From contig JAACJQ010000274.1 of the NCBI GenBank assembly GCA_016879935.1, positions 1 through 46,964 of the forward strand: a stretch of 46,964 nucleotides of DNA, given 5' to 3'. Source of the DNA: Archangiaceae bacterium. GTDB taxonomy: Bacteria; Myxococcota; Myxococcia; Myxococcales; Myxococcaceae. The notes below the pieces were generated by a model. That model was not told the origin of the DNA. It was given only the letters and a program-made list of their open reading frames with translations, and searched no databases. Both the position numbers and the translations under genes were made by a program. Numbering within the stretch: the stretch's first letter is position 1; the number at the start of each line of letters is the position of its first letter. Positions 1 through 46,964 of the stretch are shown here, piece after piece.

Positions 1-77
1 GATCGGCAGCTACCGCGCCAGCTCGTCAGCCAGGACGTAGGGGCGTCCTTGCGCTCGGCGATGCCGCGACGTCGATC
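1..77. repeat. Degenerate copy of the meaB 3' end
   Basis: Positions 1-77 repeat positions 118-199, which encode the last codons of MeaB and the bases after its stop. The copies agree except for a short difference after the GGGG near position 43 and a 4-nt deletion near position 65. The first copy is therefore out of frame and is not a working gene end. Positions 78-117 between the copies hold nothing I recognise. It may be a real local duplication, a remnant of a second meaB copy, or an assembly artefact at a contig edge. Confidence 0.8.
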
Positions 78-117
78 GCCGCGCACTCCCCTCGCCCCGT
101 CGACTGACCTTCGAGTT

Positions 118-199
118 GATCGGCAGCTACCGCGCCAGCTCGTCAGCCAGGACGTAGGGGTCGGCCTTGCGCTCGGCGATGCGTGCCGCGACGTCGATC
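118..199. repeat. Second copy of the direct repeat, within the meaB 3' end
   Basis: This is the intact partner of the repeat at 1-77. It contains the MeaB stop codon (127-129 on the minus strand) and the codons before it, so it is the parental copy. Confidence 0.8.
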
Positions 200-1161
200 A
201 GCTTTCCACGCTCACGCTCGAGCCGGTCGAGCCCCGCGCGGAGCAGCCGATCTTTCAGCAGCGTGAGGAACTGCGTCATCGCGCGCGTCTGTTCCCGCTT
301 TGCCTTCTCGCCAGTCTCCACGAGGTGCGTCTGGTGTTTGCCAATCGCGGCCACGAGCTCGTCGACGCCGGTCCCCTTCGCGGCGATCACCTTCTGAATC
401 AGCGGCTCCCACTCGACGGGGCCGGCTAGAGGCTGCTCGAGCGGCGTGCCCTCGGCCTTCGCCCTCACCATGCGGTGGTGGGCGTCGTGATCCATCGGAG
501 GCGCCTTGATCGCGTGCCGCAACTCTAGGGTCGCCCGTAGCTCGCGCACCATGCGGTCCGCGCCGTCGAGATCGGCCTTGTTCACGACGAAGACGTCGGC
601 GACCTCGAGAATGCCGGCCTTGATCGCCTGAATGTCGTCGCCCATGCCCGGCACGAGCACGACCACCGTCGTGTGCGCGAGCTGCGCGATGTCGATCTCG
701 TCCTGCCCGACGCCGACCGTCTCGACGATGATCACCTCGCGCCCCATCGCGTCCATCACGCGGAGACAATCACCGGTCGCGCGAGAGAGCCCACCGAGAT
801 TGCCCCGGGTGGCGAGAGAACGAATGAACACCCCGGGATCGGTCGCGTGGCCCTGCATGCGAATGCGATCGCCGAGAATGGCGCCACCAGTGAACGGACT
901 CGTCGGGTCGACCGCGATCACTCCGACCGACTTCCCCTGCGCGCGGTACGCCGTGATCAGTCGATCCGTCAGCGTCGACTTGCCCGCGCCAGGCGACCCC
1001 GTGATGCCGATGATCCACGCCTTTCCCGTCATCGGAAACAGCAGCTTCAGCGCGTCGGTCGCCAGCGGAGCGCCATCGTCGATCAGCCGCATCAACCGCG
1101 AGGCCTTGCGAACGTCACCCGCCAACACGCCGTCGGCGAGCTCCTGCGCCGTCATCGTCAC
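127..1161 (-). CDS. meaB: Methylmalonyl-CoA mutase-associated GTPase MeaB (ArgK family)
   Basis: A G3E-family P-loop GTPase of 344 residues, the usual size for MeaB/ArgK. MeaB is a chaperone that loads and protects adenosylcobalamin in methylmalonyl-CoA mutase, on the propionyl-CoA to succinyl-CoA route. The sequence shows Walker A GSPGAGKST near residues 55-63, the ETVGVGQ switch region near 145-151 and the NKAD guanine-specificity motif near 194-197. The start is GTG at 1161, inside a GTGA overlap with the stop of the upstream gene; an ATG two codons later at 1155 is the alternative. No mutase gene is in the window. Co-transcription with an acyl-CoA dehydrogenase fits branched-chain or odd-chain acyl-CoA breakdown. 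Confidence 0.95.
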   Translation of the reverse strand: MTMTAQELADGVLAGDVRKASRLMRLIDDGAPLATDALKLLFPMTGKAWIIGITGSPGAGKSTLTDRLITAYRAQGKSVGVIAVDPTSPFTGGAILGDRIRMQGHATDPGVFIRSLATRGNLGGLSRATGDCLRVMDAMGREVIIVETVGVGQDEIDIAQLAHTTVVVLVPGMGDDIQAIKAGILEVADVFVVNKADLDGADRMVRELRATLELRHAIKAPPMDHDAHHRMVRAKAEGTPLEQPLAGPVEWEPLIQKVIAAKGTGVDELVAAIGKHQTHLVETGEKAKREQTRAMTQFLTLLKDRLLRAGLDRLERERGKLIDVAARIAERKADPYVLADELAR

Positions 1162-2018
1162 TCCACCACCTCGATCTGCTCGATGGGCACACCCATCAAC
1201 TCCGACACGAGCGCGCGAATACCGGGGAACTCGTCGAGCTCGAAACGCTCGGCCCAGATCTTCCCCTTCGGCCCCGCCAGCAGCCCACGAAACGTTCGAC
1301 CCTGCAGGCGCGCAGCAGCGAAGCGCACCGTGTCTTCACCGACTTTGAGCTCGCAGAAGAACTCCATCACGCTGCGCGGCGGCACCATGGCGTCACCGAA
1401 CGCCTCGAAGAGCGCCTTCAGGCTGATGCTGACGTCGAGCTCGGCCGGAACATCTTCGCGTGGGGGCGGAGCGCTCGAGCCAGCGACGTCGCCGAACATC
1501 GCGTAGAGGAAGTCCTCCAGCGCGGCGCGATCTCGAAACTCGCTGAGCTCGAAGACGGTCGGCGCCCCGATCGTGAGCTCCTGCCCGTCGTGCAGACACC
1601 TGACGACCCTGAACTGGCCGACCCGGCTCGAGCCGAGGGTGAAGCGAAAGGGGCCACGCTCGAGCTCTGCGCCGAGCTGCAAGGTCGCGGGGTCGACCTT
1701 CGCGCTGATGCCCAGCGCCGACAGCTCGTTGGAGCGCCGCTCGAGCTGGTACAGGTGATCATTCAACGTCTGCATGACGAGATCTTCGAGGCGCGAAGTG
1801 CCGGTGAGGAACGCCAGGTTGATCGGCTGTGCGCCGACGAACTCAGGCGGCCCGACGTAGAGGAGCCGGTCGCCCATGACGGTGAAGCTGACGCTCGAGA
1901 TCACCTGCCGCGTGAGGGGGTTCAGCGCAAGCCCCGACGCGAGCTCGAGCTCGGCTTCGACGACGCCATCGGTATCGGCCACCTTGAGGCCGAGGCCCTC
2001 GAGGAAGGCGCGGTCCAT
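1158..2018 (-). CDS. Conserved-looking protein of unknown function between acd and meaB
   Basis: A 286-residue protein with no motif I recognise. It has no signal peptide or membrane segment and is acidic and rich in Leu, Glu and Phe. It starts at ATG 2018, 11 nt after the acyl-CoA dehydrogenase stop, and its TGA overlaps the meaB GTG, so the three genes look like one translationally coupled operon. The context suggests a job connected with acyl-CoA or B12-dependent metabolism, but this is inferred from position only. Confidence 0.8.
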   Translation of the reverse strand: MDRAFLEGLGLKVADTDGVVEAELELASGLALNPLTRQVISSVSFTVMGDRLLYVGPPEFVGAQPINLAFLTGTSRLEDLVMQTLNDHLYQLERRSNELSALGISAKVDPATLQLGAELERGPFRFTLGSSRVGQFRVVRCLHDGQELTIGAPTVFELSEFRDRAALEDFLYAMFGDVAGSSAPPPREDVPAELDVSISLKALFEAFGDAMVPPRSVMEFFCELKVGEDTVRFAAARLQGRTFRGLLAGPKGKIWAERFELDEFPGIRALVSELMGVPIEQIEVVE

Positions 2019-2029
2019 AGGCGGCCGGT

Positions 2030-3172
2030 TTAGCCCTTCAGGAGTTCGCGCGCGATGATGTTGCGCTGAATCTCACTCGTGCCTTCGCCGATCTCGCAGA
2101 GCTTCGCGTCGCGAAGGTAGCGCTCGACGGGGAACTCACGCGTGTAGCCATAGCCGCCGTGAATCTGCACGGCCTTGTTGCACGCGCGGGTCGCGGCCTC
2201 CGAGGCGAACAACTTCGCGATCGACGCCTCGCGTGTGTACGGCTTGCCCGCGTCGGCCACTGCGGCAGATCGGTAGACGAGCATGCGTGCCGCATCGATC
2301 TCGGTCTGCATGTCGGCCAGCATCCACCGAATCGCCTGGAAGTCGCCGATGGGCTGACCGAAGGCCGAACGATCTTTCGAGTAGCGCACCGATTCACGAA
2401 TCGCGGCAGCGCCGAGGCCGACCGAGAGCGCGCCGATGGTGATGCGGCCGCCGTCGAGAATCTTCATGGTGTCGATGAAGCCGTGATCGACTTCCCCGAG
2501 GCGCTGGCTGTCGGCCACTTCGACGTTGTCGAGGTAGAGCTCGGCCGTGTCAGACGAGCGCATGCCCAGCTTCCCGTGAATGGAGCGCTGGCTGAACCCC
2601 TTCATCCCCTTCTCGAGGATGAAGGCGGTGATGCCCTTCTGGCGCTTCTCGGGGCTGGTGAGCGCAAGTACGACGAACGTGTCGCCGACGGTGCCCTGCG
2701 TGATGAACATCTTGGCGCCGTTGAGCAACCAGCGGTCGCCCTTCTTCACAGCCGTCGTCTTCATGCCGGCGGCGTCACTCCCCGAGCCGGGCTCGGTCAG
2801 CCCCCATGCGCCCAGCGACTCCGCCGAGGCCAGCCGCGGCAGGTACTTCTTCTTCTGCGCGTCGTTGCCAAAGACGCGAATGTGGCTGGTGCCGAGGCCG
2901 TTGTGGGACGCAACCGTGAGAGCGAGCGAGCCGTCGTACTTGGCGACCTCCTCGACCGCGACGGCGACCGCCAACGCGCCCATGTTCGCACCGCCGTACT
3001 CCTCGCCGATGCGAATGCCCATGATGCCGAGCTGACCCAACTCGCGAACGATCTCGAGCGGGAACTTCTCGGTCGCGTCCCAGTCGCGCGCCTTGTCCTT
3101 CACGCGTCGCTCGCAGAAGTCGCGAACGGTTGCCTGCAGCGCCTTGACGTCTTCAGGAAGCTCGAAGTCCAT
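2030..3172 (-). CDS. Acyl-CoA dehydrogenase
   Basis: An FAD-dependent acyl-CoA dehydrogenase that oxidises acyl-CoA to the 2,3-enoyl-CoA and passes electrons to ETF. From ATG 3172 it has 380 residues, the normal length; the reading frame is open 51 codons further upstream, but that part has no family similarity. Visible signatures are the [11 protein letters not shown] and FITQGTVGD flavin/substrate segments, [11 protein letters not shown], and the C-terminal [10 protein letters not shown] segment. The Glu of that GEGT is where short- and medium-chain enzymes carry the catalytic base, which argues against the isovaleryl-CoA type. The exact chain length preferred cannot be read here. It is the first gene of the operon with the unknown 286-aa protein and meaB. 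Confidence 0.95.
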
Positions 3173-3292
3173 GCGGGGAATGCCTCGATGAGTCGGTGAC
3201 GGCGTGTCTCTATCGCCTTTCACGCACAGCGACCACACGAGCGAGATGACGCGCGCTGGCATTTCGATTCGCAGGTTTCTGCGAACGAGCCC

Positions 3293-3330
3293 GAATGAAA
3301 ACGGCGTGCCCTCGCTGGAGGACACGCCGT
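3293..3330 (-). terminator. Rho-independent terminator closing the glt operon
   Basis: On the minus strand ACGGCGTG and CACGCCGT (3323-3330 and 3301-3308) form a perfect 8-bp stem. A U-G wobble and a CCTC/GAGG inner stem around a CAGC loop extend it to about 13 bp. The run TTTTCATT follows. It lies 23 nt after the gltG stop. Confidence 0.85.
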
Positions 3331-3353
3331 CGGTGCATCAGGAACGGGAGCGG

Positions 3354-5195
3354 TTACTCGCCGCTCTCGTCACCAGCCGCCTTGAAGATCCAGGGGAAGG
3401 TGACGTTCACGATGCCGCCGCCGTCAGGCTCCGGGAACTTCCAGCGGCGAATGCGCTGGAGGATGCAGCTCTCGACGTTGGCGTTGCCGATGGAGCTCTC
3501 GGAGACGGCGGCCTCAGAGACGCCACCGCTCGGGTCGATGGTCCACGCGACCGCGACCTTGCCCGCGAGGGCGGGGTTCGCCTGCAGCTCCTGCTCGTAG
3601 CAGAACTTGATTTCGTTCTGGTGGCGCTTGATGACCTTCATGATGACGTCCTTGTCGAGGCCACCGACGACGGTCGTCTTGCCGGGGATGATGCGGGTCG
3701 TGCCCTTCCCCTTGCCACCCAGGTCGATGGAGCCGTAGCCACCCGCGCCGCGCCCGCCGCCCTTCGTGCCGAGACCGCCGAGGCCGAGGCCGTTACCGCC
3801 GCCGCCGGCGCCAGCGCCACGCGAACCGAGACCACCGACGCCCTGCGCATCACCAACGCCAGCGCCGCCCTGGAGACCGCCGAGCGCGTTGTTGATGCCC
3901 GTGCCGAGACCACCGGGGCCGAAGACGTTCGACGACGCGCCGCCAGCGAACATGCCGGCCATCAGCGAGCTGACCTTCTTGCGGTCTTCTTCACGCTTGT
4001 TCACGTCGACGACGGGAGCGCCCTTCTTCGAAGGATCGGCGTCGGGCTTCTTCGCGTCCTGCTTGCCGAACTTGCCTTCCTTCTCTTTCGCCTTCTCGCC
4101 TTCCTGAACGCCCGACTTGTCCTGGAACTTCTTCACTTCCTGCTTCTTCTCGGGCTTGACCACCATCTTCACGTACTTGGACGGGTTGGCGAAGATGTCG
4201 TCTCCGTCGCCACCCTCGCCCATCGGCGTGATGATCATCGCCGCGACGAGGGCGATGAACGCCATGACGCAGATGCTGGTGATCTTGAAGAACGTGAAGT
4301 CGTGCTCATCGAGGGTGTTGAGGCTGATGGCAGCGCTCGGGCGCACGTAGCGAACGATGAAGGCCACCTGCTCGAACGAAACCTGAGCGCGATCGTGAAG
4401 GCCGATCTCGACGGCGTCGGCGCGAACACCACCGTCGGCCGCCTTCAGCTTGCCTTCGCCCTTGAGCTGCTCCTTCGACTTGTGGCTGTCGCCCTTCGTC
4501 GAGACGATGACGCCGGCCTCGGAGGGGACGTTCACGACAGCGCTGCTGCCCTTGCCCTGCGTGAGCGTGAAGAGGTCGCCGACGCCAGGAGAGAAGACGT
4601 TGAAGCGAGCCTGCGCGTTCTCACCGACGGTGACGGGAACGCCTTCACCGAAGTGCTGAACGTTGATGAGGGTATCGCCCCACAGCAGTGCGACCTGGAG
4701 GATCTTCTCGGTCTCGGTCGGGATCGCTTCGGCAGGGAGCGGCTCGGTGAAGAGGGCCGCCGCGTTCTTGCCCGTGCCAGCGAGGGCGCGCGGAGCGTCC
4801 TTCTTGGCCTTCTTGTCCTTCTTCTTCTCGTGCTTCGACTCCGACTTGGCTTCGGCCTTCGGCTCTTCCTTCTTGGCCTCGACCTTCGCGTCGCCGTTCT
4901 TCAGCACGACCTTGACCTTCGTGCCGCCGATCTCGAGCACCTCGCCCGACGTGATCGGCTTTTCCTTCACCGTCTCGTTCGAGATCTTCGTGCCCTCGGC
5001 CGATCCGAGATCCATCACGATGAGCTTGCCGTCGTTGGCGACCTTCACCATGCAGTGAAGGTTCGACACCTTCGGATCAGTGACCTTCACGTTCGCAGAG
5101 TCACCCGAGCCGAGAATGATGCTCTCGAGCTCGGAGGTGGACTCGGAGACCTTGCCATCGGGGCTGGTGATCTCGAAGGTGACCTTGTTCGCCAT
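3354..5195 (-). CDS. gltG: GltG-like FHA / AgmX-PglI C-terminal domain inner-membrane protein
   Basis: A 613-residue protein with the build of M. xanthus GltG and NfsG. Residues about 20-100 form an FHA-like fold, followed by a Lys/Glu-rich linker (105-135), a second globular region (145-290), one membrane helix (about 302-323), a charged periplasmic stretch, a Gly-rich hinge (415-500) and a TonB-like AgmX/PglI C-terminal domain (515-605). Family members link a cytoplasmic regulatory domain to periplasmic partners of the gliding or spore-coat machine. The FHA is atypical: the usual GR is LGS (28-30), S44 and H47 are kept, and the usual TNG is AEG (66-68). ATG 5195 has a GAGG ribosome site about 7 nt upstream. 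It is the last gene before a strong terminator. Glt and Nfs paralogues cannot be told apart from motifs. Confidence 0.8.
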   Translation of the reverse strand: MANKVTFEITSPDGKVSESTSELESIILGSGDSANVKVTDPKVSNLHCMVKVANDGKLIVMDLGSAEGTKISNETVKEKPITSGEVLEIGGTKVKVVLKNGDAKVEAKKEEPKAEAKSESKHEKKKDKKAKKDAPRALAGTGKNAAALFTEPLPAEAIPTETEKILQVALLWGDTLINVQHFGEGVPVTVGENAQARFNVFSPGVGDLFTLTQGKGSSAVVNVPSEAGVIVSTKGDSHKSKEQLKGEGKLKAADGGVRADAVEIGLHDRAQVSFEQVAFIVRYVRPSAAISLNTLDEHDFTFFKITSICVMAFIALVAAMIITPMGEGGDGDDIFANPSKYVKMVVKPEKKQEVKKFQDKSGVQEGEKAKEKEGKFGKQDAKKPDADPSKKGAPVVDVNKREEDRKKVSSLMAGMFAGGASSNVFGPGGLGTGINNALGGLQGGAGVGDAQGVGGLGSRGAGAGGGGNGLGLGGLGTKGGGRGAGGYGSIDLGGKGKGTTRIIPGKTTVVGGLDKDVIMKVIKRHQNEIKFCYEQELQANPALAGKVAVAWTIDPSGGVSEAAVSESSIGNANVESCILQRIRRWKFPEPDGGGIVNVTFPWIFKAAGDESGE

Positions 5196-5265
5196 GGGGA
5201 CCTCGGTGACGCGACTGCTGGGGTGAAGGTGAAGCGGTTGTCCGTCCGGCCGACGGAGAGAACTT

Positions 5266-5529
5266 TCAGAGGTTGTCGACAGACTTCTGCAGCTCGGGGT
5301 TGAAGTTGTCGCGCACCTTGATCAGCGTGCGGAACGTCGTCTTCTTCTTGCTGACGGAGTAGCTGCCTTCGGGCTTGGTGAGTTCGCCTTCGACGGCGAC
5401 GTCGGTGAAGTCGATGACCGTCTTCTTGCGCGTCACGACGCGGTCGGCTTCACGAATGACCTTGTCCTGAGCGAACGAGGGGGCCGCGATGGCCGTGACC
5501 ACTGCAATCACCATCAAGAAACGCTTCAT
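5266..5529 (-). CDS. gltF: Small exported protein in the GltF position
   Basis: An 87-residue protein with a clear signal peptide (MKRFLMVIAVVTAIAAPSFA, then Q) and a short basic mature part ending in VDNL. The start is set by GGAGG at 5534-5538, four bases before ATG 5529; the frame is open upstream but reads as low-complexity Arg-rich shadow. It lies between the GltE-like and GltG-like genes, where the small GltF or NfsF component would be expected. The symbol rests mainly on position, size and the signal peptide, since I see no diagnostic motif. The gap to the gltE stop is 154 nt and to gltG 70 nt. Confidence 0.7.
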   Translation of the reverse strand: MKRFLMVIAVVTAIAAPSFAQDKVIREADRVVTRKKTVIDFTDVAVEGELTKPEGSYSVSKKKTTFRTLIKVRDNFNPELQKSVDNL

Positions 5530-5533
5530 GCTG

Positions 5534-5538
5534 CCTCC
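5534..5538 (-). promoter_or_regulatory. Ribosome binding site fixing the gltF start
   Basis: GGAGG on the minus strand with a 4-nt spacer to ATG 5529. It picks this internal ATG over the longer open frame reaching 5772. Confidence 0.75.
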
Positions 5539-5666
5539 GTGCGCCCCTGTGGACAGCTGTGGCAGGGGCCGGGTTCCTGAAAAGTTGGCGGACACTAGGG
5601 GATCAGCGAGTCGTTTGGAAGACCACCAAAGCGCCGAATTGTCCACTTTCGACGCCACCCCGAATC

Positions 5667-5683
5667 TTCTCAAGCGCTGAGAA
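5667..5683 (-). repeat. Post-stop hairpin element, copy A
   Basis: On the minus strand TTCTCAGCGCTTGAGAA follows the gltE stop codon directly. TTCTCA and TGAGAA can form a 6-bp stem. Sixteen bases of it recur inverted at 16000-16015, also just after a stop codon in the same locus. No U-run follows, so it is not a canonical terminator. Confidence 0.6.
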
Positions 5684-7087
5684 TTATGGCTTCTTCTCTT
5701 CGGCCTTGGGGGCTTCAGCGGGCTTCGCCTCTTCAGCCTTCGGAGCCTCTTTCGGGGCGTCCTTCGGTGCATCGGCCTTGGGCGCTTCGGCCGGTGGCGT
5801 GGTGGTCGCGGGAGGCGTCGTCGCGCCGTTGGGAGCGGCGGGATCGGCCGGCGCCGGATCAGGAGCCTTCTCGGCCTCCTGCTCGGCCTTGTCGAGCATC
5901 GACGGGCCGGTGGGCGCCGCAGGCTTCGGCTTCTCCGGAGCGGGCTGGGCAGCCTGCTGACCCGACTTCTGCATCGCGAGAATGCCCTTCACCTTGTTGT
6001 CGATCATCTGCTGGTCCTGGGCAGAGGTGGTCGACAACGCCTTGCACTTCTCGAAGAAGCCGAGCGCCTTGTCCCAGCCGGTCTTGTCGGCGGCGTAGGC
6101 CCAGGCCGCGCCGCACACGGCGTCGTTCTGGTCGGACTTGAGCGAGAGCACCTTCTCGAACACTTCGCCGGCCTTGAGGCCCTTCTTGGCGTCTTTGCCC
6201 TTCTGGCCGTCGAGCGCCCACGCATACGCGAGGAAGTTCTCGTAGCGGGTCGGGTCGAGCTCGGTGGTGCGACCGAGGTTCTTCTCGGCCGTGAGGTAGT
6301 CACGGTAGCTGAGCGCCATCGCGCCGATGTTGAAGAGGCTGGGCGCGAAGTCTTTGTTGAGGCTCACGGCCTTCTGGAACTGGGCGAGCGCGAGGCGCTT
6401 CTCCTGCTGCTGCAGGTAGATGAGGCCGAGGTTGTTGTAGTCGCCCGGATCCTTCTCATCGAGCTTCTTGGCGTTGATCGAGATGAACTGCGCGAGCGGC
6501 AAGTTGCCCTGATCGAAGTAGATGAGCGCGAGGTTCTTGTACGCGTCGGGGTTGTCCTTCGTGCGCGAGAGCACGCGACGCGCCGTCTCTTCGGCCTTCG
6601 CGTAGTTCTTGGCCAGGCGGTAGGCGACCGTGAGGTTGTTGTTCAGCTCGACGTCGAACTCGTTGTCCTTCAGCGCCTCTTCGTACAGCGCGATCGCCTC
6701 GGCGAACTTGTCCTGGAGGCGGTAGACGCGCCCGAGGTTGAGCAACGTCGGCTTGTGCTTCGGGTCGATCTTGTGAGCGGCCTCGTAGCGGGTCTGCGCA
6801 TCGGTGAGCCGGCCCTGCCGCTCGGCGATGACGCCCAGGTTGTACTGGGTGACCATGCTGGCGGGCACCTTGTCGGCGACCTTGGTGAAGAGCGTGTTGG
6901 CCTCGTCGAGGTTGCCGCTGTCGAACGCAGCGACGCCCTTGTCGAAGTTCTCCTTCGCACTGGGCAGCTTCGGGGGCGGGGGCGGCGCGACAACGACGTC
7001 CTTCTTCTCCTCGACCTTCGTGGTGGTGCACGCGGTGAGGCCGGAGGCGGTGGCGACGATGGTGAGGGCAGCGATCTTGAGCTTCAT
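5684..7087 (-). CDS. gltE: GltE (AglT)-like TPR lipoprotein
   Basis: A 467-residue lipoprotein. The signal peptide ends in a lipobox-like LTAC (Cys20), followed by a Pro-rich spacer. About eight TPR-like helical repeats run from residues 45 to 330, with typical motifs such as YNLGVIAERQGR, LNLGRVYRLQDK and YNNLGLIYLQQQ. The C-terminal hundred residues are a low-complexity Pro/Ala/Lys/Glu tail. In M. xanthus GltE (AglT) and NfsE are TPR proteins of the trans-envelope motility or spore-coat complex. ATG 7087 follows the gltD stop by 32 nt, with AGGAA upstream, which indicates co-transcription with gltD. Confidence 0.8.
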   Translation of the reverse strand: MKLKIAALTIVATASGLTACTTTKVEEKKDVVVAPPPPPKLPSAKENFDKGVAAFDSGNLDEANTLFTKVADKVPASMVTQYNLGVIAERQGRLTDAQTRYEAAHKIDPKHKPTLLNLGRVYRLQDKFAEAIALYEEALKDNEFDVELNNNLTVAYRLAKNYAKAEETARRVLSRTKDNPDAYKNLALIYFDQGNLPLAQFISINAKKLDEKDPGDYNNLGLIYLQQQEKRLALAQFQKAVSLNKDFAPSLFNIGAMALSYRDYLTAEKNLGRTTELDPTRYENFLAYAWALDGQKGKDAKKGLKAGEVFEKVLSLKSDQNDAVCGAAWAYAADKTGWDKALGFFEKCKALSTTSAQDQQMIDNKVKGILAMQKSGQQAAQPAPEKPKPAAPTGPSMLDKAEQEAEKAPDPAPADPAAPNGATTPPATTTPPAEAPKADAPKDAPKEAPKAEEAKPAEAPKAEEKKP

Positions 7088-7119
7088 GGGCTGTGTTCCT
7101 TGTCTCTCTCGTCGTCGAT

Positions 7120-10100
7120 TCAGCGGCTACCAGCGCCAGCGGCCGGAGCCGCTGCGCTCGGGGCAGGCGTCGTGGGCGCCGGAGCGACCTTCTGCTCCTC
7201 GGGCTCGGTCGGCAGCGGCGCGTCGTTCGCGGGAGGCTGCTTCTCGAAGCCGGACGTCACGAAGAACTCCGACCCACGGTATGAGACGTCTCGCGTCTTG
7301 CCGTAGGTTCCCGGCTTGTACTTGTTGAGCTTGTCCTGCGCGAGGAGCGTCCACTCCGTGTAGAGCGTGAGCTCGGTCGACTTCGCGAGCGCCTTCTCGA
7401 ACGCTTCAACCGACTTCTCTTCGAGGGGGAAGATGTACCGGTTCTCGATTTCGCCGCGGAAGATGTCGAGCTGATCCTGGTCGAAGCCGGGCGGGTCGGG
7501 CAGCTCCACGAGGCTGGTCGCGAGGTCGGAGTACAGCAGGCCGATTCGCGTGAGCGCCGCGATGCCGTAGTCGGGGTTACCGATGGTCAGCACTTCGGTG
7601 TAGCTCTTCTCGAGCTCAGACAGCGTCTTCTGCTTCGCGGGCAGGTCCTTCTTGAAGGTCTTGATCGACTTGAAACGGAACGCCGTGTACGAGTTCCACG
7701 TCGGCTCGAGCTGGAAGAAGCGCGTGTGCGCCGCCGCGAGCATCGCGCGGTCGTTCTTCTTCTCTTCGTCCTTCATCTTGGGGAACGACGTCGTGATGTC
7801 CTTGGCGAGGCGATCCATGCCCGCCGAGTCCTTCAGCTTCTGCGCGATGAGGAACTGACGGTACTTGATGTCGATCTTCCGCGTGTCGGTGACGCGGGGA
7901 TCCTTCGCGTAGGTGGTGAGGAACGTGTCGTAGTGCTTGGTCGCGTCGGCGAGCTGGTTGGTCTTCTCGAGCACCAGGCCGATGTTGAACGCGATCTCAG
8001 GAGCGTCCTTCTTGTCCTTGAAGCGCGTGACGTAGCGCTTGTACGCAGCGATGGCCTTGTCGAACTTGCCGACGCCCTCGTACCAGAAGCCGGCGTTGTA
8101 CTGAGCGTCGGCCACCCACTCCGCCGCCGCCTTCTTCTGTGCCTCACGCTCGGTCTCGAGCGCCTTGATCTCGTCGTTCGTCACCGCTGAACCGTCCGGC
8201 CACTTCGCGCCGGCCTTCGGCAGCTGGAACGTCGTCACGACCGTGGTCTTGGGCAGCTCCTTCTTGGCCGCTTTCGCCGCCTTCTCGGCCTTCTCGCGGG
8301 CGTCCTTCTCGTCCTTGAGCAGCTGCTTGATGTTCTCGTAACCGACCGCCTTGTCGCCGGCGGCCATGTCGTAGGTCGCGATGAAGTTCTCGTACATCGC
8401 GGCCGACTTCTCGAAGCTGGCGAGCTTCTCGTAGAAGAACGCGAGGCCGTTCTTCACGCGCAGGTCGAACATCGAGTCGGCGTACTCCTTGAGAATGCGC
8501 TCACCGATCTCGATCGACTTGTCCTGCTCGTTGGCTTCACGCGAGATCTCCATCGCGTACACCATCGCGCGGGCGGCGTTCTTCGAGTTGGGGAACTCCT
8601 TCTGGAAGTCGAGGAACAGGTCGCGGGCCTTCTTCACGTCCTTGTCCTTCTTGTAGATGATCTCGTCGACGTACTTGTACTGCGAGCCTTCGACGACGTT
8701 GGCGACGCGCGACTTGAAGTCAGGCTTGGCCTTGGCCATCAGCTTGGTGTTCGCCTTGAAGAGGCGGGCCAGCTTGTTCAGCTCGAGCCACTCTTCCTTC
8801 TCTTCGAGCACGCCCATCGACAGGTCGGCAGCGTCGGCCGAGCGGCCCTCTTCGGGGTACTTGTTGATGATGTCGCCGAAGCGGCGGGCGGCTTCGACGA
8901 AGTGGTTCTTGTCGTAATAGATGACGGCCGCCTGGTAGGCGATGTCGACCTCTTCGGCCGTCTTCGGGTACAGCTGGTTGTACTTGTCGCACGCGGCGAT
9001 CAGCGCCTGCTCGTACTTGGTGATCGGCTTCTCCTCGAGCTCCTTGATCGTGCGCTTGGTGACCTTCTTCGACTTCTCGACCTTGTCCTTCTTCTTGGTC
9101 TCTTCGACGAGCTTGTCGTCCTTCAGGTCGCTCTTCTGGAGCAGGCCGCGCTCGATCTTCACCAGCTTGTCGTACGAGAGAATCGCGTTGTACGCGGCGG
9201 TCTGACGGTACTTCTCCTGGCTGATCTCTTTCGCCTCGGGGCGGTTCGGAATCTTGAACGCGGTGACCTGATCGTACTGGGTGGCCGCGGCCTCCCACTC
9301 CTCGAGGGCCCAGAGAATTTCGGCGTAGTAGTACTTGAGGTTGAAGGCGTGGTCCGAGACGAACTGCTCGTCTTCCGAGACCGCGAAGCCGTCGACGTAC
9401 TGCTTGTAGATGTCGCGGGCGAGGCGGTACGTGACCACCTGCTTCGTCTTCTGCGCCTCGTTGTGGTACTCGGTGACGGTCGTGCGCATCGCCTCTTCGG
9501 CGACGTTGAAGCCGTTGCGGAGCACGTCCTTCTTCGACTTGTTCGCTTCCCACCAGCTCGAGCCCGGCCGGTAGAGTTCGGCGAGCTTCTTCACTTCGGC
9601 CTTCACGTTGTCGCGCTGGCGCAGGCCTTCGTACGACTTGATGACCGCCTGCTGGAAGTCAGGCGCCGCTTCCGAGTTCGGGTTGTCGTTGAGCAGGTAG
9701 CGGAACGACTTGATGGCGTTGTCGTGGTGACCGGCCTCCTGCATGCCGTAGGCGAGCTTGCCGATGAGGTTGGTCTGCTTCTTCTTGCCGGCCTTCGCCT
9801 TGTAGTAGGCGATGGCATCGTCGGCGCGGTTCAGCTGAACGAACATGCGAACCGAGTCCTGGAGGGCTTCGTTCTTGAGGTCGGTGAAGACGCGCTCTTT
9901 GCCGGCGCCGGCCTTCTCGGCGATCTCGACCGTGTCCTGCAGCTTCTTGAGCGCCTTCTCGTGCTCGCCCGCGTTGAAGTCACACCAGGCCAGCTTGTAG
10001 AGCGCGTACGACTTGATGCGCGGGTTGCTCGTGGCGAACGCCTTCTCGAAGTAGCTGCGCGCCTTCTCGAGCACGTTGGCGACGTCGAAGTAGTGGTTGC

Positions 10101-10800
10101 CGAGCTGCACGTACGTGTCGGGCACGAACTTCGAACCCGGGTAGCTCTTGAGCAGCTCTTCGTAGCGCTTCACGGCGCCGTCGCGCTTGCCCGTCTCGTA
10201 CAAGTTGTACGCGAGGTTGAAGAGCACCTCGTCTTTGCGCTCGTACGACGGGTACTCGCGGAGGATCGTCTCGTACAGACGCATCGTCTCGGAGCGATAG
10301 AGCTCGGACTCGCGGTGATCTTCCTTGGGCTCCGACACCTTCTCGCCGCGGTTCTTCTTCTCGTCGGCGTCCTTCTGCTGCTCGAAGTACTTCAACATCT
10401 CGCGGCGGTAGAGGTAGCGCGACTTGTCCCAGTAGAGCTCGGCGAGCTGGAACAGCAGCTCGGACTTCTGCGGGTTGCCGTCTTCGATCTTCGGGATGAT
10501 CTTCTTCGCCGACTCGATCTGCTCGTCGCGCTTCTTGTCGGCGATGGCTTCACGCTCGACGTCTTCGACCTTGGGCGTCTCGCGCGCCTCGAGCTTCGCA
10601 GGGCCCTTGCGCTCCTCGGGCTTCTTGGCCGCGGCTTCAGCGGCCTTCTTCGCAGCCTCGGCGGCCTTCGGGTCGGTCTTCGCCGCGGCGGGCGCCTTCG
10701 CCCCACCCTTCTTCGCAGCCTGCGCGTTGGCGTCGATCGAGCTCAGCAGCATCGCTGCGGCTGACATGGAAGTGAGCAGTCGGGAGTGAAACAGCTTCAT
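7120..10800 (-). CDS. gltD: GltD (AgmU)-like giant periplasmic TPR protein
   Basis: A 1226-residue exported protein, about the size of M. xanthus AgmU/GltD. An N-terminal signal peptide ends near DANAQA. An Ala/Lys/Pro-rich segment (residues 28-75) follows, then an almost continuous array of TPR/HEAT-like helical repeats, including YETILREYPSYERKDE, YEELLKSYPGSKFVPD and FGDIINKYPEEGRSAD. The last 40 residues are a Pro/Ala/Thr-rich tail. Known homologues form the periplasmic scaffold between the inner-membrane motor and outer-membrane partners. ATG 10800 has GGAG six bases upstream. A probable terminator at 10883-10916 lies between gltC and this gene, so it likely has its own promoter in 10801-10882. 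Confidence 0.85.
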   Translation of the reverse strand: MKLFHSRLLTSMSAAAMLLSSIDANAQAAKKGGAKAPAAAKTDPKAAEAAKKAAEAAAKKPEERKGPAKLEARETPKVEDVEREAIADKKRDEQIESAKKIIPKIEDGNPQKSELLFQLAELYWDKSRYLYRREMLKYFEQQKDADEKKNRGEKVSEPKEDHRESELYRSETMRLYETILREYPSYERKDEVLFNLAYNLYETGKRDGAVKRYEELLKSYPGSKFVPDTYVQLGNHYFDVANVLEKARSYFEKAFATSNPRIKSYALYKLAWCDFNAGEHEKALKKLQDTVEIAEKAGAGKERVFTDLKNEALQDSVRMFVQLNRADDAIAYYKAKAGKKKQTNLIGKLAYGMQEAGHHDNAIKSFRYLLNDNPNSEAAPDFQQAVIKSYEGLRQRDNVKAEVKKLAELYRPGSSWWEANKSKKDVLRNGFNVAEEAMRTTVTEYHNEAQKTKQVVTYRLARDIYKQYVDGFAVSEDEQFVSDHAFNLKYYYAEILWALEEWEAAATQYDQVTAFKIPNRPEAKEISQEKYRQTAAYNAILSYDKLVKIERGLLQKSDLKDDKLVEETKKKDKVEKSKKVTKRTIKELEEKPITKYEQALIAACDKYNQLYPKTAEEVDIAYQAAVIYYDKNHFVEAARRFGDIINKYPEEGRSADAADLSMGVLEEKEEWLELNKLARLFKANTKLMAKAKPDFKSRVANVVEGSQYKYVDEIIYKKDKDVKKARDLFLDFQKEFPNSKNAARAMVYAMEISREANEQDKSIEIGERILKEYADSMFDLRVKNGLAFFYEKLASFEKSAAMYENFIATYDMAAGDKAVGYENIKQLLKDEKDAREKAEKAAKAAKKELPKTTVVTTFQLPKAGAKWPDGSAVTNDEIKALETEREAQKKAAAEWVADAQYNAGFWYEGVGKFDKAIAAYKRYVTRFKDKKDAPEIAFNIGLVLEKTNQLADATKHYDTFLTTYAKDPRVTDTRKIDIKYRQFLIAQKLKDSAGMDRLAKDITTSFPKMKDEEKKNDRAMLAAAHTRFFQLEPTWNSYTAFRFKSIKTFKKDLPAKQKTLSELEKSYTEVLTIGNPDYGIAALTRIGLLYSDLATSLVELPDPPGFDQDQLDIFRGEIENRYIFPLEEKSVEAFEKALAKSTELTLYTEWTLLAQDKLNKYKPGTYGKTRDVSYRGSEFFVTSGFEKQPPANDAPLPTEPEEQKVAPAPTTPAPSAAAPAAGAGSR

Positions 10801-10882
10801 TGCGGCTCCTGTCGGAGTTGAGGCTTTGCCGAAGTGGTGTTGTCGGCTGAAAACGGCGCGGACCCTACACCACGGGTTTGAT

Positions 10883-10916
10883 GGAAAGAAAGGGTGCCAG
10901 CCGTGGCCAGCACCCT
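10883..10916 (-). terminator. Probable intrinsic terminator or attenuator between gltC and gltD
   Basis: On the minus strand AGGGTGC...GCACCCT (10910-10916 and 10891-10897) form a 7-bp stem. Two G-U wobbles and two G-C pairs extend it to 11 bp around a CACG loop. TTCTTTCC follows. It lies 56 nt after the gltC stop and splits the locus into A-B-C and D-E-F-G halves. Confidence 0.7.
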
Positions 10917-10972
10917 CTGAATCACGAGCATTTCGGAAGGCTTGGACGCCCTCCGAGCTGCGTTGGTTCTGC

Positions 10973-12511
10973 TCAGTTCTTGCCGACCGGGCAGCCCTTC
11001 TTCAGCGTGTACTGGTAGTAGCCGATCTCATCGCGCCAGAACTCGCCCTGGAAGCGCCAGTAGTTCCAGTTCTCGGCGGGCATCTGCGGGCGGTAGAGCG
11101 TCTGCTTCTTCAGCAGCGAGTTCTGATCGCTGCCCGACTCAGCGAACTCCTTCTCGGCCTTGGCGACCTCGAAGCGAATGATCTCGGCCTGGTCACCGAA
11201 GCCCTTGATGGTGCGGTAGGCCTCCTGAATGCGGTTCTTCGCGGTCTGGCCGGCGACCTGCTCGAGCGTGCCGCGGTTCTGGTCGAGGTACGAGATGAGC
11301 TCGTTCGACAGCTTCGCGCTCTTCCACGACTGAATGCCATCGATGGTGGCCTTCTCGGAGTCGATCGCCTTCAGCATCGAGAACAGGCCGAGCATGCGCT
11401 CGTTCGAACGAACCCAGTTCAGCACCGGCTTCGGCAGCTTGTCGGAGTCGGTCGTGTCGACGAGCTTGAAGAAGTAGGCGTTGTCCTTCGCTTCGCCTTC
11501 GACGATGGGCTTCAGGGCTTCGGCCATGGGCAGGTAGATCTTCTCGTACTCCACCAGCGCCGACTTCGACTCCTCGTACAGGCAGGCGAAGTAGTAGATC
11601 GTGGAGGTCAGAATCCACGACTCGGGCTGGAAGGCGCCCGCGAACTGCGGAGCGTAGAGTGCCTGGAGCGAGCCGAGGCCGCCGCCGTAGTCGTCGTTCT
11701 GGAAGCGGGCGAAGCCGTTCTCGAACAGCGACAGATCCCAGTACTTCGAGAAGCGAGGAATCTTCTCGTACGCCTTGGTCGACTTGTCGAAGTTGCCGAG
11801 GCCGTAGTTCACGCGGCCGAGGCCCAGGTTCGCGAGCTGCTGAATCTCGGCGAGATCGAGCATCTTCGCGCGCGGGTCGATCTTCAGCACCTTCTCGAAG
11901 ATCTCGACCGCCTCTTCCTGGTGCTTGCGCTTCTCGTCTTCGCTCGTCGCCGGGTAGCGCGGGTCGGAGAGCGCGATGCCCTGCAGGTAGAGCGCCTTCG
12001 CATAGACCTGGCTCGTATCGGGAACGGCGTCGAGGAACTGCTTCGACTCGTCGAGCTTGCCGCGGCGGTGCGAGATGCGGCCGATGAGATAGTTGATGCG
12101 CGAGAGCACCTCGAGCGGGAGCGTCGCCCACGCCTCGGCGTACCGGTCGTAGAGCTTCTCGAGCTGCGAGGGGATCAGGTAGTCGTCGTTGAGCTGCTCC
12201 TGCAGCGTCACCAGCGCCTCGACGGCCTTGCCGTGGAACGGGTGCGACGGCCCAGCCTTCACGATCGGGCTGTAGAACACGAACGCGGTGAACGGCAGGT
12301 TCTGCCGCTGGAAGCTCGAGGCGAGGTAGTACTCGGCCTTGAGCTTGAGATCGTTGTCCGTCGTCGTGTTGTAGACGTCGAAGAACAGGCGAGCGGAGTC
12401 TTCGAACGACCCGCCGTTATAGGCCGACAGCGCCTTGTTGTAGGTGGCCAGGTCCTGAGCTGAGGCGATGGCCGCGGTCAGCAGTGCAACGAGCGTGAGT
12501 GCGCGAGTCAT
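10973..12511 (-). CDS. gltC: GltC (AgnA)-like periplasmic TPR protein
   Basis: A 512-residue exported protein with a signal peptide (MTRALTLVALLTAAIASA, then Q) and TPR-like repeats through the middle, for example YNGGSFEDSARLFF, YLIGRISHRRGKLDES and LGLGRVNYGLGNFDKS. The C-terminus is aromatic (WNYWRFQGEFWRDE) and carries one Cys (KKGCPVG). In M. xanthus GltC is a soluble periplasmic TPR protein that associates with the GltA and GltB barrels, and NfsC is its spore-coat paralogue. I chose ATG 12511 because it lies 12 nt after the gltB stop; a GTG three codons earlier is possible. Gene order A-B-C supports the name. Confidence 0.75.
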   Translation of the reverse strand: MTRALTLVALLTAAIASAQDLATYNKALSAYNGGSFEDSARLFFDVYNTTTDNDLKLKAEYYLASSFQRQNLPFTAFVFYSPIVKAGPSHPFHGKAVEALVTLQEQLNDDYLIPSQLEKLYDRYAEAWATLPLEVLSRINYLIGRISHRRGKLDESKQFLDAVPDTSQVYAKALYLQGIALSDPRYPATSEDEKRKHQEEAVEIFEKVLKIDPRAKMLDLAEIQQLANLGLGRVNYGLGNFDKSTKAYEKIPRFSKYWDLSLFENGFARFQNDDYGGGLGSLQALYAPQFAGAFQPESWILTSTIYYFACLYEESKSALVEYEKIYLPMAEALKPIVEGEAKDNAYFFKLVDTTDSDKLPKPVLNWVRSNERMLGLFSMLKAIDSEKATIDGIQSWKSAKLSNELISYLDQNRGTLEQVAGQTAKNRIQEAYRTIKGFGDQAEIIRFEVAKAEKEFAESGSDQNSLLKKQTLYRPQMPAENWNYWRFQGEFWRDEIGYYQYTLKKGCPVGKN

Positions 12512-12523
12512 GAAGGTCACCGA

Positions 12524-13642
12524 TCAGAACAGGAACGAGATGCCGGCGTAGAGGCCGACGTTGTTGAGCACGTCCGACGAGGGGTTGCGGACGAGGCCGA
12601 GCGCGAGGGGCACGTCGTTGGAGCGCTTGAGGCCCGTGTCGGGGTCGGTGCCGTCGAAGGTGTCGACGCGGCAGGTCGCGCCGACTTGCGCGCTGGTGAC
12701 CGGGCGGCCACCACGCAGGGCGTTGTCCATCGCGCGCAGGTCTTCCGAGCCGCAGCCGTTCACGCGCTCGACGCGCGCCGTGTAGACGACGTCACGAACC
12801 TCGAGGCGGAAGGCGAAGCGCTGACCGAGCTGAAGGCGAAAGCCCGCGCCCAGGCCGGCCATGAAGCGGTAGCCCGTGTCGCCGTACGTCGCAGGCGAGA
12901 TCGAGCCGTCCGGGCGGGCGCTCTCGGGCTTGAGCTGGTGGCGGGTGCCGCCGATGCCGGCGCCGCCGTTGAGCACGAACGAGAACTGGGCGAGCGTGCC
13001 TTCGAAGAAGGCGAACTTGCCGTAGATGGGCGTCACTTCGACGCCGCCCAGCACGCCCCACGTCCACAAGAGCGACGAGGCCGCCTGGGCTTCGACGCGG
13101 GCCTTCTCGACGAGCTCGCCGTTGAGCGACGACTCCGAGTTGAACCAGTTGCCGCCGCCCGTGATCATCAGGCCGAAGTTCTCCTGCAGGTGGTAGGTGA
13201 GCTGGCCCATGGTGCCGAAGTGCTGGGTGAACTTGCCGTTCACCTGCACCGACACGGGGTACAGCGTCACCTCGAAGCGGCCCGAGTCAGAGAAACGCTT
13301 CTGCTCGACGATGTGAACGCCGACGTTGGGGTTGAAGAGCGGAGCGCCGTTCACCAGCTTCATCTGCTCGGCCGAGCCTCCGGTCGTCGTGGTCGCAGGC
13401 GTCGCCACCGTCGGAGTGGCGGCAGGCGTGGTGGTGGTGGCTGCGGGCGTCGTCGTGGTCGCCGCCGGGTCGGGCTTCTTGTCCGGCGTGGGCGTCGGGT
13501 TCGCCGGCGGATCATCTTCGTCGTCATCGGCAGCGGCCGGAGCCTGGCCCAGAACGATTGACGGCTGAACGAAGGCGGGCGCCGCGAAAGAACGGCCGGC
13601 CGCGAGGAACGTGAGGGCTGCGAGGAGGAAAGTCGTGCGCAT
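12524..13642 (-). CDS. gltB: GltB-like predicted outer-membrane beta-barrel protein
   Basis: A 372-residue exported protein. A signal peptide is followed by a low-complexity acidic then Pro/Thr/Ala-rich linker (about residues 38-90). The remaining 270 residues have the alternating hydrophobic pattern of a transmembrane beta-barrel and end in the aromatic terminus GISFLF that barrel-assembly machinery favours. GltB is one of the integral outer-membrane barrels of the M. xanthus gliding complex, with NfsB as paralogue. It lies 14 nt after gltA and 12 nt before gltC, so the three are clearly co-translated. The name rests on fold and gene order; residue-level similarity could not be tested. Confidence 0.7.
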   Translation of the reverse strand: MRTTFLLAALTFLAAGRSFAAPAFVQPSIVLGQAPAAADDDEDDPPANPTPTPDKKPDPAATTTTPAATTTTPAATPTVATPATTTTGGSAEQMKLVNGAPLFNPNVGVHIVEQKRFSDSGRFEVTLYPVSVQVNGKFTQHFGTMGQLTYHLQENFGLMITGGGNWFNSESSLNGELVEKARVEAQAASSLLWTWGVLGGVEVTPIYGKFAFFEGTLAQFSFVLNGGAGIGGTRHQLKPESARPDGSISPATYGDTGYRFMAGLGAGFRLQLGQRFAFRLEVRDVVYTARVERVNGCGSEDLRAMDNALRGGRPVTSAQVGATCRVDTFDGTDPDTGLKRSNDVPLALGLVRNPSSDVLNNVGLYAGISFLF

Positions 13643-13656
13643 GGTGGGTGACGTCC

Positions 13657-14445
13657 TCAGAAGACGAAGCTGTAGCCGAGGTCGATCTGGCTGATCGTGC
13701 TGATGCCGGCGTTCGGCGACTGCATGCCGCCAGCGGTGGGGTTCGCCGCGCTGACGTTCGCGCGATCGACGTTGACCCAGTAGGAGTCGAGGAAGGACCA
13801 GGTGCGCGCCTCGAGACGAACGGCGTGCTTCTCGGTGATGAAGAAGCGGAAGCCGAGCGCGAGCGACACGATCGGGCTCACCTTGGTCTCGGTGAAGTAC
13901 TGGCCGCAGCCGCTGCCAGTGCGCTGCAGACAGATGAGCAGCGACTCGCGGTTGAACAGACCCGCGCCGCCGCCAGCCCAGAGGTAGAGCTGGAAGTGAA
14001 CGGGCAGCTCGGCGAGCAGGTTGATCTTGCCGTAGATGGGCTGGAACCGAATGCCGACGATGCCGTTGGCCGTCATCTGCCAGAGGTCGGAGAAGTCATT
14101 GATGCGCGGCAGGTTCATCTGGGTGAGGAACGCCTCCTTCACCTGATCGGCGAGCGAGGTCTGCCGCGAGATCGCGTAGCCGGCGCGCAGCTCGATCGCG
14201 AACCACTCGGCCACGTTGTACGCGGCAGAGATGTTGAGGTTGTAGTGGTCGGTCAGGCGCGGGAGCAGCGTGAAGCCGACGTTGCCGCCAACCTCCCACC
14301 GCTTCTCGACCAGGTAGAGCCGGTTGCGCACGGCAACCTTCTCGACGAGCTCGGCCTCGTCCTCCGCTGACTGGGCCCACGCGCTGCTGCTGGCCAACAT
14401 CGCCAGACACAGCGCACTCATCTGCAACACGTTTCGAACGCTCAT
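13657..14445 (-). CDS. gltA: GltA-like predicted outer-membrane beta-barrel protein
   Basis: A 262-residue exported protein with a signal peptide (MSVRNVLQMSALCLAML..SAWA) and a mature part of alternating hydrophobic strands (NVGFTLLPRLT, FAIELRAGYAIS, VSLALGFRFFI) ending in GYSFVF, a typical barrel C-terminus. ATG 14445 has GAGG about 7 nt upstream and lies 11 nt after the stop of the VWA gene. The longer open frame reaching 14688 overlaps that gene and is not used. GltA and GltB are paired barrels in the known machine, and both have a segment near PIYGK, which suggests they are related to each other. Confidence 0.7.
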   Translation of the reverse strand: MSVRNVLQMSALCLAMLASSSAWAQSAEDEAELVEKVAVRNRLYLVEKRWEVGGNVGFTLLPRLTDHYNLNISAAYNVAEWFAIELRAGYAISRQTSLADQVKEAFLTQMNLPRINDFSDLWQMTANGIVGIRFQPIYGKINLLAELPVHFQLYLWAGGGAGLFNRESLLICLQRTGSGCGQYFTETKVSPIVSLALGFRFFITEKHAVRLEARTWSFLDSYWVNVDRANVSAANPTAGGMQSPNAGISTISQIDLGYSFVF

Positions 14446-14456
14446 GGCACCTCGGC

Positions 14457-15911
14457 TCAAGGACAGGTCGTCTGGAAGTTGGCGAGCACGTCGTAACAAA
14501 CCTCGACCGTGCTCAAGGATTCGGTCACCGAGGTGCCCTCGAAGCGGACCATGTTGCGAAGGCCCGCGAGATCGCACTGCACATACTGGGCGCCGTTCGC
14601 CGGCCCGTCGGTTCGAACTTCGAGCCGCCGCGCACACCGACCATTGCGGCAGAACTGATCGACGGGGCAGTTGCCGTCGACCTGGCACATCATCGAGTTC
14701 GGAGGCGACACGAACGCCTCGATGCCGCGGGCGACACCGGCGGCTGCCCGAACGTCAGGGCCACGGGTGAGCCTGAACTCGCGGCGCAGGCCCGAAGCCG
14801 AGAAACCGAGCGACGCGAGGGCGCCGGAGAAGTCGTCCTGGCAGATGTCGACCGCCACCCCACCCGTCTGCGCGGCGACCTGCACGTAGCGGCCGCCGAA
14901 GTAGGCGATCTCGAGGCCACCGTCGTTCGTCCCGCTCGTCGGGCAACCTGCATCGCGATCGCGCGAGTTGCGGCAGCACCCGACGTGCGGGCTGGGGTCG
15001 CCGAACTGCGAGGGCACGCCGGAGTCGGGATCGATCGCGGTGATCGCGGCGACCGCCACGGCCTCACCGTTTCCGTAGCCTTTGAAGGTCTCGAAGAAGC
15101 GCGTGAAGTACGCGGTGGAGCCCCAGTTGCCAGCCGCAGTGAGAATCTGGTCGTTCGCGCAGCGGCAACCGGGGTCGGCGCTGCACACGGGCTGCCGCGT
15201 GAGCGGCGTACACGACGAGTCATCTTCGTCAGAGACGAACACGACGTAGAGCGCAGCCTCGGGGCGAACGAAGCGCACGACCGCGTCGGTCGAGACGTTG
15301 AGCGGGTTGGTGAGCGCGAGATAGGCGGCGAAGAGACCACGCTCCTGCGGGCTGCCATTCGTGCCGACCTGCGCCATCTGGTTGAACGCCATCACCGCAG
15401 TCGAGGTGTTGCCGCCGGTGTTGCAAGTCACGGCGCCGGCCATGTCGGGCGCGCACGAGATGAAGTCGTCACGCAGGGCACCGAGGCTCCACTGACGCAG
15501 CTTGCCGCGCGTCGCCGGATCATCGGTGTCGGTGGTGGTGACGGCGATGTGAAAGTCGATGGGCGGCATCGCGGCGACGAGCTGGTTGATGAAGCCCTGG
15601 AAGTTGGCGGCGAGGCGCTGCTGCTTGGGGCCCATCGAACCCGACGAGTCGACCACCCAGAGAATGTCGACCTTGCGAACCGAGAGCTGCGTGTACGTGT
15701 CGCACTGGCGCGGAACGTTGACCGAGAAGTTGTCGGTCGCGCGCGTCGGATCAGTGTCGACGGAGGGCGCCTTCTCATCGACGCTCGGCGTGCCCGGAAC
15801 GACGACGAAAGATTCGACGATGCGGCGCGTTTTCTGGACGTCTTTGCACGCAGCCATCGCCACGGCGAGCGAAGCCAGAAAGACAAAGAGCCTGACAGCA
15901 GAGGCGCGCAT
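14457..15911 (-). CDS. VWA-domain, Cys-rich predicted lipoprotein (CglB-type adhesin candidate)
   Basis: A 484-residue exported protein. The signal peptide ends in VAMAAC (Cys22), a slightly imperfect lipobox. A von Willebrand A domain starts near residue 80, with the metal-site motif DSSGS (D88, S90, S92) and later VVFVSDED (D228). There are 19 cysteines, many in the C-terminal half (CQVDGNC, CRNGRC). In M. xanthus the VWA lipoprotein CglB is the surface adhesin of gliding focal adhesions. Its position 11 nt upstream of gltA makes a CglB-like role attractive, but VWA domains are common and I cannot show orthology. The 112-nt leader (15912-16024) holds a hairpin element. Confidence 0.8.
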   Translation of the reverse strand: MRASAVRLFVFLASLAVAMAACKDVQKTRRIVESFVVVPGTPSVDEKAPSVDTDPTRATDNFSVNVPRQCDTYTQLSVRKVDILWVVDSSGSMGPKQQRLAANFQGFINQLVAAMPPIDFHIAVTTTDTDDPATRGKLRQWSLGALRDDFISCAPDMAGAVTCNTGGNTSTAVMAFNQMAQVGTNGSPQERGLFAAYLALTNPLNVSTDAVVRFVRPEAALYVVFVSDEDDSSCTPLTRQPVCSADPGCRCANDQILTAAGNWGSTAYFTRFFETFKGYGNGEAVAVAAITAIDPDSGVPSQFGDPSPHVGCCRNSRDRDAGCPTSGTNDGGLEIAYFGGRYVQVAAQTGGVAVDICQDDFSGALASLGFSASGLRREFRLTRGPDVRAAAGVARGIEAFVSPPNSMMCQVDGNCPVDQFCRNGRCARRLEVRTDGPANGAQYVQCDLAGLRNMVRFEGTSVTESLSTVEVCYDVLANFQTTCP

Positions 15912-15999
15912 CGGTGTCGTCGAGGGTGCGCGGTGCTAGCACACCCACCTTCGGAAGAAACAGGCAGTTTTTCAGCTCACAGTGAATGAAGTGCGCGGG

Positions 16000-16015
16000 T
16001 CTCAGCGCTTGAGAA
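16000..16015 (+). repeat. Post-stop hairpin element, copy B
   Basis: TCTCAGCGCTTGAGAA is identical to the minus strand of 5667-5682. In the direction of transcription here (minus) it lies 9 nt after the stop of the 77-Cys lipoprotein gene and can form a TCTCA/TGAGA stem. The rest of 15912-16024 shows nothing else I can name. Confidence 0.55.
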
Positions 16016-16024
16016 AAGCGGGGC

Positions 16025-17809
16025 TCATCCGTCTTGCAGTGCGGGAGGCAGACAGGCCTGCACGGAGCGGCTGTCGACGGTGGCCAGCGTCTGACAGAGC
16101 CAGTCCTTCGGGCACTCCGTGTCGGACGTGCAGGGCTGGGTGCAGATCGGGCCGGAGTCTTTGCGAATGCAAAGCCCCGTCTCGCAGGCGGCTGGGCCGA
16201 AGGTGCAGCTCGCACCGGCGCCACCACCGCCCGAGGGGAAGCAGACGTCGACGGTCTGATCGGACGCCGTCGAGCGCTGCGCTTTGCGGCACGCGAAGCC
16301 CTGGGGGCAGGTGCCGTTGGTGCAGGTGACGCTGCACACGCGCGCGGTGCCGAGGTCGAGGCAGGCACCCGACTGACACGGCGGCCGGCCCGGCGTGCAG
16401 TCGTCTCCGAAGAGGCCACCGATCGGCGCGCAGACGCCCATGCCCGAGGCCGGGCCGTCGTTCGTGCGCTTCTCGGCGGCACAGTCGTAGCCATTCGCCG
16501 AGGCCTCACAGCATCGGTACCGGGTGTCACCGCACTGTGAGTCCTTCGTGCAGGTGTTCGAGCAGAACGCGTTGACGCCGGCCTTCACGCAGACGCCGGT
16601 GAGGCAGTCGAACGCGCCGTTTGCGTTGCAGTCTTCGCCGAGGCGCTTGAGGCCACCCTTGCAGGAGCCACGCTGCGGCATGCAGTACTTCCGCGTCGGC
16701 CCCGTCGGGTCCGTCACGTCCTTGCAGACGAAGCCCGTGCCGTAGGAGCGCACGCACGCCGCGTCGTCGAGGCACGGGGTCGAGCAGAACGACTCTCCCT
16801 TGAAGGGGCAAGCGGCGCAGTCGTTCACGATGCAGCGGTTCTCGGTGAAGCCGCCGCGACGGCAGTCATCGTTGTTGCTGCACGGAGAACACTGGCGGCC
16901 ATCGAGCGCGGGCTGGCAGGTGCCGGCCTGGCAGAGCTTGCCGATGCCGCACTGGTTCGACAGCTGGCCCTGATCACGCGTCGGGTCGCAGTAGCCCTTG
17001 CAGGTGTTCGAGTTGGGCACGCACTGGTAGGGGCCTTTGCCACCTTCAGCCGAGGGTGACTTCAGGTTCACGCACGAGAACCCAGAGGGGCACTCGGGGT
17101 TCTGCGCCGAGTCGAGCGACTTCGGGTCACACGCTCCTGCCGGGCACACGTTCTTGGCCGGGTTGCAGTCGCGACCGCAGAACTGCTCACCCGAGACGAT
17201 GTTGCGAACGCAGAGATCGAATGGGCCGCCGCACTCGTCATCTCCGGAGCACGCGTCGCAGAGGGCCCGGCCGGCGTTGCAGGTCTCGTTCGTCGGCACG
17301 CACTGCTTGATCAGGGCGTTCTCTTTGCCGGCGGGAATTTCACGGCACGAGGAGCCCGAAGGGCAGGCGTCATTGGCACCGCATGGGCCCGTGCAGAACT
17401 GCTCTCCGGAGCCGATCGCTTTGAAACAGGCCCCGCCCGTCGGGCACTGCGAGACGTCCTGACAGGGGGAGCAGAGCGCGCGCGAGACGGCGATGTAGCA
17501 GTTGCCAGACTCGGGGTTGCAGGTGTGGCCGGCGGGGCAGTCGACGTTCGTCTTGCAGCCCGACAGCCTCTTGCAGATCTTGCCGTACCGCCCTGCCCCT
17601 TCGCAGACGAAACCGTCGGGGCAGGTGTCGGTACAATTGCTCGTACAGAAGCCCGATTGATCGTCGAGCGCGATGCACAGCCCGTCACGGCACTGGGCAA
17701 GGGGGTCGTTCGGTGTGCACGGGTCGCCGAGGTTGAGGAGCGTGACTCGACTCGTCGAGCCACACCCCGCAGCCAGCACCACGAGAGCGATGGTGAGAAC
17801 GCGAAGCAT
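16025..17809 (-). CDS. Lipoprotein with tandem disulfide modules, 77 cysteines
   Basis: A 594-residue protein with a good lipobox (LAAGC, Cys16) and 77 cysteines (13%). The mature part is about seven imperfect repeats of the pattern G-x-x-C, C-x-x-G-x-C, then F-C-x-x-x-C and C-P-x-G-x-x-C. It resembles the Cys-rich repeat lipoproteins frequent in myxobacteria and has no catalytic motif. ATG 17809 has GGGGAGAG upstream. It is the first gene of the glt-type locus, next to the VWA gene, so a surface or adhesive structural role is likely. It could correspond to the outer-membrane lipoprotein GltK of the known system, but I cannot verify that and leave the symbol empty. Confidence 0.85.
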   Translation of the reverse strand: MLRVLTIALVVLAAGCGSTSRVTLLNLGDPCTPNDPLAQCRDGLCIALDDQSGFCTSNCTDTCPDGFVCEGAGRYGKICKRLSGCKTNVDCPAGHTCNPESGNCYIAVSRALCSPCQDVSQCPTGGACFKAIGSGEQFCTGPCGANDACPSGSSCREIPAGKENALIKQCVPTNETCNAGRALCDACSGDDECGGPFDLCVRNIVSGEQFCGRDCNPAKNVCPAGACDPKSLDSAQNPECPSGFSCVNLKSPSAEGGKGPYQCVPNSNTCKGYCDPTRDQGQLSNQCGIGKLCQAGTCQPALDGRQCSPCSNNDDCRRGGFTENRCIVNDCAACPFKGESFCSTPCLDDAACVRSYGTGFVCKDVTDPTGPTRKYCMPQRGSCKGGLKRLGEDCNANGAFDCLTGVCVKAGVNAFCSNTCTKDSQCGDTRYRCCEASANGYDCAAEKRTNDGPASGMGVCAPIGGLFGDDCTPGRPPCQSGACLDLGTARVCSVTCTNGTCPQGFACRKAQRSTASDQTVDVCFPSGGGGAGASCTFGPAACETGLCIRKDSGPICTQPCTSDTECPKDWLCQTLATVDSRSVQACLPPALQDG

Positions 17810-17857
17810 CCAACTCTCCCCTGTTGCCGGCCCCTGGTTCTGCTTCGACGAAGCGAC

Positions 17858-18529
17858 TTACTTCTTGCCGCTCTTGTGCGCCGCGCGCATCGCCGACTTC
17901 ACCGCGGGCTTGATGACGACGAGGCCCTCGTTGTGGCCCGCGACGCCGCCCTTGATGAGGACGAGGTTCTTGTCGGCCAGCACGTCGGCGACCGTGAGGT
18001 TCTGGGTCGTGACCTGCTCGACGCCGTAGTGACCGGGGAGCTTCTTGTTCGGGTACACGCGGCCCGGCGTCTTACGCTGACCGATGGCGCCCGGGTGCTT
18101 GCGGTACTCGTGCGTACCGTGGGTCTGACCGAAGCCGCGGAAGCCCCAGCGCTTCACGACGCCCTGGTAGCCACGGCCCTTCGTGATGCCCGTGACGTCG
18201 ACCAGCTCGCCCTTCTTGAAGAGGGAGCCCGCGTTCACGGCCTCACCGATCTTGAAATTCGCCAGCTCGGCGGCCTCGACGCGGAACTCGCGGATGACGC
18301 GCTTCGCCTTCACGCCGGCCTTCTTGAACGAGCCAGCCATCGGCTTCGTCAGGTGCTTCTCCTTGGCGTCCTTGAAGCCGAGGATGACGGCCGTGTACTG
18401 ATCCTTCTCCATGGTGCGGTGACCGATCACCTCGCACGAGGTGATGTCGATGACCGTCACGGGAACGACGTTGCCTTCTTCATTGAAGACCTGCGTCATT
18501 CCGACCTTCTTGCCGATGAGACCCTTCAT
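17858..18529 (-). CDS. rplC: 50S ribosomal protein L3, outside an S10 operon
   Basis: A 223-residue L3 with the family signatures GLIGKKVGMTQVF at the N-terminus, DVTGITKGRGYQG near 111-123 and the HPGAIGQRKTPG loop near 145-156. L3 binds 23S rRNA and starts large-subunit assembly. ATG 18529 has AGGAAA just upstream; the longer frame to 18907 is not protein-like. In most bacteria rplC lies between rpsJ and rplD. Here its neighbours are a small exported protein and the 77-Cys lipoprotein gene 48 nt downstream. By hand alignment, the residue at the methylated Gln150 of E. coli L3 is Lys153. It may be the only copy or an extra paralogue. Confidence 0.95.
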   Translation of the reverse strand: MKGLIGKKVGMTQVFNEEGNVVPVTVIDITSCEVIGHRTMEKDQYTAVILGFKDAKEKHLTKPMAGSFKKAGVKAKRVIREFRVEAAELANFKIGEAVNAGSLFKKGELVDVTGITKGRGYQGVVKRWGFRGFGQTHGTHEYRKHPGAIGQRKTPGRVYPNKKLPGHYGVEQVTTQNLTVADVLADKNLVLIKGGVAGHNEGLVVIKPAVKSAMRAAHKSGKK

Positions 18530-18656
18530 GTGTTTCCTGTCTTTCTCTCGCACGTGGAGCTCAGCTGGCTTGCCAGAGGTGCGGTGATGCAGCCCGGGTG
18601 ATTCCGAGCGGGCGGGCCAACTAGCAGGGCATGCCACCTGGCGCAAGCGCGCGTCT

Positions 18657-19004
18657 TCAGGGGCAGGTGCCGGGCAGCAGGCTCCAGGTGAAGTAGCCCG
18701 TCTTGAGTACGAGTCGAAGGCTGTTCGAGCCCTTGTCTTCGAACGAGAAGCGGAACGACTCGATGGTGCGTGAGTCGATGGCGATCTGAACGAGGTGTCG
18801 CGCCTTGCGATCGAGCCCCTCGAAGCGGGCACGTTCGGTTCGGCTGACGATCTGCCACGGGCGCTCGTCGACTCGAACCCGAAAAGAAGCCGAGACCTTC
18901 GAGGCATCGACCGACATCACCGGCTCGCCGTCAGCTCTGGGAACGGGCGGCACGCAGACGACGCCATCGGCAGCCAAGAGGAGCAGGCTCAGCAGCGCGG
19001 GCAT
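18657..19004 (-). CDS. Small exported protein, unknown function
   Basis: A 115-residue protein beginning with a signal-like segment (MPALLSLLLLAADGVVC). The mature part is basic and ends in TWSLLPGTCP, so it carries two cysteines that might pair. I recognise no family. The start at ATG 19004 is chosen because it gives the signal sequence and leaves 57 nt to the divergent gene at 19062. The 127 nt between its stop and the rplC start (18530-18656) hold the rplC ribosome site and no other visible gene. Confidence 0.6.
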   Translation of the reverse strand: MPALLSLLLLAADGVVCVPPVPRADGEPVMSVDASKVSASFRVRVDERPWQIVSRTERARFEGLDRKARHLVQIAIDSRTIESFRFSFEDKGSNSLRLVLKTGYFTWSLLPGTCP

Positions 19005-19061
19005 CACGTCGGTCGGACGCGATGGCTGGCCCACCGGTTCCGTGCTGGGTACAAGTCGCGC

Positions 19062-20399
19062 ATGTCGCTCAGCCTCGCCCTGCCCCACGGAGCGCCACGC
19101 CTCGTCGCCAACGCGCGGGTCGACGCCGTTCCGTCGGCGTCAGAGGTCGAGACCGACGGCTCCCGCCTGCTCAACGCGTCGGCTGACGACGTGCTGGGGC
19201 TGGCGACCGACGTGCGCGTGAAGGAGGCCGCGAACGCCGCGGTGAAGCGCCTGGGGGTCGAGCTCAGCCGCTCCTCGACGCTGGTCTCACAGCTCGAGAC
19301 GAGACTGGCGACGCGGCTCAAGGCCGACTCGGCGGCGATGGTCGATTCGCTCGCGACGGTGGTGCGCGCGCTGGAACAGGCCGACGCGCGGCGCTTCGTC
19401 GACGTTCGGCTCTCACGGCGGCTGGGCACCACGGGAACGGTCTTCGCGTCACCCGAGCAGCTCGCGACCCAGCTCGCGGTCGCGGCCTCCGAGCAGCGGG
19501 TGGTGCTCGTCGATGGCGTGCGCGTGTACGAAGGCGATCTCGCGCCCCTGCCCCGCCTGGTGGAGATCACCCAGCGCAACCACGTGCCGCTCGTGGTGAT
19601 CGATGCGCTCGGCCCTGGCCCACTCGGAGCGAATGGCAACGGTGTGCTGGAGCACTTCGAGCTCGCCGGTCAGGTCGATCTCTCGGTCAGCACGCTGGGC
19701 CCCGGAGCCGTGGCCATCGCGGGTGTTCGCGCCGTGGTCGACGCGTTTCTGCCGTTTCTGCCGGCGCGCGTCGGTACCGGGTCCACTGCGGCGATCGCCA
19801 AGCGCCTCGACCTCATCGACGCCGAAGCCCACCGGCGCAGCCGCGCGCTCGACCTCGCCGAGTCGTTGCAGGAGGCGCTGCGTCTCCGATCACTCGACAC
19901 CGGCCCTTCGGTCACGCCGATCATTCCCATCTGGCTTGGCGACGAAGGGCTGACCGACATCTGGCTGCGTCAGCTCGCGGAGCAAGGCGTGTTCTGTCGC
20001 GGACTGCTCGACGGGCCACGGTCGCGCTTGCTGCTCGCGCTGCCCGCCACCGCGACCGAGCAACAGCAGCAGCAGCTCGTCGAGGCGCTGGAGAAGATCG
20101 AGAAAAAGCTGGGAGCGCCGCCTCCACTCGATGCCGACGCGCCACGGACAGTGACGATCGCCCGGCCCGGTTCGTTCGCGATCGGCACCCCGTGCCACCC
20201 GCGCTGGCTTCCGGCGATGCCCGAGTCCGTGGCGACGAACGCGCCCGTCAACGATGGGCGCTCGGTGCGAGAGCGCATCTTCGACACGGTCGAGACGATG
20301 ACCTGGCGAATCGCGAGCGGGCAGTCGGGCCAGCTGCGCCGCCTGCCTGGCGCCAACACGCTGCGAACCCTCGTCGATCGGGCCCGCGCGAAGAAGTGA
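19062..20399 (+). CDS. AONS/KBL-family PLP-enzyme homologue without the catalytic lysine
   Basis: A 445-residue protein related to 8-amino-7-oxononanoate synthase and its alpha-oxoamine synthase relatives (BioF, KBL). The N-terminal LGLATDVRVKEAA, the central VVIDALGPGPLGANGNGV and the C-terminal LLLALP segments line up with the family. The PLP-contacting Asp (D181) is present. The His of the usual DDAHGTG is Leu183, and the Schiff-base Lys of TFGKGFG is Pro214 (TLGPGAV). Without that lysine normal PLP catalysis is not expected, so this looks like a pseudoenzyme with a binding or regulatory role, or one whose chemistry has changed. A run of five Gln lies near residue 330. Its stop abuts the convergent mlaC-like stop with no spacer. 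Confidence 0.75.
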   Translation: MSLSLALPHGAPRLVANARVDAVPSASEVETDGSRLLNASADDVLGLATDVRVKEAANAAVKRLGVELSRSSTLVSQLETRLATRLKADSAAMVDSLATVVRALEQADARRFVDVRLSRRLGTTGTVFASPEQLATQLAVAASEQRVVLVDGVRVYEGDLAPLPRLVEITQRNHVPLVVIDALGPGPLGANGNGVLEHFELAGQVDLSVSTLGPGAVAIAGVRAVVDAFLPFLPARVGTGSTAAIAKRLDLIDAEAHRRSRALDLAESLQEALRLRSLDTGPSVTPIIPIWLGDEGLTDIWLRQLAEQGVFCRGLLDGPRSRLLLALPATATEQQQQQLVEALEKIEKKLGAPPPLDADAPRTVTIARPGSFAIGTPCHPRWLPAMPESVATNAPVNDGRSVRERIFDTVETMTWRIASGQSGQLRRLPGANTLRTLVDRARAKK

Positions 20400-20984
20400 T
20401 TACTTCGCCGCGCCGCCGGCGGCTTCTGCGGGTTTCTCGAGCTGCTCCTTCTTGGCCTTGAGCGACGACAGCAGGCCGTCGAAGCCCTTGTTCGAGATGA
20501 GCTTGCGGAACTGATCGGCGTAGGTCGACACGAGCGACACGTCGTCGGTGATCACGTCGTAGATCTTCCACTCGCTCTTCGCGTCGGGGCGGAACAGCTT
20601 GTACGTGACGGGAAACTTGTCGTCCTTCACCACCAGCGTCGCGGTGACGGTCGCCTCTTCCTTCTCGATCTTCTCGCCGACGTACTCGAACTTCGCGCCG
20701 TTCTTTCCGTCGCCGAGCGCCTTCTGGGCGTAGCTCGCGCGCAGCAGGCCCTTCATCGTCGCGCTGAAATCCTCCTGCTTCTTCTTGTCGAGCTTGTCCC
20801 ACTCCTTCTTGCCGAGGGCGCGCTTCGCCAGCTCGACGAAGTCGATGTACTTGTCGGCCACGGTGGCGAGCTTCTCGATCGTCGCCTCCTTCTGCAGCAC
20901 CACCTGCACCTCGGAGTCGGCTGCCTTCACGATGCCCAGGGGGCCCGTCGCGGCGAGAAGTGTGGTCGCAAGAATGGTCAGCAC
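20400..20984 (-). CDS. mlaC: MlaC/Ttg2D-family periplasmic phospholipid-binding protein
   Basis: A 194-residue exported protein of the MlaC (toluene-tolerance Ttg2D) family, which carries phospholipid between the outer membrane and an inner-membrane MlaFEDB-type transporter. Family hallmarks are the N-terminal helical part with YIDFVELAKRALGKKEWDKL, the KIYDVITDDVSLVSTYADQF strand-helix turn and the C-terminal GFDGLLSSLKAKK. The start is GTG 20984, fixed by GGAGG at 20993-20997 with an 8-nt spacer. It follows the tolC-like gene by 88 nt in the same direction. No MlaD, MlaE or MlaF gene is in the window. The Ala/Gly-rich C-terminal tail is not part of the usual fold. Confidence 0.85.
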   Translation of the reverse strand: MLTILATTLLAATGPLGIVKAADSEVQVVLQKEATIEKLATVADKYIDFVELAKRALGKKEWDKLDKKKQEDFSATMKGLLRASYAQKALGDGKNGAKFEYVGEKIEKEEATVTATLVVKDDKFPVTYKLFRPDAKSEWKIYDVITDDVSLVSTYADQFRKLISNKGFDGLLSSLKAKKEQLEKPAEAAGGAAK

Positions 20985-20992
20985 GAGGCGAT

Positions 20993-20997
20993 CCTCC
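20993..20997 (-). promoter_or_regulatory. Ribosome binding site fixing the mlaC-like GTG start
   Basis: GGAGG on the minus strand, 8 nt before GTG 20984. There is no nearby ATG that keeps the signal sequence. Confidence 0.7.
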
Positions 20998-21072
20998 AGA
21001 GGTGGTGCGGGCGTGACTTACACGCCTTCGACTCGATCGACGAGTTGCCATTCAAAGCGCCGCTGATCGAGA

Positions 21073-22482
21073 TCAGTGGGGCTTGAGCGCGTCGGAGACC
21101 GGCGGCGCGACCGGCGTCACGTCGTAGGGGATCTGCAGGAGCACGGGCTGACCGACGGAACGAGACAACGTCTTGAGGCCGACCTGCACGTCGTGAAGCG
21201 CCTGCGCTCTCGATGCGCTCGCGCTCGCCAGGGCGGTGAACGACTCGACGAGATCGCGGGTGTCGCCGGTGCCGAGATCGAACGCCGCGAACGCTGCCGT
21301 CGCCCACCGCCGCGCCGACTTCTCGGCAAGGGTCTGCTTCTCGACCCGCACCAGCGCGCCCCGCGTCTCGCCGTGGGCCTTCTCGAGCTCGAGCCGCACG
21401 CCGGCTTTGATCAGATCTCGCTGCGCCTTCATCTTGTCGAGTTCGGCGCGGGCCGCGTCGAGCAGGGCGCTCTTCTGCGGAAAGTCCCACGTGTAGCGGG
21501 AGACGAGCGCGATGCCGGCAGAGAGATCGTTGTACGGATCATACGCGAACGGAGAACGCTGCCGCGTCGCGCTCGTCGTCCACACCCACCGCGCGAAGCC
21601 CGCGATGCCGAAGTCGGGGTAGTACATGCGCTCGCGAATCAGCACTTCCTGCTCTCGGGCCGCGACGCCGGCTTCGACCGCACGCAACTCAGGCCGGTGC
21701 GTGAGCGCCTGCTCGAGCAACTTGTCGGTCGGCTCCAGCTGCCCGTGCGGGTCGGGGAGGTTCTCGGTCTTCACCTCGATCACTTCGTCGGGCGAGGCCG
21801 CGACCAGCAGCCGAATCGCCGAGAGCGCGAACTCCTCGCCCTGCATCGCCGCGTGCCGCTGCACCTCGGCCTGCTGGCGATAGAAGTCGAGCTTGTACAG
21901 GTCCATCTGAGAGACCTGCGGGCTGTCGACCTTGCGGAGGCGATCGAGTGTCTCCTTCGCGTCGTCGAGCCGCTTCATCGTGTCGTCGATCACGTGCACG
22001 CCAGCGCGGGCGAGCGTGAGGCCCCAGTACGCCTGCGAGACCTGCAGCTCGGCTTCGTCAGCAGCGCGAGACGAGAGCGCTTCACCGGCCTCGACGCCCT
22101 TGGCGCCAGCAGCCTCGAGCGCATCGAGCTTTCCGAACGTGTAGATCGGGAGCAACGCCTCGGCGCCCGCGCGGAACTGAACGCCGACCTGACCGAAGTC
22201 GAGATCGTACATGAGCGTCGACTTCGTCGTGGGCGGCCCACCGATGCCGTCGTTGCGCGCTTCAGGTGTGGGCCCGGCAACCGCGACGTACGACTCCACG
22301 CGCGGAAACCACGCCCACCGCGCCTCTTCGTATTTCGCGCGGAACCACTGCAGCTGCGCCTGCGACTCCTTCACCCGGTGATCGTTCTTGCGAGCGCGTT
22401 CGATCAGCTCGGGCAACGTCATCGGAGCGGCGCTCGCCGAGATGGAACCTCCGAGAATCAGGCTGACGACGAGGGCTCGCAC
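21073..22482 (-). CDS. TolC-family outer-membrane factor
   Basis: A protein of about 469 residues with the TolC/OEP layout: two related halves of long amphipathic helices with short strand segments, for example MTLPELIERARKNDHRV at the start of the mature part and PELRAVEAGVAAREQEVLI in the second half. TolC proteins form outer-membrane trimers that act as exit ducts for efflux or secretion. I chose GTG 22482 because it begins the signal peptide (VRALVVSLILGGSISASA) and leaves about 60 nt for the divergent gene. An ATG at 22557 would overlap that gene. It forms a two-gene unit with the MlaC-like gene; no membrane-fusion or pump gene is next to it. Confidence 0.85.
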   Translation of the reverse strand: MRALVVSLILGGSISASAAPMTLPELIERARKNDHRVKESQAQLQWFRAKYEEARWAWFPRVESYVAVAGPTPEARNDGIGGPPTTKSTLMYDLDFGQVGVQFRAGAEALLPIYTFGKLDALEAAGAKGVEAGEALSSRAADEAELQVSQAYWGLTLARAGVHVIDDTMKRLDDAKETLDRLRKVDSPQVSQMDLYKLDFYRQQAEVQRHAAMQGEEFALSAIRLLVAASPDEVIEVKTENLPDPHGQLEPTDKLLEQALTHRPELRAVEAGVAAREQEVLIRERMYYPDFGIAGFARWVWTTSATRQRSPFAYDPYNDLSAGIALVSRYTWDFPQKSALLDAARAELDKMKAQRDLIKAGVRLELEKAHGETRGALVRVEKQTLAEKSARRWATAAFAAFDLGTGDTRDLVESFTALASASASRAQALHDVQVGLKTLSRSVGQPVLLQIPYDVTPVAPPVSDALKPH

Positions 22483-22530
22483 GGACCGCGCGCGACCTAC
22501 CGCACACGGCCTTTGAATTGAAGCGTCCTT

Positions 22531-22535
22531 GGAGG
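22531..22535 (+). promoter_or_regulatory. Ribosome binding site favouring GTG 22542
   Basis: GGAGG with a 6-nt spacer to GTG 22542. The in-frame ATGs at 22551 and 22560 are 15 nt or more away, so GTG is the likely start. Confidence 0.65.
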
Positions 22536-22541
22536 AGTACA

Positions 22542-23141
22542 GTGCCCGCCATGTCACGAATGCTCCTGCTCACGGGTCTGTCGCTGGCGATCGTCGCTCA
22601 CGCCGAAGAAAAGAAGGACCCGAAGCTCAAGGGGTCGATGAAGCAGAGCGCCCCGAAGATCGATCTCGGCCTGCCCGCCTTCAACACGATTCCCACGGGC
22701 GAGGGCATGAAGAAGGTCGAGCAGAAGCAGGTCAGCGACACGCCGACGACGACCTCGGGCGCCGCCGTGTACACGATCGTGAGCGTTCAACACGGCAAGG
22801 GCTTCGTGCGCACGCCCACGGGTTCGAAGCCGAGCGCGCCGTACGCGGCGGTGGCAGCGGCGGGCGCTCCGTTGATGACCGAGAAGTTCTCGACGGTCGT
22901 GCGGGTGAAGGCGCCCGACAAGAAGAGCACCTCGATCGAGGTGATGGTGCTCGACCCGCGCGGAGACACCGTGATGGATGCGTCGGGCCAGCTCACCTTC
23001 AAGAACGACGAGACCGACTGGACGGTCGACTGGGAGCCCACCGGCATTCGCACTGGCGGCGAGTTTCAGGTGCTGGTGCGTATCGGCGGAAATCCGCTCG
23101 GCACGTTCCCGCTCAAGGTCGACGCGAAGGCACCCAATTGA
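22542..23141 (+). CDS. Exported protein of unknown function
   Basis: A 199-residue protein with a signal peptide ending near AIVAHA, then a Lys-rich stretch and a mostly beta C-terminal half (VVRVKAPDKKSTSIEVMVLDPRGD, EFQVLVRIGG) that looks like an Ig-like or C2-like sandwich. I recognise no family and see no catalytic or metal motif. It is divergent from the tolC-like gene, so the two may share a 60-nt control region. GTG 22542 is chosen on the ribosome site at 22531-22535; ATG 22551 is the alternative. Confidence 0.75.
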   Translation: MPAMSRMLLLTGLSLAIVAHAEEKKDPKLKGSMKQSAPKIDLGLPAFNTIPTGEGMKKVEQKQVSDTPTTTSGAAVYTIVSVQHGKGFVRTPTGSKPSAPYAAVAAAGAPLMTEKFSTVVRVKAPDKKSTSIEVMVLDPRGDTVMDASGQLTFKNDETDWTVDWEPTGIRTGGEFQVLVRIGGNPLGTFPLKVDAKAPN

Positions 23142-23203
23142 AATGACGCTCCCCGAGCGGTGGGCTATGGGGGCGCGGTCCTCGCTTCCCCGGAGACCGC
23201 CTC

Positions 23204-24118
23204 ATGGCCTACACCGATCGCGTCAAGCAGATCCTCTCGTGGTACCCGTCTGATTCTCCTGGCGTGCTGACGAACCTCGCGCGCCTGATGAACACGGGCA
23301 CCCTCGCTGGCACCGGCAACATGGTGATTCTGCCGGTCGATCAGGGCTTCGAGCACGGCCCCGTTCGCAGCTTCCAGCCCAACCCGGCTGGCTACGACCC
23401 CGACTACCACGCGCAGCTCGCCATCGACTCTGGCTGCAACGCCTACGCGGCGCCGCTGGGGTTCCTCGAGGCCGTCGCCGGCAAGCTCAAGGGCGAGATT
23501 CCCCTCATCCTCAAGCTGAACAACTCCGACACGCTCGCGAAGGTCGAGCCGATGTCGGCGCTCACCGGCTCGGTGCGCGACGCCGTGCGGCTGGGCTGCG
23601 CCGCGATCGGGTACACGAGTTATCCCGGCTCGAGCCTGCGCAATCAGCAGTACCAGGATCTGCGCGACCTCATCCTCGAGGCGAAGGACGCAGGCCTGCC
23701 CACGGTGCTCTGGGCCTACCCGCGCGGCAACATGTCGAAGGACGGCGAGACCGCGGTCGACGTGATCGGCTACGCGGCGCAGATCTCGGCGCAGCTCGGC
23801 GCGCACATCATCAAGGTGAAGCCCCCGAAGGACTTCCTCGAGCAGGCCGAAGCCAAGAAGGTGTTCGAGAAGTACTCGATTCCCACGAAGACGATGGCCG
23901 ATCGCGTGCGCCACGTCGTGCAGAGCGCCTTCAACGGCAAGCGCATCGTCATCTTCTCGGGCGGCGAGGCCAAAGACACGCCGGCGCTGCTCGAAGAGAT
24001 TCGTGGCATTCGTGAAGGTGGCGGTTTCGGCTCGATCATGGGCCGCAACGCCTTCCAGCGGCCGCGCGCCGAGTCGCTCACGTTGCTCAAGGACGTGATG
24101 GCGATCTTCAAGTCGTGA
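23204..24118 (+). CDS. fbaB: Class I fructose-bisphosphate aldolase (DhnA/FbaB type)
   Basis: A 304-residue DhnA-type aldolase, which cleaves fructose 1,6-bisphosphate to dihydroxyacetone phosphate and glyceraldehyde 3-phosphate through a lysine Schiff base. Family features include [13 protein letters not shown] near 41-53, the LKLNNSDTL segment, YPRGN near 172-176 and the HIIKVKPP strand with the probable Schiff-base Lys (K204). SGGEAKD near 255-261 and the MGRNAFQRP phosphate loop follow. A GCGGTC/GACCGC hairpin (23175-23200) sits directly before the start codon. The next gene begins 31-43 nt downstream. Confidence 0.92.
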
Positions 24119-24161
24119 GTTCAACCCCGTCGTTCAACGCAGTCTGCTCATGGAGAGCCAA

Positions 24162-24914
24162 GTGAAGAAACTCGTGCTGTCGCTGTGCCTCGCTTCGAGC
24201 GTGGCACTCGCGCAGGCAGGCAAAGCGCCCGAGGCGCCGAAGCCGCCTGTGATGCCCACCGGAGAAGAGCTGAACAAGGTGCTGTACACGTTCGGCGTTC
24301 TCATCGCGAAGAACACCCCGGTCGGCATGGCCGGTCTGTCGGAGACCGAGCTCGCGGAGCTGAAGAAGGGCTTCCTCGACGCGGCGCTCAAGAAGCCGCT
24401 GGCGATCAACGCGCAGGAGTTCGACGCGAAGGTCGGCCAGTTCCTCCGCCAGCGTCAGGAAGAGCGCGGCGCGAAGGAGAAGGTGAAGGGCGCCGAGTAC
24501 GCGACGAAGATGGCCGCCGAGAAGGGCGCCACCAAGACGCCGACGGGCCTCATCTACATCGAGACCGCCGCTGGCTCGGGCGATCAGCCCACGGCCGCCG
24601 ACACGGTGAAGGTGCACTACAAGGGCACGCTCATCGACGGCACCGAGTTCGACAGCTCGTACAAGCGCAACGAGCCGGCGACGTTCCCGCTCGGTGGCGT
24701 GATCAAGTGCTGGACGGAAGGCGTCGCGAAGATGAAGACGGGCGGCAAGGCCAAGCTGATCTGCCCGCCTGAGATCGCGTACGGCGAGATGGGTCGTCCG
24801 TCGATTCCCCCGAACGCGACGCTGACCTTCGAGGTCGAGCTGATCGAGGTGCAGAAGGCGCCTCCTCCGGCTCCTGCTCCTGTTCCTGCCCCGGCGCCGG
24901 GAGGTGCCCAGTGA
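24162..24914 (+). CDS. Exported FKBP-type peptidyl-prolyl isomerase, first of a tandem pair
   Basis: A 250-residue Mip/FkpA-like isomerase: signal peptide ([17 protein letters not shown]), an N-terminal helical dimerisation region (about 30-110), an FKBP domain and a Pro/Ala tail. The FKBP active-site set is intact: [27 protein letters not shown] and LTFEVEL. Such proteins catalyse proline isomerisation and act as periplasmic folding helpers. GTG 24162 has GGAG six bases upstream; ATG 24150 is possible but has no ribosome site and weakens the signal peptide. Its TGA overlaps the GTG start of the second FKBP gene. The two are clear paralogues. Confidence 0.85.
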
Positions 24915-25693
24915 AGTCGCGCATTCTGTCGTCGATGATCGTGGTGGCGTTCGCCCTCACGGGTTGCCCCAGCGAAAAGAAGGACGGTACGGGTTCGGGT
25001 GGAACGGCGCCGGTCGCCAACACGCCCGTGGTTCCGCCGGTGAACCCGGCCGAGCCGCCGAAGCCACCGCCCCCGCCTCCCCTCTCGCCTGAAGACGTGA
25101 ACAAGGTCGCCTACGTGCTGGGCACCTTCCTCGCGCAGCGCACGCCGATCGCTTCGGCCGAGCTGTCGGAGGCCGAGCTCAACGAAGTGCTCAAGGGCGT
25201 GATGGACGCGTCGCAGGGCAAAGAGCTCGCGGTGAAGCTCGAGGAGTACGGCCCGAAGGTCGATCAGCTGCTCCAGGCGAAGGCCGCCGAGCGCAACGCC
25301 AAGGCGAAGGTCGAGGCCGAGAAGCAGCTCGGGAAGTTCATGAAGGAGAAGGGCGCGAAGAAGACGGCGTCGGGCCTCATCTTCATCTCGACCGCTGCCG
25401 GCAAGGGCGACAGCCCGAAGCCTGAAGACACGGTGAAGGTGCACTACCGGGGCACGCTGCTCGACGGCAAGGAGTTCGACTCCTCGTACGCGCGCAACCA
25501 GCCGACCGAGTTCCCCCTCAACGGCGTCATCAAGTGCTGGACCGAAGGCGTCGGCATGATGAAGGTGGGCGGCAAGGCGAAGCTGATCTGCCCGCCTGAC
25601 ATCGCGTACGGCGAGCGCGGCGCGCCTCCCTCCATTCCGCCGAACTCCGTCCTCCAGTTCGAGGTCGAGCTGCTCGAAGTGAAGAAGAAGTAA
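24911..25693 (+). CDS. FKBP-type peptidyl-prolyl isomerase lipoprotein, second of a tandem pair
   Basis: A 260-residue paralogue of the gene before it, but a lipoprotein: FALTGC gives a lipobox with Cys18. A Pro-rich spacer, the helical Mip-type dimerisation region (60-145) and an intact FKBP domain follow ([37 protein letters not shown]). The first copy appears free in the periplasm or outside, while this one would be membrane-anchored, so duplication was followed by a change of location. GTG 24911 overlaps the upstream stop by 4 nt (GTGA). A terminator follows at 25721. Confidence 0.92.
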
Positions 25694-25720
25694 CCGGCTT
25701 CAGCTCGAGCTGGGCCCGCG

Positions 25721-25761
25721 GGGCGTTCGTTCCACCTGGAGCGAACGCCCTTCGTGTTTTT
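25721..25761 (+). terminator. Rho-independent terminator after the FKBP pair
   Basis: GGGCGTTCG (25721-25729) pairs with CGAACGCCC (25742-25750). A T-G wobble and a TCC/GGA inner stem extend it. TTCGTGTTTTT follows. It overlaps the stop codon of the convergent gene at 25761 and could slow transcription from both sides. Confidence 0.85.
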
Positions 25762-26165
25762 CAGGGCCCATCGAGCACGTTGGAGACGACGACGCCCGAC
25801 CACCCTTTCGCGCCGTCATCGCCCAGGTGCTGAACGACGACGAACGCGGCGGGCAGCGACGCGGGCAGCTCGACGGAGAATGGGGCGAGCCGTTCACCCG
25901 ACCGAAGCGTGCGCAGGTTCGAGGCAGAGGCGCCGGCAGACCGGGCGCTGAACTGCGAGAGGGCGCTGCCCGACGAGGCGCCGGCCTCACGAACCTCGAT
26001 CGCAGCGGGGTCTCCAAGCGCGTAGTCGCTCACCACGATGGAGCCCGGCCCACGATTCTCGAGCGAACAAGCGACCGTGCGCCCCGATCGCTCACACGCC
26101 AGGCGCAGCGGCTCGGTGGTCGGCACGGCGAGGCGAGCGCAGCTGATGAGGACGACAAAAAACAA
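25761..26165 (-). CDS. Possible small lipoprotein downstream of tRNA-Ala, start uncertain
   Basis: The frame is convincingly coding in its C-terminal part (about 120 residues, two early cysteines, then a beta-rich domain ending in VSNVLDGP), but its start is unclear. Reading from TTG 26165 gives FFVVLISC, which looks like a short lipoprotein signal. That TTG lies in the U-run of the tRNA-Ala terminator and has no ribosome site. Longer versions reach into the tRNA gene and are not credible. It may be a gene that lost its 5' end to the tRNA unit, or one that uses a rare start. No family recognised. Confidence 0.45.
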   Translation of the reverse strand: MFFVVLISCARLAVPTTEPLRLACERSGRTVACSLENRGPGSIVVSDYALGDPAAIEVREAGASSGSALSQFSARSAGASASNLRTLRSGERLAPFSVELPASLPAAFVVVQHLGDDGAKGWSGVVVSNVLDGP

Positions 26166-26192
26166 GGGGCTTCGGTGTTGAACCGAAGCCCC
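26157..26192 (-). terminator. Rho-independent terminator of the tRNA-Ala gene
   Basis: On the minus strand a perfect 10-bp stem GGGGCTTCGG/CCGAAGCCCC (26183-26192 and 26166-26175) closes a 7-nt loop. TTGTTTTTT follows. It starts 12 nt after the tRNA 3' end. Confidence 0.92.
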
Positions 26193-26204
26193 TCGCGGAA
26201 CTTG

Positions 26205-26277
26205 TGGAGCCACACGGGATCGAACCGTGGACCTCCTGAATGCCATTCAGGCGCTCTCCCAGCTGAGCTATGACCCC
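26205..26277 (-). tRNA. tRNA-Ala (anticodon GGC)
   Basis: A 73-nt cloverleaf can be folded by eye. The acceptor arms GGGGTCA and TGGCTCC pair with two G-U wobbles, followed by discriminator A. The D arm contains GCTCAGCTGGGAGAGC. The anticodon stem CCTGA/TCAGG holds the loop ATGGCAT with anticodon GGC, and the T loop is TTCGATC. CCA is not encoded. It lies after the coiled-coil gene and before a strong terminator. Confidence 0.96.
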
Positions 26278-26322
26278 GTATTCACTTGATGTCCGGGCCG
26301 AGGCCCGAAAGACGCGCGTCGT

Positions 26323-26718
26323 TTACCGTCTTTTTGCTGCGGGCGCTACTCCCTTCGACGCAGCCGTCATTTTTTCCTGAAGCCGCTTGGCGATTTCGGC
26401 GCCCTCGGCCAGCAGGTCGTTGATCGACGCGTTCTGCGCCTGAATCTTGCCGGTGACGACCTCGAGCGCCTTGCGCACGGTCGAGAGGTTGTTGCCGAGC
26501 TGGAGGCGACCCTTCGAGACCTCGGCCCACACGGCCTCGCCGAGATCGCGGTAGGCGCGGTCCATGTCGCGCTCGAGCATGTTCGACGACACCTTGGCCT
26601 GAGCGATCTGGTTGAGGTGATCGACCTGCTCCCGCAGCGCGCGGAGCTGGGCCTGGGCTTCGTCCCACGCGAGCTGAATCTGCTTGAGCACGGCGTCGTT
26701 GTTGCTCGGAGGCGGCAT
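26323..26718 (-). CDS. Small coiled-coil protein, unknown function
   Basis: A 131-residue protein that is almost entirely helical and charged, with heptad-like stretches from about residue 10 to 60 (QLRALREQVDHLNQIAQAKV) and 75 to 120. There is no signal peptide or membrane segment. GGAG lies 5 nt before ATG 26718, and an ATG and a GTG sit directly upstream in frame. It follows rsmB by about 37 nt and precedes tRNA-Ala. I recognise no family. A GC-rich inverted repeat (26294-26307) without a U-run lies between it and the tRNA. Confidence 0.75.
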   Translation of the reverse strand: MPPPSNNDAVLKQIQLAWDEAQAQLRALREQVDHLNQIAQAKVSSNMLERDMDRAYRDLGEAVWAEVSKGRLQLGNNLSTVRKALEVVTGKIQAQNASINDLLAEGAEIAKRLQEKMTAASKGVAPAAKRR

Positions 26719-26755
26719 CATCACTCCATGAAAAGCGAGGGCTGCCGAAACGGTA

Positions 26756-28051
26756 TCACCGCTTCAGGAGCCGGGCACCGAAGAACCCGCCGCCGTCGAG
26801 GCGATGGGGCCAGACGCGGAGGGGCGCTCCGTCGAGGCTGAACGCCGGGTGCTTCGCGAGGAATCGTTCGACCACCGTCTCGTCTTCGTCGCGGAGCACG
26901 CTGCAGGTGCCGTAGACGATCACCCCACCCGCTTTGAGCTTTGGCGCGACCTTCTCGAGGATCTCGAGCTGCGTCTTCTGCAGCTCGGCCACCTTGTCCT
27001 TCGAGAGCTTCCATTTCTGATCGGGTTCGCGGGCGAGCGTTCCCGTGCCGCTGCAGGGCGCGTCGATGAGCACGATGTCTGCGAGATCGATGCGCGGCTC
27101 GATGGGGAAGCTGACGTGGCGCAGCTTGAGCTCACCGCAGCGCGACTTCGCCTCCGCGAGGCGCTTCGCCGAGTTGTCGAACGCGTACACGCGGCCCGTC
27201 GGGCCAACTGCGTCGGCGAGGAAGATCGACTTGCCGCCCGCACCCGCGCAGTAGTCGACGATGGTCTGGCCCGGCTTCGCCTTGCAGAGATCGGCGAGCA
27301 GCTGGCTGCCGAGATCCATCACCTGCAGGCGGCCCTCCTTCATCCACCGCGATTCGAAGATCGCCCTGCCCTCGTCGGTCGCGACGACCGCGTCGGGCAG
27401 CTCGGCGCACGCCTTCAAGGGATACCCATGCTCGATCAGCATCGGCAGCAGCTCGTCGCGCGTTCCGTTCGGCCGCACCCGCATGGTGAGGAACGGTTCG
27501 CGGTTCAGCGCGCTCAGAATGGCGTCGAGCTCGTCGACCGGCGCGACGTCGGCGATCGCCTTCGCGAGCCAGTTCGGAAACGAGTGCTGCGTCGCCGCGC
27601 GGTCGAGTGGGTCGCTGCTGAACTCGAGCGTCACGTCCTTCGCGAGCTCGTCCTTGATGACGGCATCGGGAATCGAGCGCGGGCGAACGGGGCCAGGCAG
27701 CGCCACCTCGACCATCGTGCGATCGACCGTGGCTCCAGTGAGCACCTTGCGCCACAGGGCGTAGCGGAAGATCGCTTCGTCGCCTTTCAGGTTGAAGGAT
27801 GACGGCGCACGACCGCGGGCCTTCGCGGCGAGATCGAGCAGCCGCTGGTGCCGAGAGAGCTCACGAACGGCGAACGCGACGAAGCGGCGATCGTTGCCGC
27901 CGAGCTTGGCGTGCTTCTGCAGCGCCTCCGAGATCGCCGCGCGCAGCGGCTTGCCCTTCAGCACGGCAAGGTGCGCCTCGATCACCGCGATCGCCCCAGC
28001 GCGGGAGGCCCTGCCGACGATCGTGGTGTTGGCGCTCTGGTCGGTCGTCAT
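26756..28051 (-). CDS. rsmB: 16S rRNA m5C methyltransferase, RsmB/NOP2 family
   Basis: A 431-residue RsmB (Fmu/Sun) type enzyme that methylates C967 of 16S rRNA using S-adenosylmethionine. An N-terminal NusB-like helical domain (about 15-145) precedes the methyltransferase domain. The SAM loop is DYCAGAGGKS (266-275). The two conserved cysteines are C333 in DAPCSGTG and C383 in YGTCS; in this family the latter makes the covalent adduct and the former helps release the product. A PUA-like terminus is not evident. ATG 28051 has no clear ribosome site. RsmB fits best because of the NusB-like domain, though closely related m5C methyltransferases cannot be excluded. Confidence 0.9.
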   Translation of the reverse strand: MTTDQSANTTIVGRASRAGAIAVIEAHLAVLKGKPLRAAISEALQKHAKLGGNDRRFVAFAVRELSRHQRLLDLAAKARGRAPSSFNLKGDEAIFRYALWRKVLTGATVDRTMVEVALPGPVRPRSIPDAVIKDELAKDVTLEFSSDPLDRAATQHSFPNWLAKAIADVAPVDELDAILSALNREPFLTMRVRPNGTRDELLPMLIEHGYPLKACAELPDAVVATDEGRAIFESRWMKEGRLQVMDLGSQLLADLCKAKPGQTIVDYCAGAGGKSIFLADAVGPTGRVYAFDNSAKRLAEAKSRCGELKLRHVSFPIEPRIDLADIVLIDAPCSGTGTLAREPDQKWKLSKDKVAELQKTQLEILEKVAPKLKAGGVIVYGTCSVLRDEDETVVERFLAKHPAFSLDGAPLRVWPHRLDGGGFFGARLLKR

Positions 28052-28093
28052 CGCGACGTGCGTAGCGCAGGTCTGGCGTGGCTGCCGAAGTTC

Positions 28094-30013
28094 CTACCGA
28101 GCCCAGTTCGGCGGCCAGAGCAGTTGCGAATCTGCAGCCTGGTGTTCGGTCTTCACCGCAGGAGCGAACCGGCGCGCCCGCTCGAGGCCCGCCGACGTCA
28201 GCCGATTCCACCGCAGGTCGACGGAGCGCAACGCTGGCCACGGCACCGAGGCGAGCACGTCGAGCCCCGCGTCTGACAACTCGCTGCCGCTCAGGTCGAG
28301 CGCTTCACACGTCGCGACGAGGCCTGATCTCACGAGCACCGCCGCCACCTCATCGAGTTGGCCAGCGAGACGAACGACCTCGAGCGCGGGCATCGGCCGC
28401 TCCAGCCACGAAGAGAGCCACGCCCCTGCGGCCCCGCCCTGCCACGCAAGCTCGAGCACCCGCAGCCCCGGTGTTCGGGGCACCTCGACGCTCGGGAGCT
28501 GATCGACCGCCAACGTCAGCCGATCGCAGCGAGGCAAGAGGAGCCGCCCCAGGCGCGACACCGCGCCGGTGATCTGGAGCGTGCGGAGCTGCCCGAGCGC
28601 AGGCCAGAGCGTCGAGAGATCTCCCCACTCATGCCCCTCGAGCACGTCGTCGTCGGACCAGACGAACCCGTCGAGCACGAGGCGATGGAGGCCACGCAAC
28701 GCCCGCCCCAGCACGCTCACGTCGCCGCCATCGTCGACACCTGAGACGTGGAGCTGTCGCAGCAGGTGCCCACTTGGTCGCTCGAGCAGCGGCGCGATCT
28801 GCGCGGGAGCGACCGACGCAGAATCGATGAAGCCGCCGCGCCACTTGAACGTGTGGACGCGACCGAGAATCGGCGCAGCGACGAGCTGAAACAGATGAGC
28901 AGCGAGGTGCTTGTCGAACTGCGGCCCCTGCTGGAGCCGATTGAGCGCGGCCATCACGGACGCATCGGGGTCGCCGGCGTCCTGAAGCGCATCGAGATAG
29001 ACGAGGTGTGGCTGCCAGCCACCGCGCGGCTCACTTCGTTGAGCCTGGGCACGCAAGGCGTCGAGGCTGCCCTCGCCCTTCGCGAGCAGGGGCGCTTCGG
29101 CCGCCGCCAGCAGCGCCTCGACCTCCGCGAGCTCACCGTTCACCGCGGGTGCAGGCGGAGCTGCAGGACCGAACGCCAGCGCAGCGCCGTTCTCGGAGAG
29201 GGAGAACAGCCGGGCCCGTCGTGGGTCGACGATCAACGCGCCGCCACCCGCTCCGACGACCGAGGCGAACTCGGCCTGGTCGTTCTCGGAGACGGGCGTG
29301 AAGCTCGCCCCGTCACCAGCCAGCAGCGCGCCCCGACAACCGATGACGAACTGCGCTCCGACCACGGCCAAGTGGAGCGCCTCGCGGCTGCCCATCGACA
29401 CCGCGACAAAGGAGCGCCCACCATCTTTCGAGAACCAGACGCCGTCGCCCCGAACGAGCACGAGGTCGCCGATCGAAACGGCCTGCTGCAGCTGAACCCG
29501 CTTCAGGGTCGGAATGGGGGTGGCGCTCTCGCCCAGCAGCCATCGCCCCTGCTGCCCGAAGAACGTCGAGCTCGCACACGCGACGAGACGATCGGGCACG
29601 AACTCGAGCGGAGCGGGCTCGAAGGTTGTCGCGTCACGCCTCCGGCGCCAGGCACCGGTGCCATCGAAGGCCCACAGCCCCTCTGCTCCGTCCTCGGCGA
29701 GGCGAACACCGGCCTTCGGGAGCAGCACCTCACTCCAGGTCGCGCCGTCGACCGACCAACGAACGTCCGTCGCTTCGGGCCAACCACGCACCACCACCCC
29801 ACCGAACGCGCACAGCACGGGCAGCGCCGTTGAATGCCGCAGCACTTCTCGCCACGAGCCGAGGTCCGACGAGAAGGAGAGCACCCACGGCCCTGACGCG
29901 CTCGCGTACGGCCGATCGTGGCTCGACAGCCAGAGGCCACGCTCGGTCCTCGCCACGGCGGAGGGGAACGCAACCGGGCTCTTCAGCTTCTCCAGCTTGA
30001 GTCGGGGAGCCAC
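28094..30013 (-). CDS. Asp-box (BNR) / leucine-rich repeat protein
   Basis: A 639-residue protein in two parts. Residues 1-270 are beta-rich with several Asp-box-like turns (SVDGATW, SKDGGRSF), as in six- or seven-bladed propellers. A linker near 300-355 resembles the TIGR02996 motif seen before repeats in myxobacteria (LVYLDALQDAGDP). Residues 400-620 are ribonuclease-inhibitor-like leucine-rich repeats (LDLSGSELSDAGLDVL, VDLRWNRLTSAGLERA). No signal peptide is visible, so it is probably a cytoplasmic protein-binding scaffold. The start is GTG 30013, 59 nt from the divergent hydrolase gene. Partner and role are unknown. Confidence 0.75.
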   Translation of the reverse strand: MAPRLKLEKLKSPVAFPSAVARTERGLWLSSHDRPYASASGPWVLSFSSDLGSWREVLRHSTALPVLCAFGGVVVRGWPEATDVRWSVDGATWSEVLLPKAGVRLAEDGAEGLWAFDGTGAWRRRRDATTFEPAPLEFVPDRLVACASSTFFGQQGRWLLGESATPIPTLKRVQLQQAVSIGDLVLVRGDGVWFSKDGGRSFVAVSMGSREALHLAVVGAQFVIGCRGALLAGDGASFTPVSENDQAEFASVVGAGGGALIVDPRRARLFSLSENGAALAFGPAAPPAPAVNGELAEVEALLAAAEAPLLAKGEGSLDALRAQAQRSEPRGGWQPHLVYLDALQDAGDPDASVMAALNRLQQGPQFDKHLAAHLFQLVAAPILGRVHTFKWRGGFIDSASVAPAQIAPLLERPSGHLLRQLHVSGVDDGGDVSVLGRALRGLHRLVLDGFVWSDDDVLEGHEWGDLSTLWPALGQLRTLQITGAVSRLGRLLLPRCDRLTLAVDQLPSVEVPRTPGLRVLELAWQGGAAGAWLSSWLERPMPALEVVRLAGQLDEVAAVLVRSGLVATCEALDLSGSELSDAGLDVLASVPWPALRSVDLRWNRLTSAGLERARRFAPAVKTEHQAADSQLLWPPNWAR

Positions 30014-30072
30014 GACGCCATGTTGCCTTCGCGCCGCTCGATATCGAGAGAAAGCTGAGGCATGAGCGCCTC

Positions 30073-31008
30073 ATGAAGACGACCGAGTTCTGGCACCAGG
30101 CGAGCGACGGCAAGGCCCTCTTCGTACGCAAGGTGCTCCCCGACGGAGCCCTGCGCGGCATCATTCACATCGCCCATGGACTCGGTGAGCACTCGCAGCG
30201 CTACCTGCGCGTCGCCGAGAAGTTCGCGGCCGAGGGCTTCGTGGTCTTCGCCGACGATCACCGCGGTCACGGGAAAACGGCCGTCACGGCCGACGAGCTG
30301 GGCTTCTTCGGCAAGGGCGGCATTCACCGTGTCGTCGACGATCTCGCCGAGCTGATGCGCTTCGAGAAGAACGAGCACCCCAACCTGCCCTTCGTGCTCT
30401 TCGGCCACTCGATGGGCTCGTACCTCTCGCAGGAACTCGTGCTCCGACACGCGAACGAGCTGACTGGCGTGATCCTCTCGGCGTCAGCGGGCAAGCCCAG
30501 CGCGCTCGCGTCGGCCGGCCGCTACGTCGCACGCCTCGAACGGCTGCGCCTGGGTGCGCTCGGGAAGAGTTCCATTCTGCGCGGGCTCTCGTTCGATGCC
30601 TTCAACAAGCCGTTCGCGAAGCTGGGGCCGACGAAGTTCGAGTGGCTCAGCCGCGATCGCGCCGAGGTCGACCAGTACGTCGCCGACCCGCTCTGCGGCT
30701 TCGATGCGACGACGTCACTGTGGGTCGAGCTGCTCGATCTGCTCGCCGAGATCTCTCGGCCCGAGCGCCAGGCGGCGCTGCCGAAGTCGTTGCCCGTGCG
30801 CATCATCTCGGGTGGTGAAGATCCCGCGAATGAGCGCGCGAAAGGAGCCCGCCAGCTCACGGCCGCGCTCCAGGCAGCCGGGCTCACGAAGGTCGAGCTC
30901 ACCGTCTACGAAGGCGCACGGCACGAGCTGCTCAACGAGACCAACCGCGACGACATCACCCGCGATCTGATCGGCTGGCTGAACGCGCTGCTCCCCCAGA
31001 AGGGGTGA
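30073..31008 (+). CDS. Alpha/beta hydrolase of the monoacylglycerol lipase / lysophospholipase type
   Basis: A 311-residue serine hydrolase of the Hydrolase_4 group. The nucleophile elbow is GHSMGS (S113), and the acid and histidine are visible as GGEDP (D250) and GARHE (H284). The oxyanion segment HGLGEHSQRY is near 35-44, and DHRGHGKT (62-69) is typical of monoglyceride lipases. A lid-like region spans about 150-235. There is no signal peptide, so it is a cytoplasmic esterase of mono- or lysolipids; the exact substrate cannot be read. It is divergent from the Asp-box/LRR gene and convergent with tRNA-Leu. Confidence 0.9.
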   Translation: MKTTEFWHQASDGKALFVRKVLPDGALRGIIHIAHGLGEHSQRYLRVAEKFAAEGFVVFADDHRGHGKTAVTADELGFFGKGGIHRVVDDLAELMRFEKNEHPNLPFVLFGHSMGSYLSQELVLRHANELTGVILSASAGKPSALASAGRYVARLERLRLGALGKSSILRGLSFDAFNKPFAKLGPTKFEWLSRDRAEVDQYVADPLCGFDATTSLWVELLDLLAEISRPERQAALPKSLPVRIISGGEDPANERAKGARQLTAALQAAGLTKVELTVYEGARHELLNETNRDDITRDLIGWLNALLPQKG

Positions 31009-31023
31009 GCGGAGGTCGAGCAG

Positions 31024-31109
31024 TGGCCTTCCCCGGACTCGAACCGGGACGCGGGGTCAGCCGCAGCGGATTTTGAGTCCGCCTCGTCTACCAGTTTCGA
31101 CAGAAGGCC
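31024..31109 (-). tRNA. tRNA-Leu (anticodon CAA)
   Basis: An 86-nt class II tRNA. The acceptor arms GGCCTTC/GAAGGCC pair perfectly. The anticodon stem GCGGA/TCCGC holds the loop CTCAAAA with anticodon CAA. A long variable arm (TGCGG...CCGCG) is typical of tRNA-Leu, and the T arm is CCCGG-TTCGAGT-CCGGG. CCA is not encoded. It reads UUG codons. The 90 nt upstream (31110-31199) must hold its promoter and that of the divergent gene at 31200; I cannot name the boxes. Confidence 0.95.
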
Positions 31110-31199
31110 GTTCTCGTCGACGGACGCGGTGAGTACCAGATTCCAGACGAGGGGGAAGCACCTTGTCGTGGCCACGCTCCCTCAGGTACAGGCCGCCGC

Positions 31200-31946
31200 A
31201 TGCTGAACCTGGTGTACGCCCTCGCGGCCGGAATCGTCATCACCGTCGTCATCAAGCTGGCTGGCTTCTCGCTCATCGCGGGAATCATCCCCGGCACCAT
31301 CGTCATGCTCGGCGCCTACGTCGTCCTCGCGCGCCGCACCTTCGTGAAGGTGCAGGCCGTGATGGAGAGCGTGAAGAAGGAGTTCGAGTCGATGCCGGCC
31401 AACGAGAAGGAGCGCAAGGTCAAGGCCGACAAGGTGATCAAGATGCTCGAGGCGGCGCTCCCGCTCGGCAAGGAGCAGTTCCTCATCGAGAGTGAGCTGC
31501 ACGCGCAGATCGGCATGATTCACCACCTCTTCAAGAACACCGAGGCGGCCATGGCCTCGTTCTCGAAGACGACGCCGCGCAGCTACCTCGCGCGCGCCAT
31601 GCAGGCCGCCATCTACTTCCAGCGCAAGGACTACCAGGCCATGCGCTCCGCCTTCGAAGAGGCCGTCAAACACGGCAAGAAGGACGGCATGGTGTGGGCG
31701 GCGTACGCGTGGTGCCTGCAGCAGAACAAAGACGTCGACGGCGCGCTGAAGGTGCTCGCGAGGAGCGTGGCCGAGAACCCGAGCGACGACAAACTCAAGA
31801 GCGCCCTCACCGCCCTGCAGAACGACAAGAAGCTCAAGATGAAGGCGTGGGAGCCGGGCTGGTGGCAGTTCGGCCTCGAGGCTCCGCCGATGCAGCAGCC
31901 CCAGTTCATGGGTGGCGGCCGGCGCGGCCGGTTCATGCGCCGCTGA
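31200..31946 (+). CDS. Membrane-anchored TPR-like protein, unknown function
   Basis: A 248-residue protein. Two hydrophobic segments (about 3-22 and 24-44) form an N-terminal membrane hairpin. A basic helical part follows, then TPR-like helices (about 100-210: ELHAQIGMIHHLFKNTEAAM, WAAYAWCLQQNKDVDGALKV) and a Gly/Arg-rich tail (GGGRRGRFMRR). I recognise no named family. The TPR part would face the cytoplasm if both termini do. It lies 66 nt before the ECF sigma gene in the same direction, but the gap and different content do not show that they form one operon. Confidence 0.8.
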   Translation: MLNLVYALAAGIVITVVIKLAGFSLIAGIIPGTIVMLGAYVVLARRTFVKVQAVMESVKKEFESMPANEKERKVKADKVIKMLEAALPLGKEQFLIESELHAQIGMIHHLFKNTEAAMASFSKTTPRSYLARAMQAAIYFQRKDYQAMRSAFEEAVKHGKKDGMVWAAYAWCLQQNKDVDGALKVLARSVAENPSDDKLKSALTALQNDKKLKMKAWEPGWWQFGLEAPPMQQPQFMGGGRRGRFMRR

Positions 31947-32012
31947 AGCAGTCGCTCTTGCAGCTGGCGATGTCTCACGCGGAAGCCCTCGCGTGTCGAA
32001 CGACCGGCAGGG

Positions 32013-32531
32013 ATGGTTCACGTGGCGGGGGACGCCGGCTTTTCGCGCGCAGAGCTCGACCAGCTCTACCGCCGTCATGCTCCGAGCGTCTTCCGGCGGG
32101 CCAGACGTCTGCTCGGGCGCGACGCCGACGCCTGGGACGCGGTGCAGGAGGTCTTTCAGAAGATGGTCACGGCCCATCAGAGCTTTCGCGGTGAAGCGCG
32201 GCCGATGACCTGGCTGTACCGCATCACCACGAACATCAGCCTCAACATGCTGCGCTCGCGGAGCCTGCGCGAACCGGCTGGTCTCACCGTGATCGACGGC
32301 CACGCCGATGATGGGCAGGAAGCGCTCGAGACGCGCAACCTGCTCCAGGCGTGGCTGAAAGGTCTGACGGAGCGCGAGCAGGAGATCGCCACGCTGCTCT
32401 TCATCGACGGCCTCACCCAGGAAGAGGTCGCCGACGTCCTGGAACTCTCGCGCAAGACCATCAACCGCGAGGTGGCCGAGCTGCGCGCGAAGGCTGCGGC
32501 GTTGGGCGCGTTGCCAGAAGGTGATTCGTGA
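32013..32531 (+). CDS. ECF-type RNA polymerase sigma factor
   Basis: A 172-residue sigma-70-family ECF factor with region 2 (about 18-85, including DAVQEVFQKMV and TWLYRITTN) and region 4 (about 115-160, including LTEREQEIATLLFIDG and the recognition helix LSRKTINREVAEL). ECF factors direct transcription of envelope or stress genes when released from an anti-sigma factor. ATG 32013 follows AGGG closely. Its TGA overlaps the GTG of the next gene, which has a zinc-binding motif and one membrane helix, so the pair is a sigma/anti-sigma unit. The operon probably regulates itself, but I found no repeated promoter motif I would defend. Confidence 0.92.
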   Translation: MVHVAGDAGFSRAELDQLYRRHAPSVFRRARRLLGRDADAWDAVQEVFQKMVTAHQSFRGEARPMTWLYRITTNISLNMLRSRSLREPAGLTVIDGHADDGQEALETRNLLQAWLKGLTEREQEIATLLFIDGLTQEEVADVLELSRKTINREVAELRAKAAALGALPEGDS

Positions 32532-33214
32532 GCCCGCACCTGTCGGCGCTGGTGATCGACGAGTTGGCGGCAGGGCTCCCGTCTGCTGACGCGGCGGCGC
32601 ACCTCGCCACGTGCACCGAGTGCCAGCAGCGGCTCGCCGCCGTGAAACAGGCCTCTGCGACCATCTCGGCGATGCCCGCATTTCAGCAGCGGCTCGACGC
32701 GGTGACGCTCGGGGAGCCGGCGCGACGAGGCCCCTGGCTCCGGCTGGTCTCCATCGCCCTCCCCGTCGCGGCGGCGCTCGCGCTCGTCGTGTTCTGGCCG
32801 CGGGGCGATGACGTGCTGCTGAAGGGCGCTCCGACCGTCGAGCTGATCGCGAATGAGAAGCCAGTCATGGTCGCGAAGCCAGGTGATCGCGTCACCCTCG
32901 CCGTGGGCGGCGCCGGAGCGACGCATGCCATCGTGTTCGGCGTCGACGCATCGGGCACCGTGACCAAGCTGTGGCCTGCGGGAGGCGAAGCTGCTCCCAT
33001 CGCGCCAGGTGCGCGGGTGTCACTCGACGTCAGCTTCGAGGTGACGCCGGGCGATCTCGTCCTCCTCGGTTTCTTCACGAAGACCACACAGCCCACCGAG
33101 CCGATTCGGGAAGCCATCGAGCGGAGCGTCGCCGGAGCGAGGGCCCCACTCGAGGTCCTCGCGCCGTCGGGCTTCGGAGCGGTGGCACGCAGTCGCCTGA
33201 AGGTGACTCCGTGA
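32528..33214 (+). CDS. Probable anti-sigma factor with zinc-finger motif and one membrane helix
   Basis: A 228-residue protein. The N-terminal cytoplasmic part has HLATCTECQQRL near 26-37, the H-x3-C-x2-C core of zinc-associated anti-sigma (ZAS) domains. One membrane helix spans about 72-90. The C-terminal 135 residues would lie in the periplasm and are beta-rich, probably the sensor. The domain order and GTGA overlap with the sigma gene support an anti-sigma role. It also overlaps the next gene by 4 nt, which ties the periplasmic sensor to the caspase-like product. The ZAS helices are short, so assignment rests on motif plus context. Confidence 0.8.
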   Translation: MSPHLSALVIDELAAGLPSADAAAHLATCTECQQRLAAVKQASATISAMPAFQQRLDAVTLGEPARRGPWLRLVSIALPVAAALALVVFWPRGDDVLLKGAPTVELIANEKPVMVAKPGDRVTLAVGGAGATHAIVFGVDASGTVTKLWPAGGEAAPIAPGARVSLDVSFEVTPGDLVLLGFFTKTTQPTEPIREAIERSVAGARAPLEVLAPSGFGAVARSRLKVTP

Positions 33215-34731
33215 ACTGGTGGTTCGCGCTCGTGCTGATCGTCGCGAGCACCTCGAACGCCGGTCCCGTTCGCCGGTGGGCCCTCGTCGCGGGAGAGAAC
33301 CGCGGCATCGGTGGCGACGAGACGCTCCGCTATGCCGAGAGCGACGCCCAGCGAATGCGTGACGCGCTCGTCGAGGTCGGAGGGGTGGCGCCTGGCGACG
33401 TCGTGCTGCTGAAGGGCGTTCGGGCCGACTCGTTGCGGGAGGCGCTGACTGCGTTGAAGGCACGGCTCGCGAAAGAAGCCACACCAACCGATCGCCTCAC
33501 CCTCTACCTCTCGGGCCACGCGGGTGACGGTGTGCTGCACCTCGACGACTCCGAGCTGCCGCTCGCGGAGCTGGTCGACTTCGTGAAGCAGGCGCCGGTC
33601 GAGGTCGGCGTGCTGATCGTCGACGCGTGTCGTTCGGGCTCGATGACCCGGCTCAAGGGGCTCAAACCGATCAGCGCCGCCCCCGTGAAGGTCGAGGCCT
33701 CCGGGCTGCAGGGCCGCGTGCTGATCTCGGCCTCGGGCGCCGACGAGTACGCGCAGGAGTCAGATGCGCTCAAGGGCAGCACCTTCACCCATCACTTCGT
33801 CACCGGCCTGCGCGGCGCGGCCGACACCTCGCGCGATGGGCGCGTCACGCTCGACGAGGTCTACGCCTGGGCCTGGTCGCGAACGATCGAGTCGACCTTC
33901 GGCTCTCGTGGTGGTGTGCAGCGGCCGTCGTTCAAGGTCGATCTGTCGGGCAACGGGCCGCTCGTGCTCTCCGAGCCCGGCGTGGTCGGTGGCCGCCTGG
34001 TGATCGGCGTCGACGCGCCCGGGCGCTGGCTCGTCGTGAATGCCGACACGCAGACCATCTTCGCCGAGCTCGACAAGCCTGCGGGTCCACTGACGCTCGC
34101 GGTGCCTCCGGGCGGCTACCGACTGCAGCTCAAGGCCGACTCGAGCGTGCTCGAACGCGAGGTGACGGTGCCCACCACGGGAGACGTCGTGGTGAGCGGC
34201 GGAGATCTCGAGCGGGCGTCTCTCAAGACGATCGCGCTCAAGGGCGCTCCGGCTTCGAGCGTGACGATCTCGGCAGGAGCCACGGTCGCCTCAGGCATCG
34301 TCAACGGTGTCTCGATTCAGCCAGGCGCCGAGCTGCGCTTTCGCGCCAACAACGACTTCGCGTGGATGCTCGACGAGCTGACGCTGGCACTCCTCGCGCG
34401 TGATGGCCGAAGCGTCGCGTCGGGTTTTCGGCAGACCGAGTTCGAGCTGCGCTTCGGCGTCGCGCATCGCTTCTTCATCTCGCGGCTGTCGTTGTCGCTG
34501 GGCCTCGAGCTGGGACCGATTCTGGCGTTGCAGAACGATCTGCCTGATCGCGCCGCGCGAACGAGTCTGGGACTCACTGGCGATGTGCAGCTCGAAGGTC
34601 GCTTGCCGATCATTCGGCCGGTCGAGCTCTACGTGCTGCTCACCGGCGGCGGTGCGGTGGTGAAGAAGAGCGCAGGTGTCGTCCCCGTTCCCCGAGTCGC
34701 TGGCTCTGCCGGTGTCGCGCTGACGTTCTGA
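33211..34731 (+). CDS. Exported caspase-like (peptidase C14) protein with barrel-like C-terminus
   Basis: A 506-residue protein starting at GTG 33211, which overlaps the anti-sigma stop. A short signal sequence (about 1-17) precedes a caspase-fold domain (20-245) with the catalytic pair H103 (YLSGHAGDG) and C140 (VDACRSGS). A beta-rich middle (250-375) follows. The last 130 residues (FELRFGVAHRFFISRLSLSLGLELG onward in short strands) alternate like an outer-membrane barrel and end in VALTF. Bacterial caspase homologues cleave after basic or acidic residues in signalling and death pathways, but most are cytoplasmic. An exported one encoded with a sigma/anti-sigma pair suggests proteolysis that controls sigma release. 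The membrane-barrel call is inferred from pattern only. Confidence 0.85.
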   Translation: MNWWFALVLIVASTSNAGPVRRWALVAGENRGIGGDETLRYAESDAQRMRDALVEVGGVAPGDVVLLKGVRADSLREALTALKARLAKEATPTDRLTLYLSGHAGDGVLHLDDSELPLAELVDFVKQAPVEVGVLIVDACRSGSMTRLKGLKPISAAPVKVEASGLQGRVLISASGADEYAQESDALKGSTFTHHFVTGLRGAADTSRDGRVTLDEVYAWAWSRTIESTFGSRGGVQRPSFKVDLSGNGPLVLSEPGVVGGRLVIGVDAPGRWLVVNADTQTIFAELDKPAGPLTLAVPPGGYRLQLKADSSVLEREVTVPTTGDVVVSGGDLERASLKTIALKGAPASSVTISAGATVASGIVNGVSIQPGAELRFRANNDFAWMLDELTLALLARDGRSVASGFRQTEFELRFGVAHRFFISRLSLSLGLELGPILALQNDLPDRAARTSLGLTGDVQLEGRLPIIRPVELYVLLTGGGAVVKKSAGVVPVPRVAGSAGVALTF

Positions 34732-34740
34732 GGAGCCGAG

Positions 34741-35535
34741 ATGAAACGCGCGACCGCCCTTCTCGTCCTCGCCACCGCCCTCGCCTGCTTCGACCCGCTC
34801 TACGAGGACGGCATGGCGAGCGGGTACTTCGTGTGTTGCCAGAACGGCAGCGTCGGAACCTGCGCGTGTCAGCCGGGGACCTCGTGTCTGCCAGCGTTCA
34901 AACCATGCGCTGGTGGAAGGTGCACCTCAACCCTTTCGTGCAACGGCGCAACGGGAGGCGGGTCGAGCGGAACTGGCGGCGGTTCGTCGGCGGACGGCGG
35001 ATACAGCACGGGCGGCGGCTCCTCGGCAGCGGGCGGATTTGCGGGTGGAGGATTCGTCGCAGCAGGTGGCACCTCAGCGGGCGGCGGACTCAGCACGGGC
35101 GGCGGTTCGTCGGCGGCAGGCGGAGCGGCTGGTGGTGGGTTCGTGGCAGCTGGCGGCACTTCTGCTGGCGGTGGGTTCGTCACCTCTGACGCAGGGACGG
35201 CAGGCGGGTCTGCAGCAGGTGGTTCTGCAGCAGGTGGTTCTGCAGCAGGTGGTTCTGCAGCAGGTGGTTCTCCCGGCGGCGGTTCTCCAGGCGGTGGCTC
35301 CGCGGCCGGTGGTTCTGCAGGCGGAGGTTCTCCAGGCGGTGGCTCCGCGGCCGGTGGTTCTGCAGGCGGCGGTTCTGCAGGCGGCGGCGTCGTCGAGCCC
35401 GAGTACGAGCTGTGTTGCCTCAACGGTGTGGTCACGACCTGCGTTTGCGCTCCCAGCGGCTGCGCCAACGCCCCCTTCACCGCCTGTGCATCGAACCGAT
35501 GCGTGGCCGGCACGACGACGGGCATCTGCCGCTGA
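34741..35535 (+). CDS. Lipoprotein with two Cys modules joined by a Gly/Ser/Ala repeat linker
   Basis: A 264-residue predicted lipoprotein (TALAC, Cys16). Two related Cys modules, YFVCCQNGSVGTCAC...C...CAGGRC near 29-61 and YELCCLNGVVTTCVC...C...CASNRC near 222-254, flank a low-complexity linker of about 150 Gly, Ser and Ala residues. No family recognised; it looks like an extended surface spacer with two small disulfide heads. ATG 34741 follows the caspase stop by 9 nt with GGAG in between, so it belongs to the sigma operon. The linker is coded by tandem DNA repeats that may change in number. Confidence 0.85.
   Translation: MKRATALLVLATALACFDPLYEDGMASGYFVCCQNGSVGTCACQPGTSCLPAFKPCAGGRCTSTLSCNGATGGGSSGTGGGSSADGGYSTGGGSSAAGGFAGGGFVAAGGTSAGGGLSTGGGSSAAGGAAGGGFVAAGGTSAGGGFVTSDAGTAGGSAAGGSAAGGSAAGGSAAGGSPGGGSPGGGSAAGGSAGGGSPGGGSAAGGSAGGGSAGGGVVEPEYELCCLNGVVTTCVCAPSGCANAPFTACASNRCVAGTTTGICR
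35209..35268 (+). repeat. Four perfect 15-bp tandem repeats in a lipoprotein linker
   Basis: The unit TCTGCAGCAGGTGGT is repeated four times without a mismatch and codes for Ser-Ala-Ala-Gly-Gly. Slippage would keep the frame, so linker length could vary between strains. Confidence 0.92.
35281..35370 (+). repeat. Two near-perfect 45-bp tandem repeats in the same linker
   Basis: Positions 35281-35325 and 35326-35370 differ only in the last base. They code for 15-residue Gly/Ser/Ala units in frame, next to the 15-bp array. Confidence 0.9.
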
Positions 35536-35561
35536 CCTGTGCGGAGCGACGCTCGGTCGCC

Positions 35562-36434
35562 TCACCCGATCTGCGAATACGGCGGCTGAACGAACACCGC
35601 GCCCTGCTCCTTCTTGAACCACGTCCACTGGCGCTTGGCGTAGTGGCGGGTCTTCTGCGCGACGTCCGCGATCGCCGCCTCCAGGGTCATCGCCCCATCG
35701 AGCACCTTCAGCGCCTGCGCGTACCCGACCGCGCCCATCGGAGCCGCATCTCGATACCCACGCGCCACGAGGGACCTCGTCTCATCGATCAACCCTGCGT
35801 CGAACATCGCCTTCGTGCGCGCGTTGATCGTTCCGTAGAGCGCCTCTCGCGGCGGGTCGAGCACCCACAGCCGATACGGATATCGATCGGCCTGAAACGA
35901 GTGCCGCTCGCGATGCACCGACGCGGGCTCTCCGGTGAGCGCATGAATCTCGAGCGCGCGAATGATGCGCACGCGATCGGTGACCGGCAGCCGATTCGCA
36001 GTCACCGCGTCGACCGAAGCGAGCCGTGCGTGCAAGACGGCATCCGAGAACTTCTCCAACTCCGCCCGCAACGCGTCGTCACTGCCCGGAGCCGGCACCA
36101 CCCCATGCAATAGGACCCGAATGTAGAGGCCCGTGCCGCCCACGACGATCACGCGTTTCCCGCGCTTCACGATGTCGGCAATCGCCGCGTCGGCCAGCTG
36201 TTGGAACTTCGCGGCGCTGAAGTCCTCGAGCGGGTCGACGCAGGAGATGACGTGATGGGGCACACGATTCAGCTCAGCCGCAGAGGGCTTGGCGGTGCCG
36301 ATGTCGAAGAAGCGATAGACCTGCTGCGAGTCGGCGTTGACGATCTCCGCCCCGACTCGTTCGGCCAGCTCGATCGCGACGCGGGTCTTTCCCGAGGCCG
36401 TGGGCCCCGCGATCACCAGCAGTGGCTCACTCAC
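35562..36434 (-). CDS. miaA: tRNA dimethylallyltransferase MiaA
   Basis: A 290-residue MiaA, which adds a dimethylallyl group to A37 of tRNAs reading UNN codons. The P-loop GPTASGKT is at 10-17, followed by DSQQVYRFFDIGTAKP from D35, the GGTGLY motif near 99-104 and the C-terminal RQWTWFK. The start is GTG 36434, which overlaps the stop of the thioredoxin gene by 4 nt. It is the last gene of the PilZ-to-MiaA string. The 26-nt gap to the convergent lipoprotein gene has only a weak GCGAC/GTCGC stem. Confidence 0.96.
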   Translation of the reverse strand: MSEPLLVIAGPTASGKTRVAIELAERVGAEIVNADSQQVYRFFDIGTAKPSAAELNRVPHHVISCVDPLEDFSAAKFQQLADAAIADIVKRGKRVIVVGGTGLYIRVLLHGVVPAPGSDDALRAELEKFSDAVLHARLASVDAVTANRLPVTDRVRIIRALEIHALTGEPASVHRERHSFQADRYPYRLWVLDPPREALYGTINARTKAMFDAGLIDETRSLVARGYRDAAPMGAVGYAQALKVLDGAMTLEAAIADVAQKTRHYAKRQWTWFKKEQGAVFVQPPYSQIG

Positions 36435-36991
36435 TTGGTCGCGAGCGCGGCGCTGACTTCCTTCTCGAGAATCGTGCTCGCGTCGTCACCGTAGCCGCGG
36501 TGAACCGTCTTCACCGTGCCATCGGGTCGCACCATGAAGAGAGACGGCAGCGGGCTCTGCGTTCCCAGCCATCGGCGCGCGACGATGTTGAAGCGATCCT
36601 TCAGCACCGGGAACGTGACCTTGTTCGTCGCGACCAGCTCGGCGACCTTCTTCTGGCCGTCTTCTTCGCGATCGATCGCCACCATCAGCACCCGCAGGCC
36701 CTGCTCCTTGTACTTCTCGTGCAGCGACTGCAGGTACGGCATCTCCTTCTTGCAGGGCCCACAGAAGCTGGCCATGAACGACACGACGAGCAGCTTCGTC
36801 TTCTTGTCCGTCGGGTCCTGGCCGACGTACCGATCGATGCCGATCATCGGAGCGTTGGGCTCACCGATCGCAGGGCCGTTGTAGACAGGCAGGCGGAAGG
36901 TCGGCGCCGGCTTGTCGACGGCAGCGAGCTCCTCCTGCGCGAGCGCGGCGGTCGAGAGGGTCAGCGCGACGAAGGCAGTGCGGAAGTGCAT
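36431..36991 (-). CDS. Exported TlpA/ResA-like thioredoxin-fold protein
   Basis: A 186-residue protein with a signal peptide (through TLSTAALA) and a thioredoxin fold with the active site FCGPCK (C77, C80), typical of TlpA/ResA-type thiol oxidoreductases. VTFPVLKDRFN and the cis-Pro segment PLPSLFMV follow, also as in the family. Such proteins reduce disulfides outside the cytoplasm, often for cytochrome c maturation or envelope proteins. It may serve the many Cys-rich lipoproteins of this organism, but that is only inference. ATG 36991 lies 17 nt after the hisS stop. Confidence 0.9.
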   Translation of the reverse strand: MHFRTAFVALTLSTAALAQEELAAVDKPAPTFRLPVYNGPAIGEPNAPMIGIDRYVGQDPTDKKTKLLVVSFMASFCGPCKKEMPYLQSLHEKYKEQGLRVLMVAIDREEDGQKKVAELVATNKVTFPVLKDRFNIVARRWLGTQSPLPSLFMVRPDGTVKTVHRGYGDDASTILEKEVSAALATK

Positions 36992-37008
36992 GGGGTCTCG
37001 GAAGAAGG

Positions 37009-38322
37009 TCAGGGCGTGGTCGTGACGGGAGCGGCCTTGGAGACATTCAAGAGCCACCCGGCCAGCCCGTCGAGGGGAACCGTGACTTCCTTGTTCGGGT
37101 CGGAGTCTGGCAGATCCATGTTCTTGATCTTGAACGAGCGGGTCTCGTGCTCCGCCTGGCCGTAGACGACGAAGTGTCTCGCCTTCACCGCTGACGCACG
37201 CTCGACCTGGCGCTTGATCTTCCCGCCACGCGGGTCGAAGTCGACCGCGAGCCCCTGATTGCGCAGGTCGGTCACCAGCTTGATCGCCGCCACCTTGAGC
37301 TCGCCATCCATCGTCGCGATGAAGAGCAGCGGCCGTCGCTCCTGACGCTTGCCGAGCGCGTCGAGGAGGATCTCGAGTCGATCGAGCCCCATCGCGAACC
37401 CGACTGCGGGCTTGTCGGGGCCACCGAGCTCCTTCACCAGGTTGTCGTAGCGACCACCGCCACACACGGTGCCTGCGGTGCCGAGCGAGTTCTCGCCTTC
37501 GGGCTCGTAGATGAACTCGAAGGTGGTGCGCGTGTAGTAGTCGAGACCGCGCACGAGCCGAGGGTCGAGCGTGAAGGGAATGCCCATGGCCGTCAGCAGC
37601 GCCTTCACCTCTTCGAAGTGCGCCCGCGCGGCGTCACCGATGAAGTCGCCGATGCTTGGCGCCGAGTCGACGAGCGGCTTGAGCGCCTCTTCCTTCGTGT
37701 CGAGCAGCCGCATCGTGTTGCGCTCGAAGGTCTCCTTCGACGCTTCGCTGAACGTCGCGACGTGCGGAGCGAAGTGCGCCTTGAGCGCCTCGAGGTACTT
37801 CGGCCGATCACCCGCGTCGCCGAGCGAGTTCAGGTGCAGCTTCACGTGCGGCACGCCGATCGCCTTCAGGTAGCTCCACGCGAGCGCGATGTTCTCGGCG
37901 TCTTGCGAGGCATCGGCCGGCCCGTAGGCCTCGGCGCCGAGCTGGTAGAACTGACGGTAGCGGCCCGTCTTCATGCGCTCGTACCGGAACATCGGCCCCA
38001 GGTAGTACCAGCGCGTCACCGGCTGCTGCGCGAACCCGTTCTCGATGTACGCGCGCACCGCCGGCGCGGTGTTCTCGGGCCGCATGGTGATGCTCCGGCC
38101 GCCCTTGTCGTCGAACGTGTACATCTCCTTCGAGACGATGTCGGTCACCTCACCGACGCTGCGCACGAAGAGCGCGGTGTCTTCGACGATCGGCGTGCGA
38201 ATTTCGGAGTACCCCCACGTGCTGAACAGCTCGCGGGCCGTGCGCTCCAGGTACTGCCAGGTCTCGATACGGGGCGCGAAGAGGTCATTCATGCCCTTCA
38301 CGGCTGCGAACTTCTGACTCAT
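37009..38322 (-). CDS. hisS: Histidine-tRNA ligase
   Basis: A 437-residue class II synthetase that charges tRNA-His. Motif 1 is near 20-50, motif 2 is FRYERMKTGRYRQFYQ near 112-127, the histidine-binding motif is LVRGLDYYTRT near 257-267, and motif 3 contains GFAMGLDRLE near 314-323. The anticodon-binding domain fills about 335-420. The C-terminus carries a short extra tail. ATG 38322 lies 22 nt after the psd stop, so it is co-transcribed with psd. Confidence 0.97.
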   Translation of the reverse strand: MSQKFAAVKGMNDLFAPRIETWQYLERTARELFSTWGYSEIRTPIVEDTALFVRSVGEVTDIVSKEMYTFDDKGGRSITMRPENTAPAVRAYIENGFAQQPVTRWYYLGPMFRYERMKTGRYRQFYQLGAEAYGPADASQDAENIALAWSYLKAIGVPHVKLHLNSLGDAGDRPKYLEALKAHFAPHVATFSEASKETFERNTMRLLDTKEEALKPLVDSAPSIGDFIGDAARAHFEEVKALLTAMGIPFTLDPRLVRGLDYYTRTTFEFIYEPEGENSLGTAGTVCGGGRYDNLVKELGGPDKPAVGFAMGLDRLEILLDALGKRQERRPLLFIATMDGELKVAAIKLVTDLRNQGLAVDFDPRGGKIKRQVERASAVKARHFVVYGQAEHETRSFKIKNMDLPDSDPNKEVTVPLDGLAGWLLNVSKAAPVTTTP

Positions 38323-38344
38323 GACCAGAACTCCCGAATGAAAC

Positions 38345-39187
38345 TCACGTGCGAGTGGCGATGCGCTGACCGAGCCGAACGGGAACGTCGGGCTTGAGCG
38401 CCGGGTCCCACGTCAGCTTGCCCTTCTGGAAGAGCAGAATGACGGTCGAGCCCATCTCGAACATGCCGATCTCGCCGCCCTTCGCGATGGGAATCGGCCG
38501 CTCGTAGTTGACGACCTTCTGGCCCGCGCCGGTGTGTGTGACGACCGCGTCGTAGGCCGCGTGAATGCGCGAGACGCAGGTGGCGCCGACGGCGATGTAC
38601 GCGACGTGGCCGAGCGACGTGTCGAGCCACGTGACGAGCCGCTCGTTGATCGCGAAGAGCGCATCGACCGACTTCACCGAGGCCTGGTTCACGGGCCAGA
38701 ACGCGCCGGGCAGATACGAGTAGCCGGTGACGCGCCCTTCGAGGGGCGAGTGGAAGCGGTGGTAGTCGCGCGGCGAGAGGTAGATCGTCGCGAAGTGCCC
38801 GCCCTCGAAGTCGAGCGCCCGGCGCGCATCACCGAGCAGCTTGTCGACGGGAAACGAGATGCCCTTCGCCTGCAGGCAGCGGCCCGCTTCGATCTGACCG
38901 ATCTGCGAGATCGCGCCGTCGCACGGGCTCACGATCGCCTCCGCCGCGTCGTCCTGCGGACGCATGCCGGGCTTGAGGCGTCGCGTGAAGAACTGGCCGA
39001 ACGTCGGGTACTGCTCGATCGGGCCTTCGGCTTCGTCGAGGTTCACGCGGTACTGCTTCGCGAACCAACGAACAGCGGCCTGGTGGAGCGGCGCAGGAAC
39101 TGGGGCACGCGTCGCGAGACCCACTGCAGTCGAGAGCGCCGACTTCGGGAGCAGGCGCATCAGCGTCATAAACGTCGAGTCATTCAT
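38345..39187 (-). CDS. psd: Phosphatidylserine decarboxylase proenzyme
   Basis: A 280-residue membrane-associated pyruvoyl enzyme that makes phosphatidylethanolamine. The self-cleavage site is MGST (G246-S247), which would give a large beta and a small alpha subunit carrying the pyruvoyl group. The processing triad is visible: D90 (SPCDG), H146 (DYHRFHSP) and S247. The length matches the short bacterial PSD-B type. ATG 39187 (a second in-frame ATG is at 39183) follows the lipoprotein stop by 43 nt. Confidence 0.96.
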   Translation of the reverse strand: MNDSTFMTLMRLLPKSALSTAVGLATRAPVPAPLHQAAVRWFAKQYRVNLDEAEGPIEQYPTFGQFFTRRLKPGMRPQDDAAEAIVSPCDGAISQIGQIEAGRCLQAKGISFPVDKLLGDARRALDFEGGHFATIYLSPRDYHRFHSPLEGRVTGYSYLPGAFWPVNQASVKSVDALFAINERLVTWLDTSLGHVAYIAVGATCVSRIHAAYDAVVTHTGAGQKVVNYERPIPIAKGGEIGMFEMGSTVILLFQKGKLTWDPALKPDVPVRLGQRIATRT

Positions 39188-39230
39188 CGCGCCCGCCGCT
39201 TACCGCCTCGGGGCGATCAAATCGAGCACG

Positions 39231-40034
39231 TCAGGGGTTCGCGCGCGGCGCCAAGCCGCCTTCTTCCTTCGTCGGCGCCATGCCCTGCCCCGTCTTGGCG
39301 GTGTCCAACGAGCCCGGGTTCGGCGCCGGAGCCTGCGTGGCACCGGGCGGAAGGGGCGCGCCGGGAATGACGGTGAAGGGCTGAGGAGGGCCGACGATCA
39401 CCCCACCAGCGCCACCATCGACGATGACGCGGGTGGTCGTCGTGGTGGTCGACACGCGGCCAGCCAGCGCGCCGTCGACGAAGAAGAAGCTTGCGACCTC
39501 GCTGAGGCCCAGCAGCTTGAGGCAATCAGGCGTGCCGGTCGCCTTGAACGAGGGGACCTCACCCTTGCCCGCGAGCTTGTAGGGCGTCGGGCCCGTCACG
39601 CAGCGTGCGAAGCGCTTGTTGAAGGCCGCGAGCGTCATGCCGCCCTGCGGAGGCCCCTCTTCGCCAACCACGTCGGAGGGCGGAATCGGCTCGGGCGCGG
39701 GGGGCGGCGGGTCAGTGGGGCGCTCGTACGGCGCGGGCTCGGGCTGATGAGCGAGCTCGGCCTCAGCGGCGCGGCGCTCGGCCTCGAGCCGGGTGCGCTC
39801 GCTCGAGATCTTCTGGGTCAGGGCCTGGGCCTGCGGGTATTCGCGCGCGTTCTCGGGCACGGCTGCGAGCGCGGCAGCAATGGCTGCCATCTCTTCGGTC
39901 AGGTAGGCGTCTTCACCTTCGCGCGACACCAGCGACTCGTACTGCCGCTGGGCTTCGAAGTAGGCCTTCGAGCTCTTCTTCGCACAGCCGACGAGGAGCG
40001 CAGGGAGCAGCAGCGTCAAGAGCCAGGTTCGCAT
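39231..40034 (-). CDS. Lipoprotein of unknown function
   Basis: A 267-residue protein with a good lipobox (LLVGC, Cys17). A helical charged region (22-105) is followed by a Pro/Glu-rich stretch (108-140), a compact region with two cysteines (CVTGP near 157, DCLKLLG near 180) and a Gly/Pro/Thr-rich tail. No family recognised. It lies between the metallophosphoesterase gene (7 nt) and psd (43 nt), so it is in that operon. Confidence 0.8.
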   Translation of the reverse strand: MRTWLLTLLLPALLVGCAKKSSKAYFEAQRQYESLVSREGEDAYLTEEMAAIAAALAAVPENAREYPQAQALTQKISSERTRLEAERRAAEAELAHQPEPAPYERPTDPPPPAPEPIPPSDVVGEEGPPQGGMTLAAFNKRFARCVTGPTPYKLAGKGEVPSFKATGTPDCLKLLGLSEVASFFFVDGALAGRVSTTTTTTRVIVDGGAGGVIVGPPQPFTVIPGAPLPPGATQAPAPNPGSLDTAKTGQGMAPTKEEGGLAPRANP

Positions 40035-40041
40035 GGTGCGC

Positions 40042-40773
40042 TCACACTCCGAGGAAGAGCCGCTTGCCGAAGTTCAACGCGAGATCGGCATCGAAGATCT
40101 TCTGGGCCGACTGCTCGATGTCGTACTCGACGCGCATGTACTCCACGGTTCGCGCTTCGGTGTCGTAGATCACGAAGCACGCACGGTTGTCGTAGTCACG
40201 GGGCTGGCCGACGCTGCCGACCGAGATGATGTACTTGTAGCCCTTTCGAATTCCGAACTTCTGGGCGACCACGTCGTTCACTTCTCCCGAGCCGAGCGCG
40301 AACGCCTTGCAGAGGTGGCTGTGCCCGATGAACGTCACCTCGGGCAGGTCGGTGGTGAACGGCGTGAGCTCGCGGGCCTGCTCGAGCGCGAAGATGTACT
40401 CGTAGGCGCGCGGTTCGATCGGCGAGCCGTGGCAGAAGCCCACCTCTCCGATGCGGTACGTGAAGGGCAGGCTGCGCAGCCAGGCCTGGTTCTCTTCGCT
40501 GATCACGTTCGCCGACCAGTCGAGGGCGTGGCGGGCAGCATCGTAATAGAACGAGTAGTCCATTCGGCCGGCGACGGCGGCGTCGTGGTTGCCGAGCAGG
40601 GTCACCTCGGCGTTCTGGCGCACGAGCTCGCAGCACGGGTTCGGCGAGGCGCCGTAGCCCACGACGTCACCCAACGAGACGATGCGATCGACGCGGCTGG
40701 CATCGATGACGCGGAACACCTCGGTGAGCGCTTCGATGTTGCTGTGAATGTCGGAGATGATCGCGATGCGCAC
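40042..40773 (-). CDS. Calcineurin-like metallophosphoesterase
   Basis: A 243-residue metallophosphatase with the full set of metal motifs: DIHSN (from D8), GDVVGYG near 39-45, GNHD near 61-64, a CHGS segment and the C-terminal GHSH. This is the YfcE/ApaH-like group of DNA/nucleotide or phosphoprotein phosphatases. GDVVGYGASPNPC is typical of a bacterial subgroup without a settled substrate. It has no signal peptide. The start is GTG 40773, 33 nt after the PilZ stop. A phosphodiesterase for a nucleotide signal is possible, but nothing in the sequence shows that. Confidence 0.88.
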   Translation of the reverse strand: MRIAIISDIHSNIEALTEVFRVIDASRVDRIVSLGDVVGYGASPNPCCELVRQNAEVTLLGNHDAAVAGRMDYSFYYDAARHALDWSANVISEENQAWLRSLPFTYRIGEVGFCHGSPIEPRAYEYIFALEQARELTPFTTDLPEVTFIGHSHLCKAFALGSGEVNDVVAQKFGIRKGYKYIISVGSVGQPRDYDNRACFVIYDTEARTVEYMRVEYDIEQSAQKIFDADLALNFGKRLFLGV

Positions 40774-40806
40774 GAGGAGGGCCTTTTGCCTGCTTCACTT
40801 CGAGGA

Positions 40807-41136
40807 TCAACGGCCGGGGTGCTGTGACTCGGCCTGAACGAGCCGTCGTATCGTCTCCAGGCGGTCAGCGTCCACGCCTTCGAACACCAGCCCCATGCCT
40901 GGCGGCCCACCCTGCCCTTCGAGGCGCGCCCACACCACCCGGGCCTGCGCTTCGATCGGGTTCTCGTTGCCAAACCGCAAGAGGGCCCGGCTGCCTTCGT
41001 TCAGCGGCGTGCTGGTTCGCAAGAAGAGCCCGCCCTCCGAGAGGTTTCCAATGCGTGCGTAGACGGTGATGTTCTCACCCTCGCACCAGCATCGGAGCCG
41101 CGATGGCACTCTCGAGAACTTGCGAAGCTCAGACAC
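40807..41136 (-). CDS. PilZ-domain protein, putative c-di-GMP receptor
   Basis: A 109-residue single-domain PilZ protein. The ligand motif is present: RKFSR (R5, R9) near the N-terminus and NLSEGG about 20 residues later, the RxxxR and (D/N)xSxxG pattern. PilZ proteins bind cyclic di-GMP and act on motility, polysaccharide or gene expression. GTG 41136 is set by GGAGG at 41146-41150; the frame open to 41292 is not protein-like. It is the first gene of the string that runs to miaA and is divergent from a second PilZ gene, with a 178-nt gap (41137-41314). Confidence 0.88.
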   Translation of the reverse strand: MSELRKFSRVPSRLRCWCEGENITVYARIGNLSEGGLFLRTSTPLNEGSRALLRFGNENPIEAQARVVWARLEGQGGPPGMGLVFEGVDADRLETIRRLVQAESQHPGR

Positions 41137-41145
41137 GTGACGACG

Positions 41146-41150
41146 CCTCC
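41146..41150 (-). promoter_or_regulatory. Ribosome binding site fixing the PilZ GTG start
   Basis: GGAGG on the minus strand, 9 nt before GTG 41136. It decides against the longer frame open to 41292. Confidence 0.7.
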
Positions 41151-41314
41151 AAGAACGACGGCCTGCTCGTTCCCCCCAACCCGCCCAACGACTCGAATGG
41201 TAGAGACCGCGGCTGATGACCGTCAAGCGATGAGGCGTCGCCCGGCCAACATTCGCGAAAAACCGTCGCGCCCATTGGCTTTCGGAGCGCATCGCGGCAG
41301 CCTCTGGCGCGCCG

Positions 41315-41683
41315 ATGCCTCCGCAGGAACGACACGTTCGTTATCGCTGTGAGCTGTACGCCCGGGTTCAGACCGAGTCGGTCGACGTGAAGGCGCGAGT
41401 GCTCGAGCTGTCCGAGTCGGGCGCCTTCATCGAAGAGACTCCGGGCTTCGACGAGCAGCAGGTCGAAGACGAAGGCGTGATGACGCTGGCGTTGCCGGGT
41501 GGAGAGCCGTGGACGGGCCCGTTTCGGGTGATGCGCCTGGGCTCGAGCCGGCGCGAGGTTCGAGATCCCCGCGCGCAACACGTGACCGTCGCGGCCAGCG
41601 GCTATGGCGTCGAGTTCATCGCGATCGACGACGACGAGCTCGAGCGCCTGCGCGACTTTCTCGAGCTGCTCGAGCTGCGGTGA
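41315..41683 (+). CDS. Second PilZ-domain protein, divergent
   Basis: A 122-residue single-domain PilZ-like protein with RHVRYR near 6-11 and ELSESGAFIEE near 31-41, the RxxxR and xSxxG signatures. The (D/N) before the Ser is replaced (LSESG preceded by Glu), so c-di-GMP binding is less certain than in the neighbour. The C-terminus is acidic and helical (DDDELERLRDFLELLEL). ATG 41315 has no clear ribosome site. It is head-to-head with the other PilZ gene and ends 6 nt before the convergent gene at 41690. Confidence 0.75.
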   Translation: MPPQERHVRYRCELYARVQTESVDVKARVLELSESGAFIEETPGFDEQQVEDEGVMTLALPGGEPWTGPFRVMRLGSSRREVRDPRAQHVTVAASGYGVEFIAIDDDELERLRDFLELLELR

Positions 41684-41689
41684 AGCCGC

Positions 41690-42331
41690 TCAGCGGGTGA
41701 ACTCGTAGATCTTCTCGATGGCGATCTGCCGATAGCGATCGGCCTTCAGCGAGCGACGGGCGCAGTCGAAGAGCAGCTCCTTCTCGGGGCTGCCGGCCTG
41801 CCGGCGACGTTCGGCCTCCGCCTTGATGAGCGGTGCCGCTTCGTGCGGGTGCCAGACCCAGGCCGACGAGAACGCCAGGCCGCCCGCGAACGGAATGAGG
41901 CGCGCTTCGAGAACGTCTCCCAGCGACAGCCCGTGCATCGCGCGCCGTTCAGAGACCGCCACCTCACTGCGCGAGCTCAGCGCGACGAGCGTCACCCGCC
42001 CCTCTTCGAGCTCTTTCACCTCGAAGAGCGCGTGCCACGTCTCGCAGAACGAGCGCCACGCCTGCGCCTGCCGTGGGCCCTCGGTGGTGAGCGAGGCCAG
42101 GTAGCGGGCTCGTGCCGGCGTGGTGCCTGCCCACGGAGCGACGCGATCGCACAGGTAGAACTCGAGGAAGCCGGCGAGGCGAAGCTCGAGCTGACGATCC
42201 TCCTCGAAGACCTCACCCGCGAGGGCCGAGAACTCCGCGCGGGCCGCCACCACGTCAGCCTGGTGCTCGGCAGTCATCGCCCACTGCACCAGCGCGTCGA
42301 AGGCGCCGCTCGGAGAGGCCGACTCGCTCAT
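41690..42331 (-). CDS. Protein of unknown function, coupled to carA
   Basis: A 213-residue soluble protein, acidic and rich in Ala, Glu and Leu, with no signal peptide, membrane segment or motif I recognise. Its ATG at 42331 overlaps the carA stop (ATGA), so it is translated from the carA message. The open frame upstream to 42436 lies inside carA and is not used. Its function may have nothing to do with carbamoyl phosphate. Confidence 0.8.
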
Positions 42332-43452
42332 GCCGACAACGGCTGGCCGGCCATGAGGTCGGCGAAGCGCTTGAAGAGATACTGCGCGTCGTGCGGGCCC
42401 GGCGAAGCCTCGGGGTGGTACTGCACGCTGAAGCACCTGGCCTCGGGCACGGCGAGCCCTTCGACGGTCTGATCGTTGAGGTTCACGTGGGTGACGCGCG
42501 CCTTCGACGACAGGCTCTTCGCGTCGACCGCGAAGCCGTGGTTCTGCGAGGTGATCTCCACCCGGCCGGTGGAGAGATCCTGCACGGGCTGGTTGGCGCC
42601 GCGGTGACCGAACTTGAGCTTGTACGTCTTCGCGCCGAGCGCACGCGCGAGGATCTGGTGACCCAGGCAGATGCCGAACAGCGGGAGCTTGCCGACGAGC
42701 TGGGCGACGGTCTTGTCGGCGCCGACGACTGCGGCAGGGTCACCGGGGCCATTGGTGAGGAACACGCCATCGGGCTTGAGCGCGAGCACGTCGTCAGCCG
42801 AGGTGCCTGCGGGCACCACCGTGACGCGGCAGCCCTGATCGACCAGGAACTGGAGCATCGCCTTCTTGAGGCCGTAGTCGATCGCCACCACGTGGAAGCG
42901 CAGCGTGGGCGTCGCCTTCGCGGGCGAGAGAAACGCAGGCGTCGGCCGCGTCCACTCGTAGCGCTCGCGGGTCGAGACGCCGGTGGCGAGATCGAGCCCC
43001 TCCATCGAGGGAATCTTCTTCGCGCGCTCGACGAGGGCCTGTGGCGTGACGCTCTCGGTGCTGATGATGCCGTTCTGCGAGCCGTGCGTGCGCAGGTGTC
43101 GAACCAGGCGGCGGGTGTCGAGGCCTTCGATGCCGCCCACCTTCCACCGCGCGAGCCACGTCGGCAGCGGCTGCTCGGAGCGGAAGTTCGACGGATCGGT
43201 CAGCTCCCGAACGACGAGGCCGGTGGCGTGCGGGCGCGCCGACTCCTCGTCGAGCGCGTTGGTGCCGACGTTGCCGATCTGCGTGGCTGCGAAGGTGACG
43301 ATCTGCCCGACGTACGAGGGGTCGGTGAGGATCTCCTGGTACCCCGACATCGAGGTGTTGAAGACGACCTCTCCGAGAGAGGGCTCGACGCCCCCGAAGC
43401 CACGACCTTCGAAGACGCTGCCATCAGCCAGGGCCAACACTGCTCTTTTCAC
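42328..43452 (-). CDS. carA: Carbamoyl-phosphate synthase, small (glutaminase) subunit
   Basis: A 374-residue CarA, which supplies ammonia from glutamine to the large subunit CarB for pyrimidine and arginine synthesis. The N-terminal CPSase domain shows [21 protein letters not shown] (27-47, in parts). The class I amidotransferase triad is C262 (GICLGHQ), H346 and E348 (HPEASPGP). The start is GTG 43452, 10 nt after the stop of the upstream membrane protein gene. carB is not in the window, so the two subunits are encoded apart. Confidence 0.96.
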
Positions 43453-43462
43453 GTGACCTGCC

Positions 43463-43873
43463 TCAGAAGACGTTGGGGGGCTTCTCTTTGCGCTGAAGAA
43501 CGAACTTCAAGATGTGCACCTTGTTGAAAGGGCGCAGCGACACCTTCCGCGAGTACTCGAGGCGCATGTCGAGCACCTTGGTCTGTTCGTTGAAATCGAT
43601 GGTGATGGCCTCTTCGGGGAGCCCCATACCCTTCACCATCTGGGTCTCGCCGAACTGATCGAGTTCTTCGTGTTTCGCCCACGGGAGGTTGTCGAGGTTG
43701 TCGATCAGGCGCTCCTTGATGTGCTCGGGGCCTGTCTCGCGGAACTGGTTGAAGGTGCTGTTGAACACGTCCTTCACTTCGAAGTGATCGAAGTAGAACG
43801 GCACGAAGGTGACGCCCGCCCAGATCCCGGCGACCACCGCGAGCGCCAGGACGTAGCCAAGAAGGGTCCGCAT
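43463..43873 (-). CDS. Small protein with one N-terminal membrane helix, unknown function
   Basis: A 136-residue protein with an N-terminal hydrophobic helix (about 3-22, [19 protein letters not shown]) and a charged soluble part likely outside the membrane. No family recognised. ATG 43873 gives the cleanest membrane anchor; ten codons upstream are also open. It lies 42 nt after lepB and 10 nt before carA, so it is within the lepA-lepB-carA string. Confidence 0.75.
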
Positions 43874-43915
43874 GGCGAAGGCTGTAGCGGCCTCGCCGCA
43901 CACCCGTCAAGCAAC

Positions 43916-45226
43916 TCACTTCGGAACGACGGGCGCCGTCTCGGAGCCACACAACTCCATCGGCTGGAACAGGCGATCGGTGCGGAAGCCGGTGCCACCG
44001 AAGATGTTGTTCAGCAACCCACCGCGGCCGAGCGCGAGCCAGATCACCGTCGCCTTGCCCTTGATGTGGCCGTGGGGCACGAACTCCCAGGTGCCCGAGC
44101 CGCCGCCGAGCCCGAAGCGGCTGTCTTCGGAGTTGTCGCGGTTGTCGCCCATGACGAACACCGAGCCCTCGGGCACCTTCACCTCGCCGTCGCGATCGCG
44201 TGGGCGGTGCGGGTCGTTGAGGATCCAGTGCGTCACGCCGTCGAGCTTCTCTTTGAGCAGGCTCGAGTCGGTCGTGTACCAGTCATCGGTCGTCCACATG
44301 CGTGGGTGGCTGAGCGAGTACCGCTGATCCCACTGGGTGTGTGTGGCCTCTTCGAGCGTCGCCTCGAGCTTCTGCCCGTTGATGCGAATCTCGCGCCCCT
44401 GGAACGAGAGCGTGTCACCGCCAATCGCCACGACGCGCTTGATGTAGTCCTTGTCGGGCGAGACGGGGTTGTTGAAGACGATCACGTCGCCGCGCTTCGG
44501 CGGGCGAACGATTACGAAGGGCACCGTGTTCGTGAACGGCAACCGCACGCCGTAGATGAACTTGTTCACGAAGACCTGATCGCCGATCTCGAGCGTGGGC
44601 ATCATCGAGCCCGACGGAATCTTGAACGGCTCGAGGAAGATCGAGCGCACCAGCAGGGCGATCGCGAGCGCCTTCACGAGCCCCGAGCCCGTCTCGAGCC
44701 AGCCCGACGACTTCAGCTTCGCGAGGTGCTTGTCGTGGGAGTCAGACAGCTTTCGCGTCGACTCCTTGAGCTTGTCAGTCGAACCGGTCGCGAGATCCTT
44801 CGCGAGCGTCGCTGAGCGCTCGACGAGCTCGGCCCACGCGGTCTCCTTCAGCGCGGCGCGGTGCTTGTTCGCGGCGCCTTCGACCTCCGAGAGCAGCTCT
44901 TCGGCCTCGTGGCGCGCCATGCGCAACGACTCCCACGGCTTCGCGAGGTAGCGCAGCCCGACGAGGGCGGCCCACCAGAGCACGCAAGCGAGCCCGAACG
45001 TCTTCATCGGCAGCTGCAGCCACAGGTACGTGCAGACCGAGAACTCGACGATGGTGAGATAGACGAGGAACACCAGCGCGAGCACGGTGACGGGCGCCCA
45101 CAACGACTTGAGCCGCTCGATCCACCGCACCTTCGAGAGCGCCCGCAGCTCGTCTGCCGAGAGCGCTGCCCTGGCTGCTTCACCCAGCGACTTCGCGTTG
45201 GGAACCTTCGAGGCCTCTTCCGCCAC
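43916..45226 (-). CDS. lepB: Signal peptidase I with a long helical insert
   Basis: A 436-residue type I signal peptidase. The catalytic Ser is in PSGSMMPTLEIGD (S207) and the general-base Lys in DYIKRVVAIGGD (K263); the later GDNRDNSEDSR motif is also intact. Two membrane segments lie at about 44-70 and 75-95. A charged helical insert of about 80 residues (105-180, coiled-coil-like) and a third hydrophobic segment (182-199) come before the active site. The usual E. coli enzyme has two helices and no such insert. GTG 45226 begins 2 nt after the lepA stop. It removes signal peptides from exported proteins. Confidence 0.93.
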   Translation of the reverse strand: MAEEASKVPNAKSLGEAARAALSADELRALSKVRWIERLKSLWAPVTVLALVFLVYLTIVEFSVCTYLWLQLPMKTFGLACVLWWAALVGLRYLAKPWESLRMARHEAEELLSEVEGAANKHRAALKETAWAELVERSATLAKDLATGSTDKLKESTRKLSDSHDKHLAKLKSSGWLETGSGLVKALAIALLVRSIFLEPFKIPSGSMMPTLEIGDQVFVNKFIYGVRLPFTNTVPFVIVRPPKRGDVIVFNNPVSPDKDYIKRVVAIGGDTLSFQGREIRINGQKLEATLEEATHTQWDQRYSLSHPRMWTTDDWYTTDSSLLKEKLDGVTHWILNDPHRPRDRDGEVKVPEGSVFVMGDNRDNSEDSRFGLGGGSGTWEFVPHGHIKGKATVIWLALGRGGLLNNIFGGTGFRTDRLFQPMELCGSETAPVVPK

Positions 45227-45228
45227 GT

Positions 45229-46964
45229 TCAGTTCTCCGACTTCAACACGGCGAGGAAGGCCTCCTGCGGCAGCTCGACCGAGCCGACCTGCTTCATGCG
45301 CTTCTTGCCCTCTTTCTGCTTCTCGAGGAGCTTGCGCTTTCGCGAGATGTCGCCGCCGTAGCACTTGGCGAGCACGTTCTTGCGAATGGCCGAGACCGTC
45401 TCACGCGAGATCACCTTGCTGCCGATGGCCGCCTGAATCGCGACCTCGAACATCTGGCGTGGGATGACTTCCTTCAGCTTCTCGCAGACCTCGCGGCCCC
45501 GGTAATACGCACGCTCGCGGTGCACGATGATCGAGAGCGCGTCGACGATCTCGCCGTTGATCAGAATGTCGAGCTTCACCAACTCGCTCGTCTGGTAGCC
45601 GGCGAGCTCGTAGTCGAGCGACGCGTACCCGCGGCTGACGCTCTTCATCTTGTCGAAGAAGTCGAACACCACTTCGGCGAGCGGCATGTCGTAGGTGACG
45701 CGCACGCGCGTGCCCGAGCTGCCGATGTAGTCGATGGCCTTCTGAATGCCGCGGCGCTCCTGGCAGAGGCCGAGAATGGCGCCGAGGTGCTCGTTGGGCA
45801 CGTGGATGTGGCAGGTGAGGAACGGCTCCTCTAGGTGCTCGATCTGCTGCACCGGAGGCAGCTTCGCCGGGTTGTCGCAGAGGAACGGCGCCGCGCCACC
45901 GTGCGTGAAGACCTTGTAGACGACGCTCGGCGCCGTCGAGATCAGGTTCAGGTTGTACTCGCGCTCCAGGCGCTCCTGGACGATCTCCATGTGGAGCAGG
46001 CCGAGGTAGCCGCAGCGGTAGCCGAAGCCGAGCGCCGTCGAGCTCTCGGGCTCGTACGTGAAGGCCGAGTCGTTGAGGCTCAGCTTGATGAGCGCGTCGC
46101 GCAGGTTCTCGTAGTCGGCCGCGTCGACCGGGAACACGCCCGAGAACACCATCGGCTTCACTTCTTTGAACCCGGGGAACGGCGCGTCGGTGGGCCGCGC
46201 ATCGTCGGTGATGGTGTCGCCGACCTTCGCGTCTGCGAGCTCCTTCACGTTGGCGACGAGCACGCCGACCTCGCCGGCCATGAGCCGCTTCACCGGCGTG
46301 GCGAACGGAGCGATGACCCCGAGCTCCTGCACCTCGAACATCTTCTGGTTCGACCAGAGGCGAATCTTCTGGCCGATGGCGACCGAGCCCTCGAGCACGC
46401 GCGTCAGCATCACGACGCCGCGGTAGTTGTCGTACCAGCTGTCGAAGACGAGGGCCTTGAGCGGGTTCTCCTGGCTGCCAGTCGGAGGCGGGACCACCTT
46501 CACGATCGTCTCGAGCAGGTCCTCGATGTTGAGGCCTTCCTTCGCCGACACGGGCACCGCGACCGAGGCGTCGAGGCCGATCACGTCTTCGATCTCGGCC
46601 TTGGTGCGATCGACGTCGGCGGACGGCAGATCGATCTTGTTGATGACGGGAATGATCGTGAGGTCGTGCTCGAGCGCCATGTAGACGTTCGCGAGCGTCT
46701 GGGCCTCGACGCCCTGGGTGGCATCGACCACCAGCAGCGCGCCTTCACAGGCAGCGAGCGAGCGGCTCACCTCGTACGCGAAGTCGACGTGCCCGGGCGT
46801 GTCGATGAGGTTGAGGATGTAGTTCTGCCCGTCTTTCGCCGTGTACTTCATGCGCACGGACTGGGCCTTGATCGTGATGCCGCGCTCACGCTCGATGTCC
46901 ATGTTGTCGAGGAACTGTGCCTGCGACTCGCGCTTCGAGACGGTGCCTGTCTTCTCGAGCAGAC
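45229..46964 (-). CDS. lepA: Elongation factor 4 (LepA), N-terminus cut by window end
   Basis: A translational GTPase that back-translocates ribosomes or aids initiation. The frame is open to the window edge; the first residues seen are [12 protein letters not shown], so the P-loop lies outside the window. DTPGHVDF and NKIDLPSAD (G3, G4) are present, then domains II, III and V and the LepA-specific C-terminal domain. About 577 of some 600 residues are here. An internal ATG at 46902 (NMDIERERG) is not the start. lepB follows 2 nt later. Confidence 0.97.

Follow-up and report, generated by a model that had tools for sequence, protein, structure and literature searches.

The locus analysed here raises the question of which trans-envelope machine its compact cluster of envelope genes encodes, the gliding machinery (Glt) or the spore-coat transport machine (Nfs), and what the two lipoprotein genes at its head contribute. 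The window, i.e. the whole stretch of DNA analysed, is 46,964 nucleotides long.

Architecture of the locus

The nine minus-strand genes described in an earlier note on this DNA were all present and open, with a strong third-position GC bias. They are given below in the direction of transcription, after their upstream neighbour.

17858..18529, minus strand, rplC, the single-copy gene for ribosomal protein L3 that lies upstream of the set
16025..17809, minus strand, Cys-rich lipoprotein with 77 Cys, lipobox LAAGC, occurring at nfs loci only
14457..15911, minus strand, lipoprotein with a VWA/MIDAS domain, lipobox AMAAC and a DSSGS motif, its VWA fold predicted to resemble that of integrin beta
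13657..14445, minus strand, nfsA orthologue, outer-membrane beta-barrel, 262 aa, OMP_myx_plus
12524..13642, minus strand, nfsB orthologue, outer-membrane beta-barrel, 372 aa, OMP_myx_plus
10973..12520, minus strand, nfsC orthologue, GltC-like periplasmic TPR protein, 515 aa (NfsC 512 aa, GltC 673 aa)
7120..10800, minus strand, nfsD orthologue, giant TPR protein, 1226 aa
5684..7087, minus strand, nfsE orthologue, GltE-like TPR lipoprotein, 467 aa
5266..5529, minus strand, nfsF orthologue, small exported protein of the CglF/GltF family, 87 aa
3354..5195, minus strand, nfsG orthologue with a cytoplasmic FHA domain, a TM segment and a periplasmic AgmX/PglI TonB-like tail, predicted to contact the motor

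The Cys-rich gene begins 48 bp past rplC, the gaps from the VWA gene through nfsC measure 3–14 bp, and the largest gap of the set is 172 bp. The nfsA ATG lies at 14445, 11 bp beyond the VWA stop; nfsA overlaps the VWA frame only if it is read as the long ORF. The NCBIfam CglF model matched the small exported protein at 64.5 bits, which confirms it as genuine. Genes A to G were observed as a single syntenic cluster, which bears out the nfs-like gene order that had been proposed, and the linkage of rplC to nfs is kept in most loci of the order. The idea that this rplC is a second, special L3 copy was ruled out, since the gene is single copy in eight genomes. A scan for promoters and terminators yielded nothing exceeding chance.

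Orthology of the locus

Phylogeny, identity, protein lengths and synteny together identify the locus as the orthologue of Myxococcus nfsA-G. In the trees of C, D and G the window proteins were observed within the Nfs clade, while GltC, GltD and GltG of the same genome formed a separate Glt clade (support of 100, 100 and 97, respectively); the C result is that of a replacement tree built without very divergent paralogues, whose long branches left the tree containing them unresolved. Identity to the Myxococcus-type genome G028 was 43% for A, 49% for B, 49% for C, 48% for D, 45% for E, 64% for F and 46% for G, whereas C, D, E and G shared just 25–32% with their Glt counterparts in the own genome. 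The family models gave the same scores, or nearly so, for the window and the G028 Nfs proteins: 214 and 211 for GltC (equivalog cut-off 450), 321 and 348 for GltG (cut-off 650), and 122 and 121 for GltE (cut-off 225). Both Nfs sets thus lie far below the GltC, GltE and GltG equivalog cut-offs. The window set does not reach that of CglF either, and the Glt set encoded elsewhere in the genome lies above all four. The lengths of the G028 Nfs proteins (B 441, C 512, D 1203, E 499, F ∼94, G 680 and H 200) agree with the published nfs table (PMC2875238).

The window shares its A-G order, protein families and lengths with M. xanthus nfsA-H (MXAN_3371-3378; Müller et al., 2010; Wartel et al., 2013), and the upstream rplC with the Myxococcus-type locus L061. 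Like the window, the M. xanthus nfs operon has no linked motor and no GltI, GltJ or GltK paralogues (PMC3858216). The two differ in three respects: the window has two lipoprotein genes before nfsA, its nfsH has moved elsewhere in the genome, and its gap between rplC and the operon is 48 bp rather than about 390 bp. The M. xanthus Glt machine (gltA-K) with AglRQS has a paralogous A-H core and the same predicted motor coupling through GltG/NfsG, but the window set falls in a separate clade.

Glt, Agl and nfsH genes elsewhere in the genome

The earlier note had described the cluster as a Glt/Nfs locus lacking H to J and the motor genes. The absence itself holds, as no GltH/NfsH, no second GltG- or GltJ-tail protein and no ExbD/AglQS gene was found on the window contig. 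A reading as Glt does not: the C, D and G phylogenies placed the window in the Nfs clade (support 97–100), the equivalog scores set it apart as well, and a standard gltABC cluster, which the note itself had named as a refutation, and gltD-J are present elsewhere in the genome. A search of the rest of the genome recovered a complete, separate Glt set: contig C86 carries gltK-B-A-C and contig C121 carries gltD-J, and most of these proteins score above their NCBIfam equivalog cut-offs. GltH, GltI, GltJ and GltK are located with these true Glt genes, away from the window locus, and aglRQS was observed on contig C333 (AglR 71%, AglQ 58% and AglS 65% identity to G028).

The NfsH orthologue (57% identity) is encoded on contig C329 and not directly after nfsG, so the end of the cluster at G as a loss of NfsH was ruled out. 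Among six congeners, nfsH lies away from the nfs locus in five; G004 gave no match. In G023 nfsG, nfsH and an oxidoreductase gene adjoin one another, and in the window genus nfsH is still beside the oxidoreductase, but is preceded by a carboxylase gene. As read from these gene neighbourhoods, a rearrangement with its break between G and H has moved nfsH to C329 beside its former downstream neighbour. The locus is still called an nfs orthologue, in view of the firm orthology of genes A to G and the presence of H in the genome.

The earlier note had also suggested an older arrangement or a third variant. The nfs orthology refutes the latter, while a single A-to-H cluster is plausibly older; the Anaeromyxobacter-type glt set (L117, L118) is arranged likewise. 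That compact cluster was previously reported by Luciano et al. (2011); unlike the window, it belongs to the Glt clade and has no Cys-rich/VWA pair. The novelty here lies at the head of the operon.

The lipoprotein pair at the head of the operon

The unusual part of the locus is the pair of genes for the 77-Cys and the VWA (MIDAS) lipoproteins between rplC and nfsA. The pair was observed in 20 of the 42 scored nfs loci, across six families and always with both members together, and its insertion point, gene order and orientation are constant. Wherever the Cys-rich gene is missing from the nfs locus, it is missing from the whole genome: 24 of 30 genomes were without a match, and G013 additionally gave only a weak partial match. 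Relocation of the pair in such genomes was thus ruled out for the Cys-rich gene; for the VWA gene the searches leave short domain-level matches only. All strong matches in a Cys-rich profile search of genome contigs came from MAGs. Many relatives of the window genome, including known spore formers, are without the pair. The identity of the pair is graded by kinship, from about 90% within the genus to 42–50% in other families.

On the nfs tree at least six changes in pair presence are required. These are most simply accounted for by six joint losses, a count that presupposes an ancestral pair, and one of them would fall in the Myxococcus/Cystobacter-type clade. Loci with the pair do not have the long rplC-nfsA spacer, which in M. 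xanthus houses the sporulation promoter.

The VWA protein has a DxSxS-type VWA domain and a signal/lipobox, and its predicted structure matches integrin beta folds. It is one of about 17 VWA-domain matches in the genome. It matched NF052240 weakly (61 bits, cut-off 700) and not over the full length, and none of the CglB-named models matched it; with these profile models no sequence tie to CglB emerged. The predicted model of the Cys-rich protein is poor (pTM 0.40), no useful PDB or Pfam relative of it was found, and PDB sequence searches with both lipoproteins returned no match. The window VWA protein shares the architecture of a secreted VWA/MIDAS lipoprotein or adhesin with CglB, the VWA-domain surface adhesin of Glt, and with the Bdellovibrio MIDAS adhesins (Bd0875). 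It differs from both in that its gene is part of the nfs operon and is always accompanied by the Cys-rich gene, and the likeness to CglB is one of architecture. As the best reading, we infer that an ancestral Nfs machine may have carried the VWA lipoprotein as a surface adhesin of its own, with a part like that of CglB in gliding, and may later have become specialised for the spore coat.

Proposed function and alternative explanations

We consider it probable, with considerable room for doubt, that the locus is an nfs operon, for transport across the envelope by a Nfs/Glt-type machine in an uncultured member of the Myxococcaceae, and that it has kept a VWA adhesin-type lipoprotein and its Cys-rich partner ahead of nfsA, the pair having been lost jointly several times in other lineages. 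The contact between AglR and NfsG and the transport role of Nfs are known from the literature on M. xanthus. By this mechanism, the proton-driven AglRQS motor, encoded elsewhere, would contact NfsG in the inner membrane, and force would be passed over the periplasm by NfsC, NfsD, NfsE and NfsF to the NfsA/NfsB(/NfsH) barrels. The VWA/MIDAS lipoprotein with its obligate Cys-rich partner would form a surface-exposed element gripping the cargo, as CglB does for Glt, and this cargo could be polysaccharide, the substrate or another cell. Joint loss of the pair would have included the Myxococcus/Cystobacter-type clade, whose machine moves spore-coat polysaccharide.

It is rather unlikely that the locus is a plain sporulation nfs operon doing spore-coat work as in M. 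xanthus, with the lipoproteins as unrelated neighbouring envelope genes. The firm nfsA-G orthology, the many Myxococcaceae that carry the operon without the pair and a genome rich in VWA lipoproteins are all consistent with such an operon. However, unrelated neighbours would not be expected at the same place in six families, here 11 bp from nfsA, nor always together and jointly absent with the Cys-rich gene nowhere else in the genome, and the loci with the pair are without the spacer that holds the M. xanthus sporulation promoter. Repeated gain of the pair at nfs loci by horizontal transfer, in place of ancestral presence and repeated loss, is improbable: the patchy presence (20 of 42 scored rows) fits transfer, but the single insertion point with one gene order and orientation argues against it, and identity that tracks kinship looks vertical. 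That the locus is the organism's gliding machinery gltA-G in an older compact order, with protein families and order as in Anaeromyxobacter-type genomes, where glt forms one cluster, is highly improbable and as orthology already refuted, as the Nfs and Glt sets split in the trees and the genome's own GltC, E, F, G, H, J and K all exceed the equivalog cut-offs.

Evolutionary implications

Families f1, f6 and f9 each contain both a Glt and an Nfs set. Judged from this distribution of gene sets, the occurrence of both shows that the Glt/Nfs split predates the radiation of the order, contrary to the recent duplication in a terminal branch described by Wartel et al. (2013).

An operon of nfs type with an adhesin-type pair at its head would provide an evolutionary bridge between two machines made of the same parts, one used for gliding with the VWA adhesin CglB and the other for spore-coat polymer transport. 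The Myxococcus nfs operon itself has no VWA adhesin gene, and the occurrence, in many uncultured lineages, of nfs loci that encode a VWA lipoprotein raises the question of the role of Nfs before sporulation. Tentatively, we infer that the ancestral Nfs of the order may have been a vegetative surface machine whose operon also supplied a VWA adhesin and its Cys-rich partner, both transcribed behind rplC; the spore-coat role would then have arisen in one clade only, after loss of the pair and gain of a spacer with a developmental promoter.

Gene content of the locus

Nine co-directional minus-strand genes were identified between 17809 and 3354, and the series proposed in the earlier note (Cys-rich, VWA, barrels, then C to G types) was recovered in full.

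Genes of the window locus in order of transcription
First, minus strand: 77-Cys lipoprotein
Second, minus strand: VWA lipoprotein
Third and fourth, minus strand: two barrels, TIGR04565 family
Fifth, minus strand: GltC-like TPR protein
Sixth, minus strand: giant TPR protein
Seventh, minus strand: GltE-like TPR lipoprotein
Eighth, minus strand: CglF-like small exported protein
Ninth, minus strand: FHA/AgmX-PglI-tail protein

Translation of the first barrel begins at ATG 14445, with the VWA stop 11 bp before it. No NfsH/GltH, second GltG- or GltJ-tail gene or ExbD-type motor gene was found on the window contig.

Orthology to nfs

The C protein was used as a query against 60 genomes of the order, and stretches of sequence up to 20 kb long were then retrieved. 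The best-matching locus in G028, a Myxococcus-type genome (single contig, 8,973,512 bases), encodes A to H proteins of 273, 441, 512, 1203, 499, ~94, 680 and 200 aa; the published nfsA-H lengths are 294, 442, 512, 1202, 499, 94, 682 and 200 aa (Müller et al., 2010, PMC2875238). Identity between the window proteins and those of the G028 locus is 43-64%, and the two sets score alike against the equivalog models for GltC (window 214 bits, G028 Nfs 211, cut-off 450), GltG (321, 348 and 650) and GltE (122, 121 and 225).

Phylogenies of C and D, pruned of long branches, and of G, in which every row was kept, separated Nfs from Glt with SH-aLRT values of 100, 100 and 97, respectively, and placed the window inside Nfs, contradicting the previous interpretation as a glt locus or a third variant. 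An earlier C tree, in which very divergent rows were kept (contigs C143, C145 and C362 of the window's own genome, G000, and G031), did not separate the groups cleanly. Taken alone, the orthology of the locus to nfs is nearly certain.

Glt and motor genes elsewhere in the genome

The Glt layout of G000 (9.5 Mb in 445 contigs) is standard. The presence of this set on C86 and C121 of the same genome is the outcome that the earlier note named as counting against its idea, and it overturns the reading of the window locus as the glt orthologue.

Glt genes of G000 (bits; cut-off)
C86: gltK (CglC), 116; 60
C86: two barrels, beside gltK and gltC
C86: gltC, 940; 450
C121: gltD
C121: gltE, 579; 225
C121: gltF, 129; 90
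C121: gltG, 926; 650
C121: gltH (CglE), 131; 70
C121: gltI-like giant frame
C121: gltJ, 587; 450

An additional small exported protein of GltF type (82 aa, L063:8849-9097) is encoded between gltE and gltF. AglR, AglQ and AglS on C333 are 71, 58 and 65% identical to their G028 counterparts; a second motor set, on C269, reaches just 22-35%. Further divergent Glt/Nfs-like sets or lone GltG-like proteins occur on C143, C145, C362, C25 and C442 (L064-L068), comparable to the M. xanthus G4/G5 sets.

H, I, J and AglRQS are indeed absent from the window, as had been remarked, but except for H this is no anomaly, because M. xanthus nfs also lacks GltI/J/K paralogues and uses an unlinked AglRQS (PMC3858216). 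NfsH of G000 was located at C329:10668-11246 (L133), 57% identical to G028 NfsH, and also lies away from the nfs locus in five of six congeners. In G023, nfsG, nfsH and a 357-aa oxidoreductase gene are adjacent. In the window genus nfsH still neighbours the oxidoreductase but is preceded by a carboxylase gene, while nfsG (window 3354) is followed by genes for an acyl-CoA dehydrogenase, a 286-aa protein and a MeaB-like GTPase. The separation is accounted for by a rearrangement with its break between nfsG and nfsH. A second nfsG-like gene precedes nfsH in G015 (L091:574-1737), and nfsF-like copies stand in tandem in G042 (L080:17033-17608).

Both Glt and Nfs sets, as separate clades, were found in families f1, f6 and f9; the Glt/Nfs split is therefore older than the radiation of the order, whereas the duplication has been termed recent (Wartel et al., 2013, PMC3858216). 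Anaeromyxobacter has single glt clusters, and paralogous sets G3 (nfs), G4 and G5 have been described (Luciano et al., 2011, PMC3169522).

Distribution of the Cys-rich/VWA pair

The new part of the locus is the pair of Cys-rich and VWA genes between rplC and nfsA; our literature search of open-licence papers found no published report of either gene in an nfs locus. The order rplC, Cys-rich, VWA, A-B-C-D-E-F-G(-H) was observed in Myxococcaceae metagenome-assembled genomes and in families f2, f3, f6 (G040), f7 and f8, although no rplC was observed beside the pair in the f7 locus. Other loci have nfsA without the pair, including the whole clade of G028, G012, G013, G016, G019 and relatives; here nfsA mostly follows rplC directly (rplC is not adjacent in G012/G032). 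The two genes were jointly present or jointly absent in every scored locus, and on the concatenated B-C-D-E-G tree (20 with, 22 without) the pair changed state at least six times. G018 (L086) lacks it, yet its closest relatives, G021 and G023, carry it, which reads most simply as a recent joint loss. In two f7 genomes without the pair (L107:9915-12155, L108:13390-15576), an opposite-strand gene, possibly with a cyclic-nucleotide-binding-like start, fills the rplC-nfsA gap.

The single-copy rplC (window 17858-18529) is linked to nfs in most of the order, and in most genomes of the G028 clade, with a longer spacer. With two f7 loci containing inserted genes set aside, the approximate spacing between rplC and the operon gene after it was 268-449 bp at measurable loci of the G028 clade, basal G017 among them. 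It was 17-255 bp at every measurable locus that carries the pair, and 58-72 bp in f9 loci without it. The long spacer is a property of the G028 clade and probably arose in one event, and the correlation between spacer and pair is not independent evidence per locus. A 323-bp stretch ahead of nfsA confers sporulation-specific expression in M. xanthus (PMC2875238). A consensus promoter scan found no promoter, a negative of little weight in a GC-rich genome.

Proposed role of the pair

A scan for the Cys-rich protein gave strong matches at ~27 loci, every one of them in a metagenome-assembled genome. The protein has 73-81 Cys in orthologues with identity as low as 45%, with most cysteine columns invariant. 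Outside nfs loci, 30 genomes gave no match except one weak partial one, and 24 of them, G028 included, had no match whatever. A lipobox and a DSSGS motif are present in the VWA protein. Its predicted fold is of VWA type and, among PDB structures, most resembles integrin beta subunits (E about 1e-8, but low global TM); the protein's sole sizeable profile match, far below the cut-off, is a Bdellovibrio MIDAS adhesin model.

Nfs works with AglRQS through AglR-NfsG (PMC3858216), and the VWA adhesin CglB is recruited and retained by Glt (PMC13104615). The analysis shows orthology, synteny, pairing and co-absence. We consider it moderately probable that the whole reading, nfs orthology with an adhesin role for the pair, is correct. 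In carrier lineages, the VWA and Cys-rich lipoproteins together would form the surface end of the Nfs machine, gripping cargo or substrate. The pair may have been dropped once the machine became fixed on the spore-coat polymer, and in other lineages for other reasons.

Follow-up and report, generated by a model that had tools for sequence, protein, structure and literature searches.

The window, by which we mean the whole stretch of 46,964 nucleotides analysed here, carries on its minus strand two adjacent genes for Cys-rich lipoproteins followed by a cluster of genes identified below as nfsA to nfsG (Table 1). The lipobox of the VWA protein reads ...AMAAC22 and that of the Cys-rich protein ...LAAGC16; the DxSxS motif of the VWA protein is D88-S-S-G-S92 (DSSGS), and 11 nt separate its stop codon from the downstream ATG (14445) of nfsA. 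The two Cys-rich lipoproteins, the DSSGS motif and the spacing are as described in an earlier note on this DNA, except that the note had credited the 77-Cys protein with about seven disulfide modules, whereas approximately 14 units of the form C-x(4-7)-C-x(3-6)-C-x(4-14)-C, overlapping one another, were counted. In comparison with their congeners both genes gave dN/dS values of 0.09-0.14, which identifies them as real genes under purifying selection.

Table 1. Coordinates of the lipoprotein gene pair, the nfs genes and flanking features in the window
Feature	Positions	Strand	Description or basis
rplC, ribosomal protein L3	17858..18493	-	synteny anchor immediately upstream of the nfs locus
Cys-rich lipoprotein gene	16025..17809	-	594 aa, 77 Cys; putative partner of the VWA lipoprotein
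Promoter-like block CTGTTT-N15-GTGCTA	15937..15963	-	at ~-52 to -26 relative to the VWA start; conserved
VWA/MIDAS lipoprotein gene	14457..15911	-	484 aa, 19 Cys; ORF and motif reading
nfsA, beta-barrel outer-membrane protein	13657..14445	-	TIGR04565; 41-42% to Myxococcus nfsA
nfsB, beta-barrel outer-membrane protein	12524..13642	-	50-51% identity to Myxococcus NfsB
nfsC	10973..12520	-	515 aa; GltC model score and NfsC clade
nfsD, TPR protein	7120..10800	-	1226 aa; 47-48% identity to Myxococcus NfsD
nfsE, TPR lipoprotein	5684..7087	-	family model and comparison with Myxococcus Nfs
nfsF, small CglF-like protein	5266..5535	-	63% identity to the 96-aa Myxococcus NfsF; start uncertain inside ORF 5266-5772; NF033764 score below cut-off
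nfsG, FHA/TonB-type protein	3354..5195	-	55% identity to Myxococcus NfsG; NF033760 below cut-off

The interval between the two lipoprotein genes contains a conserved promoter-like element. GTGCTA or GTGTTA is found there in all 13 aligned genomes, and the CTGT half stands at promoter-like spacing in 10 of the 13; G013, a genome from which the pair has been lost, retains GTGCTA at position -53 of nfsA. A scan with the sigma-70 consensus found no promoter. The conservation of the element would nevertheless suit an ancestral nfs transcription unit that began with the VWA gene. As for the upstream flank, the rplC gene is the sole copy found in the genome, lies apparently outside any ribosomal operon and occupies the same setting in four further genomes examined, up to class level. 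MlaC-type and TolC/OEP-type outer-membrane genes lie shortly upstream of it (20400-22557), and a caspase-domain protein (Peptidase_C14) is encoded at 32971-34731.

The earlier note had placed the pair upstream of gltA; the position is correct, but the neighbouring gene, although gltA-like, is an orthologue of nfsA. With the curated GltC model NF033756 (cut-off 450) the product of the C gene reached only 212 bits, whereas the true GltC of the same genome, encoded on contig C86, scored 939 bits. A GltC above the cut-off is present in 58 of the 59 family genomes, most of which have a second copy at ~190-235 bits. In Myxococcus macrosporus DSM 14697 (G023) the second GltC-like copy lies within an A-to-H cluster with products of 512 (NfsC), 499 (NfsE), 680 (NfsG) and 200 aa (NfsH), and in the Myxococcus-like genome G093, presumably from M. 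xanthus itself or a near relative, the A and B products measure 294 and 442 aa. The published M. xanthus proteins have 294 (NfsA), 442 (NfsB), 512 (NfsC), 499 (NfsE), 682 (NfsG) and 200 aa (NfsH) (PMC2875238); the sizes of nfsA and nfsB products in G093 and of nfsC and nfsH products in G023 are equal to these, which supports their Nfs identity. The window nfsC product is likewise close in size to M. xanthus NfsC, true GltC proteins having ~620-670 aa. Identity of the window proteins to the Nfs proteins of G093 and G023 is 41-63%, versus ~25% to true Glt A and C proteins (25% between the window nfsA and the GltA region of its own genome). In a maximum-likelihood tree of C proteins the window copy falls inside the NfsC clade, which is split from GltC at 100/100, and the gene order nfsA-B-C-D-E-F-G is that of the Nfs locus. 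Taken together, the tree, the bit scores and the identities assign the window cluster to the Nfs locus; judged by sequence, the genes encode not Glt but its spore-coat paralogue Nfs.

In M. xanthus the Agl motor moves Nfs around the spore, and Nfs helps to wrap the Exo polymer (PMC3858216). With the nfsA-H locus of that species (PMC2875238, PMC3858216) the window shares the orthologues of nfsA-G, their order and the upstream position of rplC. It differs in the two additional lipoprotein genes at the 5' side of the cluster and, as holds for its genus, in the absence of nfsH from the locus. No nfsH was found downstream of nfsG in the window (the region concerned is 2000-3354) or in the congeneric loci L127 and L132. 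The gene is present at loci L121-L126 and L131. It occurs together with the pair in other genera, and this co-occurrence rules out the pair as a replacement of NfsH. Three family genomes of 2.1-2.7 Mb (G020, G034 and G041) keep a true gltC and gave no nfsC match.

The distribution of the pair was analysed at the level of the family and of the phylum. The VWA query matched 22 of the 59 family genomes (E <= 1e-20), the number of orthologues being slightly lower (at least one match, in G013, is a long VWA paralogue only), and the Cys-rich query matched 21 of the 59. In the phylum, the Cys-rich profile was found in 32 of 195 genomes, spanning seven families, and no copy of this gene was detected away from nfs in these 195 genomes at E <= 1e-40. 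At every locus with sufficient flanks the Cys-rich gene comes first, then the VWA gene, then nfsA, nfsB, nfsC and the genes after them, and in most cases rplC lies immediately before the Cys-rich gene; the Cys-rich-VWA-nfsA order holds in 11 loci outside the family. Cysteine positions are strongly retained: 71 of the 77 Cys of the Cys-rich protein recur in 90% or more of 27 homologues, and a family alignment of 14 sequences shows no variation at any of the 19 Cys of the VWA protein, most of which are also kept across 25 homologues. Pairwise distances of the two proteins correlate with those of NfsA, NfsB and NfsC (r = 0.91-0.97). Among named records, the close pair-bearing relatives are all metagenome-assembled genomes. 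The expectation that the pair would be kept next to gltA in relatives therefore fails to the letter and is borne out for nfsA. Similarly, the suggestion that an adhesin is built into the machine survives in so far as a VWA/MIDAS and Cys-rich pair accompanies an Agl/Glt-type machine in seven families; that machine is Nfs, not Glt.

In a tree of NfsA-E from 41 loci, the presence of the pair is explained by only two changes. The tree was rooted on G163, the most distant class member, which bears the pair, and both changes then become losses. One maps to the ancestor shared by G012, G008 and the clade of G023, G093 and G029 (Cystobacter fuscus DSM 52655), the other to G013. No Cys-rich match was obtained in another seven genomes from outside the family that bear NfsC; these were not placed on the tree, so that the number of losses is a minimum. 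At loci lacking the pair, nfsA comes directly after rplC. A recent insertion of the pair in the window lineage is ruled out by the tree and by the wide distribution. These sequence comparisons identify the pair as an ancestral, vertically inherited module of the nfs locus that was lost in the Myxococcus clade, and it appears that the laboratory species used to define Nfs has lost it. Since M. xanthus Nfs works in sporulation without the pair, the latter is not essential to the basic machine. This last fact, together with the occurrence of a second VWA and Cys-rich lipoprotein pair elsewhere in the genome without nfs, would suit an alternative in which the two genes form a functionally separate adhesin unit that merely shares a locus with nfs. 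We consider this alternative unlikely, as the linkage to nfsA has been kept in seven families over large sequence divergence, the VWA gene lies 11 nt from nfsA, the divergence of the pair follows that of the Nfs proteins and no copy of the Cys-rich gene away from nfs turned up in the phylum search at E <= 1e-40.

The AlphaFold model of the VWA protein has pLDDT values of 80-94 across most of the core, with lower values at the termini and in some loops. It was aligned with the integrin alpha2 I-domain over 187 residues (Z = 14.5, rmsd 3.3) and, more loosely, with integrin beta headpieces over ~255 residues; the predicted structure is thus a Rossmann-like VWA fold with DxSxS, as in the VWA/integrin I-domain group. 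The DxSxS motif is retained in 24 of 25 homologues, and S187 and D228 are, by their position, candidates for further MIDAS ligands. A comparison of the VWA profile with the sequences of solved structures gave no match. The nearest relatives by profile are the paralogue P0005 (100% probability), the long CglD-type VWA domains (99.9%) and P0004 (99.7%). CglD itself (NF033765) has a related VWA domain, and its model is matched by 6 of 19 homologues; CglD-type proteins differ in their length of ~1000-1200 aa and in being unlinked to nfs. The MIDAS adhesins of Bdellovibrio (Bd0875 and Bd1483; NF052240; PMC11003981) are also VWA lipoproteins with a MIDAS, and in both cases beta-rich segments stand on the N- and C-terminal sides of the VWA domain. 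The NF052240 model is matched, over the VWA part, by all 19 homologues at scores far below cut-off, and with 61 bits against a cut-off of 700 the window protein is not a member of the same family. We know of no linkage of the Bdellovibrio adhesins to Nfs.

The fold of the Cys-rich protein is less clear. Its model is poor (pTM 0.52), a Foldseek search with it retrieved no solved fold at E <= 0.001, and the weak WAP/follistatin-like matches of the sequence are below cut-off. Dense disulfide repeats, like MIDAS VWA domains, are characteristic of proteins that bind ligands outside the cell. This, and the standing of the Bdellovibrio MIDAS adhesins as the nearest characterised relatives of the VWA protein, argue against a second alternative, in which the pair would not be a surface adhesin but a periplasmic or assembly module providing an inward-facing load-bearing or chaperone link from the NfsA/B barrels to NfsC/D/E. 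Several Glt/Nfs lipoproteins (for example GltE/NfsE) are regarded as being on the periplasmic side and the surface exposure of the pair is only our deduction, but we hold such an inward-facing arrangement to be improbable.

The earlier note had further raised the possibility that the VWA protein is the gliding adhesin, as CglB is in M. xanthus, and that the 77-Cys protein could be a new component or a GltK counterpart. CglB of M. xanthus resembles the window protein in being a Cys-rich outer-membrane lipoprotein with a DxSxS VWA domain, in serving an Agl-driven machine (as is proposed for the window protein) and in one similar C-x5-C-x5-C module; by profile, however, it belongs to a separate VWA family, it is not encoded with glt and it serves Glt, not Nfs. 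What we take to be CglB in the Myxococcus-like G093 has 416 aa and DTSGS at 56; this candidate, recognised by position, length and motif, was found where the locus number predicts. In the window's genome, CglB orthologues lie on contig C171 with the same ATP-grasp and tuf neighbours. An hhalign comparison of the VWA family with CglB gave a probability of 35% over 37 columns, i.e. no significant match. The earlier note had named a grouping with other VWA families in place of CglB as an outcome that would refute its reading, and this is the outcome obtained. This result and the genome's own CglB orthologues rule out the VWA protein as CglB, and the candidate at the predicted locus with the same neighbours likewise rules out P0004 (contig C290). 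The analogy with CglB is thus best regarded as functional only, not as homology at the family level.

Two other loci of the genome are of interest in this respect. On contig C171 (L279:8719-14555) tandem CglB copies are followed by a gene for a 78-Cys metalloprotease-like protein; the Myxococcus-like G093 has a single CglB without a metalloprotease-like neighbour. On contig C262 (L277:4992-9264) a second VWA lipoprotein gene has a gene for a 43-Cys lipoprotein ~1.5 kb downstream and is unlinked to nfs. The combination of VWA and Cys-rich lipoproteins is therefore one that recurs in the genome.

Regarding GltK, a GltK/CglC-like protein is expected to have ~185 aa and 9 Cys and to be encoded beside gltB/gltA. 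The true glt locus on C86 has a short lipoprotein gene of this kind, which, given the very different size and Cys content of the window protein, rules out the latter as GltK. Consequently, the A-B-C-D-E-F-G gene order resembling that of glt and the CglB-like character of a Cys-rich MIDAS lipoprotein notwithstanding, it is most improbable that the pair represents CglB and a GltK-like part of the Glt gliding machine, since the true GltC (939 versus 212 bits) and a GltK/CglC-like gene are together on C86, the CglB orthologues are on C171 and the profile probability with CglB is 35% over 37 columns as against 100% with P0005.

The interpretation that we favour, with a probability of somewhat over one half (about 0.55), is that the pair is an ancestral outer-surface module of Nfs, consisting of a ligand-binding head and a disulfide-rich partner that grip surface cargo. 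The VWA protein would present a MIDAS metal site on its integrin-I-like domain, and the 77-Cys protein would be a conserved disulfide-rich rod or cap, probably acting as partner of the VWA protein. Both lipoproteins would most likely be located outside the outer membrane, seated on the NfsA/NfsB barrels and in contact with each other. The cargo gripped by the pair and dragged by the motor could be a polysaccharide, for example the spore-coat polymer, or another ligand, so that the pair would do for Nfs what CglB does for Glt; it may set what Nfs grips.

A further proposal, which we put forward only tentatively and regard as rather doubtful, is that ancestral Nfs, instead of being a spore-coat machine, was a surface conveyor equipped with a MIDAS adhesin of its own, that it still is one in lineages not known to sporulate, and that deletion of the pair preceded the origin of the spore-coat form in Myxococcus. 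If this is true, the loss of grip on an outside ligand may be part of the change from conveyor to coat wrapping. The closed genome G161, in which the pair is present, is perhaps, as we presume, that of Vulgatibacter incomptus. For cultured V. incomptus no spores are reported, according to the passage in which a paper on activated-sludge Myxococcota cites the species description (PMC11821767). Should the identity of G161 be confirmed, sporulation would not be what Nfs originally served.

The work on Nfs cited here (PMC2875238, PMC3858216) was done in a species without the pair; the pair provides concrete candidates for the surface components by which Nfs contacts the polymer that it moves. Both Nfs and Glt have a VWA lipoprotein associated with them, the two being from different VWA families, and the mapped loss event allows the question of a functional change in Nfs to be asked.

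Follow-up and report, generated by a model that had tools for sequence, protein, structure and literature searches.

Caspases are proteases best known from animal cell death, and the site-1 protease of E. coli RseA is a trypsin-like PDZ protease. A caspase-like protease has been tied to the release of a sigma factor in type III-E CRISPR systems, where Csx29 (TPR-CHAT) cuts Csx30, the inhibitor of the ECF factor CASP-sigma (PMC10028731). In the ECF54 group, genes for CHAT, subtilase and carboxypeptidase proteins neighbour the sigma gene and proteolytic control has been proposed, the group being described as without an anti-sigma factor (PMC8999054). The part of an account of EACC2-caspase neighbourhoods that is used here describes a caspase, an ECF sigma factor and a TPR gene occurring together, with the EACC2-caspase as the constant part (PMC8195603). 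No earlier description of a module made up of sigma factor, anti-sigma factor and exported caspase was found in the open-access literature. Here such a module was followed from one myxobacterial locus to its relatives.

The four-gene locus, its recurrence and its putative promoter

The window, by which we mean the whole 46,964-nucleotide stretch that was analysed (contig JAACJQ010000274.1 of an Archangiaceae bacterium), comes from a genome of 9.5 Mb in 445 contigs. An earlier note, made from the letters alone, had described four genes joined by 4-nt, 4-nt and 9-nt junctions, and the ORF calls agreed: on the forward strand, an ECF sigma factor gene (32013..32531, 172 aa) overlaps a membrane anti-sigma factor gene (32528..33214, 228 aa, GTG start) by 4 nt, the latter overlaps an exported caspase gene (33211..34731, 506 aa, GTG start) by 4 nt, and a gap of 9 nt leads to the gene of a two-headed Cys lipoprotein (34741..35535, 264 aa). 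The ECF identity of the first product was borne out by Pfam; it contains only regions 2 and 4 (Sigma70_r2, PF04542, E = 6e-16; r4, PF04545, E = 7e-9; TIGR02937, E = 4e-30). The anti-sigma factor and the lipoprotein had no Pfam family above cut-off. The former, which had been read as a ZAS-type membrane protein, has an HxxxCxxC motif (HLATCTEC) in its N-terminal domain and one transmembrane helix (residues 70–89 in the model), and continues into an Ig-like periplasmic domain. PADLOC gave no defence-system match for the anti-sigma factor, the caspase or the lipoprotein; its matches to the sigma factor look like HTH cross-matches and were set aside. Upstream, a TPR protein with an N-terminal membrane stretch is encoded at 31200–31946 of the window; its gene stops 66 nt before the sigma gene, and the gap between them holds the promoter-like motif described below.

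To place this locus among its relatives, the surroundings of ~170 loci were gene-called, and sigma, anti-sigma and caspase genes were marked by profiles built from the window genes. The count was restricted to unique caspases that bear the dyad and have 2 kb or more of sequence upstream (154, nearly all from Myxococcota); an anti-sigma gene lay upstream on the same strand in 129 loci and a sigma gene in 131, the junctions of the trio being mostly −4 nt overlaps. Matches to the window caspase were obtained in 37 of the 40 genomes searched (window's genome counted), and the best-matching named records were Myxococcales; the window's genome itself held 11 C14 matches, 13 matches to the window caspase and ~10 trio sets. 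The objection that the gene order might not be conserved therefore fails for the trio, the lipoprotein gene being confined to the window's ortholog group. Since the trio recurs across the order and the fourth gene across the ortholog group, we conclude that three-gene sets of this kind form an expanded family and are more than chance or a single-locus curiosity. A sigma/anti-sigma-like pair also lies near a caspase on a Candidatus Aminicenantes contig (L165), and the module may reach past Myxococcota. Separately, a class of long sigma-linked caspases (~700–830 aa; L092:3930-6104, L081:4053-6164) carries an extra C-terminal part without a Pfam match.

The lipoprotein (lipoprotein motif CFDPLYEDG) has the two Cys heads on a long repeat linker that had been read from its sequence. 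Each head contains eight Cys at near-identical spacing (residues 32, 33, 41, 43, 49, 56, 61, 67 and 225, 226, 234, 236, 241, 249, 254, 263), with a GGGS/GGSA spacer between them. As this low-complexity gene escapes gene calling, it was sought by a six-frame search for the motif C[LF]DPLY. About 20 loci of the window's ortholog group, Corallococcus species included, have an orthologue next to the trio (the window, L051–L058 and, in named genomes, L131–L147 and L150, several of these loci being the same contigs met twice); a divergent copy at L148 was checked by hand, and the same search did not find the gene at the remaining loci. It lies directly downstream in the window, L131, L135 and L150, a few kb downstream in L132–L134, and divergent from the sigma gene in ten Corallococcus-type loci, L136 and L147. 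Adjoining the trio in these three arrangements, the lipoprotein is likely part of the module.

Twelve nt before the sigma start, on the forward strand at 31971..32000, lies a promoter-like motif, TGTCTCA-N15-GTGTCGAA, that is conserved in this position in orthologs; taken over the window and the orthologous loci, its consensus was TGTCYCA-N15-GTGTC. Corallococcus loci also have an inverted copy, which faces the lipoprotein gene on the divergent side. The exact motif occurred 4 times in the window's genome (reversed control, 0) and 45 times in 12 ortholog-bearing genomes (present in all 12), against 3 times in 12 genomes without an ortholog (2/12); the reversed pattern gave 0. Because the sigma promoters had served to derive the pattern, ~10 sigma sites and five lipoprotein copies are not independent, which leaves ~30 independent sites. 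When 34 motif sites were read, 7 stood before a sigma gene, ~25 before a gene for an exported, lipoprotein or membrane protein and 2 before neither, mostly 6–39 nt from the start codon. Recurrent predicted targets were DUF2330 proteins, Beta_propel lipoproteins (PF09826) and two Corallococcus families. In L051 a DUF2330 gene lies next to the sigma gene in divergent orientation, and DUF2330 targets are also found elsewhere in the window's genome. At DUF2330 and Beta_propel targets (L257, L288; L271, L272, L285) the motif was seen 26–37 nt before the start. One Corallococcus exported family behind the motif has the form MKT..GWTALTVGVFLGG..PPSAEAC (L266, L268, L269, L270, L293); the one member scanned, L266, had no Pfam match. 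The sigma factor is thus predicted to drive, besides its own operon, a small regulon made up of genes for lipoproteins and exported proteins.

Fold, export and predicted location of the caspase

The caspase matched Peptidase_C14 (PF00656, E = 7e-11, above cut-off), as did 36 of 37 relatives. Even at a threshold of E = 1, Pfam gave no CHAT family; the two folds are related, so that this comparison addresses only the family assignment. The catalytic pair had been described as intact, and it is: His103 (33517..33519, forward strand) was H in 92/92 aligned caspases and 167/168 of a larger set, and Cys140 (last codon of Asp138–Cys140, 33622..33630, forward strand) was C in 92/92 and 166/168. The exceptions in the larger set were an apparently frame-broken gene (L243) and a contig-end fragment (L218). 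Regex scans for the catalytic motifs had pointed to loss of the dyad in some members; this was overturned by the alignment.

An export signal was also proposed, and the objection that the N-terminus might not be one fails as well. The first residues, MNWWFALVLIVASTSNA, form a plain signal peptide (residues 1–17), and nearly all relatives likewise begin with a hydrophobic stretch that ends in an AxA-like sequence. The protein continues with the caspase domain (about 20–258), a small beta domain (about 261–335) and an eight-strand barrel (351–505). In an AlphaFold2 model (37 sequences, mean pLDDT 88), residues 17–258 superposed on human caspase-7 and -8 with Z about 22 (rmsd 2.3–2.8 over about 199 residues of the predicted model). 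The C-terminus, previously called barrel-like, was modelled as eight long antiparallel strands, from 351–361 to 489–505, ending in a C-terminal Phe; a fold search with this model matched NspA, OmpX, OmpW and OmpA (E = 2e-6 to 3e-4). On this model, the eight-strand barrel is predicted to anchor the caspase in the outer membrane. Because an even number of strands puts both barrel ends on the periplasmic side, the caspase domain would face the periplasm too.

A clade of eight exported caspases (L012/L219–L226, support 0.999), one of them in the window's genome (L012:12851-14600), makes a natural comparison group. These caspases have no adjacent sigma or anti-sigma gene, they do not carry the R-x-K-G motif described below, and the members examined have short tails and no barrel.

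A basic motif common to caspase and anti-sigma factor

In most loci, R-x-K-G is found both in a caspase loop 7–10 residues after Cys140 and in the linker of the anti-sigma factor. In the window caspase it reads R147-L148-K149-G150 (33649..33660, forward strand), a predicted self-cleavage site in the inter-subunit loop (position 149 is K in 153 and R in 4 of 168). Residues 149–164, which start inside the motif, are disordered in the model (pLDDT <50). Animal caspase-1 and -3 are activated by a cut in the loop that corresponds to this one, about 12 residues beyond the Cys; K149 stands nine residues after Cys140.

In the anti-sigma factor the motif is juxtamembrane (LLKG in the window copy, which has L rather than R at P3), and the predicted cleavage site is K99|G100 (32822..32827, forward strand). 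The model (pLDDT 89) shows the transmembrane helix at 70–89, a disordered linker at 90–98 and K-G at the start of the Ig-like domain. K99 and G100 were the only invariant columns among 34 aligned anti-sigma factors. In a wider set of 139 members, with motifs counted over 136, K/R-G was the best-conserved feature (134/136, versus 106/136 for the HxxxCxxC zinc motif). In two whole genomes, anti-sigma factors of the window type were caspase-linked and had K-G or R-G, whereas caspase-free ZAS proteins were without KG; the latter differ in their periplasmic parts, which makes this a background check and not a matched control.

The Ig-like domain was harder to place. Fold searches gave only generic Ig-like matches (Z <8) and the assignment of a family by this route was dropped; matches to KIR, nanobody and sulfite oxidase folds were rejected. 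The DUF4384 profile hit the window protein below cut-off (E = 0.18) and 7 of 34 relatives at E ≤0.01 (best 2.4e-8), so the domain looks like a divergent DUF4384, at most a distant relative. In cyanobacteria DUF4384 occurs fused to orthocaspases (PMC8283722), a fusion that, by analogy, hints at a physical partnership of caspase and anti-sigma factor here.

Across 137 pairs, K/R at P1 and G at P1' were almost always present in both proteins, and R at P3 was found in 106/137 caspases and 94/137 anti-sigma factors. All four caspases with R at P1 (L020, L210, L211, L216) were paired with R anti-sigma factors and none with a K anti-sigma factor (pairing table 131/2/0/4). These four form one clade (support 1.0); the replacement of K by R in both partners counts as a single evolutionary event, of which a Fisher p of 1e-6 gives too strong an impression. 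Covariation at P3 was weak once kinship was counted and is suggestive only: among 13 independent phylogenetic contrasts, 6 were concordant, 1 was discordant and 6 showed no change. Since ~10 paralogous sets carry a nearly identical motif, specificity must have another source.

The predicted basic cleavage sites have a precedent; orthocaspases and metacaspases are reported to cut after Arg or Lys (PMC6426788, PMC8283722). An Asp two residues before the catalytic Cys, by which the acidic S1 pocket of orthocaspases is recognised, is present as D138 in 91/92 aligned caspases, so that such a pocket is predicted here.

A proposed switch, its alternatives and known systems

We favour, with some room for doubt, an envelope-to-nucleoid switch in which the caspase would be the gate and would act on the anti-sigma factor encoded beside it as site-1 protease. 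The ECF sigma factor would be held at the inner membrane by the single-pass anti-sigma factor, while the periplasmic caspase zymogen from the same operon would be tethered to its eight-stranded outer-membrane barrel. Once triggered, the caspase would cut itself after Lys149 (RLK|G) in the inter-subunit loop, like animal caspases, and would also cut its partner, the anti-sigma factor, at Lys99 (R-x-K|G), ~10 residues outside the membrane. This would be the site-1 cut. Site-2 and cytoplasmic proteases would go on to free the sigma factor; genes of the site-2 protease family Peptidase_M50 are present in the genome and their products could make the second cut. The freed sigma factor would transcribe its own operon and the regulon of lipoproteins and exported proteins, two-headed lipoprotein included.

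Support for the site-1 role comes from the conservation and expansion of the trio, from the conserved His-Cys dyad, from the invariance of K99 and G100 among the 34 aligned anti-sigma factors, from R-x-K-G in both partners and its paired K-to-R change in one clade, and from the absence of the motif in the eight-caspase clade without adjacent sigma and anti-sigma genes. It comes also from the caspase-free ZAS proteins without KG, from the precedent for basic P1 residues together with D138, from the promoter motif, and from the Csx29/Csx30 precedent. The suggestion that an envelope caspase takes part in anti-sigma proteolysis thus gained strong, if indirect, support. The accompanying idea, that such a caspase would follow a logic different from that of site-1 and site-2 proteases, did not hold up in the same way: the caspase is most likely itself a site-1 protease within regulated proteolysis, in a genome that has Peptidase_M50 genes.

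The caspase might instead be an output of the sigma factor, an envelope effector for self-lysis, predation or the processing of surface lipoproteins, with ordinary site-1 proteases cutting the anti-sigma factor. Its gene does lie in a putatively sigma-controlled operon behind the promoter motif, and the lipoproteins and exported proteins of the predicted regulon are possible substrates. However, such an effector has no need of one caspase per anti-sigma factor in ~10 paralogous sets per genome, of R-x-K-G in both partners or of the paired K-to-R change, and we consider it unlikely. The common motif and the K/R change in both proteins are evidence of recognition that would fit equally a docking or pseudo-substrate site in the anti-sigma factor, at the edge of its Ig-like domain, where the caspase would be kept in an inactive state at the membrane, or where bound caspase would block sigma release, with no cleavage. 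Pure binding would not need a catalytic dyad, yet the dyad is retained in essentially all members, which makes a docking site a distinctly unlikely account. The KG motifs might, finally, be unrelated structural turns and the gene linkage mere co-regulation; Gly is common in turns, and some caspases without a nearby anti-sigma factor retain KG. Both motifs border segments with pLDDT <50, and neither the loss of the motif in the sigma-free clade nor the K-to-R change in both partners would be expected of such turns, so this explanation appears highly improbable.

Cleavage of the anti-sigma factor by its own caspase, the reading we prefer, meets a difficulty of geometry: the protease would be at the outer membrane and the site is ~10 residues from the inner membrane, a distance that the small linker domain may not reach. 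From this difficulty we infer sequestration, in which inserted caspase would be kept away and uninserted or released caspase would cut, and which, where the earlier note had raised a cell-surface sensor for damage or contact, instead points to the outer-membrane barrel as a component of the switch. The trigger is more speculative; the barrel would hold the protease at the outer membrane, and failed or disturbed insertion would let the caspase reach the anti-sigma factor. Extended to the family, there would be myxobacterial outer-membrane caspases, one per sigma factor, that report envelope assembly: a barrel that failed to insert would set off cleavage at R-x-K|G, the sigma factor would be released and surface lipoproteins would be remodelled. 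We put this forward tentatively, as a possible but doubtful extension. If true, it would give caspases a non-death signalling role in the bacterial envelope, ~10 times per genome.

The findings bear on the roles of bacterial caspases beyond defence and cell death and on how the many ECF sigma factors of myxobacteria are switched on, and they also yield a promoter motif and a candidate regulon. If the proposed cut is made, caspases join the site-1 proteases of envelope signalling. Compared with orthocaspases, the window protein has in common the caspase fold, the HC dyad and a predicted basic P1, and the DUF4384 fused to the protease there would be found in divergent form in the anti-sigma factor here; searches of the orthocaspase papers turned up no barrel-anchored, sigma-linked type (PMC8283722, PMC6426788). 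The EACC2-caspase neighbourhoods differ in that neither export nor an anti-sigma factor is mentioned in the part of the account cited (PMC8195603). Like the ECF54 group, the locus pairs an ECF sigma gene with a caspase-superfamily neighbour, but here an anti-sigma factor is present and conserved. The closest precedent is Csx29/Csx30, in which the genes of a caspase-like protease, an ECF sigma factor and the inhibitor of that factor likewise stand together; there, cutting of the inhibitor relieves the sigma factor. In contrast to that cytoplasmic, RNA-guided CHAT system, the locus described here has an exported, barrel-tethered C14 caspase and a membrane anti-sigma factor, and no CRISPR. With RseA-DegS-RseP it has in common an ECF sigma factor, here putatively held by a single-pass anti-sigma factor, and a predicted periplasmic cut by the membrane followed by a site-2 cut; the difference is that the site-1 protease here would be a caspase, with one copy for each sigma factor and an outer-membrane barrel of its own.
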